Source: Bacteroidota bacterium
GTDB lineage: Bacteria; Bacteroidota; Ignavibacteria; Ignavibacteriales; Melioribacteraceae
Length of the DNA stretch: 64,000 bases
Direction: 5' to 3'
Assembly: GCA_018818165.1 (NCBI GenBank)
Contig: JAHISP010000088.1
Coordinates: 62,001 to 126,000 of the forward strand
The translations under genes and the position numbers were made by a program. The stretch's first letter is position 1. Each line of letters starts with the position of its first letter. The notes beneath the pieces are model-generated. The model had not been told where the DNA came from, made no database searches, and saw only the letters and a list, made by a program, of their open reading frames with translations. Shown piece by piece: positions 1-64,000 of the stretch.

Positions 1-476
1 ATCCGCTCAAAAAATTTTTACAACTAAAATTAGATAAAGATAGTGTCCTTAATCTAACTCACGCACGGCAAATTATTGAACCAGCAATTGTTAGAGAAGC
101 GGCTAAAAATAGGACAATGGAAGATATTGAAATTCTAACAAACGATATAAAAGATTTAGAAAGTTGTGTAGGTGATTATGAAGAGCTTGCTGCTCTGGAT
201 ATGAGATTTCATCTTAATATAGCAAAGGCTACACATAATATCATTATTCCACTTATAATTCAACCAATACATAGTTTGTTGCCAAAAATTAAACCTATCA
301 TTTTTGCAACAGTTGAGGATTCAAAAGTAGTTGCAATTATTTGGCATAAAAAAATATTGGATGCAATTATCAATCAAGATGAGGAAACTGCTTTTAATGA
401 AATGGTTGAACATTTAAAGTTGGCAGAATTACACTCCAAAAAAGTTTTAGAAATTGCGAAAACATTAAATAAATAA
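1..476 (+). CDS. GntR-family regulator, FCD domain (5' end cut by window)
   Basis: Only the C-terminal effector half is present. The reading frame is open from base 3 to the stop at 476, so the gene starts before the window and the HTH is not seen. The visible 157 residues read as an all-helical FCD domain: an ARQIIEPAIVREAAKNRT segment near the start, then RFHLNIAKATHN and later WHKKIL and HLKLAELH, whose histidines match the usual FCD metal or ligand site. FCD regulators of this type commonly repress uronate and alginate genes and are released by a pathway intermediate. It sits 15 bases upstream of the SDR and heads the alginate-type operon, so it probably controls that operon. Ligand is inferred, not seen. 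Confidence 0.85.
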   Translation, partial: PLKKFLQLKLDKDSVLNLTHARQIIEPAIVREAAKNRTMEDIEILTNDIKDLESCVGDYEELAALDMRFHLNIAKATHNIIIPLIIQPIHSLLPKIKPIIFATVEDSKVVAIIWHKKILDAIINQDEETAFNEMVEHLKLAELHSKKVLEIAKTLNK

Positions 477-491
477 ATTAAAGGAAAAAAG

Positions 492-1247
492 ATGAAACGA
501 TTTGATGGAAAAGTGGCAGTTGTAACTGGAGGTGCTAGAGATATTGGCAGACAAACATCAATAAGGCTAGCAAGGGAAGGTGCCTCTGTGTGTGTAAACT
601 ATTATGATAATCCCGAAGATGCACAAGAAACTTTAAGAATAATTGAAGCTGATGGCGGAAATGCTATTGCTGTTAAAGGCGATATGACAAACCACGATGA
701 TATTAATAATTTAGTAGCAAAATGTATCGAAGCATTTGGTGATAAAATTCATACACTCATAAATGTTGCTGGTGGCTTAGTTGCAAGAAAAACAATGGGT
801 GAGATGGATTGGGATTTCTGGAATTTTGTAATGAAATTAAATTTAGGAACTGTATTTATGGTTACAAAAGCTGTTCTTCCATATATGCCTGAGGGTAGTT
901 CAATAGTTAATTTTTCGTCACAAGCTGCACGTGATGGCGGTGGGCCTGGAGCATCTGCGTATGCAACATCAAAAGGAGGAGTGTTAACTTTTACAAAGGG
1001 TTTAGCAAAAGAGTTAGGACCAAAAAATATTAGAGTAAATTGTGTTTCACCAGGAATGATTAATACAACTTTTCATGATACTTTTACCAAACCGGAAGTT
1101 CGAAAAAATGTTGCTGCTGGAACACCACTTAGAAGAGAAGGAAATGCATCAGAAGTAGCTGATCTTGCAGTATATCTAGCTTCAAATGACGCATCTTTTA
1201 TAACTGGTGCCAGTATTGAAATTAATGGTGGTACTTACTTCGTTTAA
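492..1247 (+). CDS. SDR-family oxidoreductase, probable DEH reductase
   Basis: A 251-residue classical short-chain dehydrogenase. The cofactor motif is TGGARDIG at residues 12-19 (Asp in place of the usual Gly before Ile), with NVAGG in the middle and the active-site pair Y157/K161 in YATSK. The C-terminus has the usual SPG and ITGASIEINGG stretches. An AAGGAAAA site lies just before the ATG. It lies between the FCD regulator and the PL17-like lyase and is followed by KdgF and an MFS transporter. In that setting SDRs reduce 4-deoxy-5-hexulose uronate (DEH) to 2-keto-3-deoxygluconate, the step that joins alginate breakdown to KDG kinase. A KduD-like role is the alternative; sequence alone does not separate them. 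Confidence 0.8.
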   Translation: MKRFDGKVAVVTGGARDIGRQTSIRLAREGASVCVNYYDNPEDAQETLRIIEADGGNAIAVKGDMTNHDDINNLVAKCIEAFGDKIHTLINVAGGLVARKTMGEMDWDFWNFVMKLNLGTVFMVTKAVLPYMPEGSSIVNFSSQAARDGGGPGASAYATSKGGVLTFTKGLAKELGPKNIRVNCVSPGMINTTFHDTFTKPEVRKNVAAGTPLRREGNASEVADLAVYLASNDASFITGASIEINGGTYFV

Positions 1248-1261
1248 TCAAAGGATAATTT

Positions 1262-3451
1262 ATGACTAAAAACAAATACATTATAGCAATTATTTTCTTA
1301 TTGGTTTCGTTTATTGGTGGCAAACCACTTCATCCAAATTTGGTGTTAACATCATTAGATGTAAGCAAAATAAGAGAATCTTTAGGCAAAGTTCCTCTAT
1401 TTGATAAATCGTTTGAAGATGCTAAGGTTGAGATTGACAAAGCAATTGATTCACCAATGGATGTTCCATTCCCTAAAGATGCTGGTGGAGGCTACACTCA
1501 CGAAAAGCATAAACAAAATTATAATGAAATGTATCTTGCCGGATTTTTATACCAAATTACTGGGGATAAAAAATATGCAATATTTATAAAAACTGTGCTC
1601 GACCAATATGCAACTCTTTATCCAAAGCTTGGGAAACATCCTCAAGGGAAAAAGCAAACGCCTGGTAGAATGTTTTGGCAAAGTTTAAATGAAACAGTTT
1701 GGTTGCTTCATACAATACAAGCTTATGATGCTATATTTGATTGGCTTTCCCAAAGCGATAGAGAAAATTACGAGGATAATATTTTTAATCCTATGGTTAA
1801 GTTTTTTATGACAGAATGCAAGCATGAGTTTGATTTAATTCATAATCACGGTACTTGGATTGTAGCTGCTGTGGGTATGACTGGATATGTTCTTGGTAAT
1901 GATGAGTATGTTCAGCAAGCCCTGTATGGTTCAGAAAAAGACGGTAAAACGGGTTATATTGCTCAACTTGATAATCTCTTCTCGCCTGATGGCTATTATA
2001 CAGAAGGCGGTTATTATGTTAGATATGCATTATGGCCATTTTTTATTTTCGCCGAAGCAATTAATAACAACCAACCTGAATTAAAAATTTATGAGCATAG
2101 AAGTCAAATACTTAAAAAAGCACTTTATTCTGCCCTGCAAGTTACTGATACACATGGTGCTTTTATACCAATAAACGATGCTATTATAGAAAAAAATTGG
2201 CTATCTCCGGAACTAATTTTTGCATCCAATTTTGTTTATGCTCATTATGAACATGACAGACAATTATTGTATTTAGTTAATTTGCACGATAGAGTTTCAT
2301 TAAGTGGTCCTGGTTTAATGGCTGCCAAAGATGTTATGAAACCAGAAGCGATTCCAGTATTTAATTGGGAAAGCATTGAGTATACTGATGGACCTGATGG
2401 AAGTTGGGGCGGAGTTGGTATCTTGCGTAATGGTGATGCATCAGATCAAGAAACGTTATTTATGAAATATGGCTCACATGGATTATCGCACGGTCATTAC
2501 GATAAATTGACTTTTTTATTTTATGATAATGGAAAAGAAATTATTCAAGACTATGGTTCCGCTCGTTTTATTAATGTTGAGCAAAAATTTGGCGGAAGAT
2601 ATTTAGATGAAAATGATAGCTTTGCAAAACAAACAGTAGCTCATAATACAGTTGTTGTTGATGAAAAGACACAATATGATGGAATACAAAAGGCTTCTCA
2701 AAAGCACCATTCTGAGAGATATTGTTTTAATGCTGATGATAAAAATTTTCAATACGTATCGGCAAAGGAAAATAAAGCATATTCAGGCGTTAATATGCAG
2801 CGTACAATGGTAATGGTAAATGATGAAAAATTCATTAAACCAATTATCATAGATGTGTTTAAAGTTAAATCTGAAAGTGAACATATTTACGATTTACCTT
2901 TCTATTATCTTGGGCATTTTGTGGCTGCAAATTTTGAATACACTCCAGCCACTTCAACTAAAAGCTTAATGGGAGAAGCTAATGGTTATCAACATCTTTG
3001 GAAAGATGCTTATGCTACTGTAAAATCTACTTCACAATTTACTTGGTTACAAGGGACTAGGTTCTATACAGTAACTACTAATACTGATGATGGCGACAAT
3101 ATTTATTTTACTCAAATTGGTGGAACGGATCCAAATTTTAATTTGAGAAATGAACACGGATTTATCATCCGTAAAAATGGCAAACAAAAAACTTTTGCTA
3201 GCATTATAGAGCCTCATGGAGAATTTAATCCAGTAATGGAATTTACGAAAGATTCATATCCGTCAATTGAAAACATAAGTGTTATTTATGATGAAGATGA
3301 TTATACAATAGTAAAAATATCTGGGAAAAATAAAATTGATTGGACATTAATGTTGGCGAATAATAATTCTGATAAAAAATCCATACATGAAATTAATGTT
3401 GCTAATGAAAAATACAAATGGACAGGTCCAGTTCAGATAATAAAGCAATAG
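1262..3451 (+). CDS. PL17-like oligoalginate lyase (heparinase II/III fold), secreted
   Basis: A 729-residue protein with an N-terminal hydrophobic signal segment (residues 5-20). It has the (alpha/alpha) barrel followed by a C-terminal beta-sheet half. Key PL17 signatures are visible: N195-H196 in NHGTW, then GGYYVRYA with Y252. The spacing (57 residues) equals that of the N201/H202 to Y258 active-site residues I recall from Alg17c of Saccharophagus. A histidine-rich SHGLSHGHYDKL stretch (H406-H412) gives the second half of the site. PL17 enzymes act exolytically on alginate oligomers and release unsaturated monouronates. The adjacent reductase, KdgF and MFS genes support this. Other heparinase II/III families such as PL15 are less likely. 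Confidence 0.85.
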   Translation: MTKNKYIIAIIFLLVSFIGGKPLHPNLVLTSLDVSKIRESLGKVPLFDKSFEDAKVEIDKAIDSPMDVPFPKDAGGGYTHEKHKQNYNEMYLAGFLYQITGDKKYAIFIKTVLDQYATLYPKLGKHPQGKKQTPGRMFWQSLNETVWLLHTIQAYDAIFDWLSQSDRENYEDNIFNPMVKFFMTECKHEFDLIHNHGTWIVAAVGMTGYVLGNDEYVQQALYGSEKDGKTGYIAQLDNLFSPDGYYTEGGYYVRYALWPFFIFAEAINNNQPELKIYEHRSQILKKALYSALQVTDTHGAFIPINDAIIEKNWLSPELIFASNFVYAHYEHDRQLLYLVNLHDRVSLSGPGLMAAKDVMKPEAIPVFNWESIEYTDGPDGSWGGVGILRNGDASDQETLFMKYGSHGLSHGHYDKLTFLFYDNGKEIIQDYGSARFINVEQKFGGRYLDENDSFAKQTVAHNTVVVDEKTQYDGIQKASQKHHSERYCFNADDKNFQYVSAKENKAYSGVNMQRTMVMVNDEKFIKPIIIDVFKVKSESEHIYDLPFYYLGHFVAANFEYTPATSTKSLMGEANGYQHLWKDAYATVKSTSQFTWLQGTRFYTVTTNTDDGDNIYFTQIGGTDPNFNLRNEHGFIIRKNGKQKTFASIIEPHGEFNPVMEFTKDSYPSIENISVIYDEDDYTIVKISGKNKIDWTLMLANNNSDKKSIHEINVANEKYKWTGPVQIIKQ

Positions 3452-3459
3452 GAGATATT

Positions 3460-3822
3460 ATGAAATATGAAAGTAGTCTTTTTACAAAAGCAAATAGTCT
3501 GGTATGGGAAGAAGTTGCTCCTGGTATGAAAAGGAAAATAGTAGGTTTTGATGATAATATTATGATGGTTCACGTTCATTTTGATAAAGGTGGTATTGGA
3601 GTTAGACATGCTCATCATCACAGCCAAACATCGTTTGTCGTAAGCGGTAAATTTGAAGTGACAATTGGGAGCGAAACAAAAATACTAGAAGCAAACGATG
3701 CCTTTTATCCACCACCAAATGTAGAACACGGTGCAGTATGTTTAGAAGAAGGTGTATTGATAGATGTTTTTAGTCCAGTACGGGAAGACTTTCTGGCTGG
3801 TGAATCTGGTTATAAAAAATAG
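3460..3822 (+). CDS. kdgF: KdgF-like cupin, unsaturated uronate linearisation
   Basis: A 120-residue single-domain cupin. The start is taken at the ATG of 3460 because an AGGAG site lies at 3450-3454; the frame is open further upstream but overlaps the lyase gene. Metal-binding residues are H50, H52 and Q56 in RHAHHHSQ and H90 in VEHG, and the C-terminal DVFSPVREDFL is typical of KdgF. KdgF proteins convert 4,5-unsaturated monouronates from alginate or pectin lyases to linear DEH. The gene is 8 bases after the PL17-like lyase and before the MFS transporter, the same order as in marine Bacteroidota alginate operons. Cytoplasmic: no signal peptide. Confidence 0.88.
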   Translation: MKYESSLFTKANSLVWEEVAPGMKRKIVGFDDNIMMVHVHFDKGGIGVRHAHHHSQTSFVVSGKFEVTIGSETKILEANDAFYPPPNVEHGAVCLEEGVLIDVFSPVREDFLAGESGYKK

Positions 3823-3852
3823 AATGATTTCTGTTTATTCGGAGAAATGTTG

Positions 3853-5115
3853 ATGAAAAAAATTAAAAATTTGCGATGGTGGATTGTTTCTTTAGTTGCT
3901 CTTGCCACAATGATAAACTACATTGATAGAGGTGCTTTATCTATAATGTGGCCAGAGATTTCAAAAGATTTAGGAATGACAAAAGAAGATTATTCCAATA
4001 TCGCAATTATGTTCACAATTGCTTATGCAATAAGTCAGGCTGTATCTGGGAAGGTTTACGATTGGATTGGCACGCGAATGGGATTTGTAATCTCAATATT
4101 TATATGGTCTGTTTCCGTAAGCTTACATGCAGTTGCAAGAGGAATGGTAAGTTTTAGTGTATTCCGGTTTTTCTTGGGTTTAGGCGAAGCTGGTAACTGG
4201 CCTGGTGCAACAAAATCAAATGCTGAATGGTTTCCCATAAGAGAGCGAGCTTTAGCTCAAGGAATATTTAATAGCGGTGCTTCTATTGGCTCTATTATAT
4301 CACCACCTTTAATTGCGTCTTTATATTTATTGATTGGTTGGAAATTGACATTTGTAATACTTGGAGCTTTGGGTCTATTGTGGATTATACCTTGGCTTAT
4401 CATCAATAAAGCATTACCCAAAACACATCCATGGCTCACAGAAGAAGAGCGTAAGTTAATTCTATCTGATCAAAAAAGTGAATTATCTGAGGAAACACCA
4501 CCAACTTGGTTTGAGGTTATGAAACAGAAGCAGTCATGGTCTGTGTTAGTATCAAGATTTTTCCTTGATCCAATATGGTGGTTATTTGTTTTTTGGTTAC
4601 CTATTTATCTAGCTGATAAGTTTGGATTCGATATTAAACAAATAGGAATGTTTGCATGGGTTCCCTATGTGGGTGCTGCAACCGGTGCAATATTTGGTGG
4701 TTGGATTGCTGGTTTGTGGATGAAAAAAGGTTGGAGTGTTAATAAAGCACGTAAAAGTGCAATTGTACTTGGTGGCGTAATAATGTTGCCAGCACTAATA
4801 TTTACTTCAATGGCAAGCACACCCCTAAGTGCTGTACTGCTTATTGCTATAATATTATTTGGATTTCAAACAGCAATTGGAAATATTCAAACATTGCCTA
4901 GCGATTTCTTTAGTGGTAAATCTGTTGGCTCACTTGCTGGTTTTGGTGGAACTACAGCAGCGGTGGGAGTTGTGCTTACTACATATATTGTTCCAGCACT
5001 AACAGTTACAAGCTATGTTCCGTTCTTTATACTTGGAGCAATTCTAGTTCCACTTGGTGTAGCTAGTGTTTATATCTTTGGTGGCGAGATCAAAAAAGTA
5101 GAAATAAAAAAATAA
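3853..5115 (+). CDS. MFS transporter, hexuronate (ExuT/anion:cation symporter) type
   Basis: A 420-residue protein with about 12 hydrophobic segments. The first helix carries MINYIDRGALS, a hallmark of the anion:cation symporter branch, followed by GEAGNWPGATK and WFP..ERALAQG, typical of ExuT, GarP and related uronate carriers. The in-frame ATG at 3853 is chosen because GGAGA at 3841-3845 is well spaced for it and too close to the ATG at 3847. It ends the alginate-type operon and should carry unsaturated or linear uronates from the PL17 reaction across the inner membrane. Substrate is inferred from context. Confidence 0.85.
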   Translation: MKKIKNLRWWIVSLVALATMINYIDRGALSIMWPEISKDLGMTKEDYSNIAIMFTIAYAISQAVSGKVYDWIGTRMGFVISIFIWSVSVSLHAVARGMVSFSVFRFFLGLGEAGNWPGATKSNAEWFPIRERALAQGIFNSGASIGSIISPPLIASLYLLIGWKLTFVILGALGLLWIIPWLIINKALPKTHPWLTEEERKLILSDQKSELSEETPPTWFEVMKQKQSWSVLVSRFFLDPIWWLFVFWLPIYLADKFGFDIKQIGMFAWVPYVGAATGAIFGGWIAGLWMKKGWSVNKARKSAIVLGGVIMLPALIFTSMASTPLSAVLLIAIILFGFQTAIGNIQTLPSDFFSGKSVGSLAGFGGTTAAVGVVLTTYIVPALTVTSYVPFFILGAILVPLGVASVYIFGGEIKKVEIKK

Positions 5116-5128
5116 TAAATTTTAGTTA

Positions 5129-5155
5129 TAGATTGATTTGCTAACAATCAATCTA
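5129..5155 (+). terminator. Stem-loop after the MFS gene, possible terminator
   Basis: A perfect 10-base-pair inverted repeat (TAGATTGATT and AATCAATCTA) with a 7-base loop lies 13 bases after the MFS stop codon. No run of T follows, so factor-independent termination is uncertain. It could instead protect the 3' end of the message or bind a regulator. Confidence 0.4.
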
Positions 5156-5320
5156 AAATAAAACTTGTAACGCATAATTTCAAATATTCCTAAATAAATT
5201 ATTTCCTAAAAAAATGAAGATGAATCTAATAAACTGCATTTTAATTCTTTTCTTTAATACTTCAATTCAACTAAGTGTACAAGTAATATATGTCAAAATA
5301 TAAGTTCTGTGAGAAAAATT

Positions 5321-7285
5321 ATGAAAAATAAATTGGTCCTTATTTCTGTGATATTTATTCTGCATATAACAAGTAATTATTCACAAACAAAGGTTGCATC
5401 AATATTCCAGAATAATATGGTGCTGCAAGAAGGAATAGAAATCCCAATTTGGGGAACAGGAAAATCTGGAGATTCAGTTGAAGTCACTTTTAAAGAACAA
5501 TCAGTAAAAATTGAAATTAATGAAAGTGGGAACTGGATTCTTAAATTGAAGCCAGAAGAATATGGTGGTCCATTTAGTTTAAAAATAATTAGTAAAGACA
5601 CAACCATATTAAGTAATGTTTTAGTTGGAGAAGTATGGGTATGCTCTGGGCAGAGTAATATGACAATGAAACTTAGAAGTGTAAACAATTATGAACAAGA
5701 AATCAAAAATGCAAATTATCCCAATATAAGATTATGCACAATTCCACTAACACTTGCATCAAAACCAAATAGCCAAGTAAAAGTAAGTGGTTGGGATGAA
5801 TGCAGCCCCGAATCTGTTGAAAACTTCTCAGCAGTATCATATTTCTTTGGTAGAGAGATATACAATGAATTGAAAGTACCAATTGGGTTAATTCATGTTT
5901 CAAAAGGAGGAACACCAATTGAATCATGGATGAGCAAAGAGTTATTAGAAAGTAATGAAAAATATAAGAGTAAAATTGATTTTGTTGAATCCAGTTCGGA
6001 TGAAATATTTTCCAAAATTAATTCAGATTATAAAAAAGAATATAAAAATTGGTTAGCAAATCTATTGAATATTGAACAAGGTCTAAGCTCCGAAATAAAT
6101 TGGTATAACAATAATTTAAATTATTCTAGTTGGAAAACTATGCAAATACCAAACGCTTGGGAGAATGGAGGAATTGGAGACTTTGACGGTGTTGTATGGT
6201 TTAAGAAAGAAGTTGAACTTAGTGAAGAGTTTCTTGAATCCAAAATCACTTTAACTCTTGGCACAGTTCAAGATGCAAATATTACTTTTGTAAACGGAGA
6301 AAAAATTGGTACACAATTAAGTAGAGATAAAATATCCACATATAAAATTCCCCCAAAAGTATTGCATAAAGGGAAAAATATAATAACGGTTTTAGTACTT
6401 GATAATTATGGTGTTGGTGGACTCTGGGATTATTATAATCCAATAGCCATAAGTAATTCAATTAATGATACCATTTCTTTAGCTGGCAACTGGTTCTATA
6501 AAACTTCAATTAATCTAGATACTTTATCATATAAGCCACCTGAGAGACCGTTAATAGAAAGATATCCAACCATTCTTTTTAATGGAATGATTAACCCCAT
6601 TATTCCATTTGGAATGAAAGGTATTATTTGGTATCAAGGTGAAAGCAATGCAAAAGATGCTTATAATTATAGATTTTTGTTTGAGAACATGATTACAGAT
6701 TGGCGAAGAAAATGGGATGAAGGAGATTTTCCATTTTTCTTTGTGCAACTTGCAAATTATACTAAACCTAGAATTAAACCTGCCGAAGATAGATGGGCTG
6801 AACTTAGAGAATCGCAAGCTTATGTATTGAAGATTAATAATACTGGCATGGCTACAGCAATTGATATTGGTAATAATATTGATGTTCATCCAAAAAATAA
6901 GCAAGAAGTTGGAAAAAGATTGGCGTTAAATGCTCTGGCTAAAACATATAAGAAAAACAAAGAATTTGCCGGACCAACTTATGAGTCTTTTACAATTAAT
7001 AATGATACGGTTTACATCAGTTTTAGTCATTGCACAAATGGTCTTCTTTCCAAAGATGAAAAGGACTTGCGAGAATTTACAATCTCTGGTGAGGACCATA
7101 AATTTTACATAGCTCAAGCTAAAATTATTGGAAATAAAATATTAGTATGGAGTGAAGATGTAGAATCTCCAGTTGCTGTTAGGTATGCTTGGCAAGCAAA
7201 TCCCGATGTGAATTTAATTAACGAAGCTGGTCTTCCAGCATTTCCATTTAGAACGGACAGTTGGAAACTTAGCACAGAAGAGTAG
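5321..7285 (+). CDS. Sialate O-acetylesterase-like (SASA) carbohydrate esterase with inserted jelly-roll domain
   Basis: A 654-residue secreted protein starting with MKNKLVLISVIFILHITSNYSQ. The ATG at 5321 is preferred to an upstream in-frame GTG at 5309. The SASA hydrolase signature is clear: catalytic S112 in VCSGQSNM, GESNAKDAYNYR in the middle, and D521-x-H523 (DVHPKNKQE) completing the triad. Between about residues 255 and 400 is a beta-sandwich insert resembling the sugar-binding domain of GH2 enzymes (DGVVWFKKEVEL, FVNGEKIG). Family members remove acetyl groups from glycans. It opens the second polysaccharide module, 7 bases before a lyase gene, so removal of acetyl esters before lyase attack is plausible. 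The exact glycan is not known. Confidence 0.82.
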   Translation: MKNKLVLISVIFILHITSNYSQTKVASIFQNNMVLQEGIEIPIWGTGKSGDSVEVTFKEQSVKIEINESGNWILKLKPEEYGGPFSLKIISKDTTILSNVLVGEVWVCSGQSNMTMKLRSVNNYEQEIKNANYPNIRLCTIPLTLASKPNSQVKVSGWDECSPESVENFSAVSYFFGREIYNELKVPIGLIHVSKGGTPIESWMSKELLESNEKYKSKIDFVESSSDEIFSKINSDYKKEYKNWLANLLNIEQGLSSEINWYNNNLNYSSWKTMQIPNAWENGGIGDFDGVVWFKKEVELSEEFLESKITLTLGTVQDANITFVNGEKIGTQLSRDKISTYKIPPKVLHKGKNIITVLVLDNYGVGGLWDYYNPIAISNSINDTISLAGNWFYKTSINLDTLSYKPPERPLIERYPTILFNGMINPIIPFGMKGIIWYQGESNAKDAYNYRFLFENMITDWRRKWDEGDFPFFFVQLANYTKPRIKPAEDRWAELRESQAYVLKINNTGMATAIDIGNNIDVHPKNKQEVGKRLALNALAKTYKKNKEFAGPTYESFTINNDTVYISFSHCTNGLLSKDEKDLREFTISGEDHKFYIAQAKIIGNKILVWSEDVESPVAVRYAWQANPDVNLINEAGLPAFPFRTDSWKLSTEE

Positions 7286-7291
7286 AGAGAA

Positions 7292-9607
7292 ATGAAAAAA
7301 CACACAGAGCATATTGGACAAATTATTTTAATTATATTTCTATTATTGTCATCTACTCTTTTTGGACAAAGAGGAATTGATAATATTATTTCTGATTCTA
7401 CATTAATTTCTAAGTTAGTTCCATTAAATGATGAAATCATAAAAATAAAAAATGACTTTGAGAATGGGGAAATGGAATTAGCATTAATTAATTTGGCTAA
7501 CTACTTTTCAAATAAAATGTGCGACAGATATTTCTTTAATTGGAAAACATTTAATTACAAAATTAGTGAATATAAAAAACAGTTTCCTGGAAACGTTAAA
7601 AGCCATTATGAAAATGCACGCGAACATATGTCGCTATTTAATTCAGAGCCTCAATGGGTTATTCCTTCAAAAGGGAAGGATGGTTCTGAAATATCAGCCT
7701 ACCAATTGCGCCATTTAGCAAGGCAACATAAAGCTGTTGATATAATGTTTGTCTACTATTACTCTAATGAATCAAGCGAATATCTACAATATTTAATTAA
7801 TCAAATTAATTCACTTGCAACAAATTATTATTCGGGGAATTATGATAAAGGTGGAAATGGTATATTTGAGTCTTATAGAGCTGGCAATAGGATTTCAAAT
7901 TGGTTATTTATTTACAATGCACTTTTAGCAAGTGAAAAATTTAATTGGCGAGATCAAATAGATTTCATCAAAACATTTTATTTTCATGCAGAAGAGTTAG
8001 AAAAAGAGACTAAAAAATTTCACTTTGGAAACCATCATACAAAAGGTGTAATGGCGCTGGCTTTAACAAGTATATTATTCCCTGAGTTTGATTGTAGTGA
8101 AGATAATTTAAAAAATTCCTTAAATCTGTTGACAGAACATATCTTTAAAGAGGTAAAGCCTGACGGATTTCAATTTGAGAGAACAGTTCACTATCATATT
8201 GGTGATATTGATAATTACTTTTATGTGTATCAATTAGCAAAATTAAATAATATTGAAATATCAAATGATTTTAAAATTCGTTTGAAAATGATGTTTGATG
8301 CTTTAACTAAAATTGCACTGCCAATAAAGACACTTCCGATTTTGCAAGACGAAACAGACACTCCCTGGGCAGAATATAATAAAATGACTTCTGTTATGAC
8401 AATTGGATCCCTCTTGTTTGAAGAACCTCTGTATAAATATTTTTCAGATAAAAATATTACGGCTGAATATTATTGGTTTTTTAGGAAATCTGATATTGAA
8501 AAATTTAAGGTAATGAAAAAATTGAAACCTCAATTAGGTTCAACTGCATTGGAAGAAATTGGATATTATGTTATGCGAAATGGATGGGAAAAAGATTCAG
8601 AATACCTAATTGTTTCAGCAGGCTTATCAGAACAGAAACCAGATCATCAGCATGGCGATATGCTTGGACTTTACGCCTACGCAAATGGAAACATTATTCT
8701 CCCAAATTATCAGTGTCGCTATTTCCTTGAGGATTATTCATACTTTAAAAACTCCTTTGTAAAGAATGTAGCTATCGTGGATTCCATTCCACAAGGTCAA
8801 AATTGGAAAGGGAATAGTGGTGGTTCAGGATTTGGGAAATGGCTTTCATTGCCAGAACCAAATGTAGTTCAGTGGCAGGATGAAAAACAATATTCACTTT
8901 TTATCGGAAGCCATAATGGATATGAAAAAAATGGAATTATGTATACCCGAATAGTTTTGTTTATTAAAGAGGGATTTTTCATAATTAAAGATTTATTTGA
9001 AAATATTTCCAATGTTGAACATAATTTCCAACAAATATGGCAAGGTAATTATTCTAGTGAAAATAATAATAGATTATTGCGATCAACGTTTCAAAACGGT
9101 TCTGGACTTGATATATATCAATTAGATACACATAATTATTCAATTGATAAAAGTAATACAAGAGGAAAAGGAAGTGCTATCGTTTCAGCTATATCGGTGA
9201 ATGATTTTTCTTTTAATACTCTATTATATCCATTCTCTAATTTTGGAGAAAGACTTATTATTAGCAAAGAAGATGAGGTGGAAAAAATTGGCAATTGGAA
9301 AAATTATAAACAAAAATATATTGATAGTGAAATAGCAGTAAATGCAAATCAAATTATAACTAAAGATAGTTCGCTAATAAATATGCGTGTTTCATCCATC
9401 CAGGTTGGTGATTTAATTATGTCGTTCCCTAATAAATCTGATAATTTATTAATTAGAGAAAGTGGATATTTAAAACTGATTTCATTAAATAATTCATCAC
9501 AACTAATTGAATTTTCTTCTGAAGCAAAATTGATAATAAATGATAAAAATGAAGTGCATAAAAGTTATGCCCTGGGTGCAGGTAAAATAATTAAAATAAG
9601 AATATAA
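7292..9607 (+). CDS. Heparinase II/III-fold polysaccharide lyase, secreted
   Basis: A 771-residue protein with a signal segment ending near LFGQ. Its first half is helical (ESYRAGNRISNW, HFGNHHTKGVMAL) and the second half beta-rich, the layout of PL12/15/17/21/39-type lyases. N247-H248 in GNHHTKG and the HYHIGDIDNYF segment sit where the Asn/His and Tyr active-site residues of such enzymes lie. PDHQHGDMLGLYAYANG carries the histidine of the second domain. It is only distantly similar to the PL17-like protein at 1262 and I cannot place it in a CAZy family by eye. It is flanked by an esterase and a PL5/PL38-type lyase, so it should cut an acidic polysaccharide containing uronates. Confidence 0.75.
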   Translation: MKKHTEHIGQIILIIFLLLSSTLFGQRGIDNIISDSTLISKLVPLNDEIIKIKNDFENGEMELALINLANYFSNKMCDRYFFNWKTFNYKISEYKKQFPGNVKSHYENAREHMSLFNSEPQWVIPSKGKDGSEISAYQLRHLARQHKAVDIMFVYYYSNESSEYLQYLINQINSLATNYYSGNYDKGGNGIFESYRAGNRISNWLFIYNALLASEKFNWRDQIDFIKTFYFHAEELEKETKKFHFGNHHTKGVMALALTSILFPEFDCSEDNLKNSLNLLTEHIFKEVKPDGFQFERTVHYHIGDIDNYFYVYQLAKLNNIEISNDFKIRLKMMFDALTKIALPIKTLPILQDETDTPWAEYNKMTSVMTIGSLLFEEPLYKYFSDKNITAEYYWFFRKSDIEKFKVMKKLKPQLGSTALEEIGYYVMRNGWEKDSEYLIVSAGLSEQKPDHQHGDMLGLYAYANGNIILPNYQCRYFLEDYSYFKNSFVKNVAIVDSIPQGQNWKGNSGGSGFGKWLSLPEPNVVQWQDEKQYSLFIGSHNGYEKNGIMYTRIVLFIKEGFFIIKDLFENISNVEHNFQQIWQGNYSSENNNRLLRSTFQNGSGLDIYQLDTHNYSIDKSNTRGKGSAIVSAISVNDFSFNTLLYPFSNFGERLIISKEDEVEKIGNWKNYKQKYIDSEIAVNANQIITKDSSLINMRVSSIQVGDLIMSFPNKSDNLLIRESGYLKLISLNNSSQLIEFSSEAKLIINDKNEVHKSYALGAGKIIKIRI

Positions 9608-9621
9608 ATAAAGAGAGAAAA

Positions 9622-10815
9622 ATGTTTGATAACCTTCGGAAAAAAATAATTGAAGTTGGGATTATAATTGTCACACTTTTATGTGTAAGCATTTATGGAC
9701 AAATAAATGAAAAGATTCATGATATTAATACAATTAAAATTGATAGTTTAAGAGTTATATCAAGTGCCAATGAATATTTAATGATTGAACCAGTACCGCT
9801 CACTAACTTCAGTTGTGAAAGAAGCTTGGGAACAAAAAACGATTTCTATTCTGAAGGAGATTATTGGTGGCCAGATTCCACAAATCCTAATGGTCCCTAC
9901 ATAAGAAAAGATGGAATGACAAATCCAGAAAATTTTATTGCCCACAGAAAGGTAATGCGTGATATGAGCATTCAAGTGGCAGCTTTATCAGCGGCATATA
10001 AAATTACACATAATAAAAAATATGCAGAGCATGCAGTAAAACATTTACGCACTTGGTTTGTAAATAAAGAGACTCGAATGAATCCCAATATGAATTATGC
10101 TCAAGCTATCAAAGGAATTTGTGCAGGTAGAGGTGTTGGACTCATTGATGGAATTCATTTGGTCGAGCCAGCACAATGCTTATCTATTCTGGAACAAACA
10201 AATGGAATAAATTCTGATGATGCCGAAATAATTAAAAGTTGGTTCGCAGAATTTCTTTACTGGATGAATACACATGAATATGGTATTGACGAACGCGAAA
10301 GGAAAAATAATCACGGTTCATGTTGGGTTCTGCAAGCAGCACAATATGCAAAATTGACAAATAATATTGAATTGGTTCAATATTGTATTAACAGATTTAA
10401 AAATATTCTGCTACCTAATCAAATGGCTTTGGATGGAAGTTTCCCCATGGAGCTTGAAAGAACAAAACCATATGGATATTCACTATTCAACATTGATATT
10501 ATGGCAGCAATTTGTCAAATATTATCAACGCATGAAGATAATTTGTGGGAATATAAATTACCAGATGGTCAAGGAATGCAGAGGGGAATGGAATTTATTT
10601 ATCCATTCATAAAAGATAAATCAAAATGGCCTTTCCAAAAAGATGTTATGTATTGGGATCAATGGCCAGTTAGGCATCCAAGCCTTCTTTTTACGGGTAT
10701 CGCTTATAATAACCAAAACTATTTAGAGCTTTGGGAGGAATTGCCTGCAGAGCCCAAAAGTGAAGAAGGATTAAGAAATTTTCCAATACGACAACCAGTT
10801 TTATGGATTAATTAA
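9622..10815 (+). CDS. Alginate-lyase-superfamily enzyme (PL5/PL38 type), secreted
   Basis: A 397-residue protein with an N-terminal hydrophobic segment (residues 10-27). The (alpha/alpha) barrel carries N230-H231 in RKNNHGSCW and Y284/Y286 in KPYGYSLFN, the pattern of the Alginate_lyase Pfam family. WWPDSTNPNGPYIRKDG and YAQAIKGICAGRGVGLIDG are also typical. The length (about 400) and the PYGYSLFN motif resemble PL38 more than PL5; PL38 members include glucuronan- or alginate-cutting enzymes. It follows the heparinase-fold lyase by 14 bases and precedes the GH88-GH2 fusion, so its products would be unsaturated oligouronides for GH88. Family choice is from motif memory and needs a profile search. 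Confidence 0.75.
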   Translation: MFDNLRKKIIEVGIIIVTLLCVSIYGQINEKIHDINTIKIDSLRVISSANEYLMIEPVPLTNFSCERSLGTKNDFYSEGDYWWPDSTNPNGPYIRKDGMTNPENFIAHRKVMRDMSIQVAALSAAYKITHNKKYAEHAVKHLRTWFVNKETRMNPNMNYAQAIKGICAGRGVGLIDGIHLVEPAQCLSILEQTNGINSDDAEIIKSWFAEFLYWMNTHEYGIDERERKNNHGSCWVLQAAQYAKLTNNIELVQYCINRFKNILLPNQMALDGSFPMELERTKPYGYSLFNIDIMAAICQILSTHEDNLWEYKLPDGQGMQRGMEFIYPFIKDKSKWPFQKDVMYWDQWPVRHPSLLFTGIAYNNQNYLELWEELPAEPKSEEGLRNFPIRQPVLWIN

Positions 10816-10832
10816 AAATCAATTTTACGGAA

Positions 10833-13800
10833 ATGAAAATGAAAACAGTTAAAATATTTATTATAGTAGTAATAGGGTTGTTAAACTCTTTACTTGCTCA
10901 AGATAATTTCATAAATAAAACAGAAAACCAATTGATTGAAAAAGACAACACTTTTGATGGTCGATATCCAGAGTTCACAAAAGATGGGAAATATCAATAT
11001 AGAGAAAAAGTTAACTGGTTTAGTGGATTTATTGGTGGTGAACTTTGGAACATGTATGATATCACTGGGAATGAAGAATTAAAATTAAGAGCAATTAAAC
11101 ATGCTGATTCCCTAATCCAATTTGCATCAATCGATTATACTCATGATATGGGTTTCATTTTTCTTCCTACTCTAGTTGAAACCTATAAACGAACTGGAGA
11201 TGTTAAATACAAAAATGCCGCCATTAAAGCTGCAAGAATGTTGGCCAAACGATTTAATCAAAACGGTAATTATATTCGTGCATGGGGTAAACTTGGTTCA
11301 AAAAACAATGCTGGCCTAATGATTATTGACACAATGATGAATCTTGAACTTTTATTCTGGGCTGCGGGTGAATCTGGGGACTATACACTTTATGATATAG
11401 CATACAAACATGCAATTACTTGTCTGAATGAGAATGTTAGAAGCGATTATTCGTCCTTCCATGTTGTTGAGTTTAATCCAGAAAGTGGTGAAGTTGTAAA
11501 AAGATTTACGCATCAGGGTGCTACTGACGAATCAACGTGGGCACGCGGACAAGCTTGGGGGATTTATGGGTTTGCAAATGCATACAAATATACTGGTGAT
11601 GAGAGGTTCCTAAACGCTTCAAAGAAAATGGCAAAATATTTCCTAAATTATTTGCCAGCTGATTCAGTCCCTTATTGGGATTTATCATTAAGTGGTGACA
11701 ACGTACCTCGTGATGCTTCTGCTGCTACAATTGCTGCATCTGGATTGTATTTGTTATCAGACCTATCTCAAAACAAAAATGATTATCTAAACTACAAAAA
11801 ATCTGCAACTATTATTGCTAAATCAGTTATTAATAAATACTCTTTCCTCAATTCAGGACGTAGTACTGAAGAGGGATTGTTAATTCACACGGTTTATAAT
11901 TATCATAAGGGCTGGGCTATTGATGAATCGTATCCTTGTGGTGATTTTTATTTCACAGAAATGTTAAACAAGTATTATAAGGAGCAAAGCTTAAAAGAAA
12001 TTGATGTTGATACTGAAACAAGAAAGGATGTACTGTTAAATGATAATTGGTTTTATCTTGAAGATAATGTGTTGGAAATAAACAAACTTTATCAATCGCC
12101 AGTTGAGTGGCAAAAGGTTAATTTGCCTCACACTTGGAATAAATTTGATATTGTTGATTATGAACCAGGGTATAGAAGAGATGGAAGTTGGTATCAAAAA
12201 TATTTATCGCTCAAAAATATAAATCCAAATAAAGCATACAAACTGTATTTTGAAGGAGTCAATATTTCATCTTTAATTTATGTAAACGGCAAAAAGGCTG
12301 GTGGACATATCGGTGGCTATGTTGGTTTCGAAGTTGATATTACAGATTTTATTACTGAGGGCGAAAATGAGATTCTTGTTAGGGCAGATAACTCAATAAA
12401 CAAAGAAATAATTCCTTCACAGTTATCCGACTTTTTCATTTACGGAGGAATATCGAGAGATGTTTGGTTAAAAATTATTCCTAAATCTCATATTTCTAAA
12501 GTAAATATTTCAACACCAATAGTTTCAAATGAAATAGCTAAAACAAATTTGGATATTTCAATATCAACGAATGAAATCAGTAAAGTACTTCTAAATATTG
12601 ATTTAATTGATCCAAAGGGTAAAAAGGTTCAACACCAAGCAAAAAATATTTCAAATTTAGCTTCTAATAATTATCAAATCAAATTAGATGAAATAGTAAA
12701 TCCAATCCTTTGGGATATTGAGAATCCAAACTTATATATAGTAAAAATTGAATTGTCTAATAATGGGAAAATAATTGATAGCATTTCGGAAACATTTGGA
12801 TACCGATGGTATGAGTTTCGGGAACATGATGCTTTCTATTTGAATGGGAAAAGAGTTTTTTTAAGAGGTACACATAGACACGAAGAGTTTGCTGGATTGG
12901 GAAATGCATTATCGAATGAGAGACATAGACAAGATATAAAAGACATTAAAGATATGGGGGCAAATTTTGTGAGACTTGCTCATTATCCACAAGATCCAGA
13001 AGTTTATAACGCTTGTGATGAATTGGGAATTCTGGTTTGGGATGAACTCCCTTGGTGCAGAGGTGGTGTTGGTAATTCTGAGTGGAAGGCAAATACAACT
13101 CGGTTATTCAAAGAACAAATAAATCAGAATATAAATCATCCATCAATAATTATGTGGTCAGTAGGTAATGAAGTTTATTGGTTACCCGAATTTGAGAATG
13201 GTGGAGATATCGATGTACTTAGAAAATTTACTACTGACTTAAATGATATTGCACATCAACTTGATCCTGGTCGTGTAACTTCAATTAGAAAATTTTACGA
13301 AGGTAGCGATATTGTTGATGTATTTTCTCCTTCTATATGGTCGGGATGGTATTCTGGAGTTTATAAAAATTATGAAAAAGCAATTGTTGATGCGCAAAAA
13401 AAATATCCAAGATTTTTCCATGCAGAGTATGGTGGAAGCAGTCACGTTGGAAGACATACAGATAATCCAATAACTGGTGATGGTATTATAAATCCAGACG
13501 AATGGAGTGAAGCTGTTAACCAAATTAAAGTTCAGAATATTGCACAAATAGGTGATTGGAGCGAAAGCTATATTGTTGATTTATTTGATTGGTCACTTTT
13601 GGTGTCAGAAAACAATCCCAAACTTACTGGGAATGCACAATGGGCTTTCCGAGATTTTGGAACTCCTTTACGTCCAGAAAACGCAATCCCATATATGAAT
13701 CAAAAAGGATTAATGGACAGAGAAGGAAAACCGAAAGATGCATATTATGTATTCAAAAGTTATTGGAATCAAGATTCAAAATTTTGTTATATCCAATCAC

Positions 13801-14369
13801 ATACTTGGCTAGATAGAAGTAGTCCGGAAAATCAATCCAAAGATGTAAGAGTTTATAGCAATTGTTCAAGTGTTGAATTGATTGTTAATAAAGAAAACAA
13901 AGGTGTGATAGAAAAAGACATTAAAAAATTCCCAGCTGGTGGTTTAGTTTGGAACATCAATTTTAAGAAAGGCTGTAATGAAATTATTTCAAATGGTTTT
14001 GAAAATGGAAAATTAGTTGCCTCGGATACAATTGTGGTAAATTATTCTTTTCAGAAAAATCAAAAGCCAGAAGAATTTAAGTTGTCATCTTCAAGATTAG
14101 ATAATGGAAATTATTTAATATCAGCAATAGCTGTGGATAAAGACGGTAAAAGATGTTTAGATTATAATGGAAGAGTTTATTTCACGGCAGAAGGGAAAGG
14201 GAAACTATTCGAGAATTATGGATTTGCTGGAAGAAGTTCAATAATTGAAATGGCTAATGGAAAAGCAACAATAGAATTTAAATCAGTTCCATTTGAAAAA
14301 TCCATTATTGAAATTAGAAATCAAAATTTCAAGGGTAATTATTTAGAAATAAATGGATTAAGTGAATAG
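10833..14369 (+). CDS. GH88-GH2 fusion: unsaturated glucuronyl hydrolase plus beta-glycosidase
   Basis: A 1178-residue exported protein (signal ending near LLAQ). Residues about 35-390 are a GH88 unsaturated glucuronyl hydrolase: D105 (HDMGF) and D166 (IIDTMMNL) are 61 residues apart, the same spacing I recall for the D88/D149 pair of the Bacillus enzyme, and STWARGQAWGIYG is typical. Residues about 410-1178 are a GH2 enzyme with sugar-binding, Ig-like and TIM-barrel domains: LPHTWN, LRGTHRHE, SVGNEV with acid/base E780 and FHAEYGG with nucleophile E865. No stop or restart is seen between the halves. The fusion could remove the unsaturated uronate and then the next beta-linked sugar. An in-frame ATG at 10839 is an alternative start. 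Confidence 0.88.
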   Translation: MKMKTVKIFIIVVIGLLNSLLAQDNFINKTENQLIEKDNTFDGRYPEFTKDGKYQYREKVNWFSGFIGGELWNMYDITGNEELKLRAIKHADSLIQFASIDYTHDMGFIFLPTLVETYKRTGDVKYKNAAIKAARMLAKRFNQNGNYIRAWGKLGSKNNAGLMIIDTMMNLELLFWAAGESGDYTLYDIAYKHAITCLNENVRSDYSSFHVVEFNPESGEVVKRFTHQGATDESTWARGQAWGIYGFANAYKYTGDERFLNASKKMAKYFLNYLPADSVPYWDLSLSGDNVPRDASAATIAASGLYLLSDLSQNKNDYLNYKKSATIIAKSVINKYSFLNSGRSTEEGLLIHTVYNYHKGWAIDESYPCGDFYFTEMLNKYYKEQSLKEIDVDTETRKDVLLNDNWFYLEDNVLEINKLYQSPVEWQKVNLPHTWNKFDIVDYEPGYRRDGSWYQKYLSLKNINPNKAYKLYFEGVNISSLIYVNGKKAGGHIGGYVGFEVDITDFITEGENEILVRADNSINKEIIPSQLSDFFIYGGISRDVWLKIIPKSHISKVNISTPIVSNEIAKTNLDISISTNEISKVLLNIDLIDPKGKKVQHQAKNISNLASNNYQIKLDEIVNPILWDIENPNLYIVKIELSNNGKIIDSISETFGYRWYEFREHDAFYLNGKRVFLRGTHRHEEFAGLGNALSNERHRQDIKDIKDMGANFVRLAHYPQDPEVYNACDELGILVWDELPWCRGGVGNSEWKANTTRLFKEQINQNINHPSIIMWSVGNEVYWLPEFENGGDIDVLRKFTTDLNDIAHQLDPGRVTSIRKFYEGSDIVDVFSPSIWSGWYSGVYKNYEKAIVDAQKKYPRFFHAEYGGSSHVGRHTDNPITGDGIINPDEWSEAVNQIKVQNIAQIGDWSESYIVDLFDWSLLVSENNPKLTGNAQWAFRDFGTPLRPENAIPYMNQKGLMDREGKPKDAYYVFKSYWNQDSKFCYIQSHTWLDRSSPENQSKDVRVYSNCSSVELIVNKENKGVIEKDIKKFPAGGLVWNINFKKGCNEIISNGFENGKLVASDTIVVNYSFQKNQKPEEFKLSSSRLDNGNYLISAIAVDKDGKRCLDYNGRVYFTAEGKGKLFENYGFAGRSSIIEMANGKATIEFKSVPFEKSIIEIRNQNFKGNYLEINGLSE

Positions 14370-14453
14370 GTGACTTTTTAACAAGTTTTTTAATAACTCA
14401 TATTCAAAGACTAGTTTCGTGGATTTAAAAAAATGTAGGAGTAAATAGTTAAG

Positions 14454-16124
14454 ATGAAAAATTCATTAAGAAATAGATATTTAGTTTATGGACTAATTTC
14501 AGTAGTATTAATTGGTTGCAATCATCCGGATAGACAAGAAGAATGGATGCCCCAAATATTGGATAAAAATGTTCAGAAGGAACACTTTCTTCCTAATTAC
14601 TCTTTTGCTGGCTACAAATGGGGAGAAGAACCCATTCCAGATTCACAGGGCGAAATTATTGATGTATCCGATTTCGGTGCTGTTCCTAATGATAAATTGG
14701 ATGACACAAAGGCAATAGCTTTGGCATTAGAAGCTGCCAATAAAATTGATGGACAGGTTATTCTATATTTCCCAAAGGGCAGATTTATTCTTAAAGATAT
14801 TCTATATATTGAGCGTAGCAATATTGTAATCCGCGGTTCTGGCGCCGAAGGGAAAAATACTACAACACTTTATATGCCGTTAGCATTGAATGAGCTTAAA
14901 ACTCCCAAAGATATGACTGAACTTCAAGAATATTTACTGGCTAACGATAAAAGACAAATTGAAAAGGAAAGAGGAATAGACAAACCTTATTCATTATATG
15001 CTTGGTCAGGTGGATATATTTGGACAAATTATCCAGGGGCTAGAGGAAAGGAATATCTTTCAAATTATAATAAACCAGTAAATATTTTAGCTAAAATAGT
15101 AGAAGGTAAAAGAGGAGATAATTTCTTCATTGTTGAAGATAATTCTAAGTTGGAAACAGGTAAAATAGTAAGAATTAATTGGTACAATGATGAAGGGAAA
15201 AATTCATCCTTGGTTAATTATCTTTATAATAATCAAAATGTGAATATTGGAAGTCGTCATTGGGAAAATCCAGAAATTCCTCTAACAAAACAAGAAGTAA
15301 CAATACAGGCAATAGATGGAAATAAAATATCAATTAAAGAACCATTATTGAATGATTTAAGACCAGAGTGGAAGCCAGATATAAGTGAATGGAAATATAT
15401 TACAAATGTTGGAATAGAAAACTTAACTTTTGAATTTTTATACCAAGAGTATGTTGCCCACCATGTAGAGGATGGTTATAATGCTATCTACCTTACTAAT
15501 ACTGCTCATTCATGGATTCGAAACGTGAATTTCCGAAATGGCGATAATGGCATATTAACAGATATTTGTTCAAATATAACTATTGAAAACGTAAAAGCTT
15601 TTGGAAGGAAATATCATTATGCCGTGCATTTTGGTGACTGCTATAACATGTTAGCTAAAAACTTATATATACAAGCTCCTGTAGTTCATTCACTTACATT
15701 TAATACTGGTTCAAGAAATTCTATTTATACTGGCTGCACGGTAACTTCTATGCCAACGCTCGATCAACACAGTGGATTAAATTATCAAAATCTTTTTGAT
15801 AATTGTTTAATTTATATGGATGATCCAAAACATAAACCAATTACAATGGGAGGAGCAAAATATTGGTCACCTTCTCATGGAGCATTTTCTACTTTCTGGA
15901 ACATTAGATTTAATTTTTTATTTGAGAATCCTAATATGGATACAATTAAAATAAAGGGAGTTACCGATAGTCCGTCAGAAAGACTGGTGGGAATAACCGG
16001 GAATTATCCAGTTGATATTTATTATCCAATAAACACATTCATTGAAGGAATTAATAAACCAAATATTGCAGTAAAGTCTCTATACAATTACCAACTTGAG
16101 AAAAGGATTAAACTAAATAAATAG
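14454..16124 (+). CDS. Beta-helix (pectate lyase superfamily-like) lipoprotein
   Basis: A 556-residue protein with a lipobox (LIGC, C22), so probably anchored in an outer or inner membrane. IDVSDFGAVPNDKLDDTKAI with a following GGQVI-like strand is the usual opening of right-handed beta-helix proteins of the Pectate_lyase_3 type, and VIRGSGAEGKNTTTLYMP continues it. Repeating beta-strand turns run through about residue 470 (NAIYLTNTAHSWIRNVNFRNG, ITIENVKAFGRK). I see no clear catalytic signature of a known lyase or GH28 family. It closes the module begun by the esterase, after an 84-base gap. It may be a lyase, epimerase or glycosidase; activity is unassigned. Confidence 0.7.
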   Translation: MKNSLRNRYLVYGLISVVLIGCNHPDRQEEWMPQILDKNVQKEHFLPNYSFAGYKWGEEPIPDSQGEIIDVSDFGAVPNDKLDDTKAIALALEAANKIDGQVILYFPKGRFILKDILYIERSNIVIRGSGAEGKNTTTLYMPLALNELKTPKDMTELQEYLLANDKRQIEKERGIDKPYSLYAWSGGYIWTNYPGARGKEYLSNYNKPVNILAKIVEGKRGDNFFIVEDNSKLETGKIVRINWYNDEGKNSSLVNYLYNNQNVNIGSRHWENPEIPLTKQEVTIQAIDGNKISIKEPLLNDLRPEWKPDISEWKYITNVGIENLTFEFLYQEYVAHHVEDGYNAIYLTNTAHSWIRNVNFRNGDNGILTDICSNITIENVKAFGRKYHYAVHFGDCYNMLAKNLYIQAPVVHSLTFNTGSRNSIYTGCTVTSMPTLDQHSGLNYQNLFDNCLIYMDDPKHKPITMGGAKYWSPSHGAFSTFWNIRFNFLFENPNMDTIKIKGVTDSPSERLVGITGNYPVDIYYPINTFIEGINKPNIAVKSLYNYQLEKRIKLNK

Positions 16125-16331
16125 TTATAGAAAAAATACCAGTACTCCCTATCCAGAATAGAAAAAAAGAAGTAGATTTTATTTCAAGTTTATGAATTTA
16201 AATAATTCCTCTATGTTCTTTAATGCAAATAAATACTAGCGCATAGAAAAGACGTAGCAATAGAAATTCTAATAATAATGAAGAAACTCACTTATCTTGA
16301 TATTTCTAAAATTGCGAGGTCTGAATAAATT

Positions 16332-16409
16332 ATGATGAAAAACTTGCAAATTAAAAGGGATGAAATAGAACCAATAATAGGGCATTTAAAACAAGATTTT
16401 ATTAGTTGC
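16332..16409 (+). pseudogene. IS5-type transposase C-terminal remnant
   Basis: An ORF of 53 codons (16332-16493) starts MMKNLQIKRDEIEPIIGHLKQDF. The stretch RDEIEPIIGHLKQD matches the conserved R..IEPVIGHLK.D motif near the end of IS5-group transposases. The frame upstream is blocked by a stop at 16326 and the residues after LKQDF no longer resemble the family, so this is a decayed fragment. Identification is from motif recognition only. Confidence 0.6.
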
Positions 16410-16422
16410 AATTGCTTGCAAC
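16405..16422. promoter_or_regulatory. Inverted repeat, candidate operator upstream of sensor operon
   Basis: GTTGCAA and TTGCAAC are perfect inverted arms separated by TTGC, and the pair extends one more base on each side (A..T). The site lies about 185 bases before the ATG of the solute-binding protein gene. It overlaps the end of the transposase remnant, so it could be a leftover of that element rather than an operator. Confidence 0.3.
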
Positions 16423-16607
16423 TTCAAAAAGTGGTTTTATGTAGGCGCACAAAAATCCATTATTTCCCTTTTCTAAATACTAAGATTTTTTAATATCTAC
16501 ATATATAAAATAGGCAATACAGAAATAATTCTGGTTTCTTAAGGAGTGACTAATTATTTTAGTATAATTGCTAACTATTTCGATAACAAATATAACCTAA
16601 AAGAACA

Positions 16608-17960
16608 ATGAAGAAATTTAGTGACAATTTTTTGGAAAACATTTCTTACTCATTAAAGGATAAGAGATGGATGATTTTTATATTGGTAATACTGGCTATT
16701 CTTGTTTCTTTGTTTTTTCCCACAATGTTACTTCGCGATTCTTTTCAAATATCTTCAAGTGTAAAGAAAATTTATATTGCTGCAAATGATACTGAAGCAC
16801 TTCGAGAAATTATTAGGGAGTTTAACGAAAAGAATAAAGGGAAAATAGAAGTTGAACTTATTGTATTCAAATATGAAAAATTTTCAACAAATAAAAAGAA
16901 AGAACTTATAACTCGAACAATGAGATCATTAAACGGAAAAATAGATATATTTTCAATTGACCAAATTTGGGTGCCAAGAATTGCTAAATGGTCAGAAGAT
17001 TTACGTCCATATTTTTCAAAGGAAGATTTATCTAAATTAGTAAAGCCAGCATTGGAAACATGTGTTTATGATAGCACACTTTGCAGCATTCCGTTGTTTT
17101 TAGATTTAGGAATTATGTATTATCGGAAGGACCTTATATCAAAACTTGATAATTACAAAGCTATTGAAACAAAATTAATGCATGGAATTACGTGGGATGA
17201 ATTATTTCAGTTATCAAAACAATTAAATTCAAAATACTCTTATGTTTTCCAAGGTAAAAATTATGAAGGATTAATTTGTAATTATCTTGAATTCTTAGGT
17301 GGTAATTCAAATTACAACAACTTAGATTATTTTAGTTCTGTAAACAATGATAGAACAATTGCAAAGCTTCAATTCATGCAAGATTTAATTTTAAAAGAGC
17401 ATTTAGTTCCAAAACAAGTTTCAACTTTTGAGGAAGCAAGTTCTTTTCGTTACTCTATTAAAAATGATATTCCATTTTTTAGAGGCTGGTCAACAATTTA
17501 TAAATTGGTTAAAATTGAAGACGAAGACTCTACCAAAATCAATTACCTTGGAATTGCACCATTGCCTCATTTTGAATCTGAAAAGTCAGTTTCAACAATT
17601 GGGGGTTGGAATTTAATGGTTTCAAGATATTCCAACGTTAAAAAAGAAGCAGTAAAATTTCTTAAATTTACGATGTCTGAAGCAGCTCAAAAAATCCTTT
17701 ATTCTAGGGAGGAATATTTACCAGTTATTAAAAGTATTTATTCTGATAGTTTATTTATTAGTAAATATCCAAGAATCAAATTTTACTCTGAAAGATTAGA
17801 ACAAATAGTAAGAAGACCTTTTATAGAAGATTATACTAGATTATCCGACGTTTTGGCTTTTTACATTAACCAAACATTAAAAGGTAATTTTAAAGCCCAA
17901 GAAGCTTTAAATGCTGCACAACGAGATTTAAATAAAATCTTAACGAACCAATATAAATAA
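16608..17960 (+). CDS. Membrane-anchored extracellular solute-binding protein (sugar ABC family 1-like)
   Basis: A 450-residue protein with one N-terminal transmembrane segment (about residues 21-42) and no lipobox, so the rest should stay tethered on the periplasmic side. The body matches family 1 sugar-binding proteins: ALREIIREFNEKN, IDIFSIDQIWVPRIAKW, SIPLFLDLGIMYYRKDL, WDELFQLSKQLNSKY, and STIGGWNLMVSRYS before the C-terminal helices. No ABC permease or ATPase is nearby. Instead a histidine kinase starts 12 bases later and a sigma-54 response regulator overlaps that. The sensible reading is a sugar sensor that passes its signal to the kinase, not a transporter component. The ligand may be an oligosaccharide from the neighbouring modules. 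Confidence 0.8.
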   Translation: MKKFSDNFLENISYSLKDKRWMIFILVILAILVSLFFPTMLLRDSFQISSSVKKIYIAANDTEALREIIREFNEKNKGKIEVELIVFKYEKFSTNKKKELITRTMRSLNGKIDIFSIDQIWVPRIAKWSEDLRPYFSKEDLSKLVKPALETCVYDSTLCSIPLFLDLGIMYYRKDLISKLDNYKAIETKLMHGITWDELFQLSKQLNSKYSYVFQGKNYEGLICNYLEFLGGNSNYNNLDYFSSVNNDRTIAKLQFMQDLILKEHLVPKQVSTFEEASSFRYSIKNDIPFFRGWSTIYKLVKIEDEDSTKINYLGIAPLPHFESEKSVSTIGGWNLMVSRYSNVKKEAVKFLKFTMSEAAQKILYSREEYLPVIKSIYSDSLFISKYPRIKFYSERLEQIVRRPFIEDYTRLSDVLAFYINQTLKGNFKAQEALNAAQRDLNKILTNQYK

Positions 17961-17972
17961 GTTGGAAAAATT

Positions 17973-19430
17973 ATGAACCTACTTAAAAAAATTCATTTTG
18001 ATTTATATCATATTACAATTTTGCTAATTACAATAATTCTTTCTCAAGTTATACTTTCATATATAAATGTAAAATCTATTGAAGAAGTAACGCAAGAATC
18101 TATTAGGTTATATAAATGGCAATCAGCAGAAAGAATAGCCGATTTAACCACTGCAACTCTTGAGCTTATTGTTCAACCAATCTATTCATCATCTATAAAT
18201 GAGGAGTTGAAAGCAACTATAATTGAATCAATTGATTACACATTAACCCAAGAAATAATGCAAAAAAATATTGATGACATAAGCTTACTTGTAGTGGATG
18301 AAAGTAATAGAGTGATTTTTTTAGAAGATGGTGAAGAAATTATTAATTTTCTGTTAAATGGTAATTACACTTATAAAGGTGAAGAAAGCAATAAAGAAAT
18401 TGCTAAGGAATTATTCAAAGATTCATATTATAATTTATTCAAAAATGAATCTATTTCTACATTAAAAAAGGATAATATTTCATTTCACATACTAGTTCCA
18501 TTTTCAAAGCACGGTGAAATTATTGGTGCTGTTTATATGAAAATTACACCAAATTTTGATAACATTATTCACGCAATTATTGGTTCCTATAATATTAGTG
18601 GGTCTCTCGTTTCAGCATTAATACTTCTTACTTTATTGGGAATGTTTTTTATTACATCATTTCTTGTAAAGGAAAGAGATAATGCTCAAAAATTATTATT
18701 CTTAAATAAAGAAATACAAATAAGAGCTGAAATTGCAAGGCAAAAAGAATCATTTTTTACAAAAAGAATTTATCATGCACATCATAAAGCAGAAAAAATA
18801 GTTGGGTTCATTAAACAAGATTTATATAGTCTAAACAATTTAAATATGGAAATTATTAGAAACCGAATGGTTAAATACTCTAGTTTTATTGGACGAGTTA
18901 TTTACGACATGAAAACATATAACCCTCCAATTAATGTAATTAGAAATCAATCTTTTAATTCTAATTTGAATGAAATTATTGTCTTCATTGTTGATAATAT
19001 TTTCAAAAGAGTTTTTAAGGAAGGCACTCAATATAATTTTAAACTTGATTTAGACCATAAAGTGCCAATCTTAAGGGTAAACGAATATGTTATTTGGCAA
19101 ATGATAGAACCTTTAATCCAAAATTGTATAGACCATAATAAAAAAAAGAAAATTGATATTATTATTAAGACAGAATACGATGAAAAAATTAATAGAACAT
19201 TTCTATATATTTACGACACTGGCGAGGGAGTAAAAGAAGAATTACTTGAATATGATAATTCGGGAATAAAAAGGATTTTCTCGGAGGGTACTTCTTCTAA
19301 AGATTCTTCAACAAATTCTGGTTATGGATGCTTTATTGCCTATGAAAGTAGCAGATTATGTGGTTGGAAAATAGATTTAATAAACACGTATCCAGGGACA
19401 AAAACTACGGTTGAAATAGTAAATGAATAA
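17973..19430 (+). CDS. Two-TM sensor histidine kinase with atypical phosphoacceptor helix
   Basis: A 485-residue kinase. TM1 lies at about residues 13-31 and TM2 at about 211-233, with a 175-residue periplasmic sensor between them. A short coiled region (KEIQIRAEIARQKESF) leads to a helix holding H268, H270 and H271 in YHAHHKAEKIVGF, the likely phosphoacceptor site although not a canonical HE/DxxxP H-box. The ATPase domain has the N-box EPLIQNCIDHN, G1 YDTGEGV and G2 SGYGCFIAYE. It is 12 bases after the anchored binding protein and its last codons overlap the regulator gene, so the three are probably co-translated. It probably senses through the binding protein. Confidence 0.85.
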   Translation: MNLLKKIHFDLYHITILLITIILSQVILSYINVKSIEEVTQESIRLYKWQSAERIADLTTATLELIVQPIYSSSINEELKATIIESIDYTLTQEIMQKNIDDISLLVVDESNRVIFLEDGEEIINFLLNGNYTYKGEESNKEIAKELFKDSYYNLFKNESISTLKKDNISFHILVPFSKHGEIIGAVYMKITPNFDNIIHAIIGSYNISGSLVSALILLTLLGMFFITSFLVKERDNAQKLLFLNKEIQIRAEIARQKESFFTKRIYHAHHKAEKIVGFIKQDLYSLNNLNMEIIRNRMVKYSSFIGRVIYDMKTYNPPINVIRNQSFNSNLNEIIVFIVDNIFKRVFKEGTQYNFKLDLDHKVPILRVNEYVIWQMIEPLIQNCIDHNKKKKIDIIIKTEYDEKINRTFLYIYDTGEGVKEELLEYDNSGIKRIFSEGTSSKDSSTNSGYGCFIAYESSRLCGWKIDLINTYPGTKTTVEIVNE

Positions 19431-19437
19431 GGACAAA

Positions 19438-20901
19438 ATGAAACAATCTAAAATTAAATTGCTAATAATAGAAGACGAAGAATTTGACGTAATAAGAATT
19501 AAGAATACTTTAAAATTATTTAAGGAAGAAATTGAAATAATTGAAATATTTTCTACTGGTTTAGATGCAATTAGTTTTTTGGAAGCTGGTAAAAATAAAT
19601 GTGATGTAGTAATTCTGGATTACCAAATTTCAGGTGGACTTTATGGCAAAGAATTAATTAAAGAAATAAAGATGATTGATAATTCTTTGCAGGTTGTTAT
19701 TATTACCAAAATGACAATAAATCAGTCAGACCCTGATTTTGCTAATGCTCTAATTTCAGCAGGAGCTTTCTGGTTTGGTACAAAAAACCCAATGGATATT
19801 GAGGACTATATTTATCAGCCCACAGATTTTATTCTTGCAATAATAAATGGATATAATAAAAGATTATTAGAACTTGAGAAGAATAGTTTGGAGCAAAAAA
19901 ACTCCAAATCTCAAAAAAAACTTGAGGAAAATTTAGAAGACCAAATGAAAAATTGGGAGATGGTTGGCATATCAAGTCAGTTCCAAAGTATCATGGGTCA
20001 ATTAGAAAAATATGCACCCATAGATGCTAATATTTTGATTACTGGTGAATCTGGAACAGGTAAGGAATTAATTGCCAGAAACATACATTCCAAAAGTAAA
20101 CGGAAATTTGAAAAACTTATTACCTTAAATTGTTCTGCAATTCCAATAAATTTAATTGAAAGTGAATTGTTTGGATACGAAAAAGGAGCATTTACTGATG
20201 CTAAAAATGAAAAAATTGGCTTTTTTCAACAAGCAAATGGAGGAACACTTTTTCTTGATGAAGTAAGCGAAATACCGCTTGAAGCTCAAGCCAAGTTATT
20301 GAGAGTGCTTGAAACCGGAGAAATTGATAAAATTGGAAGAAAGCAAAATACTTTTGTTAATGTAAGGGTTATTGCTGCTACAAACAAAAATTTGGCAAAA
20401 GAAATTAGTGAAAACAGATTTAGAGAGGACCTTTTTTATCGATTAAATATCCTTAATATTAATATTCCGCCATTAAAGGAAAGAAAAAGCGATATTGGTT
20501 TACTTTTGGATTATTTCTTAAAAAGATATCTAAATAAATATGAGTTAAAAAATCTGGATTTTACTGATGAAGCAAAAAATTATTTGTTAAATCATTCTTG
20601 GCCAGGTAATGTTAGGCAAATTAAAAATGTTATTCAAAGATTGGTTTTATTAGCAAATGAATCAATAGATCTTGTAAGTGTTAAAATGAGTTTAGGTGAA
20701 AATGTAAACGTCAATAAATTTAAAATTACTTTACAGTCCGACGAAAAAATTTCAACATTAAAAGATGCTGAATTTGAGTTTAGAAGAGAGTACACTAAAT
20801 TTGTGCGAAGTAAAACAGAAACCGATGCCGAAGCTTCCAAATTATTAGGAATTGCTCCTTCTAATTTTCATAGGTTATGCAAAGAACTAGGTTTAAAATA
20901 G
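19438..20901 (+). CDS. Sigma-54-dependent NtrC-type response regulator
   Basis: A 487-residue protein. The ATG at 19438 has an AAGGA site at 19429-19433; an in-frame ATG at 19423 overlaps the kinase gene. The receiver domain has acidic E12/D13 and phospho-site D61 (VVILDYQ). The AAA+ domain has Walker A GESGTGKE (203-210), Walker B LFLDE (271-275) and a GAFTDA loop at 250-255, where canonical sigma-54 activators have GAFTGA. A Fis-type HTH ends the protein (ASKLLGIAPSNFHRLCKELG). It should activate sigma-54 promoters when phosphorylated by the upstream kinase. A near-consensus sigma-54 promoter exists before the TonB receptor at 44122. Confidence 0.9.
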   Translation: MKQSKIKLLIIEDEEFDVIRIKNTLKLFKEEIEIIEIFSTGLDAISFLEAGKNKCDVVILDYQISGGLYGKELIKEIKMIDNSLQVVIITKMTINQSDPDFANALISAGAFWFGTKNPMDIEDYIYQPTDFILAIINGYNKRLLELEKNSLEQKNSKSQKKLEENLEDQMKNWEMVGISSQFQSIMGQLEKYAPIDANILITGESGTGKELIARNIHSKSKRKFEKLITLNCSAIPINLIESELFGYEKGAFTDAKNEKIGFFQQANGGTLFLDEVSEIPLEAQAKLLRVLETGEIDKIGRKQNTFVNVRVIAATNKNLAKEISENRFREDLFYRLNILNINIPPLKERKSDIGLLLDYFLKRYLNKYELKNLDFTDEAKNYLLNHSWPGNVRQIKNVIQRLVLLANESIDLVSVKMSLGENVNVNKFKITLQSDEKISTLKDAEFEFRREYTKFVRSKTETDAEASKLLGIAPSNFHRLCKELGLK

Positions 20902-20903
20902 CT

Positions 20904-20923
20904 TACACATCATTTTGGATAAG
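20904..20923 (+). repeat. 20-base direct repeat, copy 1
   Basis: TACACATCATTTTGGATAAG begins 3 bases after the response-regulator stop codon. The same 20 bases recur at 43913-43932. No other copy was noticed by eye. Confidence 0.8.
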
Positions 20924-20994
20924 GTGAAAAATGTAGTTTTAACTATTAGTATTTTGTATCATTTTTAGGCAATTGCCGAAGAGTACAGATTAAG

Positions 20995-21786
20995 CTACTC
21001 AGCAATTATGACATTAACCCCCATATTTAAAAGAGCTTTGTGTTGGTGCTCGGGTATGTTTGCGTCAGTAATAATTGACGTTATTTCATCTAATGTAGAA
21101 ATAAATGCAAAACTTCTTTTTAAGAATTTGCTTGAATCAGCAACTACAAAAATCTCTTTAGCAATACTAATCATTGCTTTGTTCAAATGGGCTTCTTCTG
21201 CGTTTGGAGTTGAAATTCCATAAGTAGCATCAATTCCATCAACACCAATAAATAATTTATCACAATAATAGTTCTTTAACTCTTCTTCGGCTGAATATCC
21301 AATAAGAGACAATGATTCCTTTCGTAAATAGCCACCAGGTACTATAACTTTAACATTAGGTAAATTTACTAAATGGCTAACTATATTTAGGGCATTAGAA
21401 ATGACAGTTAAATTTTCAATGTTCTGCAAATTCTTTGCAATTTCCATTGTGGTAGTTCCAGAATCAAGAATAATTGTTTCTCCATCACCAACTAATGCTG
21501 CTGCCTTTTTGCCTATTAACTCTTTTTCAATGTGGTTTTTCTTTCTTTTTGTTTCAAGATTATAATCAATTCCAACTTTTTGAGCTTTTAAAGCTCCGCC
21601 TCTTGTTCTAATTACAAGCCCTTTTTTCTCTAATTGTTCTAAATCATTCCTAATAGTAACACTGCTAACATTAAATTTATTACTTAATGATGAAACTTTT
21701 GCTTGACCATCTACTTCTAATATTTCAAGAATCTTAGTCCTTCTATCAAAAGAAATGTTGCCAGATAATTTGTCATTGTTTTCCAT
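20995..21786 (-). CDS. DeoR-family transcriptional regulator
   Basis: The only complete - strand gene. From the ATG at 21786 it gives 263 residues, the normal DeoR length; the frame is open for 23 more codons, but those lack family similarity and a GAAAGG-like site precedes this ATG. An N-terminal winged HTH spans about residues 15-62 (RRTKILEILEVDG, VSSVTIRNDLEQL, RTRGGAL). The sugar-phosphate-sensing domain follows with LDSGTTTMEIAKNL, VISNALNIVSHL and FIGVDGIDATYGIS. DeoR proteins sense phosphorylated sugars. It is transcribed away from the AgaS-GatZ-DMT-PfkB operon across a 465-base region with two palindromes, so it is probably the operon's repressor and may bind tagatose-6-phosphate or a related phosphate. 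Confidence 0.88.
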   Translation of the reverse strand: MENNDKLSGNISFDRRTKILEILEVDGQAKVSSLSNKFNVSSVTIRNDLEQLEKKGLVIRTRGGALKAQKVGIDYNLETKRKKNHIEKELIGKKAAALVGDGETIILDSGTTTMEIAKNLQNIENLTVISNALNIVSHLVNLPNVKVIVPGGYLRKESLSLIGYSAEEELKNYYCDKLFIGVDGIDATYGISTPNAEEAHLNKAMISIAKEIFVVADSSKFLKRSFAFISTLDEITSIITDANIPEHQHKALLNMGVNVIIAE

Positions 21787-22030
21787 ATGGTTATAAAACC
21801 TTTCTTTTAATAAAAAATATATGTTCAAATTACTGTATATTCTTATCTTATGCAAGTATTTATATATTTTACAGCGATCAGAGTTAAAATTAAATTGTTA
21901 AAAACAATGATTTTAAAGTAGAGCAAAAATATTATTCCATAATATATTTAAGAACTAGAGCCAGTTAAGTTGCTCTTTTAATACTCTATGTTGCATGAAT
22001 TAATGATTTTGGTAAACTATCCCTTCATGA

Positions 22031-22053
22031 AAGTTATTGATAAATAATAACTT
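22031..22053. promoter_or_regulatory. Inverted repeat in DeoR/AgaS intergenic region
   Basis: AAGTTATT and AATAACTT are perfect inverted arms with a 7-base spacer (GATAAAT). It lies roughly midway between the two divergent genes and is a candidate DeoR operator. Confidence 0.4.
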
Positions 22054-22116
22054 ATCCCTATTTACCACCAGTTTGCTGGTCAAGACAGGAAAAATGATTT
22101 ATACCAAATCTCTAGC

Positions 22117-22133
22117 TTTGATAAAATATCAAA
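22117..22133. promoter_or_regulatory. Short palindrome, candidate operator
   Basis: TTTGATA and TATCAAA are perfect 7-base inverted arms around three A. It lies about 120 bases before the AgaS start codon. Its compact symmetry suits a dimeric repressor. Confidence 0.4.
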
Positions 22134-22251
22134 CAGATATTCTTATAATTTATTGAGTAGAAATAATAACGAAAGGTAAAAAATATACTTGACAAGGAAA
22201 AGAAAAATAAATAACTTTAAAGCAAAGAAAAAAAAAGTAAAGGAAAAGATA

Positions 22252-23451
22252 ATGGAAAGTTCTTTTTTGGGTTATTCCAATAGTGAATTAATAAATATAG
22301 GTGGATTTAATACTGCAAAAGAGATTGAATCACAAACAACACTCTGGAATGAAACCTACTTATTAATAGAAAAACATAAAATAGAAATTTCAAATTTTGT
22401 CAAAGATATTTATTCGCAAAATAATCCCACAATAATTTTAGCAGGTGCTGGTACATCAGCTTATATAGGTGAGGTTTTAGAATCAATCTTCGAAAAGTAC
22501 ACAGGAATAAATTGTAAAGCAGTTTCTACAACATCATTAGTAACACATCCAAAGCACTATTTACATCCAAAAAAACCTACTTTATTAATTTCCTTTGCAC
22601 GTTCTGGGAATAGTCCTGAAAGTATAAAGGCTGTGGAGCTAGCAAATGAAGTTTGTGAAAATATTTATCATTTAGTAATAACTTGTGACGCTAAGGGCGA
22701 ATTAGCAAAATCAATTTCAAAAGAAAATGGATATTTATTCGTTTTACCAGAAGGGACAAATGATAAAAGTCTTGCCATGACAAGCAGTTTTACATCAATG
22801 CTACTAAGTGGAATATTGGTTTCAAGAATCAATGAAATAGAAAAACTTAAATCGCAAATTAGTTTGTTGTGCAATTATGCTCAAAATATTTTGAAAAACA
22901 ATATATTTTTATTGCAGGAAATTGCTGAATTAAATTTTGAAAGAGCAGTATTTCTTGGTTCTGGTCTATTTGAAGGTATTGCAAGAGAGTCGCAATTAAA
23001 GCTGCAAGAACTAACAAGTGGAAAAGTAATTTGCAAACACGACACTTTTCTTGGATTCAGACATGGTCCGAAAGCTGTTATAAACGATAAAACACTTGTA
23101 GTATATCTAATCTCAAATAACCCTTATGTTCAAAAATATGAAGAAGATTTAATTCAGTCTATTCATGCAGAAAATATTGCCCTATGTACTTTGGCAATTT
23201 CAGAAAAAGATTTGGAGATAATAAAAGCTGATAAAAAAATAGTATTTACACATTTAAATCCAAGTTTAGAAGAGGAATTTTTAGCAATTGTTTCAACACT
23301 TCCAGCTCAAATATTAGGATTTTATAAATCAATAAAATATGGTTTACAGCCAGATAGTCCATCAGAAAATGGAGCTATTAGCCGAGTGGTTCAAGGTGTG
23401 AAATTATATCCATATAATCAAAAAAATATTGTGGAACTCGGATGCTTTTAG
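22252..23451 (+). CDS. agaS: SIS-domain sugar isomerase/deaminase, AgaS-like
   Basis: A 399-residue cytoplasmic protein with two SIS domains. The ATG at 22252 has an AAAGGAAAAG site before it. Domain one has ILAGAGTSAYIGE and FARSGNSPESIKAVELAN; domain two has VFLGSGLFEGIARESQLKLQE and HDTFLGFRHGPKA, which are typical of AgaS and related ketose/aldose isomerases. AgaS converts galactosamine-6-phosphate to tagatose-6-phosphate plus ammonia. The next genes are GatZ/KbaZ-like, a DMT permease and a PfkB kinase, and a DeoR regulator is divergent, which fits amino-sugar or tagatose catabolism. Its 3' end overlaps the next gene by 10 bases. No NagA/AgaA deacetylase is present nearby. Confidence 0.85.
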   Translation: MESSFLGYSNSELINIGGFNTAKEIESQTTLWNETYLLIEKHKIEISNFVKDIYSQNNPTIILAGAGTSAYIGEVLESIFEKYTGINCKAVSTTSLVTHPKHYLHPKKPTLLISFARSGNSPESIKAVELANEVCENIYHLVITCDAKGELAKSISKENGYLFVLPEGTNDKSLAMTSSFTSMLLSGILVSRINEIEKLKSQISLLCNYAQNILKNNIFLLQEIAELNFERAVFLGSGLFEGIARESQLKLQELTSGKVICKHDTFLGFRHGPKAVINDKTLVVYLISNNPYVQKYEEDLIQSIHAENIALCTLAISEKDLEIIKADKKIVFTHLNPSLEEEFLAIVSTLPAQILGFYKSIKYGLQPDSPSENGAISRVVQGVKLYPYNQKNIVELGCF

Positions 23452-24737
23452 AAGAAATTATAAATAGTAAGAATATTAATAAAGCGGTTGGTATTACTTC
23501 AATCTGTTCAGCTAATAAATATGTTTTAAAAGCAGCAATGCAATTTGAAAAGAAAAATAATAATAAACTATTAATTGAATCAACTTCAAATCAAGTTGAC
23601 CAATTTGGTGGATATACTGGCATGACTCCATCTGATTTTGTTGCATATGTTAAAAATATTGCTGAAGAAGTAGATTTTTCATTCAATAATATTATTTTTG
23701 GAGGAGATCATTTAGGTCCAAATGTTTGGCAGAACGAATCAGCTGAATCTGCATTAAAAAAGGCGGAAGACCAAATTAGAGCCTATGTTTCAGCTGGTTT
23801 TAGAAAAATACATCTTGATACAAGTTTCCCACTTGGTGATGATAATAGGTTGAAACCGTTGGCACCAAGTATTATTACCAAACGTGCAGCTCGTCTTTGT
23901 GCTGTAGCTGAAGAAGTTTACTCAAAACTAACTATTCCTTCTGAAAAGCCAGTTTATATTATTGGCACTGAAGTTCCAATACCTGGTGGAGCAAAGGAAG
24001 AAGAGGAGACTATTTCTGTTACTACGACAGAGGATTTAGAAGAGACCATTGAGCTTTCGAAAAATGCTTTTTATGAAAAAGGTTTGGTAGAAGCTTGGGA
24101 AAGAGTAATTGCTGTTGTTGTTCAACCTGGTGTTGAGTTCTCAGATACTAAAGTATTTAAATATAATAGAAATAAAGCTTCAAAAATAAAAAACAAAATT
24201 GAAGAATATCCCAATTTAGTTTTAGAAGCGCATTCTACTGATTATCAAAGTAAAACTTCTTTAACTGAAATGGTAAATGATCATTTTGGAATTCTTAAAG
24301 TTGGTCCATGGCTTACATTTGCAATACGAGAAGCTTTTTTTGCTTTAGCTGCAATTGAAAATGAGTTGATTGATATTAAAAGGCGTTCAAATTTTAGATA
24401 CGAAATTGATAAAGTAATGAAAGAAAATCCAAAATATTGGAAAAATCATTATCATGGAACTGAAAAAGAAATTGAACTTGCTCGCTCGTTTAGTTACAGT
24501 GATAGAATTAGATATTATTGGACTAATAAAAAAGTATTAATTATCATAGATAAACTGATGAAAAATTTATACGAAATAAATATTCCAAATACTTTAATTA
24601 ACCAGTATTTACCAACTCAGTATTACCAAATAATGGAAAACAAAATTAAAAATGATCCCGAGAGCTTGGTAATTAGCAAAGTAACAGAAGTATTAAAAAT
24701 ATATAGTTCAGCTTGTGGAGGAAATATTGAAAAGTAA
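23442..24737 (+). CDS. GatZ/KbaZ-like protein: tagatose-6-phosphate metabolism
   Basis: A 431-residue protein of the D-tagatose-1,6-bisphosphate aldolase non-catalytic subunit family. Visible signatures are GITSICSANKYVLKAA, ESTSNQVDQFGGYTGMTP, FGGDHLGPNVWQ and LEAHSTDYQS. In enteric bacteria GatZ/KbaZ stabilises the catalytic aldolase GatY/KbaY, but no GatY homologue is found in this window. Some stand-alone members have been reported as tagatose- or fructose-6-phosphate 4-epimerases. With AgaS making tagatose-6-phosphate, an epimerase giving fructose-6-phosphate would complete the route without an aldolase. It overlaps both neighbours, so translation is coupled. Which activity applies is open. 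Confidence 0.85.
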   Translation: MLLEEIINSKNINKAVGITSICSANKYVLKAAMQFEKKNNNKLLIESTSNQVDQFGGYTGMTPSDFVAYVKNIAEEVDFSFNNIIFGGDHLGPNVWQNESAESALKKAEDQIRAYVSAGFRKIHLDTSFPLGDDNRLKPLAPSIITKRAARLCAVAEEVYSKLTIPSEKPVYIIGTEVPIPGGAKEEEETISVTTTEDLEETIELSKNAFYEKGLVEAWERVIAVVVQPGVEFSDTKVFKYNRNKASKIKNKIEEYPNLVLEAHSTDYQSKTSLTEMVNDHFGILKVGPWLTFAIREAFFALAAIENELIDIKRRSNFRYEIDKVMKENPKYWKNHYHGTEKEIELARSFSYSDRIRYYWTNKKVLIIIDKLMKNLYEINIPNTLINQYLPTQYYQIMENKIKNDPESLVISKVTEVLKIYSSACGGNIEK

Positions 24738-25629
24738 GCATTGGTTAACATATGCAATAGTAACTACTCTAACCTGGGGTTTATGGGGTGCGTTAATTGA
24801 AATTCCAGAAAAAGGTGGGTTTCCTGCAACACTGGGATATGCGGTTTGGGCAATTACGATGATTATTCCAGCAATAATTGTTCTTAAAAAAGCAAATTGG
24901 AAAATAGAGAAAGATAAAAAATCTATCGGGTTAGGATTAGTAATTGGGTTTACTGGAGCTGGGGGGCAACTAATATTATTTCAAGCATTACGAACGGGCC
25001 CAGCATATTTAGTTTTTCCATTCATTTCACTTTCACCTGTAATAACAATACTTTTATCGCTTTTGTTTTTGAAAGAACGCGCAAGCAGACGAGCTTGGAT
25101 AGGAATTATTCTTGCATTGCTCGCAATTCCATTACTTTCTTACTCCTCGGGTGAAGGAAGTATCTCAAGTGGTAGCCTTTGGATAATTCTTTCTCTTTTA
25201 GTTTTTCTTGCATGGGGTTTTCAAGGTTTTGTTATGAAGTTTGCTAATGAAACTATGAAAGCTGAAAGCATATTTTTCTATATGACCATAACAGGAATTA
25301 TGCTAATTCCATTTGCCGTGTTTATGACAGATTTTAACCAAGAAATAAATTGGGGATTAAGTGGGCCCTATTTAACGGGAGTTATTCAAATACTTAATTC
25401 GGTTGGTGCTTTAATGCTTGTTTATGCTTTTAGATATGGAAAGGCAATAGTCGTAAGTCCTTTAGTAAATGCTGTTGCACCAATTATTACAGTAATTATT
25501 TCCCTAATTCTATATCAAGTTATTCCACACATTGTTATTGTTAGCGGAATTATTTTAGCAATTGTTGCAATATTCTTGCTTGCAATTGAAGAAGACGAGA
25601 TGCCAAAGGAGGAGATTATAAATGAGTAG
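24727..25629 (+). CDS. DMT-superfamily (EamA) permease
   Basis: A 300-residue protein of about ten transmembrane helices in two EamA repeats. The second half of repeat one (FPFISLSPVITILLSLLFLKERASRRAW) and the C-terminal PLVNAVAPIITVIISLILYQVI are typical. A TTG at 24727 is taken as start because GGAGG at 24717-24721 is correctly spaced; the upstream GTG at 24715 is part of that site. It overlaps the GatZ-like gene and is followed by a kinase that overlaps it in turn. In this operon it should import the sugar that the operon breaks down, without phosphorylating it, which would explain the kinase gene. Confidence 0.78.
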   Translation: MKSKHWLTYAIVTTLTWGLWGALIEIPEKGGFPATLGYAVWAITMIIPAIIVLKKANWKIEKDKKSIGLGLVIGFTGAGGQLILFQALRTGPAYLVFPFISLSPVITILLSLLFLKERASRRAWIGIILALLAIPLLSYSSGEGSISSGSLWIILSLLVFLAWGFQGFVMKFANETMKAESIFFYMTITGIMLIPFAVFMTDFNQEINWGLSGPYLTGVIQILNSVGALMLVYAFRYGKAIVVSPLVNAVAPIITVIISLILYQVIPHIVIVSGIILAIVAIFLLAIEEDEMPKEEIINE

Positions 25630-26587
25630 CCTTAAAAAAAAATATGATGTAATAGTTGTTGGTGAATTAAATGTTGATTTAATTTTGAATAAAATAGACT
25701 CTTTCCCTGAAATGGGAAAAGAAAAAATAGCTCAGAAAATGGATTTGGTTTTAGGTAGTTCATCAGCAATATTTGCAAGTAATTTAAGTTCACTCAAAGT
25801 AAAAGTTGGTTTTATAGGAAAGATAGGAAATGATTCTTTTGGGAAAATATGTATTGATTCACTTCAAAAAAAAGGTGTAGATACATCATTAATTGTAACT
25901 GATAAAATACTTAAAACTGGAGCTACAATTGTACTGAATTATGACAACAATAGAGCAATGGTCACCCATCCTGGAGCAATGGAAAACTTAACAACTTATG
26001 ATATAACAGAAGAGGTTATAAAAGATGCAAAGCATCTGCACCTGTCATCACCATTTCTTCAACCTGGAATTAAAAATAGCTTAGTTGACATATTCAAAAA
26101 AGCAAAAAGTTATGGTTTAACTACATCGCTTGATACGCAATGGGACCCCAACGAACAGTGGGATTTGAATTTGGAAGAGCTTTTACCATTTGTTGATGTA
26201 TTTCTTCCAAACAAAGAAGAATTACTGTTATTAACTGCTGAGAAAAGTATTGAAAAGGCATTAGATAAAATTGAAAAATATTCTAATACAGTTATTGTTA
26301 AAATGGGAATAAACGGCTCATTATCTATGACAAATGGAAAACGGAAAAAAGTTGATCCATTCCTAAATAATGATGTTGTAGATGCAATTGGAGCAGGAGA
26401 TAGTTTTAATGCAGGATTTATATCAAAATACATTCAAGGTAATTCTATTATAGTTTGTCAAACATTTGGAAATATTATTGGGGCAATAAATACAACTGCC
26501 TCTGGAGGAACCTCGGCATTTGATAGTATTGAAAAAATAAAAATAGTTGCTAAAGAAAAATATGGATATGAAATAAATGGATTGTAA
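25622..26587 (+). CDS. PfkB-family carbohydrate kinase
   Basis: A 321-residue ribokinase-fold kinase. It has the N-terminal VGELNVDLIL, a substrate-side GSSSAIFASNLSSL motif and the catalytic GAGDSF with D260. An AGGAGAT site overlaps the end of the permease gene and the two frames overlap by 8 bases. As the last gene of the AgaS operon it probably phosphorylates the sugar brought in by the DMT permease, for example a free hexosamine or hexose. A 1-phosphofructokinase or tagatose-6-phosphate kinase role is also possible. Substrate is not readable from the sequence. Confidence 0.82.
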   Translation: MSSLKKKYDVIVVGELNVDLILNKIDSFPEMGKEKIAQKMDLVLGSSSAIFASNLSSLKVKVGFIGKIGNDSFGKICIDSLQKKGVDTSLIVTDKILKTGATIVLNYDNNRAMVTHPGAMENLTTYDITEEVIKDAKHLHLSSPFLQPGIKNSLVDIFKKAKSYGLTTSLDTQWDPNEQWDLNLEELLPFVDVFLPNKEELLLLTAEKSIEKALDKIEKYSNTVIVKMGINGSLSMTNGKRKKVDPFLNNDVVDAIGAGDSFNAGFISKYIQGNSIIVCQTFGNIIGAINTTASGGTSAFDSIEKIKIVAKEKYGYEINGL

Positions 26588-26786
26588 TAAATAGTGAATG
26601 ATCAATTAAAATAGAATTAAGATTCATTAAGGAAAATAGTGGATAGTAAAGCACTTAAAAATCACTCAAGCAAAGATGTAAATTATCATTGGGATACATC
26701 GGAGAATAGTAGCAGAGCATATTTTCTGCAGTTAGTTCATCAAATGAATAAGCTAATGATTATTAAATAGAGCGAAGAAGGTAAAA

Positions 26787-29015
26787 ATGTTAGGAACATT
26801 CAAAATAACAATATATGTTTTAATACTAATGACTTTAACTATTTATAGTCAGAATACTTCATCTATTAATTATGTTATTTCTGATAAAATAATTACAAAT
26901 CCTGAAAGAGGATTTTCCGCATACCGAAGTGAGCCAATTACAAATATGTTTATTAATACTAATAAGGAAAATCAAATATCAGTTATTCAAAGAATCTATA
27001 CAATACCAGAATTTGTTGATAAACCACTTTCAGATGCTTTTCTTAATATGGTTAGAGCAGATTTAAATATGGCACGTGCTGGAGGTATGAAGCTAGTACT
27101 TAGATTTTCTTATACTGATTCTCAAAATGGTGCAGACGCCCCACTTAATATAATATTGAACCATGTAAACCAGATAAAACCTCTTTTTGAAGAAAACTAT
27201 GATGTAATATCATATGTTGAAGCAGGGTTTATAGGAGCCTGGGGAGAATGGTATTATTCGTCAAATGGGCTAAATAATACTGCTAATAGAAGAACTGTAC
27301 TATTTGCACTATTAGATGCTCTCCCAAAAGAAAGAGCTGTTGTAGTAAGAACCCCAAGTTATAAGCGGGATATATTTGAAAACAATGCTCCTCTTACTTT
27401 TAGCGAGGCATTCAACGGTACATATCGTTCGAGAACTGGTGCACACAACGATTGCTTTTTGGCTAGTGCAACTGATTTTGGAACGTATGTAGATAGTGAT
27501 GTTGAAGGTGACAAAAACTTTCTTAACTTAGACAACCGATTTGTTCCACAAGGTGGTGAAACTTGTTCCCCAAGCGCATATTCAGGTTGTGATAATGCTC
27601 TAATAGATTTAGAACGTTTGCACTGGTCTATTCTTAATAAGGACTATAACACACAAGTAATTAATGGATGGGAAACTGGTGTGTGTATAGATGATATTAA
27701 AAAATATTTGGGTTATAGATTTATATTAATTGATGGAGAGTTTACCAATAGTATTAAGCCAAGTGGGATAATAAATATTAAGCTTACTTTATTTAATGAT
27801 GGTTTTGCATCACTTTATAATCCTCATAATTTAGAATTTGTTTTACGAAATACAATTACAAATAAAAGATACAGGTTACTTTCAAATGTAGATACAAGAG
27901 GATGGATGTCCAATGAAACCGTACTTATTGAATTAAGTGCTGGTATATTACCAACAATGGAAAGAGGAGATTATGAATTGTTAATGCATATAGCCGATCC
28001 TACTAAAACACTTCATGATAGAGTAGAATATTCTATTAGATTAGCAAATGAAAATCTTTGGGAAGAATCAACTGGGTTTAACAAGCTACTTCATACAGTT
28101 GAAATAAACACAGAAGCTATTGGGGATAACTATCTTGGAGAAGATTATTTCATAGAAGAAAAATCAGACCCTTTTGTAGAATCAGATATGAAAATAGATG
28201 GTGAATTTAGTGACTGGAGTTCAGTATCAAAATTAGATGTTTCACCAGATGAAGAATTTGAAGGAGATGGAATAAACACCAATGTTGACTTAAATGATAT
28301 CTGGCTAACTGATGATAAAGAGAATGTATTTATTAGTTATAATTTAGCTGGAGATTTTACTACAGGATATTTCTATCATGTACTTTTTGATTTAGATCAA
28401 AATCCTAACACTGGATTTCATATGAATAATAGTTATGCTGGAATTGATTTGATGATTGAAAATGAAGTCATGTGGGAATATACTGGTAAAAATGGTGAAT
28501 GGGGGTGGAGTTTGCTTGGAGCTGTAAACTCAAGTATTGGAAATAGTGAAAAAAATAGAATTGAAATGTTAATTTCAAAGAGTTTGCTTAATCAATTTAT
28601 TCAATTAAACGCTTTTGATGTTGTGTTTAATGTTAATAACCTAGATGAAAATTCTGATGATGACTACGCTCCAAATTCATATCTGCAAAAATCATACACT
28701 TATAATTATCACGTAACATCAATTGAAGAAACAAATATTATTCCAAGTGAATATTATTTAAAAGCTTATCCAAATCCATTTAATGGAGAAATAAATTTAG
28801 TATTTAATATAAATCACAAAAATATTAAGTCAGCTGGCGTATATGACATTTTAGGAAGACTTGTAAAGCCTTTTGAAAAAGATGAAATATCAAAAAATAA
28901 TATACGCTGGAATGCTAAGGATAAAGAAAATAAAATGTTAGGAAGCGGAATTTATTTCTTTGTTCTAAGCACAACTAAAAAAGTTTTGTCAACAAAATTA
29001 GTTCTATTAAAATAA
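26787..29015 (+). CDS. DUF4874/DUF4832 secreted protein with IDGxxSDW module and T9SS sorting tail
   Basis: A 742-residue exported protein (signal ends near TIYSQ). N38-PERGF and the following WGEWYYSS, GTYRSRTGAHNDCFL and NYDTQV-like stretches match the DUF4874 and DUF4832 pair, found in secreted glycan-associated proteins with TIM-barrel-like folds. At about residues 465-640 comes an IDGEFSDWSSVSKLDVS module like that in the next gene. The last ~88 residues (AYPNPFNGEINLVFN, ILGRLVKPF, GSGIYFFVL) are a type IX C-terminal sorting domain. It starts the outer-membrane block and lies 28 bases before the next gene. Activity is unknown; a glycosidase-like role is possible but not shown. Confidence 0.8.
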   Translation: MLGTFKITIYVLILMTLTIYSQNTSSINYVISDKIITNPERGFSAYRSEPITNMFINTNKENQISVIQRIYTIPEFVDKPLSDAFLNMVRADLNMARAGGMKLVLRFSYTDSQNGADAPLNIILNHVNQIKPLFEENYDVISYVEAGFIGAWGEWYYSSNGLNNTANRRTVLFALLDALPKERAVVVRTPSYKRDIFENNAPLTFSEAFNGTYRSRTGAHNDCFLASATDFGTYVDSDVEGDKNFLNLDNRFVPQGGETCSPSAYSGCDNALIDLERLHWSILNKDYNTQVINGWETGVCIDDIKKYLGYRFILIDGEFTNSIKPSGIINIKLTLFNDGFASLYNPHNLEFVLRNTITNKRYRLLSNVDTRGWMSNETVLIELSAGILPTMERGDYELLMHIADPTKTLHDRVEYSIRLANENLWEESTGFNKLLHTVEINTEAIGDNYLGEDYFIEEKSDPFVESDMKIDGEFSDWSSVSKLDVSPDEEFEGDGINTNVDLNDIWLTDDKENVFISYNLAGDFTTGYFYHVLFDLDQNPNTGFHMNNSYAGIDLMIENEVMWEYTGKNGEWGWSLLGAVNSSIGNSEKNRIEMLISKSLLNQFIQLNAFDVVFNVNNLDENSDDDYAPNSYLQKSYTYNYHVTSIEETNIIPSEYYLKAYPNPFNGEINLVFNINHKNIKSAGVYDILGRLVKPFEKDEISKNNIRWNAKDKENKMLGSGIYFFVLSTTKKVLSTKLVLLK

Positions 29016-29043
29016 CTATGAATTCACAAAAAAAGGAGTATCT

Positions 29044-30720
29044 ATGAAAAAGTTAGCTACAATTATTTCTCTTTTGGTTTTTATATCATCGTTAACGATG
29101 GCACAAATAACAATTGATGGAGATATGTCAGATTGGACTGCAAAAATGCAGTTTGATATTCAAAATCGCTATGAAGAAGGTATTGGTGATAGTATTGATA
29201 CAGATTGGGATGGTGTTATGGATGGTATTATCAATCCTGCCCTTGATGTTGAAAATGTATTTGTTACACATGATGATAATTATCTTTATGTAAGATTAGA
29301 CATAAATGAAAATGGAACCTTTACAGATTTAGAATCAATGGTAGATGGAGGATTTCAAGCAGCATTAGAGCTGTTTTTAGATACAGATGTTAGTACAGAA
29401 ACTGGCTTAACATGGGGTTGGTGGGCAACTTCAGGCGATTATTGGATAAATTTATCGGTAAAACGCGGTTGGCCTGGTTTTGAATTAACAGCAGATTATG
29501 GAATTATGAAATTTACAGGTGCAAACGGAAGTGACAGCCAATGGGAAGAAATTGAAGGTGCAAATTGTTTAATAGCTACAAACTTAGACGATAATAAAAT
29601 GGAAATAGCAATTCCAAGAGCAGCAATAGGTGAACTTAAAGGTGATTTAGAATCAACAGGAATTATTATTTTAGGTGAAGACCCAACTGCCGGATGGAAT
29701 GCAGATATTGTTCCAAACAATTTAGGTGTTTCAGCAAGTATTTATAGATATGGCAGAACTGATATTGAAATAGATGGCGATATGTCAGATTGGAAATCAT
29801 TAATGCAATTCGATGTTTCTCCAAATATGGAAGAAGGATTAATGGACAGCATAGATTCTGATTGGGACGGAGTAATGGATGGTGTTATAAATCCTGCTTT
29901 GGATATTAAAGATGTTTACGTTACCCATAATGATGAATATCTTTTTGTAAGAGTTGATATTAATGAGGACGGCACCTTCACCGATCTTGAAAGTATGGTT
30001 GATGCTGGTTACAAAGCTCCAATTCAATTATACTTTGATACTGATTTAGATAGTGCCACTGGATTAACTTGGGGTAATTGGTTAAATGGTGGTGATTTTT
30101 ATGTAAATATTACTGATGCAGATGGAAATCCAGGACTTGAAGTAACACAACCATATGGAATACTTAAATTTACTGGTTTAAATGGAAATGATGAGAGCTT
30201 TGAAGAAGTAATGGATGGTGCTTGCAAAGTAGCTACTAACTTTGACGATAATATAATAGAAATAGCCATTCCAAGAGCTCTAATTGGTGAAACAAATGGT
30301 GAAAATGAATCAACTGGAATATTAGTATTTGCTGAAGATCCTACAGTTGAATGGGTAAATGATGCAGCTCCAAGTGATGATACATCGTTTCGAAATGTAT
30401 ATTACTATGGTGGAAACCAAACAGATATTAAATCAGAAATAAATATTCATCCTAAGTCATTTAGTCTTGAACAAAATTATCCAAATCCATTTAACCCTAC
30501 TACAAACATTAAATTCAATTTGGCAAGCAGAGCGAATGTTTCACTTAGAGTATTTAACATACTTGGTCAACAAGTATCAGCATTAATATCTAATCAAGAT
30601 ATGAGTGCTGGAGTTCATACTGTTGAGTTCAATGCAAGTAAATTAAGTAGTGGAATGTACATATACACTATCGAAGCAGACAATTTTATAAGTACAAAAA
30701 AAATGATGTTATTAAAATAA
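29044..30720 (+). CDS. Secreted protein with two IDGDMSDW repeats and T9SS sorting tail
   Basis: A 558-residue protein with a 21-residue signal peptide. It contains two copies of a ~219-residue domain, residues 22-240 and 241-~458, opening with IDGDMSDW and sharing DWDGVMDG, INPALD, DINE.GTFTDLESMVD and the EIAIPRA stretch. The codons of the two copies differ much more than the residues, which suggests an old duplication kept by selection. The DxDxDGVxDG part resembles calcium-binding loops. The C-terminus (QNYPNPFNPTTNIKFNL, SGMYIYTI) is a classical T9SS sorting domain. The module resembles CBM9/DOMON-type sugar-binding domains, but binding is not shown. A strong terminator follows the gene. 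Confidence 0.8.
   Translation: MKKLATIISLLVFISSLTMAQITIDGDMSDWTAKMQFDIQNRYEEGIGDSIDTDWDGVMDGIINPALDVENVFVTHDDNYLYVRLDINENGTFTDLESMVDGGFQAALELFLDTDVSTETGLTWGWWATSGDYWINLSVKRGWPGFELTADYGIMKFTGANGSDSQWEEIEGANCLIATNLDDNKMEIAIPRAAIGELKGDLESTGIIILGEDPTAGWNADIVPNNLGVSASIYRYGRTDIEIDGDMSDWKSLMQFDVSPNMEEGLMDSIDSDWDGVMDGVINPALDIKDVYVTHNDEYLFVRVDINEDGTFTDLESMVDAGYKAPIQLYFDTDLDSATGLTWGNWLNGGDFYVNITDADGNPGLEVTQPYGILKFTGLNGNDESFEEVMDGACKVATNFDDNIIEIAIPRALIGETNGENESTGILVFAEDPTVEWVNDAAPSDDTSFRNVYYYGGNQTDIKSEINIHPKSFSLEQNYPNPFNPTTNIKFNLASRANVSLRVFNILGQQVSALISNQDMSAGVHTVEFNASKLSSGMYIYTIEADNFISTKKMMLLK
29107..29760 (+). repeat. IDGDMSDW domain, copy 1
   Basis: First of two tandem protein repeats (residues 22-239 of the product). 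A related single copy lies in the gene before, around residues 470-640 of that product. Confidence 0.75.
29764..30417 (+). repeat. IDGDMSDW domain, copy 2
   Basis: Second tandem copy (from residue 241). Its nucleotide sequence has diverged strongly at synonymous positions from copy 1 while the core motifs stay the same. Confidence 0.75.
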
Positions 30721-30734
30721 TTTAAAAGTATATA

Positions 30735-30769
30735 TAGAGGTGTTCAAATAGTAGACACCTCTATTTTTT
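30735..30769 (+). terminator. Rho-independent terminator
   Basis: A perfect 9-base-pair stem (TAGAGGTGT and ACACCTCTA) with an 11-base loop is followed at once by six T. It lies 14 bases after the stop of the duplicated-domain gene and separates it from the TonB receptor gene. Confidence 0.85.
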
Positions 30770-30812
30770 ATAAAATATATTATGATTTATTAAATCATTC
30801 CTGAGGAATACA

Positions 30813-33362
30813 ATGAAGAAAGTCATAGCGTTTATTTTTATTTTGGGCTTTATTACAAACCTGTTTGCTGGAATAACGGGTAAAATATCTGGTTTTGTTA
30901 CTGATAACGTAACTGGAGAGAGATTGCCCGGAGTAAATATTATAATAGGCGGAACTACGTTTGGGGCTGCGAGTGATGAGAATGGAGAATACTATATTAT
31001 GAATATTCCTGGTGGAACTTATACACTTGAGGCGTCAATGATAGGCTATCACAGATTTATCTATACAAATGTTGAAGTAGCTGCAGATATGACTACTAAA
31101 ATTAATTTTGCTCTTGTTCAGGAATCCATTGAATTAGAAAATATTGAAGTTGTTGCTGAAAAGCCAGTTGTTCAAAAAGATTTAACTGCCACCATTAATG
31201 TTATAGATGCTTCTAAAGTTACTACATTACCTGTTACAAATTATCAACAAGTTGTTGCTTTGCAAACGGGTGTTATTGTAATTCCCATTAGACATGATGA
31301 AGCTGGGCAATATGGACAATTTAATACAACTCCTGATGATGGACTTCACTTTCGTGGTGGAAGATCAAACGAAACACAATATCTGTTAAATGGAATTTCT
31401 ATTAAAGATCCTATTTGGGGAGGATTTTCAATTCAAGATCTTCCAATAATGGGATTGAGTCAAATGGTAACATATACTGGTACTTACAACGCAGAATTTG
31501 GCGAGGGGATGTCTGCAGTCATTAATATGATAAGTGAACCAATTCATAAAAAGCCAAGTATTTATGTTTCAACTTACACAGATCATTTATCGTCAATTAA
31601 TATTGAAGATACTAAAACATACAATACAGAGTTTGTTTATCAAGGAGCTATTCCTGGTCTTGGCGATAAACTATTTGTAAACATGGCTGGAAGATATTAT
31701 ACAACAAATGGAAGATTTAATGGATATGTATATCCATACTATAGAGATACAGAAGGATATGATAAAAGCGGGAAACCCAAAATTGTACCAATGAATTATA
31801 ACGATACATATAGTGCTTTGGGTTCTATCGATTATCAGTTAAGTAATAGTATTAGATTAGTTGTAGGTGGTATGTATGTTGACCAAAACACAAAATATTA
31901 TAGCCACGCGTTTAAATATAATCCTTATGGCGCTCCTCACGTAAATAACAACTATTGGCTTGGATACGCACAGATGAAGCATGTAATAAACAATAATTAT
32001 TTCTATGATATTTCTGTTAGTAGATACGAACGAAATTTTAAATCAAGTATTTATGATGATTTAGAATCAGGCTTAATTGAGCAACATATTTTATCCCCAG
32101 ACTTATTTTCTGTCTCGGGTATTGATTATGTATGGATAAAAACAAAATCTCAAAGCAATGATGTACGTATAAATTTAATGGGGCAGGTTACACCAATTCA
32201 TCAAGTAAAATTTGGAGCAAGTTTTACACAACATAATATGGATTATGAAAGAAGAAATCCTACGGCAAGAGATTCCGATACAACACAAGTTAGAATGAAA
32301 GCATGGGAAGCATACGACAGACAACCTTATGCGCTTAGTACTTACATACAAGACAAAATGGAATTTAATGAAATAGGAATGATTTTAAATATTGGTTTAA
32401 GATATGATAGAGTTAATCCAGAAACCTACAAAATGAAAGATCCACTAAGACCATCAGAATCTGAAATGATTAAAACAAGTTTTACTGATTATTTTAGCCC
32501 TCGCTTTGGTGTTTCTTATCCGATAAGTGATAAAATGGCATTAAGATTTTCATACGGTGTTTATTACCAATTTCCGCATTTTTATCTAGCATATCAAGGG
32601 ACTAATGATGAAGAGCAAATATATCCAAATTATTCATTAGGTGAAGTTACTCAAATTGGTGATGGCGGAATTAAACCTGAACGTACTACTTCTTATGAAG
32701 CTGGCTTGCAAATTGGTATAAATCCTAAAACGTCATTAAATATTACAGCATTTTATCGCGATATTTCAGGGTTAACGGGTTTGCAAACTATATATGGACC
32801 AAGGACTTATCAGCTTTTTACAAATGATGCATATGCAACAGCTAAGGGAATTGAAATAGCATTTAACTCCGAACTGACAAAAAATTTCAATATGTTCGTT
32901 AATTATACTTATTCCGTTTCAAAAGCAAGCAAGCAAAGTACATGGTACGTTCCTTTATTCCCACAAAATAGAACTTTTGTTTCTGATTGGGATATTCCAC
33001 ACAAACTATCGTTCAATCTTAATTATGAACACGAATCAATGTTTGGTGTATCAATTATTGGAAATATTAATACAGGATTTCCATATTCGCCAAATTCTCT
33101 TAATCCTAATTCAGAGCGTGGACCAGTTCAAAAGAATGTTGATTTAAACCTATATAAAAATTTCGATTGGTTCGGGTTTACTCAAACATTCTTTGTTCAC
33201 ATTGTAAACATATTTAACGAACAAAATATTTGGTGGGTTTATCCAGATACTGGAAAACCTGGTGTAGATGCTAATGACGCAACATCAAACGATTATACAA
33301 ATGATCCTACAGCATATGGCGCACCACGACAGATAAGAATAGGCTTAACATTAAATTACTAG
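30813..33362 (+). CDS. TonB-dependent outer-membrane receptor with regulatory carboxypeptidase domain
   Basis: An 849-residue receptor. After a signal peptide (ending LFAG) come a carboxypeptidase-regulatory beta-sandwich (GKISGFVTDNVTGERLPGVNI, PGGTYTLEASMIGYH, residues 23-105), a plug domain (LHFRGGRSNETQYLLNGI) and a long beta-barrel ending in IRIGLTLNY with a terminal aromatic residue. No SusD homologue follows, so this is not a classical SusC/SusD pair. The genes after it encode paralogous T9SS cargo proteins, a PorV-like porin and a lipoprotein. It probably takes up oligosaccharides or another large ligand. Substrate cannot be read from the sequence. Confidence 0.85.
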   Translation: MKKVIAFIFILGFITNLFAGITGKISGFVTDNVTGERLPGVNIIIGGTTFGAASDENGEYYIMNIPGGTYTLEASMIGYHRFIYTNVEVAADMTTKINFALVQESIELENIEVVAEKPVVQKDLTATINVIDASKVTTLPVTNYQQVVALQTGVIVIPIRHDEAGQYGQFNTTPDDGLHFRGGRSNETQYLLNGISIKDPIWGGFSIQDLPIMGLSQMVTYTGTYNAEFGEGMSAVINMISEPIHKKPSIYVSTYTDHLSSINIEDTKTYNTEFVYQGAIPGLGDKLFVNMAGRYYTTNGRFNGYVYPYYRDTEGYDKSGKPKIVPMNYNDTYSALGSIDYQLSNSIRLVVGGMYVDQNTKYYSHAFKYNPYGAPHVNNNYWLGYAQMKHVINNNYFYDISVSRYERNFKSSIYDDLESGLIEQHILSPDLFSVSGIDYVWIKTKSQSNDVRINLMGQVTPIHQVKFGASFTQHNMDYERRNPTARDSDTTQVRMKAWEAYDRQPYALSTYIQDKMEFNEIGMILNIGLRYDRVNPETYKMKDPLRPSESEMIKTSFTDYFSPRFGVSYPISDKMALRFSYGVYYQFPHFYLAYQGTNDEEQIYPNYSLGEVTQIGDGGIKPERTTSYEAGLQIGINPKTSLNITAFYRDISGLTGLQTIYGPRTYQLFTNDAYATAKGIEIAFNSELTKNFNMFVNYTYSVSKASKQSTWYVPLFPQNRTFVSDWDIPHKLSFNLNYEHESMFGVSIIGNINTGFPYSPNSLNPNSERGPVQKNVDLNLYKNFDWFGFTQTFFVHIVNIFNEQNIWWVYPDTGKPGVDANDATSNDYTNDPTAYGAPRQIRIGLTLNY

Positions 33363-33379
33363 AATTGTAGAGGTAAAGT

Positions 33380-35509
33380 TTGAATACTTGTAGAAAATTT
33401 ATGATTGGTTTTGTTTTATCTATTCTAACTGTTTTATCAGCTCAGAATAAGGATCCACACAATTTACAAAAATGGAATGTTTTTGATATTAATAAACTAT
33501 CAACAAAATTTTCAAATACTAATATTTTGGCTTGTGGTACTAATCAGGAAAATATATTTCCAGCATATCCTCCTTCAATGGAATATCCTGCTGGCAGTGG
33601 AATTAACTATGGTGCTGCAGTATCATTTGTTATTGGTGGAAGAAGACAAGCAGATGCTGGCGGATTAAACCCCGATGATGAAGCTTACTTTGATTCTGGA
33701 CTTGAAGAAGGCTCAGCATGGATTTGGGACCCACATCATTTTCAATCGTATCAAAATTTTGTTACTGGAGATAGAACTCCTATGAATGATGACCCTGAAA
33801 GTTGGCCAGATTGGCCTCAATATTTACCAAATTATACTTATCTAAATATGGATAATTTAAAATATCTTATTCCTGCTGAAAATAATTCACTACCTCAAAT
33901 TCCAATATTACTCGATTCTACTAATGGATGGCCTGGTGCAGGATTAAATGGTGAAACTTTGGCAGATCAAGAAAGCTTTTCTGTTACACATACTTGCAAT
34001 TATATAGCAGAAAAAAATCCTGGACAAACTGAACGATGGTTAAATGTTCAAACTATTACTCGTGGTATGGCATGGAAATTACCAAAATATGAAGATATGA
34101 TATTTTGGCAAATGGAAGTTAGAAATATGGGACAATCTATTGAAGATTGTTTGATAGGAATATTTTCCCACTATCAATTTGTTGCCGATTTTGAACCATT
34201 TGGTGGTGCTTCTACTGGTGGTAGTAGTGGAGAGGATGTTCTTTATTGGGATGATAGTAGACAATTAGTTTACGGAACTGATTTTGACGGGTTTGAATAT
34301 GATTTAAGAGGGAATACAATTCCATCGTATAAAATACCTTGGGGTGGAACAGTTGTTCTTAAAACCCCCAGAAATATGGGGGTTACAAGATTTGATGCAT
34401 ATGATGGTTTGAAACTTTTTTCAACTATAGATGAAAATGGAATTTGGGAAGACCAACTATACCATTTTAACTTACTTAATGAAGGTGACCAAGATGACCC
34501 TAATAACGATGGTATTGATGAAGGACCTTATCGCGACCCATGGAATGATGAATGGAATAGCTATAAATATGGTTATCCGTACAGTATAATGTCTGCAGGT
34601 CCATTTAATATGGAACCAGGTGAAATAGATACACTAATTGTTGCAACAATTTTTGGACAAAGCAAAGAAGATTTGCTAAAAAATGTTGATAATGCAATTG
34701 CACTTTATAAACTTAATTTCAAAGTTCCAAAACCCCCAATAGAACCAAAAGTTGTTGCAATAGCTGGAGATGAAGTTGTTACATTAACCTGGGGTAAAGA
34801 TAGTGAATCGCATCCTTTATTTGAAGGATATAGAATTTATAGATCGGATGACCAAGGTGCTACTTGGAGCAAAAATTATTCAACGGATGAAAATGGTACT
34901 CCAATATCACCAATTCCAGTTGCACAATATGACTTAAAAAATGAATTTATTGGTACTAGCAGTGAAAATCCATTATTCTATTTTGGGGATAATACAGGAT
35001 TTGATGAAATAATTAAAATAGATGAAAACAATGATACTACATATGAGTGGAAGGATAATACAGTTTTCAATAATTACACATATCGATATTGGGTTGCAGC
35101 ATACTCCCATGGCAGTGATATTGAAGAACCTCTTGAAACTCCACCAGTTAATCAGCCAAATATTGCAAATGATAATACAGTTGAAGTAATACCATCTCTA
35201 TCTGTGGCTACTACTTCATTAAATAATATTACGGTGGTTCCTAATCCATACAAAGTAAGTGCAGAATGGGAATCGGAAATAGGTGAAAGAAAAATTGCAT
35301 TTAGCGGTTTAAGTGGTAATTGTGTTATTAGAATATATAATACTGCTGGCGAGTTGGTTAAAGTAATTAATCACAGTAGTGGAAAAAGCTACACTTATTG
35401 GAATTTATTAAATACCAATAATCAAGAAATAGCACCTGGTCTTTACTTCTATCACGTTGATGCAGGAAATCTTGGTTCTAAAATTGGAAAATTCGTAATT
35501 ATACTTTAA
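33380..35509 (+). CDS. T9SS cargo protein, paralogue of the 37947 gene, function unknown
   Basis: A 709-residue exported protein. It starts at TTG (33380) with AGAGG at 33369-33373; no ATG fits. The mature N-terminus has KWNVFDINKLSTKFSNTNIL and PAGSGINYG, then EQESFSVTH-type and TITRGMAW stretches shared with the paralogue. At about residues 448-595 a fibronectin-III-like domain is seen (TLTWGKDSES, FEGYRIYRS, YRYWVAAYS). The last ~90 residues (VVPNPYKVSAEWES, GLYFYHVDAG, KFVIIL) are a type IX sorting tail. I recognise no enzymatic motif. It directly follows the TonB receptor and may be a surface-exposed partner of it. Confidence 0.75.
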   Translation: MNTCRKFMIGFVLSILTVLSAQNKDPHNLQKWNVFDINKLSTKFSNTNILACGTNQENIFPAYPPSMEYPAGSGINYGAAVSFVIGGRRQADAGGLNPDDEAYFDSGLEEGSAWIWDPHHFQSYQNFVTGDRTPMNDDPESWPDWPQYLPNYTYLNMDNLKYLIPAENNSLPQIPILLDSTNGWPGAGLNGETLADQESFSVTHTCNYIAEKNPGQTERWLNVQTITRGMAWKLPKYEDMIFWQMEVRNMGQSIEDCLIGIFSHYQFVADFEPFGGASTGGSSGEDVLYWDDSRQLVYGTDFDGFEYDLRGNTIPSYKIPWGGTVVLKTPRNMGVTRFDAYDGLKLFSTIDENGIWEDQLYHFNLLNEGDQDDPNNDGIDEGPYRDPWNDEWNSYKYGYPYSIMSAGPFNMEPGEIDTLIVATIFGQSKEDLLKNVDNAIALYKLNFKVPKPPIEPKVVAIAGDEVVTLTWGKDSESHPLFEGYRIYRSDDQGATWSKNYSTDENGTPISPIPVAQYDLKNEFIGTSSENPLFYFGDNTGFDEIIKIDENNDTTYEWKDNTVFNNYTYRYWVAAYSHGSDIEEPLETPPVNQPNIANDNTVEVIPSLSVATTSLNNITVVPNPYKVSAEWESEIGERKIAFSGLSGNCVIRIYNTAGELVKVINHSSGKSYTYWNLLNTNNQEIAPGLYFYHVDAGNLGSKIGKFVIIL

Positions 35510-35542
35510 AATCTGCCAAATGGCTTATGGAGGTATTAAGTG

Positions 35543-36535
35543 ATGAAACACTTAAAAAAAATATTTATTCTTGTTCTAGCATTAACTTTTGTAAGTTATG
35601 CTCAAAAAAATAATGTTGGAACATCTGCCGCAAACTTTATGAAAATAGGTGTTGGAGGAAAAGCTGTTGCAATGGGAGAAGCGTTTAGTTCAATTTCTGA
35701 CGATCCAACAGCTCTATTTTGGAACCCAGGAGGTATCGGATTTCAAAAAAATACTGACTTAAATTTTTCAAATACTCAATGGATATTTGGTACAGGGCTT
35801 AATTATCTAGGCATAGTACTCCCTTTTGAAGAACTCGGTACTTTTGGAATAAGTATTAATATGTTTACATCTGGTGATATTGAAGAAACTACAATTGCAA
35901 AACCACATGGTACTGGGCGTGTGTTTGATGCCTCAGATATTTCCATAGGTTTTAGTTATGCTAAGCAACTTACCGATAGATTCTCTGCAGGTATAACATT
36001 AAAATATATTAGTGAAAGTTTAGCTCTTGAGTCATCATCTGCTGTAGCAATAGATATAGGTTCTATATTTATAATTAATCAAGATTACAATTTTAGAATG
36101 GGAGTTGTTGTATCTAACTTAGGAACCGATATGAAACTTGAAGGTTTAGATTTAGCTACTAATGTTACAACAGATAACAGTAAACTGGTTGAAGCTGAAT
36201 TGAAAACATATTCATGGCCACTACCATTAACATTTAGAGTTGGATTAGCATCAGATATTATTAGCACACCAATGCATAGATTTACATTAGCCATAGAGGT
36301 TAATGATGCAAGAGATTTCAAACCAAGAGAGAGTGTTGGTATTGAGTACGGATTTAATTCTATGTTTTATTTGCGAAGCGGATACAAATTTAATTATGAC
36401 GAAGAAAGTTATTCTGCTGGCATAGGTCTAAAATATTATATTGAGAGTATTGGTGGTATTACTTTTGACTATGCTTTTACTAATTTGAATAATCTTGGCA
36501 ATATCAATCGGTTTTCGGTTGGATTATCTTTTTAA
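35543..36535 (+). CDS. PorV/PorQ-family outer-membrane protein
   Basis: A 330-residue beta-barrel protein with a signal peptide (ending VSYAQ). The ATG at 35543 follows a GGAGG site at 35529-35533; an adjacent in-frame GTG at 35540 is an alternative. The start of the mature protein (GTSAANFMKIGVGGKAVAMGEAFSSI) and SDDPTALFWNPGGIGF are diagnostic of the PorV/PorQ (UPF0164-like) family. PorV in the type IX system is an outer-membrane protein that collects cargo. Here it lies between two paralogous cargo genes, so it may be a dedicated partner of them. It could also be a general porin-like protein. Confidence 0.8.
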   Translation: MKHLKKIFILVLALTFVSYAQKNNVGTSAANFMKIGVGGKAVAMGEAFSSISDDPTALFWNPGGIGFQKNTDLNFSNTQWIFGTGLNYLGIVLPFEELGTFGISINMFTSGDIEETTIAKPHGTGRVFDASDISIGFSYAKQLTDRFSAGITLKYISESLALESSSAVAIDIGSIFIINQDYNFRMGVVVSNLGTDMKLEGLDLATNVTTDNSKLVEAELKTYSWPLPLTFRVGLASDIISTPMHRFTLAIEVNDARDFKPRESVGIEYGFNSMFYLRSGYKFNYDEESYSAGIGLKYYIESIGGITFDYAFTNLNNLGNINRFSVGLSF

Positions 36536-36549
36536 TATTGGAGTTAAAA

Positions 36550-37929
36550 ATGAAATTGATTTTTAAGTTACTTGTTTTAAGTTTTGGTCTACTTGTTTGT
36601 ATAAGTTGTAATGATAGTAGAATTGTTCAACCTCCTATTGAGCAAACTCGTCCGGCTTTTGTTCAATTGCTAACACCAGTTGATAGTTCTTTTGCTTATG
36701 ATAAGTCTTTGCCAATTACTATGGTATTTGATGAACCTATGGATGTTGAAACATTCCCTGGTAATTTTCACTTATGGAAAGATGAAGCAAAAACTAGCGA
36801 AGTATTAGGAGTATTTTCAAGTGATGGAAATAATGTCATATTTACACCAGATAGTGAGTTGGAAGATGCTCATCAATACTATACTGAATTGACAGCTAGA
36901 GTTCGTGATATAAATGGCAATGGAATTGATAAAGACACTCTATTTGTTTCTGGTTCCGAGTTTTTTACCTCTGGCAGATATTCGAAATTGCGTAGCCCAG
37001 AGTATTTTGTTACAACTGGCTCCGAAGATATGCTATTAAAAACATATATCAACTCAGGTTTATTAACCTCCGATACAGTTGCTTCTATAGATGGTTTTGG
37101 GAGACAATTAGAAATTGCTTCAACATTTGATGGTTCAAAACTAATTATGTCTGATTACAATTCTGCTAATAGTGGAATTTATATTGTTAATCCAGAAACT
37201 TATCAGATAGAAAAGAAGCTAACCGAAAACCCTACAAGCAATACGGTTGTTAAAAAATCAGCAGAAATAGTAGTAAGTAAAGAGAAAGCCTATGTTGTTA
37301 ATCAATCTTCAAAAGTTATTTCAGTTGTTGATTTGCTTAGCGAAACAATTACAGAAGATATTGCTGTTCCGGGAACACCAAAGGGATTAGCAATATCGCC
37401 TGACTATTTAAAACTTTATGTTGGAAGTGCCCTTGATAATAATGTTTGGGTTATAAATAGAACAACATGCACATTAGAAAATACAATAACTCTTGACAGT
37501 TTGAATCAAGTTATTCGGCTTGCAGTTTCAGCTGATGGAAAGTATTTAATTGTTCGCGACCTAAAGGAGAGTAAATTGTTGTTTATAGATGTGCAAACAG
37601 AAACTCTTGTAAATGTAATGCGCCTTTCGTACGAAGCTAAAAGCGGAAATAATAATGATTTGGCTGTTTATGGAAATTATGTTTTTGTTAGCAGTGAAAG
37701 TGGAGTATTGTCAAAAATAGATGTGGCATCACAAACAATTGTTGCTGAATTAGTACATACAAATATTCAGGGTATTGATATTTATCCAGATGGTGAACTC
37801 ATGGTTGCTACCCTCAGAGAAATACCCGCAAAATTAGCTTTTATAATTCCAGAAACTATGAAGATAATTCGTATTGTTGAACTAGGTGAAATTGCACCTT
37901 GGGATGTTGCAATACGACAAAACCAATAA
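36550..37929 (+). CDS. Lipoprotein with Ig-like and YVTN-type beta-propeller repeats
   Basis: A 459-residue lipoprotein (C20 in VCISC). The ATG at 36550 is preferred because GGAG at 36540-36543 precedes it; the upstream TTG overlaps that site. Residues about 35-140 resemble a Big_5 bacterial Ig-like domain (PVDSSFAYDKSLPITMVFDEPMD). From about 150 on, repeats of the YVTN type are seen (KGLAISPDYLKLYVGSALDNNVWVINR, IRLAVSADGKYLIVRD), suggesting a beta-propeller. It is placed between a PorV-like gene and the second cargo paralogue, overlapping the open frame of the latter. Partner-binding at the cell surface is a guess. Confidence 0.7.
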   Translation: MKLIFKLLVLSFGLLVCISCNDSRIVQPPIEQTRPAFVQLLTPVDSSFAYDKSLPITMVFDEPMDVETFPGNFHLWKDEAKTSEVLGVFSSDGNNVIFTPDSELEDAHQYYTELTARVRDINGNGIDKDTLFVSGSEFFTSGRYSKLRSPEYFVTTGSEDMLLKTYINSGLLTSDTVASIDGFGRQLEIASTFDGSKLIMSDYNSANSGIYIVNPETYQIEKKLTENPTSNTVVKKSAEIVVSKEKAYVVNQSSKVISVVDLLSETITEDIAVPGTPKGLAISPDYLKLYVGSALDNNVWVINRTTCTLENTITLDSLNQVIRLAVSADGKYLIVRDLKESKLLFIDVQTETLVNVMRLSYEAKSGNNNDLAVYGNYVFVSSESGVLSKIDVASQTIVAELVHTNIQGIDIYPDGELMVATLREIPAKLAFIIPETMKIIRIVELGEIAPWDVAIRQNQ

Positions 37930-37946
37930 TTGATATGAGGAATTTC

Positions 37947-40034
37947 ATGAATAAGAAAAAATATATATTCATTTTTACTTTGTTGTTATTTTCTTCAACA
38001 TTTGGACAACGTGAATATATTAGATGGAATATTTTTGATATAAACAAAGTGCGGACTAAATTTAGCAACGCAAATCAATTATGCGATGGCAATTTCCAAA
38101 ATACTATTTTTGCTTTGCCCCCAGCTTTTGAATATCCTTCAGGTTCTGGAATAAATTATGGAACTGATGTTGCATTTATAGTTGGTGGATATCAAAAAGA
38201 TGCGGGGGGCGAAAATCCGAATAACTATCCTTGTGTAGAGGCAGCAATGACCGAAGGTCCTGCAGATTATTGGGATCCAAACCATTATGATCCGTATGTT
38301 GAGTTTGTAAATGGTGACCGTGCTTGTATGAATGATGATAAAGACAGTTGGCCAATAAATGGATTTCCAAACGCTCTTCCAAATTACTACTATAAAACAA
38401 CCTATGATTATGTGAATGGAATTAGAACAATCGCGCCTCAATTGGAAACCATTCCACTTTTAGTAGATTCTACTGGATGGCCAGGAGCAAGTGAAGATGG
38501 AACTAGATTGGCTGAACAAGAAAGTTTTTCTGTTAGCTATGCTATTGACCATTTAGCAGAAGTTGCTCCAGAAAGATGGTTAACACTGCAGACTATTACT
38601 CGTGGAATGGCTTGGAGTGGTAGGTACTACGAGGATTTTATTGTTTGGACTTTTATTGGAAGAAATATTGGAGAAACTCCAATTACAGATACATACTTTG
38701 CTGTTTGGAGTGACTATTCTTTCATCTCTTCTTTTAATCCACCCAACACTTTTGGTGATGATGGTGATGTTTGCTTTTATGATAAAAATAGACAATTTGC
38801 TTATAGCTGGGATATTGATGGATTTGAAACATCTCCAACTGGTGGTACTATGAATACGCAGGATATTGCATGGGCTGGTACTGTGGTTCTTAAAACTCCA
38901 AAAGATGATAATAATAATGAGATTGGTGTTAGCGGATATGATCCCATATCAAACTTTAATGCACAAACTACTAACATCGGTAATGGTGCAAGAAAAAATG
39001 AATTTTATAAATACAACTTAGTCAATGCCGATGACCCACGTGATAAAGACGGCGATGGTATTTGTGAAACATTTGATGACGGTTTAGATTATTTCCAGGC
39101 AGATAGTGAACCTACTCAGATCCTTTCATCTGGTCCATTTACTTTAGAACCAGGGGAACTAGATACAATGATAATTGCTACTGTTTTTGGTGTATCTAAA
39201 TTGGATTTATTAAAAAATGTTGATCAAGTTACACAATTATACAGAGATAAGTGGGCTATTCTTCAACCACCTCCTATGCCAAAAGTAACAATTAGAGCAA
39301 CAGATAGAAAAATTGAACTTACTTGGGACAGAGAAGCTGAGAAGGATTCTCTTTTTGAAGGTTATAGAATATACAAATCATACGATGGAGGGGTAACTTG
39401 GGGAACACCCATTACAGATATTTATGGTGATGTAATTTCATTTAAACCATTAGAAATATTTGATTTGAAAAATGGAATTACTGGTGTAAATCCTCTTGTA
39501 CCTGGCTTTAGTCTTGGGCAAGATTCTGGGTTAGATGAATTATGGAAAGAAGTTGATGGTGATACTGTTAATTACTTTGTTGATACTAAAGTGAATAATG
39601 GATATAACTATCGATATGCTGTTTGTGCCTATACACGTGGTAGCAAGATAAAACCACCATTAGAAAATTCTATTTCTAGTAATCCTTCTATTCCAAACGA
39701 TAATACTGTTGTTGCAATTCCTAATGCAAGTGTTTCAAACAATTCATTAGGCAATATTAAAGTAGTTCCAAACCCATATAAAATAACTGCAGGATGGGAA
39801 TCTCAGCTTGGAGTTAAAAGAATTGATTTTACAAATTTACCAGAATCGTGTTTTATACATATTTATAATGTTGCCGGAGAAAAAATCAAAACATTAAACC
39901 ATTTTAATGGAGAAAGTACAAAATCATGGAATTTACTTTCTGAAAGTGAGCAAGAAGTGGCTCCTGGTTTGTACTTTTACTATATCGAAGGTAAAATTGG
40001 AAAAACACATGGAAAATTTGTACTAATTTTATAA
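37947..40034 (+). CDS. T9SS cargo protein, paralogue of the 33380 gene, function unknown
   Basis: A 695-residue exported protein; ATG at 37947 with GAGG at 37937-37940. Residues after the signal read WNIFDINKVRTKFSNANQLCDG, matching the 33380 protein (WNVFDINKLSTKFSNTNIL) almost position by position. It shares the EQESFSVSYAIDHLAE and TITRGMAW stretches, a fibronectin-III-like domain at about 440-580 (IELTWDREAEKDS, FEGYRIYKS, YRYAVCAYT) and the VVPNPYKITAGWES tail ending FVLIL. The pair flank a PorV-like gene and a lipoprotein gene. The ancestral duplication is clear; the function is not. Surface binding or catalysis on a glycan is possible. Confidence 0.75.
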   Translation: MNKKKYIFIFTLLLFSSTFGQREYIRWNIFDINKVRTKFSNANQLCDGNFQNTIFALPPAFEYPSGSGINYGTDVAFIVGGYQKDAGGENPNNYPCVEAAMTEGPADYWDPNHYDPYVEFVNGDRACMNDDKDSWPINGFPNALPNYYYKTTYDYVNGIRTIAPQLETIPLLVDSTGWPGASEDGTRLAEQESFSVSYAIDHLAEVAPERWLTLQTITRGMAWSGRYYEDFIVWTFIGRNIGETPITDTYFAVWSDYSFISSFNPPNTFGDDGDVCFYDKNRQFAYSWDIDGFETSPTGGTMNTQDIAWAGTVVLKTPKDDNNNEIGVSGYDPISNFNAQTTNIGNGARKNEFYKYNLVNADDPRDKDGDGICETFDDGLDYFQADSEPTQILSSGPFTLEPGELDTMIIATVFGVSKLDLLKNVDQVTQLYRDKWAILQPPPMPKVTIRATDRKIELTWDREAEKDSLFEGYRIYKSYDGGVTWGTPITDIYGDVISFKPLEIFDLKNGITGVNPLVPGFSLGQDSGLDELWKEVDGDTVNYFVDTKVNNGYNYRYAVCAYTRGSKIKPPLENSISSNPSIPNDNTVVAIPNASVSNNSLGNIKVVPNPYKITAGWESQLGVKRIDFTNLPESCFIHIYNVAGEKIKTLNHFNGESTKSWNLLSESEQEVAPGLYFYYIEGKIGKTHGKFVLIL

Positions 40035-40061
40035 TAACTTTAATAAAAGGAGAAAACTAAA

Positions 40062-41576
40062 ATGGGAAAAAAACTTATAGGATTTATAATTATAATTTCA
40101 TTTATGTTTTTACAGAACATTTCAGGGCAAATAATATTTCCTCGTGCATTTGCAATTGCCACAGATGATTTAGGATGGAACAATGGAGGTTCACTTGGAG
40201 ATTCAGGTGGACCCTGGAGAATTGGCATAAGACGTAAAATGGATATAAGAGATTACAAACCAATAGTTGAAGTTGGGAAAACCCTTGGAGTACGTTTTCA
40301 AACTTTATTTGTCCTTTCAGAAATGGACAGAGAAAATGTTTGCAGTAAATATCCTACAACAACAATGCAAGGAGAAAAATTTGATAACTCTGCTAATGTA
40401 AATGATATGCAACTTGAAATTATGAAGTACGTAAAAGAAAATGCAGCATTTATGGAATTTGGTCTCCATGGAGTAGGACATGAACATTGGATAGATGGGA
40501 AAAGAGATCGCGCTGAGTGGTACGATATATATGGCGAAAAACCATGGAGCGAACAAGATTCAAGGGATCATCTACAATGTTTCTCTGAAATTATGGCTCA
40601 ATATGGCTTTTCAAAGGAGAATGGACAATCATTCCCTGAAAGCTATGTCCCTACAGCATACGGATATTATTGGAATCCAGATGGTGCATATAGTACAGGA
40701 AAAATAATGCACGAGTATGGTGTAAAATATATTAATACTCTTTTTGAAGAAATTGAAGAGCTTAATCCACCAATTAAATTTGGTGGCGGTATTGACCATG
40801 GTGCTATTGTAATTAACCGATATAATTATGGAAACTCATGGTTTGAACTAGCGTCACTTCCAAAACAAACTTTGGATGAATATAAAACAGATTTTATAGA
40901 AGCTCATTGGGCTAATTGGCTTGCTTCGGATGATTTTCTTCAAAATGATTTAAATAAACAATGGATTGAATATTTCCAAAATATTCAAAAAAGTAAGTAT
41001 CATTACTTAGCAAAAAATACCGAACAACTCCATTCACAGTGGTTTTATAACAGATATACAAAAATATCTGAAGAACAAACTGGTGTAGTAAATATTGATA
41101 ATACTCAAATGCTTGACGAAGTATATGAAAACGAATTACTTGGTAATCTTGTATTAAAGGTTAGTTTAAAAGAAGGAGAGCATATTTCGTCTGCAAAATT
41201 AAATGGTGAAGATATAGCTAGTTACTTTGAAGAATATGGTTATGGATTTATTTATTTGCCAAAACTTCTTCAAAAAGAATATGAATTGCATTATTCCGTT
41301 GATTCCCATGTGCTTCCAATATATGTGAATAATAAAGGCACTTATAACGTATATTCAGTAAAAAATTATGGCGATGAAATTGATATTGAATTAAAAATGT
41401 ATGGAACACAAATAGTTCAAATTAAAACACCAAACCCCAAAAAGGTTCTTTCAGAAAATGAATACTTGCAAATTATTTCTGAAAAATATGATGAAGTTCA
41501 AAGTATATTATCATTAGAGCTTTATGGTAGAAACATGCAAGGCGAAACAGGAATAATAAAACTACGCTTGAAATGA
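40062..41576 (+). CDS. Divergent polysaccharide-deacetylase-like (NodB-type) exported protein
   Basis: A 504-residue protein with a signal peptide (ending ISGQ). The AIATDDLGW motif near residue 33 resembles the TDD metal-site motif of NodB-type deacetylases, and HGVGHEHW further on resembles the H-x-x-x-H motif. GDSGGPWR, WNPDGAYSTGKIMHEYGVKYI and GGGIDHGAIVINRYNYGN suggest a barrel fold. It is larger than ordinary deacetylases and ends in a beta-rich region (about residues 350-500). A link to glycan de-esterification would suit the setting, but the motif match is weak. It starts 27 bases after the second cargo gene and so may belong to that block. Confidence 0.55.
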   Translation: MGKKLIGFIIIISFMFLQNISGQIIFPRAFAIATDDLGWNNGGSLGDSGGPWRIGIRRKMDIRDYKPIVEVGKTLGVRFQTLFVLSEMDRENVCSKYPTTTMQGEKFDNSANVNDMQLEIMKYVKENAAFMEFGLHGVGHEHWIDGKRDRAEWYDIYGEKPWSEQDSRDHLQCFSEIMAQYGFSKENGQSFPESYVPTAYGYYWNPDGAYSTGKIMHEYGVKYINTLFEEIEELNPPIKFGGGIDHGAIVINRYNYGNSWFELASLPKQTLDEYKTDFIEAHWANWLASDDFLQNDLNKQWIEYFQNIQKSKYHYLAKNTEQLHSQWFYNRYTKISEEQTGVVNIDNTQMLDEVYENELLGNLVLKVSLKEGEHISSAKLNGEDIASYFEEYGYGFIYLPKLLQKEYELHYSVDSHVLPIYVNNKGTYNVYSVKNYGDEIDIELKMYGTQIVQIKTPNPKKVLSENEYLQIISEKYDEVQSILSLELYGRNMQGETGIIKLRLK

Positions 41577-41656
41577 AATATAGTTTTATCGAGTAATGAA
41601 TCTATAACTGTAAAATAGTAGTTTAGAGAAGCCGTTATATTTAATAAGGAAATATT

Positions 41657-43702
41657 ATGAATAAAATATTATTAGTACTTTCTTCAATCATTATGCTTTA
41701 TGGTTGCCAGAAAAAAAACTTTACTGAAATAAGTAGTGATAAAATTAAAATAGAATATGATAATCAATTACATAGCAAAGTTATTAGTCTAATTGATACT
41801 TCTGTTTTAATGACCGATTATTCAACATCAGAATTTATAATTATTGAAAATGAAGTGCTATCTGATTTTAATTATGCAAATTCAGAAATTATTAAAACAG
41901 ATTCATCAAATATATTGAGAATTAGCGGTATTTGTAATTCACCCAAATATAGGATTCAAAAAACAGTTCATTCTGAAATATTAGATGACTACCCACAATT
42001 TATCCTTACAAAGGTTTATTATAAAAATTTGTCAACAAAAAAAATAGCTATTGATGAGTGGGTTAATAATAATTATAACTTTGTTGCAAATAGAAAAACT
42101 GAAATTCCATTCTGGTCATATCAAAGTGGTTCTTATAGTGAACGGCCTGATTGGGTTCTTCCTATAAATGAAGGATTTAGCCAAGAAAATTTTATGGGTA
42201 TGAATACCTCTGATTATGGTGGTGGCACACCAGTAATTGATGTTTGGCGAAACGATGTAGGATTAGCTGTTGGACATGTTGAGCTGTATCCTAAGTTAGT
42301 ATCACTTCCTGTTATTATGCAATCAAAATCAATTGTTAATATTAGTATTAACCAAAAGAAAAAAATAATTATCGAACCCCAAAAATCCTTTGAAACTTAT
42401 TTGACATTTATTGAGGTTCATAAAGGTGATTATTATAGTACACTTTCAAATTATAGTTTGCTCATGCAAAAGAGAGGAATTAAGTTTGATGAAGTTCCAG
42501 AAGAAAGCTATGACCCTATCTGGTGCGCTTGGGGATACGAAAGAAATTTTGATGTTGAAGACATTTTAAATACACTTCCAAAAGTTAAAGAACTTGGGTT
42601 TAAATGGGCAGTATTAGATGATGGATGGCAAACTGCTGAAGGAGATTGGTATCTTGACCCAAAAAAATTTCCAAATGGTGACTCGGATATGATAGCATTT
42701 GTTGATAAAATTCATGATATGGGGTTAAAGGCAAAACTTTGGTGGGCACCTTTAGCGGTAGACCCAGGTACGGATTTATATAACCAACATTCAGATATGA
42801 TCTTATTGAATAAGTTAGGTAAACCGCAGGATATAACATGGTGGGATAGCTTTTATTTATGCCCAGCATATAAACCGACACTAGCATACACAAAAAAAAT
42901 TGTTGAAAAAATTATAGGCGAATGGGGATTTGATGGATTAAAAATAGATGGGCAACATTTAAACAGTGCTCCACCTTGTTACAATCCAGAGCATAACCAT
43001 AAGTATCCTGAAGAGTCTGTTGAAGCAATGCCCAATTTCTATAAAGCAATTTATGAAGCTACTTTAAATATTAAAAAAAATGCTGTAGTTGAAATATGTC
43101 CATGTGGAACTGCTTACTCATATTATATGTTGCCTTATTTAAACCAGCCGGTCAGTTCAGACCCAACATCATCTTGGCAAATTAGATTAAAGGGGAAAAC
43201 ATTCAAGGCGCTTATGGGAAGACAAGCACCATACTATGGTGACCACGTTGAACTAAGTGATAATAAAAATGATTATGCTTCAACTATTGGAGTCGGTGGC
43301 ATTATTGGCACCAAATTCACTTGGCCTGTAGGTGTACACATCAACAAAGAAACAGGGGACGTTAGTTTAACACCTAAAAAAGAAAAAGAATGGAAAACAT
43401 GGATGAGTATATATAATTCCAATAAATTACCAAAGGGGAATTATCTTGGCGAATTATATGATATTGGTTATGATAAGCCAGAAACACATGTTATTGAGAA
43501 AGGCGGAGTATTGTTTTATGCACTTTATGCAGATAAATTTAGTGGAAAAATTGAACTTCGTGGATTAGATGAAAGTTCAAAATATGAAATTATTGATTAT
43601 GTAAATAATATTGTACTGGGAGTAGTTGAAGGAAGTACTCCAAAACTACAAGTTAGTTTCAATAAGTATCTTTTAATTAAAGCGGTACAAAAAGGTATTT
43701 AA
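41657..43702 (+). CDS. GH36-type alpha-galactosidase, lipoprotein
   Basis: A 681-residue lipoprotein (C17 in LYGC). The N-terminal beta-supersandwich (to about 290) precedes the TIM barrel: WCAWGYERNFDVEDIL, WAVLDDGWQ, GLKAKLWWAP, then the nucleophile D431 in DGLKIDG and the acid/base D502 in VSSDPTSSW. These match GH36/GH31-clan alpha-galactosidases (melibiase type). The C-terminal domain is beta-sandwich. Substrate is probably an alpha-galactoside, although some family members act on alpha-N-acetylgalactosaminides. The gene has its own intergenic spacers on both sides and may stand alone. It lies after the deacetylase-like gene and before the TonB receptor. Confidence 0.85.
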   Translation: MNKILLVLSSIIMLYGCQKKNFTEISSDKIKIEYDNQLHSKVISLIDTSVLMTDYSTSEFIIIENEVLSDFNYANSEIIKTDSSNILRISGICNSPKYRIQKTVHSEILDDYPQFILTKVYYKNLSTKKIAIDEWVNNNYNFVANRKTEIPFWSYQSGSYSERPDWVLPINEGFSQENFMGMNTSDYGGGTPVIDVWRNDVGLAVGHVELYPKLVSLPVIMQSKSIVNISINQKKKIIIEPQKSFETYLTFIEVHKGDYYSTLSNYSLLMQKRGIKFDEVPEESYDPIWCAWGYERNFDVEDILNTLPKVKELGFKWAVLDDGWQTAEGDWYLDPKKFPNGDSDMIAFVDKIHDMGLKAKLWWAPLAVDPGTDLYNQHSDMILLNKLGKPQDITWWDSFYLCPAYKPTLAYTKKIVEKIIGEWGFDGLKIDGQHLNSAPPCYNPEHNHKYPEESVEAMPNFYKAIYEATLNIKKNAVVEICPCGTAYSYYMLPYLNQPVSSDPTSSWQIRLKGKTFKALMGRQAPYYGDHVELSDNKNDYASTIGVGGIIGTKFTWPVGVHINKETGDVSLTPKKEKEWKTWMSIYNSNKLPKGNYLGELYDIGYDKPETHVIEKGGVLFYALYADKFSGKIELRGLDESSKYEIIDYVNNIVLGVVEGSTPKLQVSFNKYLLIKAVQKGI

Positions 43703-43912
43703 AAACTTCGTTTTATTTCAATACCGTCTTTTAATGCTAAGAAGCCATATGCAATATTGGATATAGGTAATAATATAAATTCTCAAAATAATTACTAATA
43801 TTTAGTTAATGCAAATCCTACTCTAGGGAAAGTGCATTTATTATTACTACATCAAAATACTTAACTTTACATAACTTATGTGTTGTACTTTCTAAAAATG
43901 GGAAAAATAGTG

Positions 43913-43932
43913 TACACATCATTTTGGATAAG
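43913..43932 (+). repeat. 20-base direct repeat, copy 2
   Basis: TACACATCATTTTGGATAAG, identical to 20904-20923. It is about 125-145 bases upstream of the sigma-54-type promoter at 44058, a common distance for enhancer sites of NtrC-type activators. Confidence 0.8.
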
Positions 43933-44057
43933 TTAGTTATATTTGTGATAAGATAAGAGGTTAGTAAAATATAAAGCAAAAATGCATTTTATTAATTTAT
44001 TGCATTTATTCATCATAGGAACCATATTTATTTTTAACGAGAACATTATTTTCATTG

Positions 44058-44072
44058 GCATAACTCTTGTCT
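44058..44072 (+). promoter_or_regulatory. Sigma-54-type -24/-12 promoter
   Basis: TGGCATAACTCTTGT fits TGGCA-N6-TTGC except that the last C of TTGC is T. The GG and TTG elements are correctly spaced (12 bases from the first G to the G of TTG). Transcription would start near 44084, leaving about 38 bases of leader with a good RBS before the receptor ATG at 44122. Confidence 0.5.
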
Positions 44073-44121
44073 AGTTAATAAATATTTTTAACTAAATAAA
44101 CAATAATAGCAGGAGGTAAGT

Positions 44122-46656
44122 ATGCAATACAAAAGAATTAAACTCTTTTTATTTCTTTTTCTATCCACAATTATTTTTTCAGCTTCATTTATTCAAGCAC
44201 AAGGTACAATTAAAGGCAAAGTCCTTGATAAAAAAGGAGAAGCTTTAATTGGTGTAAATGTATACTTATTAGGAACATCATTAGGTGATGCAACTAATAT
44301 GGAAGGTGATTATAATATTAAACAAATTCCAATGGGCAAATACAACCTACAGGTTAGTATGGTTGGTTATAAGAAAGCCCAGTTTGAAATAACTATTAGC
44401 GGTGATGAAACTATAAAGCAAGATGTTGTATTACAAGAAGACATTTTAAATTTTGAAAGCGTAATTGTAACTGGTACCGCTGGTGGTTCTGGTATTAAAA
44501 AGAAAGACGCAAGTTTTGCAATTACTACAATTTCTGCTGTTGAACTAGAACAATTATCTCCACCAAGTACAGCTGCTGCATTAGAACTAGTTCCAGGTGT
44601 TTGGTCTGAAAGTTCAGGTGGTGTTGCTGGCGCAAATATTTTTGTTAGAGGTTTACCATCAGGCGGAGATGCCCCTTTTGTAACTATGTCAATTAATGGT
44701 GCTCCTATTTACGGCACCCAAACACTATCTTTCTTTGAGCAAAGCACTTTATTTCGTATTGATGAAACTGTAGGTTCAACTGAAGCTGTAAAAGGCGGAC
44801 CAAGTTCTGTGTTTTCTAATGGTGAAGCTGGTCTAACTACTAACTTCAATCTTAAAAAAGGAACTGACCAAACTTTAGGTAGAGTTAAATACAGTACTAC
44901 TGATTATAGCCAACAAAGAGTTGATGCAGTTTTAAGCGGAGCTCTTTCCGAAAAATTATATTACATGGTTGGAGGTTACTTAACAACTTCACCAGGAATT
45001 AGAAATACTGAATTTAATTCTGAAAAAGGACAACAAATTACTTTCCAACTTACTAAAGTGTTTGATAAAGGTGTGTTAAATGGTTTTTCAAGATTAACAG
45101 ATGATCATGGTCAGTGGGTTTTACCAATGTCACTTGGTACTGGTAATGATCCTGGAACTTTTTCACCTCTTGGCAATGCAACACGATTTAGAACTTTGCA
45201 AATTAATACTCAAGGTGATCTTGCACAGTTTGATTTTTCAAAAGGTCGTGGTTGGAAAGGTGTGGTTAGCGGTCTTAATTTTGACTATGATTTAGGCGAT
45301 AGTTGGACTGTTCGAGATAATTTATCTTTCACTTCTGGCAATGCAGATACTTATGGTTTAGTACCTAATGGTAGCGCAATGAGTGTTGCTGATTTAAGTG
45401 CAAAGCTTGGTAATAGCCCTATTAAAACTGTTGGTGGTAGAACACTTACTTCTGGTTTTGTTCAAAGTTATGGTTTTTGGGTAGTACAAAAAGAACTTCA
45501 ATCACTCACTAACGATATAAGTATATCAAAAATAGTTGGAGACCATAATTTAACAATTGGTAGTTATCAAGCATTTTGGTCAACAAATGATTTTTGGACT
45601 CTTGGTAATCATGCTCTTCTTGAAAATGTTACTAATGGCGAATTAATTAAAGATGTTTCTGCAGATAATGTTTCTGGAAGTTGGAATTATGGTCTTTATG
45701 AATCTGGTGATTCTAGAATGTCAGCTATTTATTTAGGAGATTCATGGCAAATTAATGAGAAATTAAGATTAGACCTTGGTGCTAGATATCAATTTTTTAC
45801 ACTCAATTTCACTTTAGATGCAGGCGCTCTTCCTGATGGTACTATTGACAAAACTGCTGATATTGATGCTCAAGATTGGGCAGGTACTGCTGCGGTTAAC
45901 TATGAATTAAATAACGATCTTGGTGTTTTTCTACGAGGTTCAAAAGGCTCGTTGTTCCCTTATTTTGACCAAATTAGAGAAAATACTTTTAATCTAAAAA
46001 GTGGCACACTTGGTAAAGATGCGGATGGAAATATTACATCAGTAACAGGAACAGTATCTCCAAATATCTTTAATCAATTTGAATTAGGTGCTAAATTTGA
46101 ACAAGATTTATTCAGTTTGTTTATTACAGGCTTCTTTAATACAGTTGATGTTTTTGATGGTGGTGTAGGCTCAACATGGGATGCAGCTTCATTAAAAACA
46201 CGTACATTTGGTGCAGAAGTTGATGGTGGATTGAATGTTGGTGCATTAAGAGTACGCCTTCTTGCAACATTCCAAAAAGGAGAAATTACAGAATCCGCAT
46301 CAGCTCCTGAAACAGTTGGAAAAAGCATTTGGCGTCAACCAGATTTGCAATTACGTCTTGCTCCTAGTTATAATTTTCAGCTAAGTGCAAACATAGATGC
46401 ATCTGTTTATGGTGCTATTAGATACGTTGGTTCACGTTGGAATGATAGAGGTAATACTTATCAACTTGATCCATTTACCAAAATAGATTTAGGAGTTAAT
46501 TTAACAACATTAAGTGGTCTAACATTTAATCTTAGTGGAGATAATTTAACTGACTCAGAAGGTTTAACTGAAGGTGATCCACGCGATCCTATAGCAAAAA
46601 ATGGTCGTCCAATTTTTGGTCGTTCACTAAAATTTGCTATAACAATTGATTTCTAA
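44122..46656 (+). CDS. TonB-dependent outer-membrane receptor
   Basis: An 844-residue receptor with signal peptide (ends FIQAQ), carboxypeptidase-regulatory domain (GTIKGKVLDKKGEALIGVNV, PMGKYNLQVSMVGYKK), plug domain (ANIFVRGLPSGGDAPFVTMSI) and beta-barrel ending SLKFAITIDF. The gene lies before a GH65 enzyme, MFS transporter and GH37 trehalase, so import of an alpha-glucan or trehalose-like substrate is likely. No SusD is adjacent. Its leader carries a sigma-54-type promoter and an exact repeat shared with the end of the response-regulator gene, linking it to the sensor operon at 16608-20901. It has an unusually good AGGAGGT site. Confidence 0.87.
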   Translation: MQYKRIKLFLFLFLSTIIFSASFIQAQGTIKGKVLDKKGEALIGVNVYLLGTSLGDATNMEGDYNIKQIPMGKYNLQVSMVGYKKAQFEITISGDETIKQDVVLQEDILNFESVIVTGTAGGSGIKKKDASFAITTISAVELEQLSPPSTAAALELVPGVWSESSGGVAGANIFVRGLPSGGDAPFVTMSINGAPIYGTQTLSFFEQSTLFRIDETVGSTEAVKGGPSSVFSNGEAGLTTNFNLKKGTDQTLGRVKYSTTDYSQQRVDAVLSGALSEKLYYMVGGYLTTSPGIRNTEFNSEKGQQITFQLTKVFDKGVLNGFSRLTDDHGQWVLPMSLGTGNDPGTFSPLGNATRFRTLQINTQGDLAQFDFSKGRGWKGVVSGLNFDYDLGDSWTVRDNLSFTSGNADTYGLVPNGSAMSVADLSAKLGNSPIKTVGGRTLTSGFVQSYGFWVVQKELQSLTNDISISKIVGDHNLTIGSYQAFWSTNDFWTLGNHALLENVTNGELIKDVSADNVSGSWNYGLYESGDSRMSAIYLGDSWQINEKLRLDLGARYQFFTLNFTLDAGALPDGTIDKTADIDAQDWAGTAAVNYELNNDLGVFLRGSKGSLFPYFDQIRENTFNLKSGTLGKDADGNITSVTGTVSPNIFNQFELGAKFEQDLFSLFITGFFNTVDVFDGGVGSTWDAASLKTRTFGAEVDGGLNVGALRVRLLATFQKGEITESASAPETVGKSIWRQPDLQLRLAPSYNFQLSANIDASVYGAIRYVGSRWNDRGNTYQLDPFTKIDLGVNLTTLSGLTFNLSGDNLTDSEGLTEGDPRDPIAKNGRPIFGRSLKFAITIDF

Positions 46657-46977
46657 TTTTTCAATAGCATAGTTAAGTTCCTAACTATGTTATTTAAAAA
46701 ATAAGTGTAACACAGATTTGCTAATTTATTATAATGTTCTGTGTTACACTTAAAAATTTCTTTTAATGATGTTCGTTTGTTCTTTGATTCTGGCAATATT
46801 TATGAGGAGTAGAATTGAAGAAAAGTTCAAAAAATTATAAACTCAATATCTTTATTACATCTTTGATTTATTTGCTTTAGAAATATTTTCAAAAACAGTA
46901 TTCGGAAGGATTAATTTGACTACTCAAAAGTAATTAAATATAATAAATTTTTGTTATCTAAAATTATTAAGAAAAAT
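46657..46977. other. Intergenic region with two hairpins
   Basis: This ~320-base gap contains a weak 8-base-pair stem-loop (46668-46689) and a very strong hairpin (46702-46752). No gene-like ORF is present apart from a short open stretch in front of the GH65 gene. A GAGGAG-like site at 46802 is followed by no good ORF. Confidence 0.5.
46702..46752. terminator. Strong 15-bp hairpin, probable terminator
   Basis: TAAGTGTAACACAGA and TCTGTGTTACACTTA form a perfect 15-base-pair stem with a 21-base loop, 46 bases after the receptor stop. On the + strand it is followed by AAAA, but on the - strand a run of T follows, so the usual intrinsic-terminator form is met only for that strand. It probably ends or protects the receptor transcript. 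Confidence 0.5.
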
Positions 46978-49251
46978 ATGTTTACTTCAATTCTCAATAC
47001 ATACAGCAATTATAGCAAATTCATTAAAATATTTTTTGTGAACTCAATAAAACCTCAAATTGGTAATAGCAAGTTCTATAGTATAAAGCTATTTACGATG
47101 TTGTTGTTTTTTTCGTCCTTTAATTTTGCACAAGATTCAAATTTTGTTTTAACAACTAATAAAACGGAAACATATTTTCCTACGTACATAGGAAATGGTC
47201 ATTTTAGTATATCATCTTCCCAATTAGGTACTTTACCTACAGAATCTTACATGATAAAATTTTATGATCATGCTAAAAACGATATTCCAAGAATTGCAGC
47301 ACTTCCAGAATGGAATGAAATTAATTACTTTAACGGAGAAAAATGGCTTAATGATATCGATTTTATGTCAGAGGAAATAACTAATTATTCTCAATCGTTG
47401 GATATGTTTAATGGTATATTAACAACTTGTTACGATTGGGAAACCTCTACTTTTGCAAAGTCGCATATTGAAATTACTACCTTTGTATCAAGAAGCAATA
47501 AAAATCTGGCAATAAAAAAAATTGAAATAACTCCTTATTTTATAAATGATGTTAAAATTTCATTTCCGTTAAAAGAACGAGAAAGACCCAAAAGATCTGA
47601 ACTTGAAGTAATTACTAGAGTAGAAAATACTTTACCAGGTGAATTACCAAGTTTTTGGTATCCAGGTTTCACCGAAATTGTTGAACTAAATGTAGATAAA
47701 AATAATTTTGGTGGAAGAATTAAAGCTCAAATTCAAAGTGAAGGAAGAAATACTCAAGCGGAAATTGCTTCGGATATTTACTGCAATGATTTGCCCAAAG
47801 AAGCGAAAATAGAAGTTTCTAAAACATCAAAATCAACTTCCATCAATTATACTTTAAAAACAGAAAAAGGGAAAAAATACACCTTTTATGATATTATTTC
47901 AGTTGTGCCTCAAATTGATAAAAATGAGTTTGGTTATAGTGTAAACCAGATTATTGAAAAATCGAAAGAATTAGGTTTTGATAGTTTATTATCTGCACAT
48001 AAAGCCGAATGGAATAATTTGTGGAAAACAGATATAGTGATAGAGGGAAATAGTGATTTACAATTGATTGTGCGCTCAATGATATTTTATTTGCTTTGTA
48101 GTGCTGATAAAAATACTGAATTTGGAATTCCACCAATGGGCTTATCAACATCTGGATATTTTGGACATATTTTCTGGGATTCGGATATTTATATGATGCC
48201 TGCATTATTAATTATGCATCCCAAAATTGCAAAATCATTGGTTGTTTTTAGAAGTCATACATTGGAATCAGCAGTTAAAAATGCTGATAAAAATAATTAT
48301 AAAGGTGCAATGTATCCGTGGGAATCAGATGAAATTGGCGCAGAAACAACTCCATTTTTCGCATATCAAAATGCTTTAAAAGAAAATCATATTGTAGGTG
48401 ATGTTGCTTTTGCTCAATGGCAATATTTTTCGGCTACAAAAGATACTGCATATATGCGTGAATCTGGCGCTGAGATAATTAGAAAAACTGCTGATTTTTG
48501 GGTATCACGTGCAACTTTTAATGAACAAAAGGATAGATACGAAATTAATGATATAATTTCTGTAAGTGAATCTGATAGAGCTATTAATAATGAAACTTAT
48601 ACAAACGCAATTGCAAAAATTAATCTAGGCTTAGCAATAAAAGTTTCCAATTTATTTAATTTAACCAAAAACCCAGATTGGCAAAAAATTTACAATAAAT
48701 TATATATTCCATATGATGTACAAAATGATTTTCACCCATCTTTTGAAGGTGAAATTGCAAATAAAAATATTAATGTGTTTTGGTCAAGTGTCGTTAATTT
48801 GTTGTGTTATCCTCTTCAAATGGAAATGAACGAAAGCACAAAAAGAAACGATCTATCGCGTGCTGTAAAGAGTTTAGAAAAAAACGGAGCAGGTGCAATG
48901 ATGGGAAGTAATTTCCTTTCAATAATTGCGGCAGAACTTGGGGATAAAAGCTTACTAAATTTTACAATTGACAAAACGTTAAAAGGTTATTTAAAACCAC
49001 CATTTAATGTTTTATCAGAAACTCATGAAAACAAATCGGTAAATTTTTTAACTGGGGCAGGTTCTTTTCTTCAGCAAGTAATTTTTGGTTATACCGGACT
49101 TAGAATAACTGATGATGGTATAGTTCAAAAATATAAACCATTACTTCCTGATGGTGTAAAAAAACTTATTCTTAAGAATTTTACAATAAATAATTTACAA
49201 TATAATGTAGTAGTAAGCGGCAATAAAATTGAAAAAATTAAAATCAAATAA
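46978..49251 (+). CDS. GH65-family glycosidase or phosphorylase, exported
   Basis: A 757-residue protein from the ATG at 46978; the open frame extends to a TTG at 46951 and a GTG at 47038 would give a neat 32-residue signal peptide. The signal ends FNFAQ. The catalytic barrel contains GLSTSGYFGHIFWDSDIYMMP, AMYPWESDEIGAE, DIISVSESDRAINNETYTNA (general-acid Glu region) and FLTGAGSFLQQVIFGYTGLRI, as in acid trehalase/kojibiose-phosphorylase/PGGHG-type GH65. Secretion favours a hydrolase over a phosphorylase. It precedes an MFS carrier and a GH37 trehalase. Substrate is an alpha-glucoside, probably trehalose or kojibiose-type. Confidence 0.8.
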   Translation: MFTSILNTYSNYSKFIKIFFVNSIKPQIGNSKFYSIKLFTMLLFFSSFNFAQDSNFVLTTNKTETYFPTYIGNGHFSISSSQLGTLPTESYMIKFYDHAKNDIPRIAALPEWNEINYFNGEKWLNDIDFMSEEITNYSQSLDMFNGILTTCYDWETSTFAKSHIEITTFVSRSNKNLAIKKIEITPYFINDVKISFPLKERERPKRSELEVITRVENTLPGELPSFWYPGFTEIVELNVDKNNFGGRIKAQIQSEGRNTQAEIASDIYCNDLPKEAKIEVSKTSKSTSINYTLKTEKGKKYTFYDIISVVPQIDKNEFGYSVNQIIEKSKELGFDSLLSAHKAEWNNLWKTDIVIEGNSDLQLIVRSMIFYLLCSADKNTEFGIPPMGLSTSGYFGHIFWDSDIYMMPALLIMHPKIAKSLVVFRSHTLESAVKNADKNNYKGAMYPWESDEIGAETTPFFAYQNALKENHIVGDVAFAQWQYFSATKDTAYMRESGAEIIRKTADFWVSRATFNEQKDRYEINDIISVSESDRAINNETYTNAIAKINLGLAIKVSNLFNLTKNPDWQKIYNKLYIPYDVQNDFHPSFEGEIANKNINVFWSSVVNLLCYPLQMEMNESTKRNDLSRAVKSLEKNGAGAMMGSNFLSIIAAELGDKSLLNFTIDKTLKGYLKPPFNVLSETHENKSVNFLTGAGSFLQQVIFGYTGLRITDDGIVQKYKPLLPDGVKKLILKNFTINNLQYNVVVSGNKIEKIKIK

Positions 49252-49374
49252 TCTATTTCATTTTGTTACTAACTAAAAATATAATCTAGCTATAAACTTA
49301 AATACACATTTGCAATGACTAAAAATTTATTCAAAAAATATTCAAAAAAACTAAATCTAAAGAGGTAAAATTAA

Positions 49375-50592
49375 ATGTCCAGTTGGAAAATAAAAATATC
49401 ACTATTTCTTAATTATTTCATTTTTGCAATTCTATTAAATACTGTTGGAATTGTAATAGCTCAAGTGATAGATCAATATGAAATAAGTAGAATAACTGCT
49501 GGGTCTTTGGAAGCATTTAAAGATTTATCTATTATGGTAGCGTCTTTTTTAGTTGCCTCATATGTTCCTAAAATTGGTTATAAAAGAACAATGTTAATAG
49601 GTTTATTGATTGTTACATTGGGTTGTATTTTAATTGCTTCAATTACTTCTTATTGGGTTACTCCTCTGCTTTATATTTCTGTGGGAGCAAGTTTTGCGCT
49701 CATCAAAGTTTCAGTTTATTCAACATTAGGTTTAATTACTTCCAATCAAAAAGAACACACTAGTTTAATGAATACTCTGGAAGGTATTTTTATGGTTGGC
49801 TCTTTATCTGGTCCAATATTTTTCTCTTTAATGATAAACACAAGCAAATGGAATCATACTTATTGGATTCTTGCAGTTCTTTCATCACTTGCATTTTTAC
49901 TATTGTTAATTACTGATTTAGACGAAAGTAAAGTGCATAAAAAAGCTGAGGAAACTGGCTTTTTCGAAATGTTCAGATTATTAAAACATCCAATTGTAAT
50001 AATATTTATTATTGCAGCATTTCTTTATGTAATGATTGAACAGAGCTTAGGTACTTGGTTACCAACGTTCAATAAAGAAATATTTAATTTGTCTGCTGCT
50101 CAAGCGGCATCGTTTTTAAGTATTTATGCTGGTTCAATTGCTTTAAGTAGATTTTTAGCTGGTTATCTTGCCAAGAAAATATCGTGGTTTAAACTGCAAT
50201 TAGTCTATTTAACTTTAGCTGCAATTTTTATTCTTTACGTTTTGCTAAATTCTATTGATTTAAAGATTAACCCATTTGAGTATTGGTTTCAAGCTCCTTC
50301 ATTAGCGTTTGTTCTTTCTTTTGTTGGATTTTTTCTTGGTCCCATTTATCCAACTATATGTTCAATTGTGCTAAGCAAACTTGAAAAAATTCATCACAGT
50401 TCAATGACTGGATTAATAATAATATTTTCAGCTTTGGGTGGAACAACTGGATCATTGATTATTGGTTTAATTTCGGATAATTTTAATGTTCATACAGCAT
50501 TTTATTTCCCAGTTATTCCAATTGTGCTACTAATATTAGTTTTAATTCCTTATAAAAGAACGTCTGATAAACTTACTCTGGAAGAAAAATAG
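49375..50592 (+). CDS. MFS sugar transporter
   Basis: A 405-residue protein of about 12 transmembrane segments. It has the A-motif-like KIGYKRTMLIGL in the first cytoplasmic loop, GSLSGPIFFSL, and a central loop followed by PIVIIFIIAAFLYVMIEQSLGTWLP. It looks most like FucP/ sugar:cation MFS carriers with a conserved glutamate in the seventh helix (VMIEQSLGTW). It is placed between the secreted GH65 enzyme and a cytoplasmic GH37 trehalase, so its cargo is probably trehalose or glucose. The intergenic gap before it is 123 bases, after it 28. Confidence 0.82.
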   Translation: MSSWKIKISLFLNYFIFAILLNTVGIVIAQVIDQYEISRITAGSLEAFKDLSIMVASFLVASYVPKIGYKRTMLIGLLIVTLGCILIASITSYWVTPLLYISVGASFALIKVSVYSTLGLITSNQKEHTSLMNTLEGIFMVGSLSGPIFFSLMINTSKWNHTYWILAVLSSLAFLLLLITDLDESKVHKKAEETGFFEMFRLLKHPIVIIFIIAAFLYVMIEQSLGTWLPTFNKEIFNLSAAQAASFLSIYAGSIALSRFLAGYLAKKISWFKLQLVYLTLAAIFILYVLLNSIDLKINPFEYWFQAPSLAFVLSFVGFFLGPIYPTICSIVLSKLEKIHHSSMTGLIIIFSALGGTTGSLIIGLISDNFNVHTAFYFPVIPIVLLILVLIPYKRTSDKLTLEEK

Positions 50593-50620
50593 AGTATAAT
50601 CTAATTTTATAGAAAAAGTT

Positions 50621-52501
50621 ATGAAAATAAATGTCAAAATAAACTCAACCATTTTGGGTCTGTTAAAATGTGCGGATACTAATAATGATAAAAAAATTAC
50701 TGTTGATGACGCCAGCAATACAGTATTTGAATTGAAATCTATTGAAGGGAATTTATATGAAATATCTGGAACATACTATTTGTCCAATTTATTGCAGGAA
50801 CTAATTCTATTAAAAGACAAAGGTTTTGATGTTGCAGAATTGGAATCGGACAAAATATTTGAATTACCTGTTGATAGAATTTCCAGAATGATTAAGGATT
50901 ATTATTGGGATGGCTTAACTAGAACTCTAAATAAAGATGGAATAGAGAAACTCTTAAATGATGATAAAATTAATTCGGAAAACAAAGCTATAATATATGT
51001 TCCTAACGATGATGAACTTGCTTATAATTATTATACTGATATTTCAAAATCATTAAAAAACTCCTTTGATGTTGTAAAGCTAAATTCTAAAATTACAAGC
51101 AAATATGTTCAAACTTTAAATAGTAAACCGGGAATTCTTGGTTTAGCATTAAAGAGAGGTAAGAACAAAATTGTTGAAGCCGAGCCATTTGTTGTGCCTG
51201 GTGGTAGATTTAATGAAATGTACGGCTGGGATAGTTATTTTGAAGTACTGGGACTTTTAGAAGATGGAAAAGTTGAGTTAGCAAAATCGATGGTAAATAA
51301 TTTTAATTATGAAATAAATAATTATGGAAAAGTTCTTAATGCAAATCGTAGCTACTATTTAACTAGATCACAACCGCCATTTTATACCTCAATGCTTTTA
51401 GCCGTTTTCCAAAAATTAGAAAAAAATGCTAACAATATTAAATGGTTGTCCGAAGGATTAAAAATAGCGATAAAAGAATACTCTAATATTTGGATGAGTG
51501 AACCCAAGTTGACCCAAAACGGACTTAGTAGATATTATGGTGAAGGACTTGGAATTCCACCAGAAACAGAACCAAATCATTTTGATCATATTCTGGCACC
51601 TTATGCAAGAAAGCACAAAATATCAATAGATAACCTAATTGAAAAATATAATAGTGGTGAAATTAAAGAGGCAAAATTGGATAGATACTTTATTCATGAC
51701 CGTAGTTTAAGAGAATCGGGGCACGATACTACTTACAGATTAATAAATATATCAGCCTCATTAAATACTGTTGATTTAAATTCACTTCTTTATAAGTACG
51801 AAAAAGATATTGAGTTTATTATTAAAGAGTATTTTAATGATTCATTTGAATATTCTAAAGAGGTTACTTACAACAGTAATTTTTGGAAAAGGAAAGCTGA
51901 GGATAGAAAAAAAATAATTAACAAATATTTATGGAATGATACAGAAGGTCAATTTTCGGATTATGACTTTGAGAAATCTAAATTTGCACATTTTGAATCA
52001 GCAACAAGTTTTTATACAATGTGGTGTAATCTTGCAACTAAAAAACAAGCAAAATTATTAGTAAATAATCTTCTTCCTCAACTTGAAGCACCCGGTGGCG
52101 TTTTGTCTACTTCAAAGAAATCGTGTGGAAAAATATCTAAAACCCGTCCTCAACGACAATGGGATTATCCCTTTGGTTGGGCTCCTCATCAAATAATTAT
52201 TTGGCAAGCTTTAGAAAATTATGGATACGCAAATATTTGCGAAAGGTTAGCTTATAAATGGCTTTATACAATTACAAAGAGTGCCGTTAATTATAATGGA
52301 ACAATACCAGAAAAATTTGATGTCGTTGCAAGAACACACAAAGTATTTGCTGAATATGGAAATGTTGGAACTGAATTTGACTATATAACTCGTGAGGGAT
52401 TTGGGTGGATGAATGCTTCTTTTCAAATTGGCAAAAAATATTTGTCTGATAAAAACATATCCAATTTAAATAATTTAATTCCACCAGAATGGATATTTTG
52501 A
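50621..52501 (+). CDS. GH37 trehalase with N-terminal EF-hand-like loop
   Basis: A 626-residue cytoplasmic protein without signal peptide. The two trehalase signatures are PGGRFNEMYGWDSY at 193-206 and QWDYPFGWAP at 513-522, separated by the usual helical barrel. The N-terminus has an EF-hand-like loop, D19-TNNDKKITVDD-30, close to the calcium loop of fungal neutral trehalases. It hydrolyses trehalose to two glucose. It follows the MFS carrier by 28 bases and so completes the trehalose/alpha-glucoside unit with the secreted GH65. The bacterial treF/treA proteins lack such a loop as far as I recall. Confidence 0.88.
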   Translation: MKINVKINSTILGLLKCADTNNDKKITVDDASNTVFELKSIEGNLYEISGTYYLSNLLQELILLKDKGFDVAELESDKIFELPVDRISRMIKDYYWDGLTRTLNKDGIEKLLNDDKINSENKAIIYVPNDDELAYNYYTDISKSLKNSFDVVKLNSKITSKYVQTLNSKPGILGLALKRGKNKIVEAEPFVVPGGRFNEMYGWDSYFEVLGLLEDGKVELAKSMVNNFNYEINNYGKVLNANRSYYLTRSQPPFYTSMLLAVFQKLEKNANNIKWLSEGLKIAIKEYSNIWMSEPKLTQNGLSRYYGEGLGIPPETEPNHFDHILAPYARKHKISIDNLIEKYNSGEIKEAKLDRYFIHDRSLRESGHDTTYRLINISASLNTVDLNSLLYKYEKDIEFIIKEYFNDSFEYSKEVTYNSNFWKRKAEDRKKIINKYLWNDTEGQFSDYDFEKSKFAHFESATSFYTMWCNLATKKQAKLLVNNLLPQLEAPGGVLSTSKKSCGKISKTRPQRQWDYPFGWAPHQIIIWQALENYGYANICERLAYKWLYTITKSAVNYNGTIPEKFDVVARTHKVFAEYGNVGTEFDYITREGFGWMNASFQIGKKYLSDKNISNLNNLIPPEWIF

Positions 52502-53283
52502 ATTCCTCTATTACTAATTTTCAAGTTTAGAGTAATACTGCAATTATCTTAATAAACTTAAAATAGACTATTGTTTAATCTATGACTCTATAGAATTAGC
52601 TTTAACCTAAACTCGTCATTAGCAATTTATGCCTATCAACAGATTGGGTATATTGTTGCAATTATAATGCAATACTTATTGGAATTATTCAACAAGTTGC
52701 ATTTCTTTACCAATTTAAATTTAATCCCTATCTGGATTGACTTATAAAGATAATGTGGCTTTCATTTAAAATTATTGGTGAGAGTTTTAGAACTAAAGAT
52801 TTTTTTTAATCTGCTTAATTCTTTTTTATATTTGCTGGTACCTTTTTCGTGAATACTAACTAAGTGAGGGCATCGGTAAAACAAAGAAAAGGTGATAAAA
52901 TATTATGAACTAAATAAAAATGAAACACAAAAGTTATACTTAGTAAAGATTAACATGGGCACAACGGCATATTGACATTTTTTTCATATCTAATTACAAA
53001 TATATTTTTTTTAACCTTCATCACTAATTTACTCTTGATTATTTCATAATTTTTAACGATTTTAGTAAGCGTTTAAGTAACCGATATAGTTAATTTACCT
53101 AAACGAATAATATATGTTCCCAAATTGATTTAACAATAGAAATATTTGAAAACTTGGAAGTATAAGTTACTTGTTTTCTATTTAAAAGTGACCAATACAA
53201 TAATTGGTTAGTTAAATTATGTTAAATGTATTTTAGTTAAAATGTGACTAAGCTGGCGAAGCTTTAAATAGAGAGAGAATTAA
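52502..53283. other. Long intergenic region before the GH105 pseudogene
   Basis: This 782-base AT-rich gap holds no gene-like ORF. It contains an imperfect inverted repeat at 53070-53105 (candidate LacI operator), a 7-base-pair weak stem just after the trehalase stop (52509-52537) and a purine-rich RBS before 53284. I found no mobile element in it. Confidence 0.5.
53070..53105. promoter_or_regulatory. Imperfect inverted repeat, candidate LacI operator
   Basis: CGTTTAAGTAA and TTTACCTAAACG face each other with a 13-base spacer. The half sites are not a tight LacI palindrome, but the CGTTTA core is a common half-site style, and a LacI gene lies 1 kb downstream. Confidence 0.25.
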
Positions 53284-54062
53284 ATGAAAAGAAAATATTA
53301 TTAACAATAACGCTATATCTAATAACTATAAGTATTTTCATTTTTCCACAAAAAAAGACTAACAATAATACCGAAACTTCAAAAAGTATATATTCGATAA
53401 TAGATGAAAACCTCTATGTGTAACAAGAATTGCTCAATCTTTTATTAAACGACATTCAGGCTCGGTGACTTATGATGAAAATATGAGGCAAAATAATGGA
53501 ATTATGAGCAAGGCGTGATGCTTGAAGCAATGAAAAAGATGTATGAACATGTTGGGGTAGAGCAATGGGATGGTATTTAATGGCAATTGTTGATGTGCTT
53601 GACTTTATTCCATCTGATGATTTAAGAAGAGAAAAATTAATTGATATTTTACAAAATGTTTCAGAGGCGCTAGTGAAGTTTCGCGATTGTGAAACGGGAT
53701 TATGGTATCAGGTAATAGATATGCCAGAAAGAGAAGGAAATTATTTGGAAGCTTCTTGTGCAACAATGTTTACTTATGCATTTGCCAAAGGAGCAAATAA
53801 AGGTTATTTAGACTCTAAGTTTTTAGAAATAGCTAAAAATAGTTTTAATTCAATTATAAAATATCATGTAAAAGTTGATAAAAATGGATATGTTGACCTA
53901 TATAATACATGTTCTGCTGCAGGTTTAGGCGGTGACCCTTATAGAGATGGTTCTTTTGAATATTATATAAGTGAACCAACTAGAAAAAATGATTTTAAGG
54001 GATATGGCCCTTTTATCTATTTAGCAATTGAACTTGAAAAAGCAAATTCTTTAATTAAATAA
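53284..54062 (+). pseudogene. Decayed GH105 unsaturated rhamnogalacturonyl/glucuronyl hydrolase
   Basis: The ATG at 53284 is followed after four codons by a one-base loss in an A run; the signal peptide (ILLTITLYLITISIFIFPQ) continues in another frame to a stop at 53421. Further along, RIAQSFIKRHSGSVTYDENM and then WNYEQGVMLEAMKKMYEHVG are in two more frames, the conserved GH105 start. The frame then joins directly to RAMGWYLMAIVDVL, leaving out roughly the middle third. Only the last 165 residues (53565-54062; NYLEASCATMFTYAFAKG) stay open. The catalytic Asp region is lost, so the gene should be inactive. A LacI gene begins 28 bases later. Confidence 0.85.
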
Positions 54063-54090
54063 TAAATTGATTTAACTTAATAAAAATAAT

Positions 54091-55119
54091 ATGACAAAAA
54101 AATCAATAAGACTAAGCGATATAGCAGAAAAGCTAAACGTTTCTACCGTTACAGTTTCAAAGGCTCTAAGAGATCATCCAGATATTTCATATAAAACTAA
54201 AAAATTAGTTAATTCTGCTGCTGCAGAAATGGGATATACTCCAAATTTTATGGCTAGAAACTTATCTTCAAGGAAAACAAATACAATTGGTGTTGTAGTG
54301 CCCAAAATTGCGCACTTCTTTTTTGGGTCAATAATTGAGTCAATTTATGATGTTGCGTTTCAAAATAATTATGAAATAATACTTACAGTATCGCAAGAAA
54401 ATGCGGCACGAGAACGGCAACATATACAGACTCTTTTATCGATGAAGGTTGATGGAATTATTATTTCATTATCTCAAGAAACTAAAGATTATTCAATTTT
54501 TGATATTGTTAAAGCTCGTGGTGTTCCAATTGTATTTATGGATAGAATTCCACAAATGGAGAATATTGATAAAGTATATGTTGACGATAGAGGTGGATCA
54601 TTCAAAGCTATTGAACATGCAATTAAACTTGGTTACAAGAAAATTGCTCATTTTGCTGGTTACCCTGAAGTAAATATTGGTCAACAAAGATACTTAGGAT
54701 TTGAAGATGCTATGAATAAGTACAATATTCCAATAAATCCCGAATGGATTATTCACGGCGGTTTTGGCGAAACATATGGTTATGAAGCATTTATGAAATT
54801 ATATCGTGATAATAATTTACCCGATTTAATTTTTACAGTAACTTACCCAGTTGCTCTTGGAATTTACAAAGCTGCTAGTGAAGTAAATTTGCAAATACCT
54901 AACGATATTGATATTATTTGTTTTGGTGATGCAAAAATACAAAAATATTTATCGCCACCGTTAAGTTGTGTAACTCAACCTACAAATTTAATAGCTGAAA
55001 AATCAATGGAAATTCTATTTCAGAAAATTAATAATCACGATGAGAAAGACACATTTATAGAAACAGAAATACCAACGGAATTACTTTTAAGAGGAACATG
55101 CATAAGTTGTAGCAAGTAA
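54091..55119 (+). CDS. LacI-family transcriptional regulator
   Basis: A 342-residue repressor with an N-terminal HTH (IRLSDIAEKLNVSTVTVSKAL, residues 4-24) and hinge PNFMARNLSSRKTNTIGVVVP. The periplasmic-binding-like domain follows (FFGSIIESIYDVAFQ, VDGIIISLSQE, VDDRGGSFKAIEHAIKLGYKKIAHFAG, CFGDAKIQKYLSPPLSCVTQP). The gene comes after the GH105 pseudogene and 253 bases before the uronate genes, so hexuronate or oligouronide sensing is likely. The operator is not known; palindromes upstream at 53070-53105 and 55292-55313 are candidates. Confidence 0.88.
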   Translation: MTKKSIRLSDIAEKLNVSTVTVSKALRDHPDISYKTKKLVNSAAAEMGYTPNFMARNLSSRKTNTIGVVVPKIAHFFFGSIIESIYDVAFQNNYEIILTVSQENAARERQHIQTLLSMKVDGIIISLSQETKDYSIFDIVKARGVPIVFMDRIPQMENIDKVYVDDRGGSFKAIEHAIKLGYKKIAHFAGYPEVNIGQQRYLGFEDAMNKYNIPINPEWIIHGGFGETYGYEAFMKLYRDNNLPDLIFTVTYPVALGIYKAASEVNLQIPNDIDIICFGDAKIQKYLSPPLSCVTQPTNLIAEKSMEILFQKINNHDEKDTFIETEIPTELLLRGTCISCSK

Positions 55120-55291
55120 AAACAGCTCTTCAACTAGCTCTTTCACAATTTCAAGAATGAAAAGAGCACGTTGGAAAATAAATGGTTTCCACACAAGATG
55201 TTTTAGTAACCCACAATTTAGAAGCCATCTTCTAAAGTAAGCTTCTATCATTCAAATTATAATGCAAAATAATTAACCAAAATTTATGTTG

Positions 55292-55313
55292 AACAAATTT
55301 AATTCAATTTGTT
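55292..55313. promoter_or_regulatory. Perfect palindrome before the uronate operon
   Basis: AACAAATT and AATTTGTT are perfect 8-base inverted arms separated by 6 bases. It lies about 60 bases before the DUF4861 gene start, a suitable place for a LacI or other operator. Confidence 0.35.
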
Positions 55314-55371
55314 TTGTGGAAATCCTAATTACCTATAAAGTGTTATTGAGAACTAAATAATTGGAAAGAAA

Positions 55372-56628
55372 ATGAAAAATCAAATTACCAAAATCCTTGC
55401 CTTGTTACTTTTAGCAAATGTTATTGGTGCACAAACAATTTCCGAAAAAATTTATAACGAAATTGAACTAACAATAAAAAACACAACAAATATTGAAAGA
55501 AATGACAATCTCATTTCAGTAAATATCAAAGATTTAGAATTGCTAAAGAACAATTTTAATAAGAAAGCATTTATTATTTATCAGAACAATGAGGAAATTC
55601 CTAGTCAACTTTATAATGATGGATTTGAATGTTCTTTAATATTTGTGTCTGATTTTAAACCAAATGAATCAAAAGTATTTAGTGTTAAATATTTGGAAGA
55701 GGGTGAATTACGAAGAGATTATACTTCGAGAACTTATGCTGAATTAGCAATGAAATTTGATGCAGTTTATAAGGACAAAAAATTTACAAGCGACCATTTT
55801 GAGAATTATAATAAAGTTGTTGTGCCTAAAATACATACAGATCATGATGCTCTTTTTAAATATGAAGGTCCTGGTTGGGAATCAGAAAAAGTTGGTTATA
55901 GATTTTATCTCGATTGGCGAAACGCAACTGATATTTTTGGTAAAAAAGAAAATCAATTAATATTACGTAAAGTTGGGACAAATGATGTTGTTGCTAAAGA
56001 TGATTCATATCATGAAATGCAAGAATGGGGAATGGACATTTTTAAAGTTGGTAACACTTTAGGGATTGGCTCAATAGGAATGATGAGTAATGATAAAATT
56101 GTAGTGGTTTCAAAAACTGATGAAGTAACTTGTGAAATTAGCTTTAATGGACCAATTATATCGGAAGTAAAAACCAATTATAATGGCTGGTTAGTAAATG
56201 AAAATAAATATGATTTAGTATCTAAATATTCAATTGTTGCCGGTAGCCGAACCACAAAAGCCAATTTATATATTTTTGAAAATGCGGATAATATAACCAC
56301 AGGTTTGGCAAAACATGAAAACACAGAATTTATTAAATCAAATAATGAAGGTGATTGGCAATACATTGCACTCTATGGTAAACAAACTTTAGCTAACGAT
56401 AATTTAGGAATAGTCCTATTTTATAAAAAATCCGCTTTAATTAAACAAGGCGAAGATGAAGTGAATTATTTTGTTTCTCTTAAACCCGATTACAGAAAAG
56501 TGGAATACTCTTTTGCTGCAGCATGGGAAAAAGAATATAATGGAATAAAAAACAAATTTGAATTTGAAGCATATATTAATCAAGAAATTACAAAATTAAA
56601 TAATCCACTAATTATTGATATTAAATAG
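55372..56628 (+). CDS. DUF4861-family exported protein
   Basis: A 418-residue protein with signal peptide (ending VIGAQ). It matches the DUF4861 family, recognised by KYEGPGWESEKVGYRFYLDWRNATDIFGK and HEMQEWGMDIFKVGNTLGIGS. The beta-sandwich-type sequence continues to the C-terminus. Family members sit beside pectin and uronate genes and GH105 enzymes. The function is not established to my knowledge. Here it starts the uronate cluster, 8 bases before uxaC, and may act on or bind uronate-containing oligosaccharides in the periplasm. Confidence 0.75.
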   Translation: MKNQITKILALLLLANVIGAQTISEKIYNEIELTIKNTTNIERNDNLISVNIKDLELLKNNFNKKAFIIYQNNEEIPSQLYNDGFECSLIFVSDFKPNESKVFSVKYLEEGELRRDYTSRTYAELAMKFDAVYKDKKFTSDHFENYNKVVVPKIHTDHDALFKYEGPGWESEKVGYRFYLDWRNATDIFGKKENQLILRKVGTNDVVAKDDSYHEMQEWGMDIFKVGNTLGIGSIGMMSNDKIVVVSKTDEVTCEISFNGPIISEVKTNYNGWLVNENKYDLVSKYSIVAGSRTTKANLYIFENADNITTGLAKHENTEFIKSNNEGDWQYIALYGKQTLANDNLGIVLFYKKSALIKQGEDEVNYFVSLKPDYRKVEYSFAAAWEKEYNGIKNKFEFEAYINQEITKLNNPLIIDIK

Positions 56629-56636
56629 AGTCTACA

Positions 56637-58049
56637 ATGAGTACACTTAAATTACATGAAGATCGTTTTTTTGATTCTGATTCTGCAATTAGAAATGCAG
56701 CTCGTGAACTTTTTGAAGCAGTTAAAAACTGCCCAATTATTAGTCCACATGGTCATGTAGACCCAAGTATATTTGTTGAAAACAAACCTTTCCCAAATCC
56801 CACTGAATTATTTATTTCTCCAGATCATTATGTGTTTAGAATGCTGTATTCACAAGGTATTTCACTTGAAGAGCTTGATATACCACAAAGAAACGGAAAA
56901 AGATTAGGCATAGATTCAAGAAAAGTTTGGCAGATATTTGCGGAGAATTATTTTCTCTTTGCTGGAACTCCTTCAGGTGTCTGGCTTAATTACGAATTTA
57001 TTAAGGTCTTTGGAATTGAAGAAAAGCTAAACGGAAATAATGCACAAAAAATATATGATTTAATAAATGATAAACTTCAGTCAGAGGAATATTTGCCTAG
57101 AAATTTATTCAAAAAATTAAATATTGAATTATTGACAACAACAGATTCGGCTACAGATAATTTAGAATTTCATAAAAAAATAAAAGACTCGGGATGGGAT
57201 GGAAGAGTAATTCCATGCTTTAGACCAGACGCAGTAACTAATTTGTTAAATCCAACTTGGAAAGATGATATTTATGAGCTTGGAAAACTAACGTCTTTAG
57301 AAATTACAAACTATAAAATTTTTATAACAGCACTTGAAAAAAGACGGGAATATTTTAAAGCAAATGGAGCAACATCAACAGATCATGGAGTTATTTCGCC
57401 ACTTACTCATAAATTATCCGAAAGGGAAAGTGAAGAAATATTTTCTAAAGCTTTAAGTGGAAAGGTTTCAGTAAAGGATGCAGAATTATTTACTGCTAAT
57501 ATGTTAATGGAAATGGCAAGAATGAGCTGTGAGGATGGGCTTACAATGCAGATACATGCTGGCTCAAACCGTAACCATAACAATATTATTTTTGAAAAGT
57601 ATGGTTTGGACAAAGGATGCGACATTCCACAACAAACCGAGTACACAAATAATCTGAAAGAATTGCTTAACGCTTACGGAAATAATCCAAATTTTACAGT
57701 AATTGTTTTTACTCTTGATGAAACAAATTACTCGCGGGAATTGGCTCCATTAGCAGGACATTATCCAGCAATGAAACTTGGTCCCGCTTGGTGGTTTCAT
57801 GATAGCATTGAAGGAATGACAAGATATAGACACTCGGTAACAGAAACAGCAGGTTTCTATAATACTGTTGGGTTTAACGATGACACGCGAGCTTTTGTCT
57901 CAATTCCAGCAAGGCATGATGTTGCCAGAAGAGTTGATGCAAATTTCTTAGGCGGATTAATTGCGAAACATATTATTGATCTAGAAGAAGGGAAAAAAAT
58001 AATTAAGGATTTAACATATAATCTAGTTAAAAAGGCTTATAAATTATAA
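56637..58049 (+). CDS. uxaC: Glucuronate/galacturonate isomerase UxaC
   Basis: A 470-residue cytoplasmic enzyme of the usual UxaC length. It shows H38 and H40 of SPHGHVDPSIF for metal binding and ENKPFPNPTELF, WLNYEFIKVFGI, LLTTTDSATDNLEFH, GWDGRVIPCFRPD, MQIHAGSNRNHN and RRVDANFLGGL. It interconverts D-glucuronate and D-fructuronate, or D-galacturonate and D-tagaturonate. The next genes encode a tagaturonate epimerase and a mannonate-forming reductase, which gives one route for both hexuronates. It is 8 bases after the DUF4861 gene and 21 bases before the epimerase gene. Confidence 0.93.
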   Translation: MSTLKLHEDRFFDSDSAIRNAARELFEAVKNCPIISPHGHVDPSIFVENKPFPNPTELFISPDHYVFRMLYSQGISLEELDIPQRNGKRLGIDSRKVWQIFAENYFLFAGTPSGVWLNYEFIKVFGIEEKLNGNNAQKIYDLINDKLQSEEYLPRNLFKKLNIELLTTTDSATDNLEFHKKIKDSGWDGRVIPCFRPDAVTNLLNPTWKDDIYELGKLTSLEITNYKIFITALEKRREYFKANGATSTDHGVISPLTHKLSERESEEIFSKALSGKVSVKDAELFTANMLMEMARMSCEDGLTMQIHAGSNRNHNNIIFEKYGLDKGCDIPQQTEYTNNLKELLNAYGNNPNFTVIVFTLDETNYSRELAPLAGHYPAMKLGPAWWFHDSIEGMTRYRHSVTETAGFYNTVGFNDDTRAFVSIPARHDVARRVDANFLGGLIAKHIIDLEEGKKIIKDLTYNLVKKAYKL

Positions 58050-58070
58050 AATATATTTTAAGGTACACCA

Positions 58071-59630
58071 ATGATATTGAAAGAAATAAATAAAATTGAA
58101 GTGGAAGCAAAAAATAATAGCTCTAACGATGCGCTAAAAATAATTTCGCTTTCAAATATGGAAGTTTATATATATCCTAAATCAATAAATACATACAATG
58201 AATTAACTTTTTTTATTGGAAGAGTTAATTATGAAAAAGTTTTATTTATAGTTACAAATTATACTAATTCAAATTTGTTAAAAAATTATGAAGGAAAAAT
58301 ACTTGAACTTGAAAACAAAGATATTGTTGTAAAACAATGTCCACAAAATCATTCAAATGCTTTGCAACTTCAAGAATATTTTACATACACAAAACCAATT
58401 TTGTTGGGTTTGTCAAATTCATTTGGTTTTGGTGACAGAATTGGATTGGCAAACCATGCTCATATTCGCTCTTTAGTGGGAAGTGATTTTAGACCAATTC
58501 TTGCGCAGCAATCTATTAGAGAACTAACACGAACTAAAAGGACTCCAGAACAAGTAATGGATGTTGCAATTTGGGCTGTTTTTCAAGAAGGTTATAAGGG
58601 TGGATTTGGTTCAGATGCAGATCATCTGAAAACTACTGAAGATATTGATTTGATGATTAATGCTGGCTTCACAATGTTTACATTCGATCCAAATGAATAT
58701 GTAATTAATGAAGCGGATTCTATTGATATTCCAGCACTTGAAACTAAAGCTGAAAAAATAAATTGGAATTCATTAGATGACACATTTCCAAATATGCTTA
58801 AAAGATATACTGGTGTTGAGTTTGATTTAAAAGAAGGGCTAATAATTAAACCTAGTTATGAAGATATTCTACGAGCTACAGTTAAATACGGTAATGCAAT
58901 TGGTCATCTTAGAACATTATACAATTATTTGAAAACTGAATATTCTTATCTTCCATACGAAGTAGAAATTTCTGTGGATGAAACCGAATCTGTTACAACT
59001 CCATTTGAACACTTTTTTATAGCATCTGAACTGAATAGGTTGGGAGTCAAAATAGTAAGCTTAGCTCCAAGATTTATTGGCGATTTTGAAAAGGGAATTG
59101 ACTATAAAGGTGATTTGGAAATATTTAAAACGGAATATTTAAAACACGTAAAAATAGCTGAGTATTTTGGCTCGTATAAAATTAGTCTTCACTCTGGTAG
59201 TGATAAATTTGGAGTTTACAAAACTATTGGTTCGCTGAAACGAGGATTTACGCATGTAAAAACTGCTGGAACAAGTTATTTGGAAGCATTAAAAGTTGTT
59301 GCATTTGCAGAGCCAACAGAGTTTAGAAAAATATTAGATTTTGCAAGAATTGAATATGAAAAGGAAAAAAACTCTTATCATGTTTCGGCAGATTTGAAAA
59401 ATGTTTTCGCATCTGATAAATATTCAGATGAGCAACTATTAGAGTTATTTACTCAGAATGATGCTCGGCAAGTTCTTCATGTCACATTTGGAACAGTGCT
59501 TACTATAGATGATGAAAATGGAAAATATATATTTAGAGATATTATTTACAATTGCTTAAAAAAGAATGAAGACGTTCATTACAATTATTTAATAAATCAT
59601 TTTCGTAATCATTTAAATCCATTTAAATAG
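58071..59630 (+). CDS. uxaE: Tagaturonate epimerase (UxaE family)
   Basis: A 519-residue cytoplasmic protein. It matches the tagaturonate/fructuronate 3-epimerase family described from Thermotoga: LGLSNSFGFGDRIGLANHAHIR, FRPILAQQSIRELTRT, GFGSDADHLKTTEDID, FIASELNRLGVKIVSLAPRFIGDFEKG and ISLHSGSDKFGVYK. It converts D-tagaturonate into D-fructuronate, so galacturonate enters the mannonate branch. This would make the altronate branch (UxaA/UxaB) unnecessary; neither gene is present. It lies between UxaC and the SDR reductase. Histidines in GLANHAHIR and DADHLK may bind the metal ion. Confidence 0.88.
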   Translation: MILKEINKIEVEAKNNSSNDALKIISLSNMEVYIYPKSINTYNELTFFIGRVNYEKVLFIVTNYTNSNLLKNYEGKILELENKDIVVKQCPQNHSNALQLQEYFTYTKPILLGLSNSFGFGDRIGLANHAHIRSLVGSDFRPILAQQSIRELTRTKRTPEQVMDVAIWAVFQEGYKGGFGSDADHLKTTEDIDLMINAGFTMFTFDPNEYVINEADSIDIPALETKAEKINWNSLDDTFPNMLKRYTGVEFDLKEGLIIKPSYEDILRATVKYGNAIGHLRTLYNYLKTEYSYLPYEVEISVDETESVTTPFEHFFIASELNRLGVKIVSLAPRFIGDFEKGIDYKGDLEIFKTEYLKHVKIAEYFGSYKISLHSGSDKFGVYKTIGSLKRGFTHVKTAGTSYLEALKVVAFAEPTEFRKILDFARIEYEKEKNSYHVSADLKNVFASDKYSDEQLLELFTQNDARQVLHVTFGTVLTIDDENGKYIFRDIIYNCLKKNEDVHYNYLINHFRNHLNPFK

Positions 59631-59707
59631 TTAAAGAAAAAATATAAAAATAGAAAACTTATTTTTGGATGATAATCCAACAGTAGGAAAAACAATTAGG
59701 AGAAATA

Positions 59708-60559
59708 ATGCAAAAATATTCATTTGATGATTTAAACGGAAAAGTATGTGTTCTAACAGGCGGTGGTGGTGTAATAGGAACTGTATTAGCCAATGGTCTT
59801 TCAAAGGTTGGAGTTAAACTGGCTATCTTAGATATCAAAAAAGAATTTGCAGATATAGTTGCAAATAAAGTAATTGCAGAAACTGGAATTGAAGCCATTG
59901 GAGTAGAAGCAAACGTACTAGATAAAGCGTCATTAGAAAATGCTAAAAAAATAGTCTTGGAAAAATTTGGTAAAGTTGATATTCTAATTAACGGTGCTGG
60001 AGGTAATTCACCTAAAGCCACTACAAAAGATGAATTTATTACGGATGAAAATATTAATTCTTTAGAAAATACTTTCTTTGGATTGGAATTGGAAGGCTTC
60101 CAAAAAGTATTTGATTTAAACTTTTTAGGAACACTATTGCCTACAATGGTTTTTGCAAAAGAAATGGTTGAACGCAAAGAAGGAGTAATTCTTAATGTAT
60201 CATCCATGAACTCATTTAGGGCACTGACTAAAATTCCAGCATACTCGGCTGCAAAAGCTTCAATTAATAATTTTACTGAATGGCTTGCGGTACATTTTGC
60301 TAAAATGAATGTGCGCGTTAATGCAGTTGCACCTGGATTCTTTTTAACAAATCAAAACAGATTTTTGTTAATAGATGAGGAGACAAAAGATCTTACAGCC
60401 AGAGGGAAAAAAATAATTGACAATACACCAATGGGAAAATTTGGCGAACCAGAGGATTTGATTGGCGGTACGTTGTTCTTACTTTCTGATGTATCAAGTT
60501 TTATCACTGGTATCGTTCTTCCAATTGACGGTGGATTTAATATATACAGCGGTGTTTAA
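59708..60559 (+). CDS. uxuB: SDR-type D-fructuronate reductase/D-mannonate oxidoreductase
   Basis: A 283-residue SDR. The cofactor motif is TGGGGVIG (17-24), with the active pair Y179 and K183 in YSAAKAS, and NGAGGNSPKATTKDEF and the extended insert LENTFFGLELEGFQ typical of the short-chain UxuB branch (Bacillus YjmF type). It reduces D-fructuronate to D-mannonate. It lies 77 bases after the epimerase gene and 40 bases before KDG kinase, in an operon with UxaC and the epimerase. A different uronate reduction cannot be fully excluded. A short palindrome (59665-59680) precedes it. Confidence 0.88.
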   Translation: MQKYSFDDLNGKVCVLTGGGGVIGTVLANGLSKVGVKLAILDIKKEFADIVANKVIAETGIEAIGVEANVLDKASLENAKKIVLEKFGKVDILINGAGGNSPKATTKDEFITDENINSLENTFFGLELEGFQKVFDLNFLGTLLPTMVFAKEMVERKEGVILNVSSMNSFRALTKIPAYSAAKASINNFTEWLAVHFAKMNVRVNAVAPGFFLTNQNRFLLIDEETKDLTARGKKIIDNTPMGKFGEPEDLIGGTLFLLSDVSSFITGIVLPIDGGFNIYSGV

Positions 60560-60599
60560 TCTAAATAATAAAAATATTAAAATAGTTTAGGAAATAATT

Positions 60600-61679
60600 A
60601 TGTCGTTAGAATTAAAGAAAAATTTCAAATATTCGCTGATAGTCCCAACTAGTATGGGTGTTAGGATAACTCCAATTAATGGACAACCAGTTCATAGCAG
60701 TGATATGTTTAAACTTCAGGCAACTAGCGCTGAAACAAACGTTGCGAGTATTTCTTCATTTTTAGGATTACCAGTTAAAGTATTGACAAACTTTGTAAAG
60801 GATAGTCCTATATCAAAATTGATTAAGAGTAATCTTAAATCACGTTTTATGGATTATGAAGGTATTGATGTTGAGCAAGGCGGACCTTGGGGCTACCGTC
60901 ATCAATTTAATATTGCCGATAGTGGTTTTGGCTCGCGTGGTCCACGTGTGCACAACGATCGCGCTGGAGAAGTTGGAAGAACGCTAAGTGTAAAAGATTT
61001 TGATCTTGATCGTATCTTTGGCGAAGAAGGTGTTCAAATAATTCATCTTTCTGGATTGATTGCTGCATTATCACCAGAGACAAGCAAATTTGCTTTAGAA
61101 CTTGCTAGAGCAGCAAAGAAATATGGGACAAAGATTTCTTTCGACTTAAATTATAGAGCCTCATTTTGGATTGGAAGAGAAAAAGAATTGAGAGAAGCTT
61201 TTACAGAGATAGCTTCAGTTTCAGATATTTTAGTTGGTAATGAAGAAGATTTTCAATTATGTTTTGGAATTGAAGGTCCAGAAGCTGGCGGTGAAGGAAT
61301 TGATGTAAAAATTGATAATTTTAAAGAAATGATTAAAAGAGTAAAAAAACAATTTCCTAATGCTTCAGTATTTGCAACAACACTTCGCGAAGTGGAAAAT
61401 GCAAATAAACATTTGTGGGGAGGAATTATGCTTGAAGGTGAAAACTGGCATGTTGTTAAACCTCGAGAAATAAATGTTACCGATAGAATTGGCGGTGGCG
61501 ATGGTTTTGTTGGTGGAATGCTTTATGGAATTTTAAAAAATTGGGAGCCAGAAAAATGGATTCAGTTTGGTTGGGCAACTGGTGCATTGGCTACAACGTT
61601 TTTAACAGACTATGCACAACCTGCTGATGAACAAATGGTATGGAGTATTTGGCAAGGAAATGCACGTGTTAAAAGATAA
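60600..61679 (+). CDS. kdgK: PfkB-family 2-keto-3-deoxygluconate kinase
   Basis: A 359-residue ribokinase-fold kinase. It has GVRITPINGQPVHSSDMFKLQATSAETNVAS at the N-terminus, ISFDLNYRASFWIGRE, LVGNEEDFQLCFG, and the catalytic GGGDGF with D301. The DLNYR.SFW and GNEEDF stretches are those of KDG kinases. It phosphorylates 2-keto-3-deoxygluconate, the common product of the alginate route (SDR at 492) and of mannonate dehydration, so it joins both halves of the window. No mannonate dehydratase or KDPG aldolase is seen near it. Confidence 0.82.
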   Translation: MSLELKKNFKYSLIVPTSMGVRITPINGQPVHSSDMFKLQATSAETNVASISSFLGLPVKVLTNFVKDSPISKLIKSNLKSRFMDYEGIDVEQGGPWGYRHQFNIADSGFGSRGPRVHNDRAGEVGRTLSVKDFDLDRIFGEEGVQIIHLSGLIAALSPETSKFALELARAAKKYGTKISFDLNYRASFWIGREKELREAFTEIASVSDILVGNEEDFQLCFGIEGPEAGGEGIDVKIDNFKEMIKRVKKQFPNASVFATTLREVENANKHLWGGIMLEGENWHVVKPREINVTDRIGGGDGFVGGMLYGILKNWEPEKWIQFGWATGALATTFLTDYAQPADEQMVWSIWQGNARVKR

Positions 61680-61680
61680 A

Positions 61681-61698
61681 TACTATGTAATCATAGTA
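61681..61698 (+). terminator. Short hairpin after kdgK
   Basis: TACTATG and CATAGTA are perfect 7-base arms with a 4-base loop, directly after the kinase stop codon. No T run follows; it may be part of a 3'-end structure together with the next hairpin. Confidence 0.3.
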
Positions 61699-61705
61699 CC
61701 TCCCA

Positions 61706-61750
61706 ATTCTTAGACGATGAGAGGATTTATAATTCTCTCTCGCTAAGAAT
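61706..61750 (+). terminator. Long bulged hairpin between kdgK and the LarA-like gene
   Basis: An 8-base-pair outer stem (ATTCTTAG and CTAAGAAT), then CGA/TCG and GAGAG/CTCTC with single-base bulges, and an 11-base loop. It is a stable structure that could attenuate or stabilise the transcript rather than end it, since no T run follows. Confidence 0.4.
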
Positions 61751-61778
61751 ATTTAGAAAAATAAAATTAGGCAATATA

Positions 61779-63050
61779 ATGTTACTTTATGCTAAAGGAT
61801 CTCCGGATACTGTAATTACATCGGAAGAATTAAAAAATATACTTTTTGAAACTTTTGCAAAGTTAGGAAAGAAAAAAAAGGTTTTGGCAATTCCTCCCGA
61901 TTTTACACGCTTTCATTCTCGTGCAGGTGAAATTACTGAATATTCATATCAGTTCTTTAAAGAACAAATGACAGATATTTTACCAGCTCTTGGAACGCAT
62001 TACCCAATGACGGAATCTGAAATAAAAAAAATGTATGGTGAAATACCATTAAATATATTCCGTGAGCACAAGTGGAAAGAAGATTTACATACTCTAGGTA
62101 TTGTTCCAAAAGAATTTGTAAATAAAGTTTCTGGAGGAAAAGTAAATTACGATTGGAAAGCACAAGTTAATAAACTGCTTGTTAATGGCGGTTTTGATTT
62201 AATTTTGTCAATAGGACAAGTTGTTCCTCATGAAGTTGTTGGAATGGCAAATCACAACAAAAATATCTTTGTTGGAACTGGTGGTGAAGACGGAATCAAT
62301 AAAAGCCATTTCCTTGGTGCGGCTTTTGGAATGGAACAAATTATGGGTAGAGCAAAATCACCAGTTAGGGATGTTCTAAATTATGCTTCTGATAATTTTG
62401 CAAAGGATTTACCAATATTATATATCCAAACAGTAATTGCTAAAGATGAAAATGGTAAACTTGTTATTAGAGGTTTATTTATTGGATATGATTACGAGTG
62501 TTTTGAGCGTGCAGCCGAACTATCTCTCGAAGTAAATTTCAAGATGCTGGATAAACCATTGAAAAAAGTAGTGGTCTTTCTTGATCCATCCGAATTTAGA
62601 AGTACATGGCTCGGGAATAAATCTGTTTACAGAACTCGTATGGCTATTGATGATGGTGGCGAATTGATTGTTCTTGCGCCAGGCTTAAAAGAATTTGGAG
62701 AAGATAAAGAAATTGATAGACTTATTAGAAAATATGGATATAAAACCACTCCTGAAATATTAAAATATGTTGATGAAAACGAGGAGCTCCAAAACAATCT
62801 TAGTGCTGCGGCTCATCTAATTCATGGTTCATCGGAAAACAGATTTAAAATTACTTACTGTCCAGGTCATATTTCCAAAGAAGAAATTGAAAGCGTTAAT
62901 TTCAATTATTCAGATTTAAGTGAAATGACAAAAAAATATAATCCAGAGAAACTGAAAGATGGATTTAATATTATGCCAGATGGAGAAGAAATATTTTATA
63001 TTTCAAACCCAGCAATTGGTTTGTGGGCATATAAAGAGAGATTTAAATAA
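61779..63050 (+). CDS. LarA-family (nickel-dependent racemase/epimerase) homologue
   Basis: A 423-residue cytoplasmic protein of the LarA superfamily. It has IPPDFTRFHSR, similar to the LarA D.TRP motif, VVPHEVVG with H151, and N158-H-N-K161 where LarA has its cofactor-tethering lysine. LarA homologues use a nickel-pincer nucleotide and some act as D-gluconate 2-epimerases. Mannonate and gluconate are C2 epimers; a neighbour is 6-phosphogluconate dehydrogenase. This suggests mannonate-gluconate conversion, but substrate is inferred from context only. It needs LarB/C/E maturation proteins, which are not in this window. Confidence 0.82.
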   Translation: MLLYAKGSPDTVITSEELKNILFETFAKLGKKKKVLAIPPDFTRFHSRAGEITEYSYQFFKEQMTDILPALGTHYPMTESEIKKMYGEIPLNIFREHKWKEDLHTLGIVPKEFVNKVSGGKVNYDWKAQVNKLLVNGGFDLILSIGQVVPHEVVGMANHNKNIFVGTGGEDGINKSHFLGAAFGMEQIMGRAKSPVRDVLNYASDNFAKDLPILYIQTVIAKDENGKLVIRGLFIGYDYECFERAAELSLEVNFKMLDKPLKKVVVFLDPSEFRSTWLGNKSVYRTRMAIDDGGELIVLAPGLKEFGEDKEIDRLIRKYGYKTTPEILKYVDENEELQNNLSAAAHLIHGSSENRFKITYCPGHISKEEIESVNFNYSDLSEMTKKYNPEKLKDGFNIMPDGEEIFYISNPAIGLWAYKERFK

Positions 63051-63086
63051 AAGAATTTTAATTATATAATATAAGGAAAAATAAAA

Positions 63087-64000
63087 ATGAGTAAAGCTAA
63101 TATTGGTTTAGTGGGACTTGCAGTGATGGGCGAAAATCTTGTTCTAAACATGGAAAGTCATGGATATACTGTTGCAGTTTACAACAGAACAACTTCCAAA
63201 GTAGACGAATTTATTAATGGAAGAGCAAAAGGGAAAAATATAATTGGAACACATTCAATTGAAGAATTTGTTAAATCACTTGAAAGTCCGCGAAAAGTGA
63301 TGCTAATGGTAAAAGCAGGTAAACCTGTAGATTCTTTTATTGACCAAGTAATTCCATTTCTTGAAGAAGGAGATATAATTATTGATGGTGGAAATTCTCA
63401 TTTCCCAGATACAATAAGAAGAACAAGCTATGTTGAAAGTAAAGGAATGCTATATATTGGAACTGGTGTTTCCGGTGGCGAAGAAGGTGCATTACTAGGA
63501 CCTTCAATTATGCCTGGTGGTTCTCCAAAAGCTTGGGAATTTGTTAAGCCAATATTTCAAGCTATATCAGCAAAAGTAGAAGACGGCACTCCATGCTGTG
63601 ATTGGGTTGGGGAAAATGGAGCAGGACATTTTGTTAAAATGGTTCACAACGGCATTGAATACGGCGATATGCAATTAATCACAGAAGCATATCAAATTAT
63701 GAAGGATTTGTTAGGAATGAATGCCGATGAAATGCACGAAGTATTAAAGGAATGGAACAAAGGTGAATTGGACAGTTATCTTATTGAAATTACGAGAGAT
63801 ATTTTAGCTTTCAAAGATGAAGATGGAAGCCCTCTAGTAGATAAAATACTTGATACTGCTGGACAAAAGGGAACAGGTAAATGGACTGGAATTTCTGCTT
63901 TAGATTTAGGTGTGCCATTAACATTAATTGGTGAAGCGGTATTTGCAAGATGTTTATCAGCGCAGAAGAATGAAAGAGTTGAAGCTTCTAAAATATTGAG
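63087..64000 (+). CDS. gnd: 6-phosphogluconate dehydrogenase, decarboxylating (3' end cut by window)
   Basis: The ATG at 63087 has a RBS (AAGGAAA). The frame runs open to the window edge (304 codons), so about two-thirds of the usual ~470 residues is seen. The N-terminal cofactor site is GLVGLAVMGENL, then NRTTSK, IDGGNSHFPDT, VSGGEEGALLGPSIMPGG, NGAGHFVKMVHNGIEYGDMQ and KGTGKWTG, all of which are strongly conserved. It oxidises 6-phosphogluconate to ribulose-5-phosphate and CO2. It follows the LarA homologue by 36 bases. A gluconokinase would be needed between the two reactions; none is visible. Confidence 0.94.
   Translation, partial: MSKANIGLVGLAVMGENLVLNMESHGYTVAVYNRTTSKVDEFINGRAKGKNIIGTHSIEEFVKSLESPRKVMLMVKAGKPVDSFIDQVIPFLEEGDIIIDGGNSHFPDTIRRTSYVESKGMLYIGTGVSGGEEGALLGPSIMPGGSPKAWEFVKPIFQAISAKVEDGTPCCDWVGENGAGHFVKMVHNGIEYGDMQLITEAYQIMKDLLGMNADEMHEVLKEWNKGELDSYLIEITRDILAFKDEDGSPLVDKILDTAGQKGTGKWTGISALDLGVPLTLIGEAVFARCLSAQKNERVEASKIL

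Follow-up and report, generated by a model that had tools for sequence, protein, structure and literature searches.

Import of polymer fragments by bacteria such as Ignavibacteriales and Ca. Kapabacteria is a standing question, since susCD genes are scarce in the gene clusters of the former and absent from those of the latter, according to the passages cited here from a soil study (PMC10576277). The window, that is, the whole stretch of 64,000 nucleotides analysed here (positions 62001-126000 of contig C40; the genome totals 4.88 Mb on 105 contigs), poses this question in concrete form, as it harbors a TonB-dependent transporter (TBDT) accompanied by two putative T9SS cargos, a PorV-like barrel and a lipoprotein, with no SusD. 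What are these genes as a set, and could they do the job of SusC and SusD?

A block of five genes in the window

All five open reading frames (ORFs) listed in the sequence-only reading exist and lie tightly packed on the + strand, with intergenic gaps of 17, 30, 2 and −31 bp from 5' to 3'. The first gene (30813..33362, +) encodes a TBDT composed of a carboxypeptidase-regulatory-like N-terminal domain, a plug and a barrel (PF13715, PF07715 and PF00593, all over the Pfam cut-off). It is followed by cargo 1 (33380..35509, +), which has a signal peptide, a β-sandwich body, an FN3-like part and a divergent T9SS-type tail, and by an outer-membrane barrel of the PorV/PorQ family (35540..36535, +). 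This barrel scores 203 bits against the family model NF033709 (cut-off 90), so the earlier label “PorV-like” is correct at the family level; against the canonical PorV equivalog NF033710 and the PorQ model it reaches 88 and 101 bits, below the cut-offs of 250 and 220, respectively. The fourth gene (36538..37929, +; likelier start, ATG 36550) encodes a lipoprotein with a Big_5 and a propeller/DUF5074 domain, both over the Pfam cut-off. The fifth (37899..40034, +; likelier start, ATG 37947) encodes cargo 2, which is 45% identical to cargo 1 over their length and hence a paralogue, as had been proposed.

The description of the two large proteins as T9SS cargos holds only in part: the divergent C-terminal domain and the context favor it, whereas the sorting domains score under the curated cut-offs, at 17.9 bits (cut-off 27) for cargo 1 and, against the type A model TIGR04183 (cut-off 23), at 19.3 bits for cargo 1 and 18.4 bits for cargo 2. 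None of the five proteins contains any SusD family of Pfam, and the TBDT scores 62.9 bits on the SusC/RagA model TIGR04056, far below the cut-off of 368. A classical SusCD system, which the first inspection had already ruled out, is rejected on these two grounds.

The recurring core consists of three genes

A whole-genome profile search revealed 21 PorV-family genes over the cut-off and 47 matches to the TBDT plug, 46 of them over the cut-off, in addition to a single SusD (PF07980) match at C12:11411. A set composed of a TBDT, a cargo of 654-1,216 aa and a PorV-family barrel is repeated in the genome in 17 copies, the block included. Thirteen copies are contiguous in the order TBDT-cargo-barrel (gaps of −4 to 44 bp), one has the order TBDT-barrel-cargo, one has the cargo upstream, and two are cut by contig ends. 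Together with one TBDT found by position, the plug matches make up a set of 48 TBDTs, 16 of which belong to units. Fifteen of these 16 have a same-strand PorV-family gene no more than 3.7 kb away and the last is near a contig end, whereas the 32 non-unit TBDTs come no closer than 7.6 kb to a PorV-family gene over the cut-off. Seen from the barrels, 15 of the 21 PorV-family genes are at most 4 kb from a same-strand TBDT, against ~1.2 expected by a simple estimate, which argues that they are not grouped with TBDTs by chance.

The block is almost certainly one copy of this conserved functional unit, TBDT-cargo-PorV. The notion that the five-gene block itself is the system is rejected, as the recurring core comprises three genes only; the lipoprotein and the second cargo are extras of the sub-type to which the window belongs. 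The symmetrical arrangement initially emphasized is likewise not general, because these extras are confined to that one sub-type, which displays three layouts among six relatives: the same layout as in the window (L094 and L095), the lipoprotein placed before the TBDT (L096 and L097), and one cargo only (L098 and L099).

Conservation of the unit in other genomes

The relatives search yielded a cargo match in 58 of 58 genomes, our own included, although many of the listed matches cover the C-terminal part only. Scanning named genomes with the TBDT alignment gave 37 loci, the closest TBDT being that of a MAG titled Melioribacteraceae (86% identity); six of these loci (L114, L116, L121, L132, L133 and L135) are on the same contigs as the six relatives and were found by construction. 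The three core genes are seen at 28 of the 37 loci, and at the other nine the contig ends first, four of them showing the cargo before the end. The cargo is split over two frames in L115, and shares one frame with the barrel in L150. At some loci ORFs were masked by antisense frames, and six-frame searches corrected L157, L171, L172, L130 and L150. The lipoprotein is present at 24 of the 37 loci. The titles of the genomes include Melioribacteraceae, Ignavibacteriales, Calditrichia, WOR-3, Neomarinimicrobiota and Eisenbacteria, with the caveat that MAG labels can be wrong.

A search anchored on the barrel, which avoids selection by cargo or TBDT, was applied outside the order of the host, taking the best place per genome among the matches listed. 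In all 36 genomes the three genes share a strand and lie together, as seen from ORF calls in 33 genomes and from six-frame search in three; in L178, one gene sits between TBDT and cargo. For two genomes, G034 and G283 (the latter also among the 36), every barrel match at E 1e-50 or better was taken, and all three genes of the unit are present in 25 of 25 cases, contiguously in 23 and with the cargo ~4 kb off in L193 and L207. The synteny in Ignavibacteria that had been put forward as a test thus holds within the class and beyond, and the genes were not found to occur independently of each other in these genomes. This supports in part the defined surface complex first suggested, in which physical contact of the proteins is putative.

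One locus, L150:10438-14799 from a MAG titled Eisenbacteria, contains a frame of 1,454 codons that encodes a cargo followed by a PorV-like barrel. Such a fusion, if real, would be direct support for the unit. However, a stretch resembling a signal peptide persists inside the frame, in its PorV part, and the last strand of the cargo is missing, which makes a frame or assembly error equally likely; we therefore set this case aside. No other ORF among those searched matched both the cargo and barrel profiles.

In three MAGs titled Calditrichia or Calditrichaceae (L117, L118 and L119), the TBDTs are 64-65% identical to that of the window, closer than several Melioribacteraceae ones (38-41%), a similarity that would reflect either horizontal transfer or wrong binning.

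Distribution of the barrel and SusD in the phylum

We counted unit-type barrels (E 1e-50) and SusD in a sample of 296 genomes of the phylum, with up to about seven matches taken per genome. The barrel is found in 28 of 28 genomes of the order and in 71 of 73 of the class, compared to 5 of 28 and 16 of 73, respectively, for SusD. The two members of the class without the barrel, G313 and G321, have four and at least seven SusD matches, respectively. Among the 223 genomes outside the class, 74 have the barrel, 143 have SusD and 59 have both, indicating that the two systems overlap in part of the phylum and are not mutually exclusive.

Structural features of the cargo, the barrel and the lipoprotein

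Neither cargo has a Pfam family over the cut-off, their matches being the sub-threshold sorting domains. We predicted the structure of cargo 1 by AlphaFold2 (39 rows; mean pLDDT 81.7, pTM 0.71). A structural similarity search matched residues 27-450 with the front portion of glycoside hydrolases and of phosphorylases, at Z-scores of 17-18. These include dextran dextrinase (Z 18.4 over 252 residues, 3.4 Å), GH116 β-glucosidase (Z ~17.3) and the cellodextrin and laminaribiose phosphorylases (Z ~17.1-17.2). We take the matched front part to be the β-supersandwich domain, and the matched enzymes to be those of GH15 and GH94. As modelled, the cargo body resembles this front domain in being a β-sandwich, followed by FN3-like and divergent sorting domains. 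The matched enzymes carry a helical catalytic barrel, which is missing from the cargo, as its model has only a few short helices. The supersandwich is also a structural part of enzymes, and does not in itself imply sugar binding.

The Foldseek list for the cargo model further contains FN3 proteins, PorU and PorZ, and SusD is not among the fold-search matches listed. By sequence profile, the cargo gave no match to PDB sequences at E 0.1 and showed no relation to the barrel. The large cargos belong to the same family (hhalign probability 100, E 1.9e-87), and the model of one of them (mean pLDDT 52) is too poor for use.

The cargo has a hydrophobic N-terminus and a conserved C-terminal tail, and the genome encodes SprA (968 bits, cut-off 200). 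None of the unit cargos is among the sorting domains listed for the genome, at least 150 in number and all over the cut-off. The cargo tails of units that were scanned come from the two cargos of the window and from 14 large ones, seven of which are from the host genome, and all are below the sorting-domain cut-off; two of the 14 large cargos match TIGR04183 at E 0.01, with a best E of 0.0025. Such tails would fit export by means of a private shuttle.

Among solved structures, PorV (PDB 6h3i, E 7.2e-32) is the one most closely related to the barrel; 6h3i is presumably the PorV within the structure of the SprA translocon. The FadL-type channel TodX is matched by the barrel profile as well (E 5.5e-06), and no PorP/SprF family is listed for the barrel at E 0.01 in Pfam or NCBIfam. 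In the lipoprotein, Cys24 of the lipobox is invariant in 23 of 23 aligned rows, its own included, and DUF5074 scores 38.8 bits (cut-off 27.2).

Single origin and co-divergence of the unit genes

A quick tree of all 48 TBDTs, which has long branches in its other parts, places the 16 from units on one side of a single branch (SH-aLRT 99), and unit membership changes once, against a shuffled mean of 13.7. The unit TBDTs of the host genome have a single origin. Comparison of tree distances by the Mantel test for the 15 units with all three genes gave correlations of 0.88 for TBDT-cargo, 0.79 for TBDT-barrel and 0.76 for cargo-barrel, none of which was reached in 10,000 shuffles. Correlations among cargo body, TBDT and barrel are also 0.79-0.89 in G034 (14 units) and G283 (10 of 11 units; L207 is left out, its cargo being cut by the edge of the stretch). 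Since the comparison is between paralogous units of a single genome, this co-divergence does not stem from species history, but whole-operon duplication would suffice to produce it.

A more specific tie of the cargo body to the TBDT, and of the tail to the barrel, is suggested in the host genome by partial correlations. The body correlates with the TBDT given the barrel at 0.71 (0 of 5,000 shuffles), and with the barrel given the TBDT at 0.12 (1,261 of 5,000). For the tail, the values are 0.40 with the barrel given the TBDT (91 of 5,000) and 0.31 with the TBDT given the barrel (computed without shuffles). In G034 and G283, body and barrel given the TBDT still correlate at 0.37 and 0.39, and the tail-TBDT value is about as high as the tail-barrel one. 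With the TBDT cut to the length of the barrel, the body-TBDT value was above the body-barrel one in 19, 12 and 7 of 20 draws in the three genomes, a control that the specific tie fails in two of the three; we do not retain it.

Genes adjoining the units

Directly upstream of the block TBDT is a gene for a T9SS-tailed protein with two similar halves (29044..30720, +), in which Por_Secre_tail (48.8 bits) is the only Pfam family over the cut-off. Its relatives, some of them weak, occur at 33 of the 37 TBDT-anchored loci at E 1e-10. Further upstream are a DUF4874/DUF4832 protein with a T9SS tail (Pfam; 26787..29015, +; relatives at 16 of 37 loci) and four overlapping or adjacent catabolic genes (22189..26587, +), which encode an SIS protein, a GatZ/KbaZ-like protein, an EamA transporter and a PfkB kinase, and recur near 5, 3, 6 and 7 of the 37 loci, respectively, many of these loci being short. 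The block is followed by a secreted protein without Pfam match (40062..41576, +; relatives at 5 of 37 loci) and a melibiase-like lipoprotein (41657..43702, +; PF02065 58.4 bits, cut-off 27; relatives at 14 of 37). The substrate of the window unit would likely contain galactosamine or galactose.

For a chosen part of the other units, we scanned the neighbors as well. Units adjoin GH16, GH3 and an SSF symporter (L018), GH53, GalT and LacI (L025), GH20, ROK and an amidohydrolase (L026), NAGLU and SSF (L023), a solute-binding protein (L027) and AnmK (L028), whereas one unit (L020) adjoins S51 and M14 peptidase families and a DcuC carrier. The neighbors tested in L019 and L022 are not catabolic.

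A proposed importer and its alternatives

Judging from the gene set, its context and the fold model, the TBDT is probably a nutrient importer with the cargo as its surface partner, and, more tentatively, the cargo might serve as a lid on the TBDT. We regard the unit as a probable importer of oligomers, each copy having its own specialisation. The pathway that we infer would start with export: the cargo, bearing both a signal peptide and a T9SS-type tail, would cross the outer membrane through the general SprA translocon. The PorV-like barrel encoded beside it would then collect the cargo and keep it at the surface, where the cargo body would capture oligomers, mostly glycans and in one unit perhaps peptides, and pass them to the adjacent TBDT, which would import them with TonB energy. 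The cargo would thereby take the role that SusD has for SusC, via another fold and another export route. In the sub-type of the window, the propeller lipoprotein and the second cargo may widen the binding surface. This order of export, barrel capture, binding and hand-over is proposed by analogy with PorV and PorP/SprF biology and with BtuBG, as these are presented in the passages cited (PMC12618676, PMC9143113 and PMC10404256).

Alternatively, the three proteins might be co-regulated parts without a complex: the TBDT would import alone, the cargo would be one more T9SS protein, surface-bound or secreted, with attachment by a PorU-type sortase, and the barrel would act as a passive FadL-type channel for other compounds. 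The match to TodX agrees with this, as does a separate PorV-family gene of the genome that adjoins a C25 peptidase, and joint regulation alone can hold the genes of an operon together. However, PorV is a far better relative of the barrel than TodX, the tails are under the general sorting-domain cut-off, all three families co-diverge, and cargo and TBDT accompany 36 of 36 and 25 of 25 barrels, mostly tightly in line. We consider this explanation unlikely.

Could the direction be the opposite, with the TBDT and the barrel secreting or mounting the cargo, itself the end product (perhaps an enzyme, or a surface protein with a structural role), and no nutrient import by the TBDT? A precedent exists in Myxococcus xanthus, where the TBDT Oar is needed for secretion of the protease PopC (PMC6434023, in the passage cited). 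Nevertheless, SprA is available for general T9SS export, the units adjoin genes for catabolism and inner-membrane sugar transport, and no helical catalytic barrel like that of the matched enzymes is seen in the cargo model, which together make this reading improbable. Finally, an adhesin reading, in which cargo and barrel would pair up for attachment as SprB and SprF do and the TBDT would be a mere neighbor, is very improbable: cognate shuttle pairs are known for adhesins in the passages cited (PMC12618676 and PMC9143113) and the cargo model has FN3-like matches, but the TBDT-cargo distance correlation is at least as high as the cargo-barrel one, no PorP/SprF family is listed for the barrel, and the cargo body has a fold of the sugar-enzyme type.

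Comparison with known systems

The unit shares with the SusCD/RagAB-type uptake systems a TBDT with a carboxypeptidase-regulatory-like N-terminal domain, an adjacent gene for a surface partner, and many paralogous copies beside catabolic genes. It differs in its partner, whose β fold is unrelated and whose tail is of the T9SS type, and in that a barrel is the constant third gene. If the importer reading is right, the unit works like SusCD, yet it is not a SusCD member, since the two defining features tested, a SusD neighbor and the SusC/RagA subfamily, are both absent.

The sub-type of the window also recalls BtuBG, in which a propeller lipoprotein is encoded with the TBDT; the block lipoprotein matches DUF5074, and we assume BtuG to be a DUF5074 protein as well. 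By contrast, the lipoprotein here is found in the sub-type of the window only and shifts its position within the block, and the neighboring genes point to sugars. BtuG is a seven-bladed propeller lid on its TBDT, as described in the cited part of PMC10404256.

Private PorP/SprF-like shuttles are known for type B T9SS cargos (passages of PMC12618676 and PMC9143113), and as in these pairs, the cargo of the unit is encoded side by side with its own outer-membrane barrel. However, the unit pairs its cargo with a PorV/PorQ-family barrel, the models tried do not assign the tail to type B, and the set includes a TBDT. Canonical PorV is related to the unit barrel in sequence, but in the systems described in the cited passages of PMC12618676 all type A cargos share a single PorV, whereas here each cargo/TBDT pair has a barrel of its own.

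The initial remark, which knew of no described system with such a gene set, agrees with the literature searched, outside the scope of which were preprints and most subscription papers, and in which we found no description of the three-gene set. The genome paper of Melioribacter roseus mentions one SusCDE operon (PMC3534657), and a study from 2025 (PMC12611786) links SusCD with BAM across the superphylum; the unit is not described in the passages cited from these two papers or from the soil study (PMC10576277).

The unit is probably these bacteria's own route for large food molecules, the job of SusC/SusD in better-known relatives. It offers a direct and testable answer to how polymer fragments are imported, present in many copies per genome and built on a protein family without a Pfam model. 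If true, it would extend the idea of private shuttles from type B cargos to nutrient uptake, and the genes adjoining each unit would allow one to propose substrates for uncultured lineages.

Other loci in the genome and the window

Elsewhere in the genome, L034:3696-11154 contains a TBDT that does not belong to the unit clade, together with two lipoprotein-like genes and a protein of 1,082 aa that matches the cargo profile at 219 bits, and no barrel; this is perhaps a related layout with lipoproteins in the place of the barrel. At L046:7253-15532, a PorV-family gene lies beside a protein of 2,406 aa, outside the TBDT units. The window itself has a second TBDT (44122-46656), 7.6 kb from the block barrel and outside the unit clade, which is followed by a GH65 gene and an MFS gene and has no PorV-family neighbor of its own. 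In addition, a polyuronate-type island occupies positions 1262-16124 and 54091-60559 of the window, and encodes two heparinase II/III-like lyases, two alginate-lyase domains and a GH88/GH2 protein, as well as LacI, DUF4861, UxaC and the tagaturonate epimerase UxaE.
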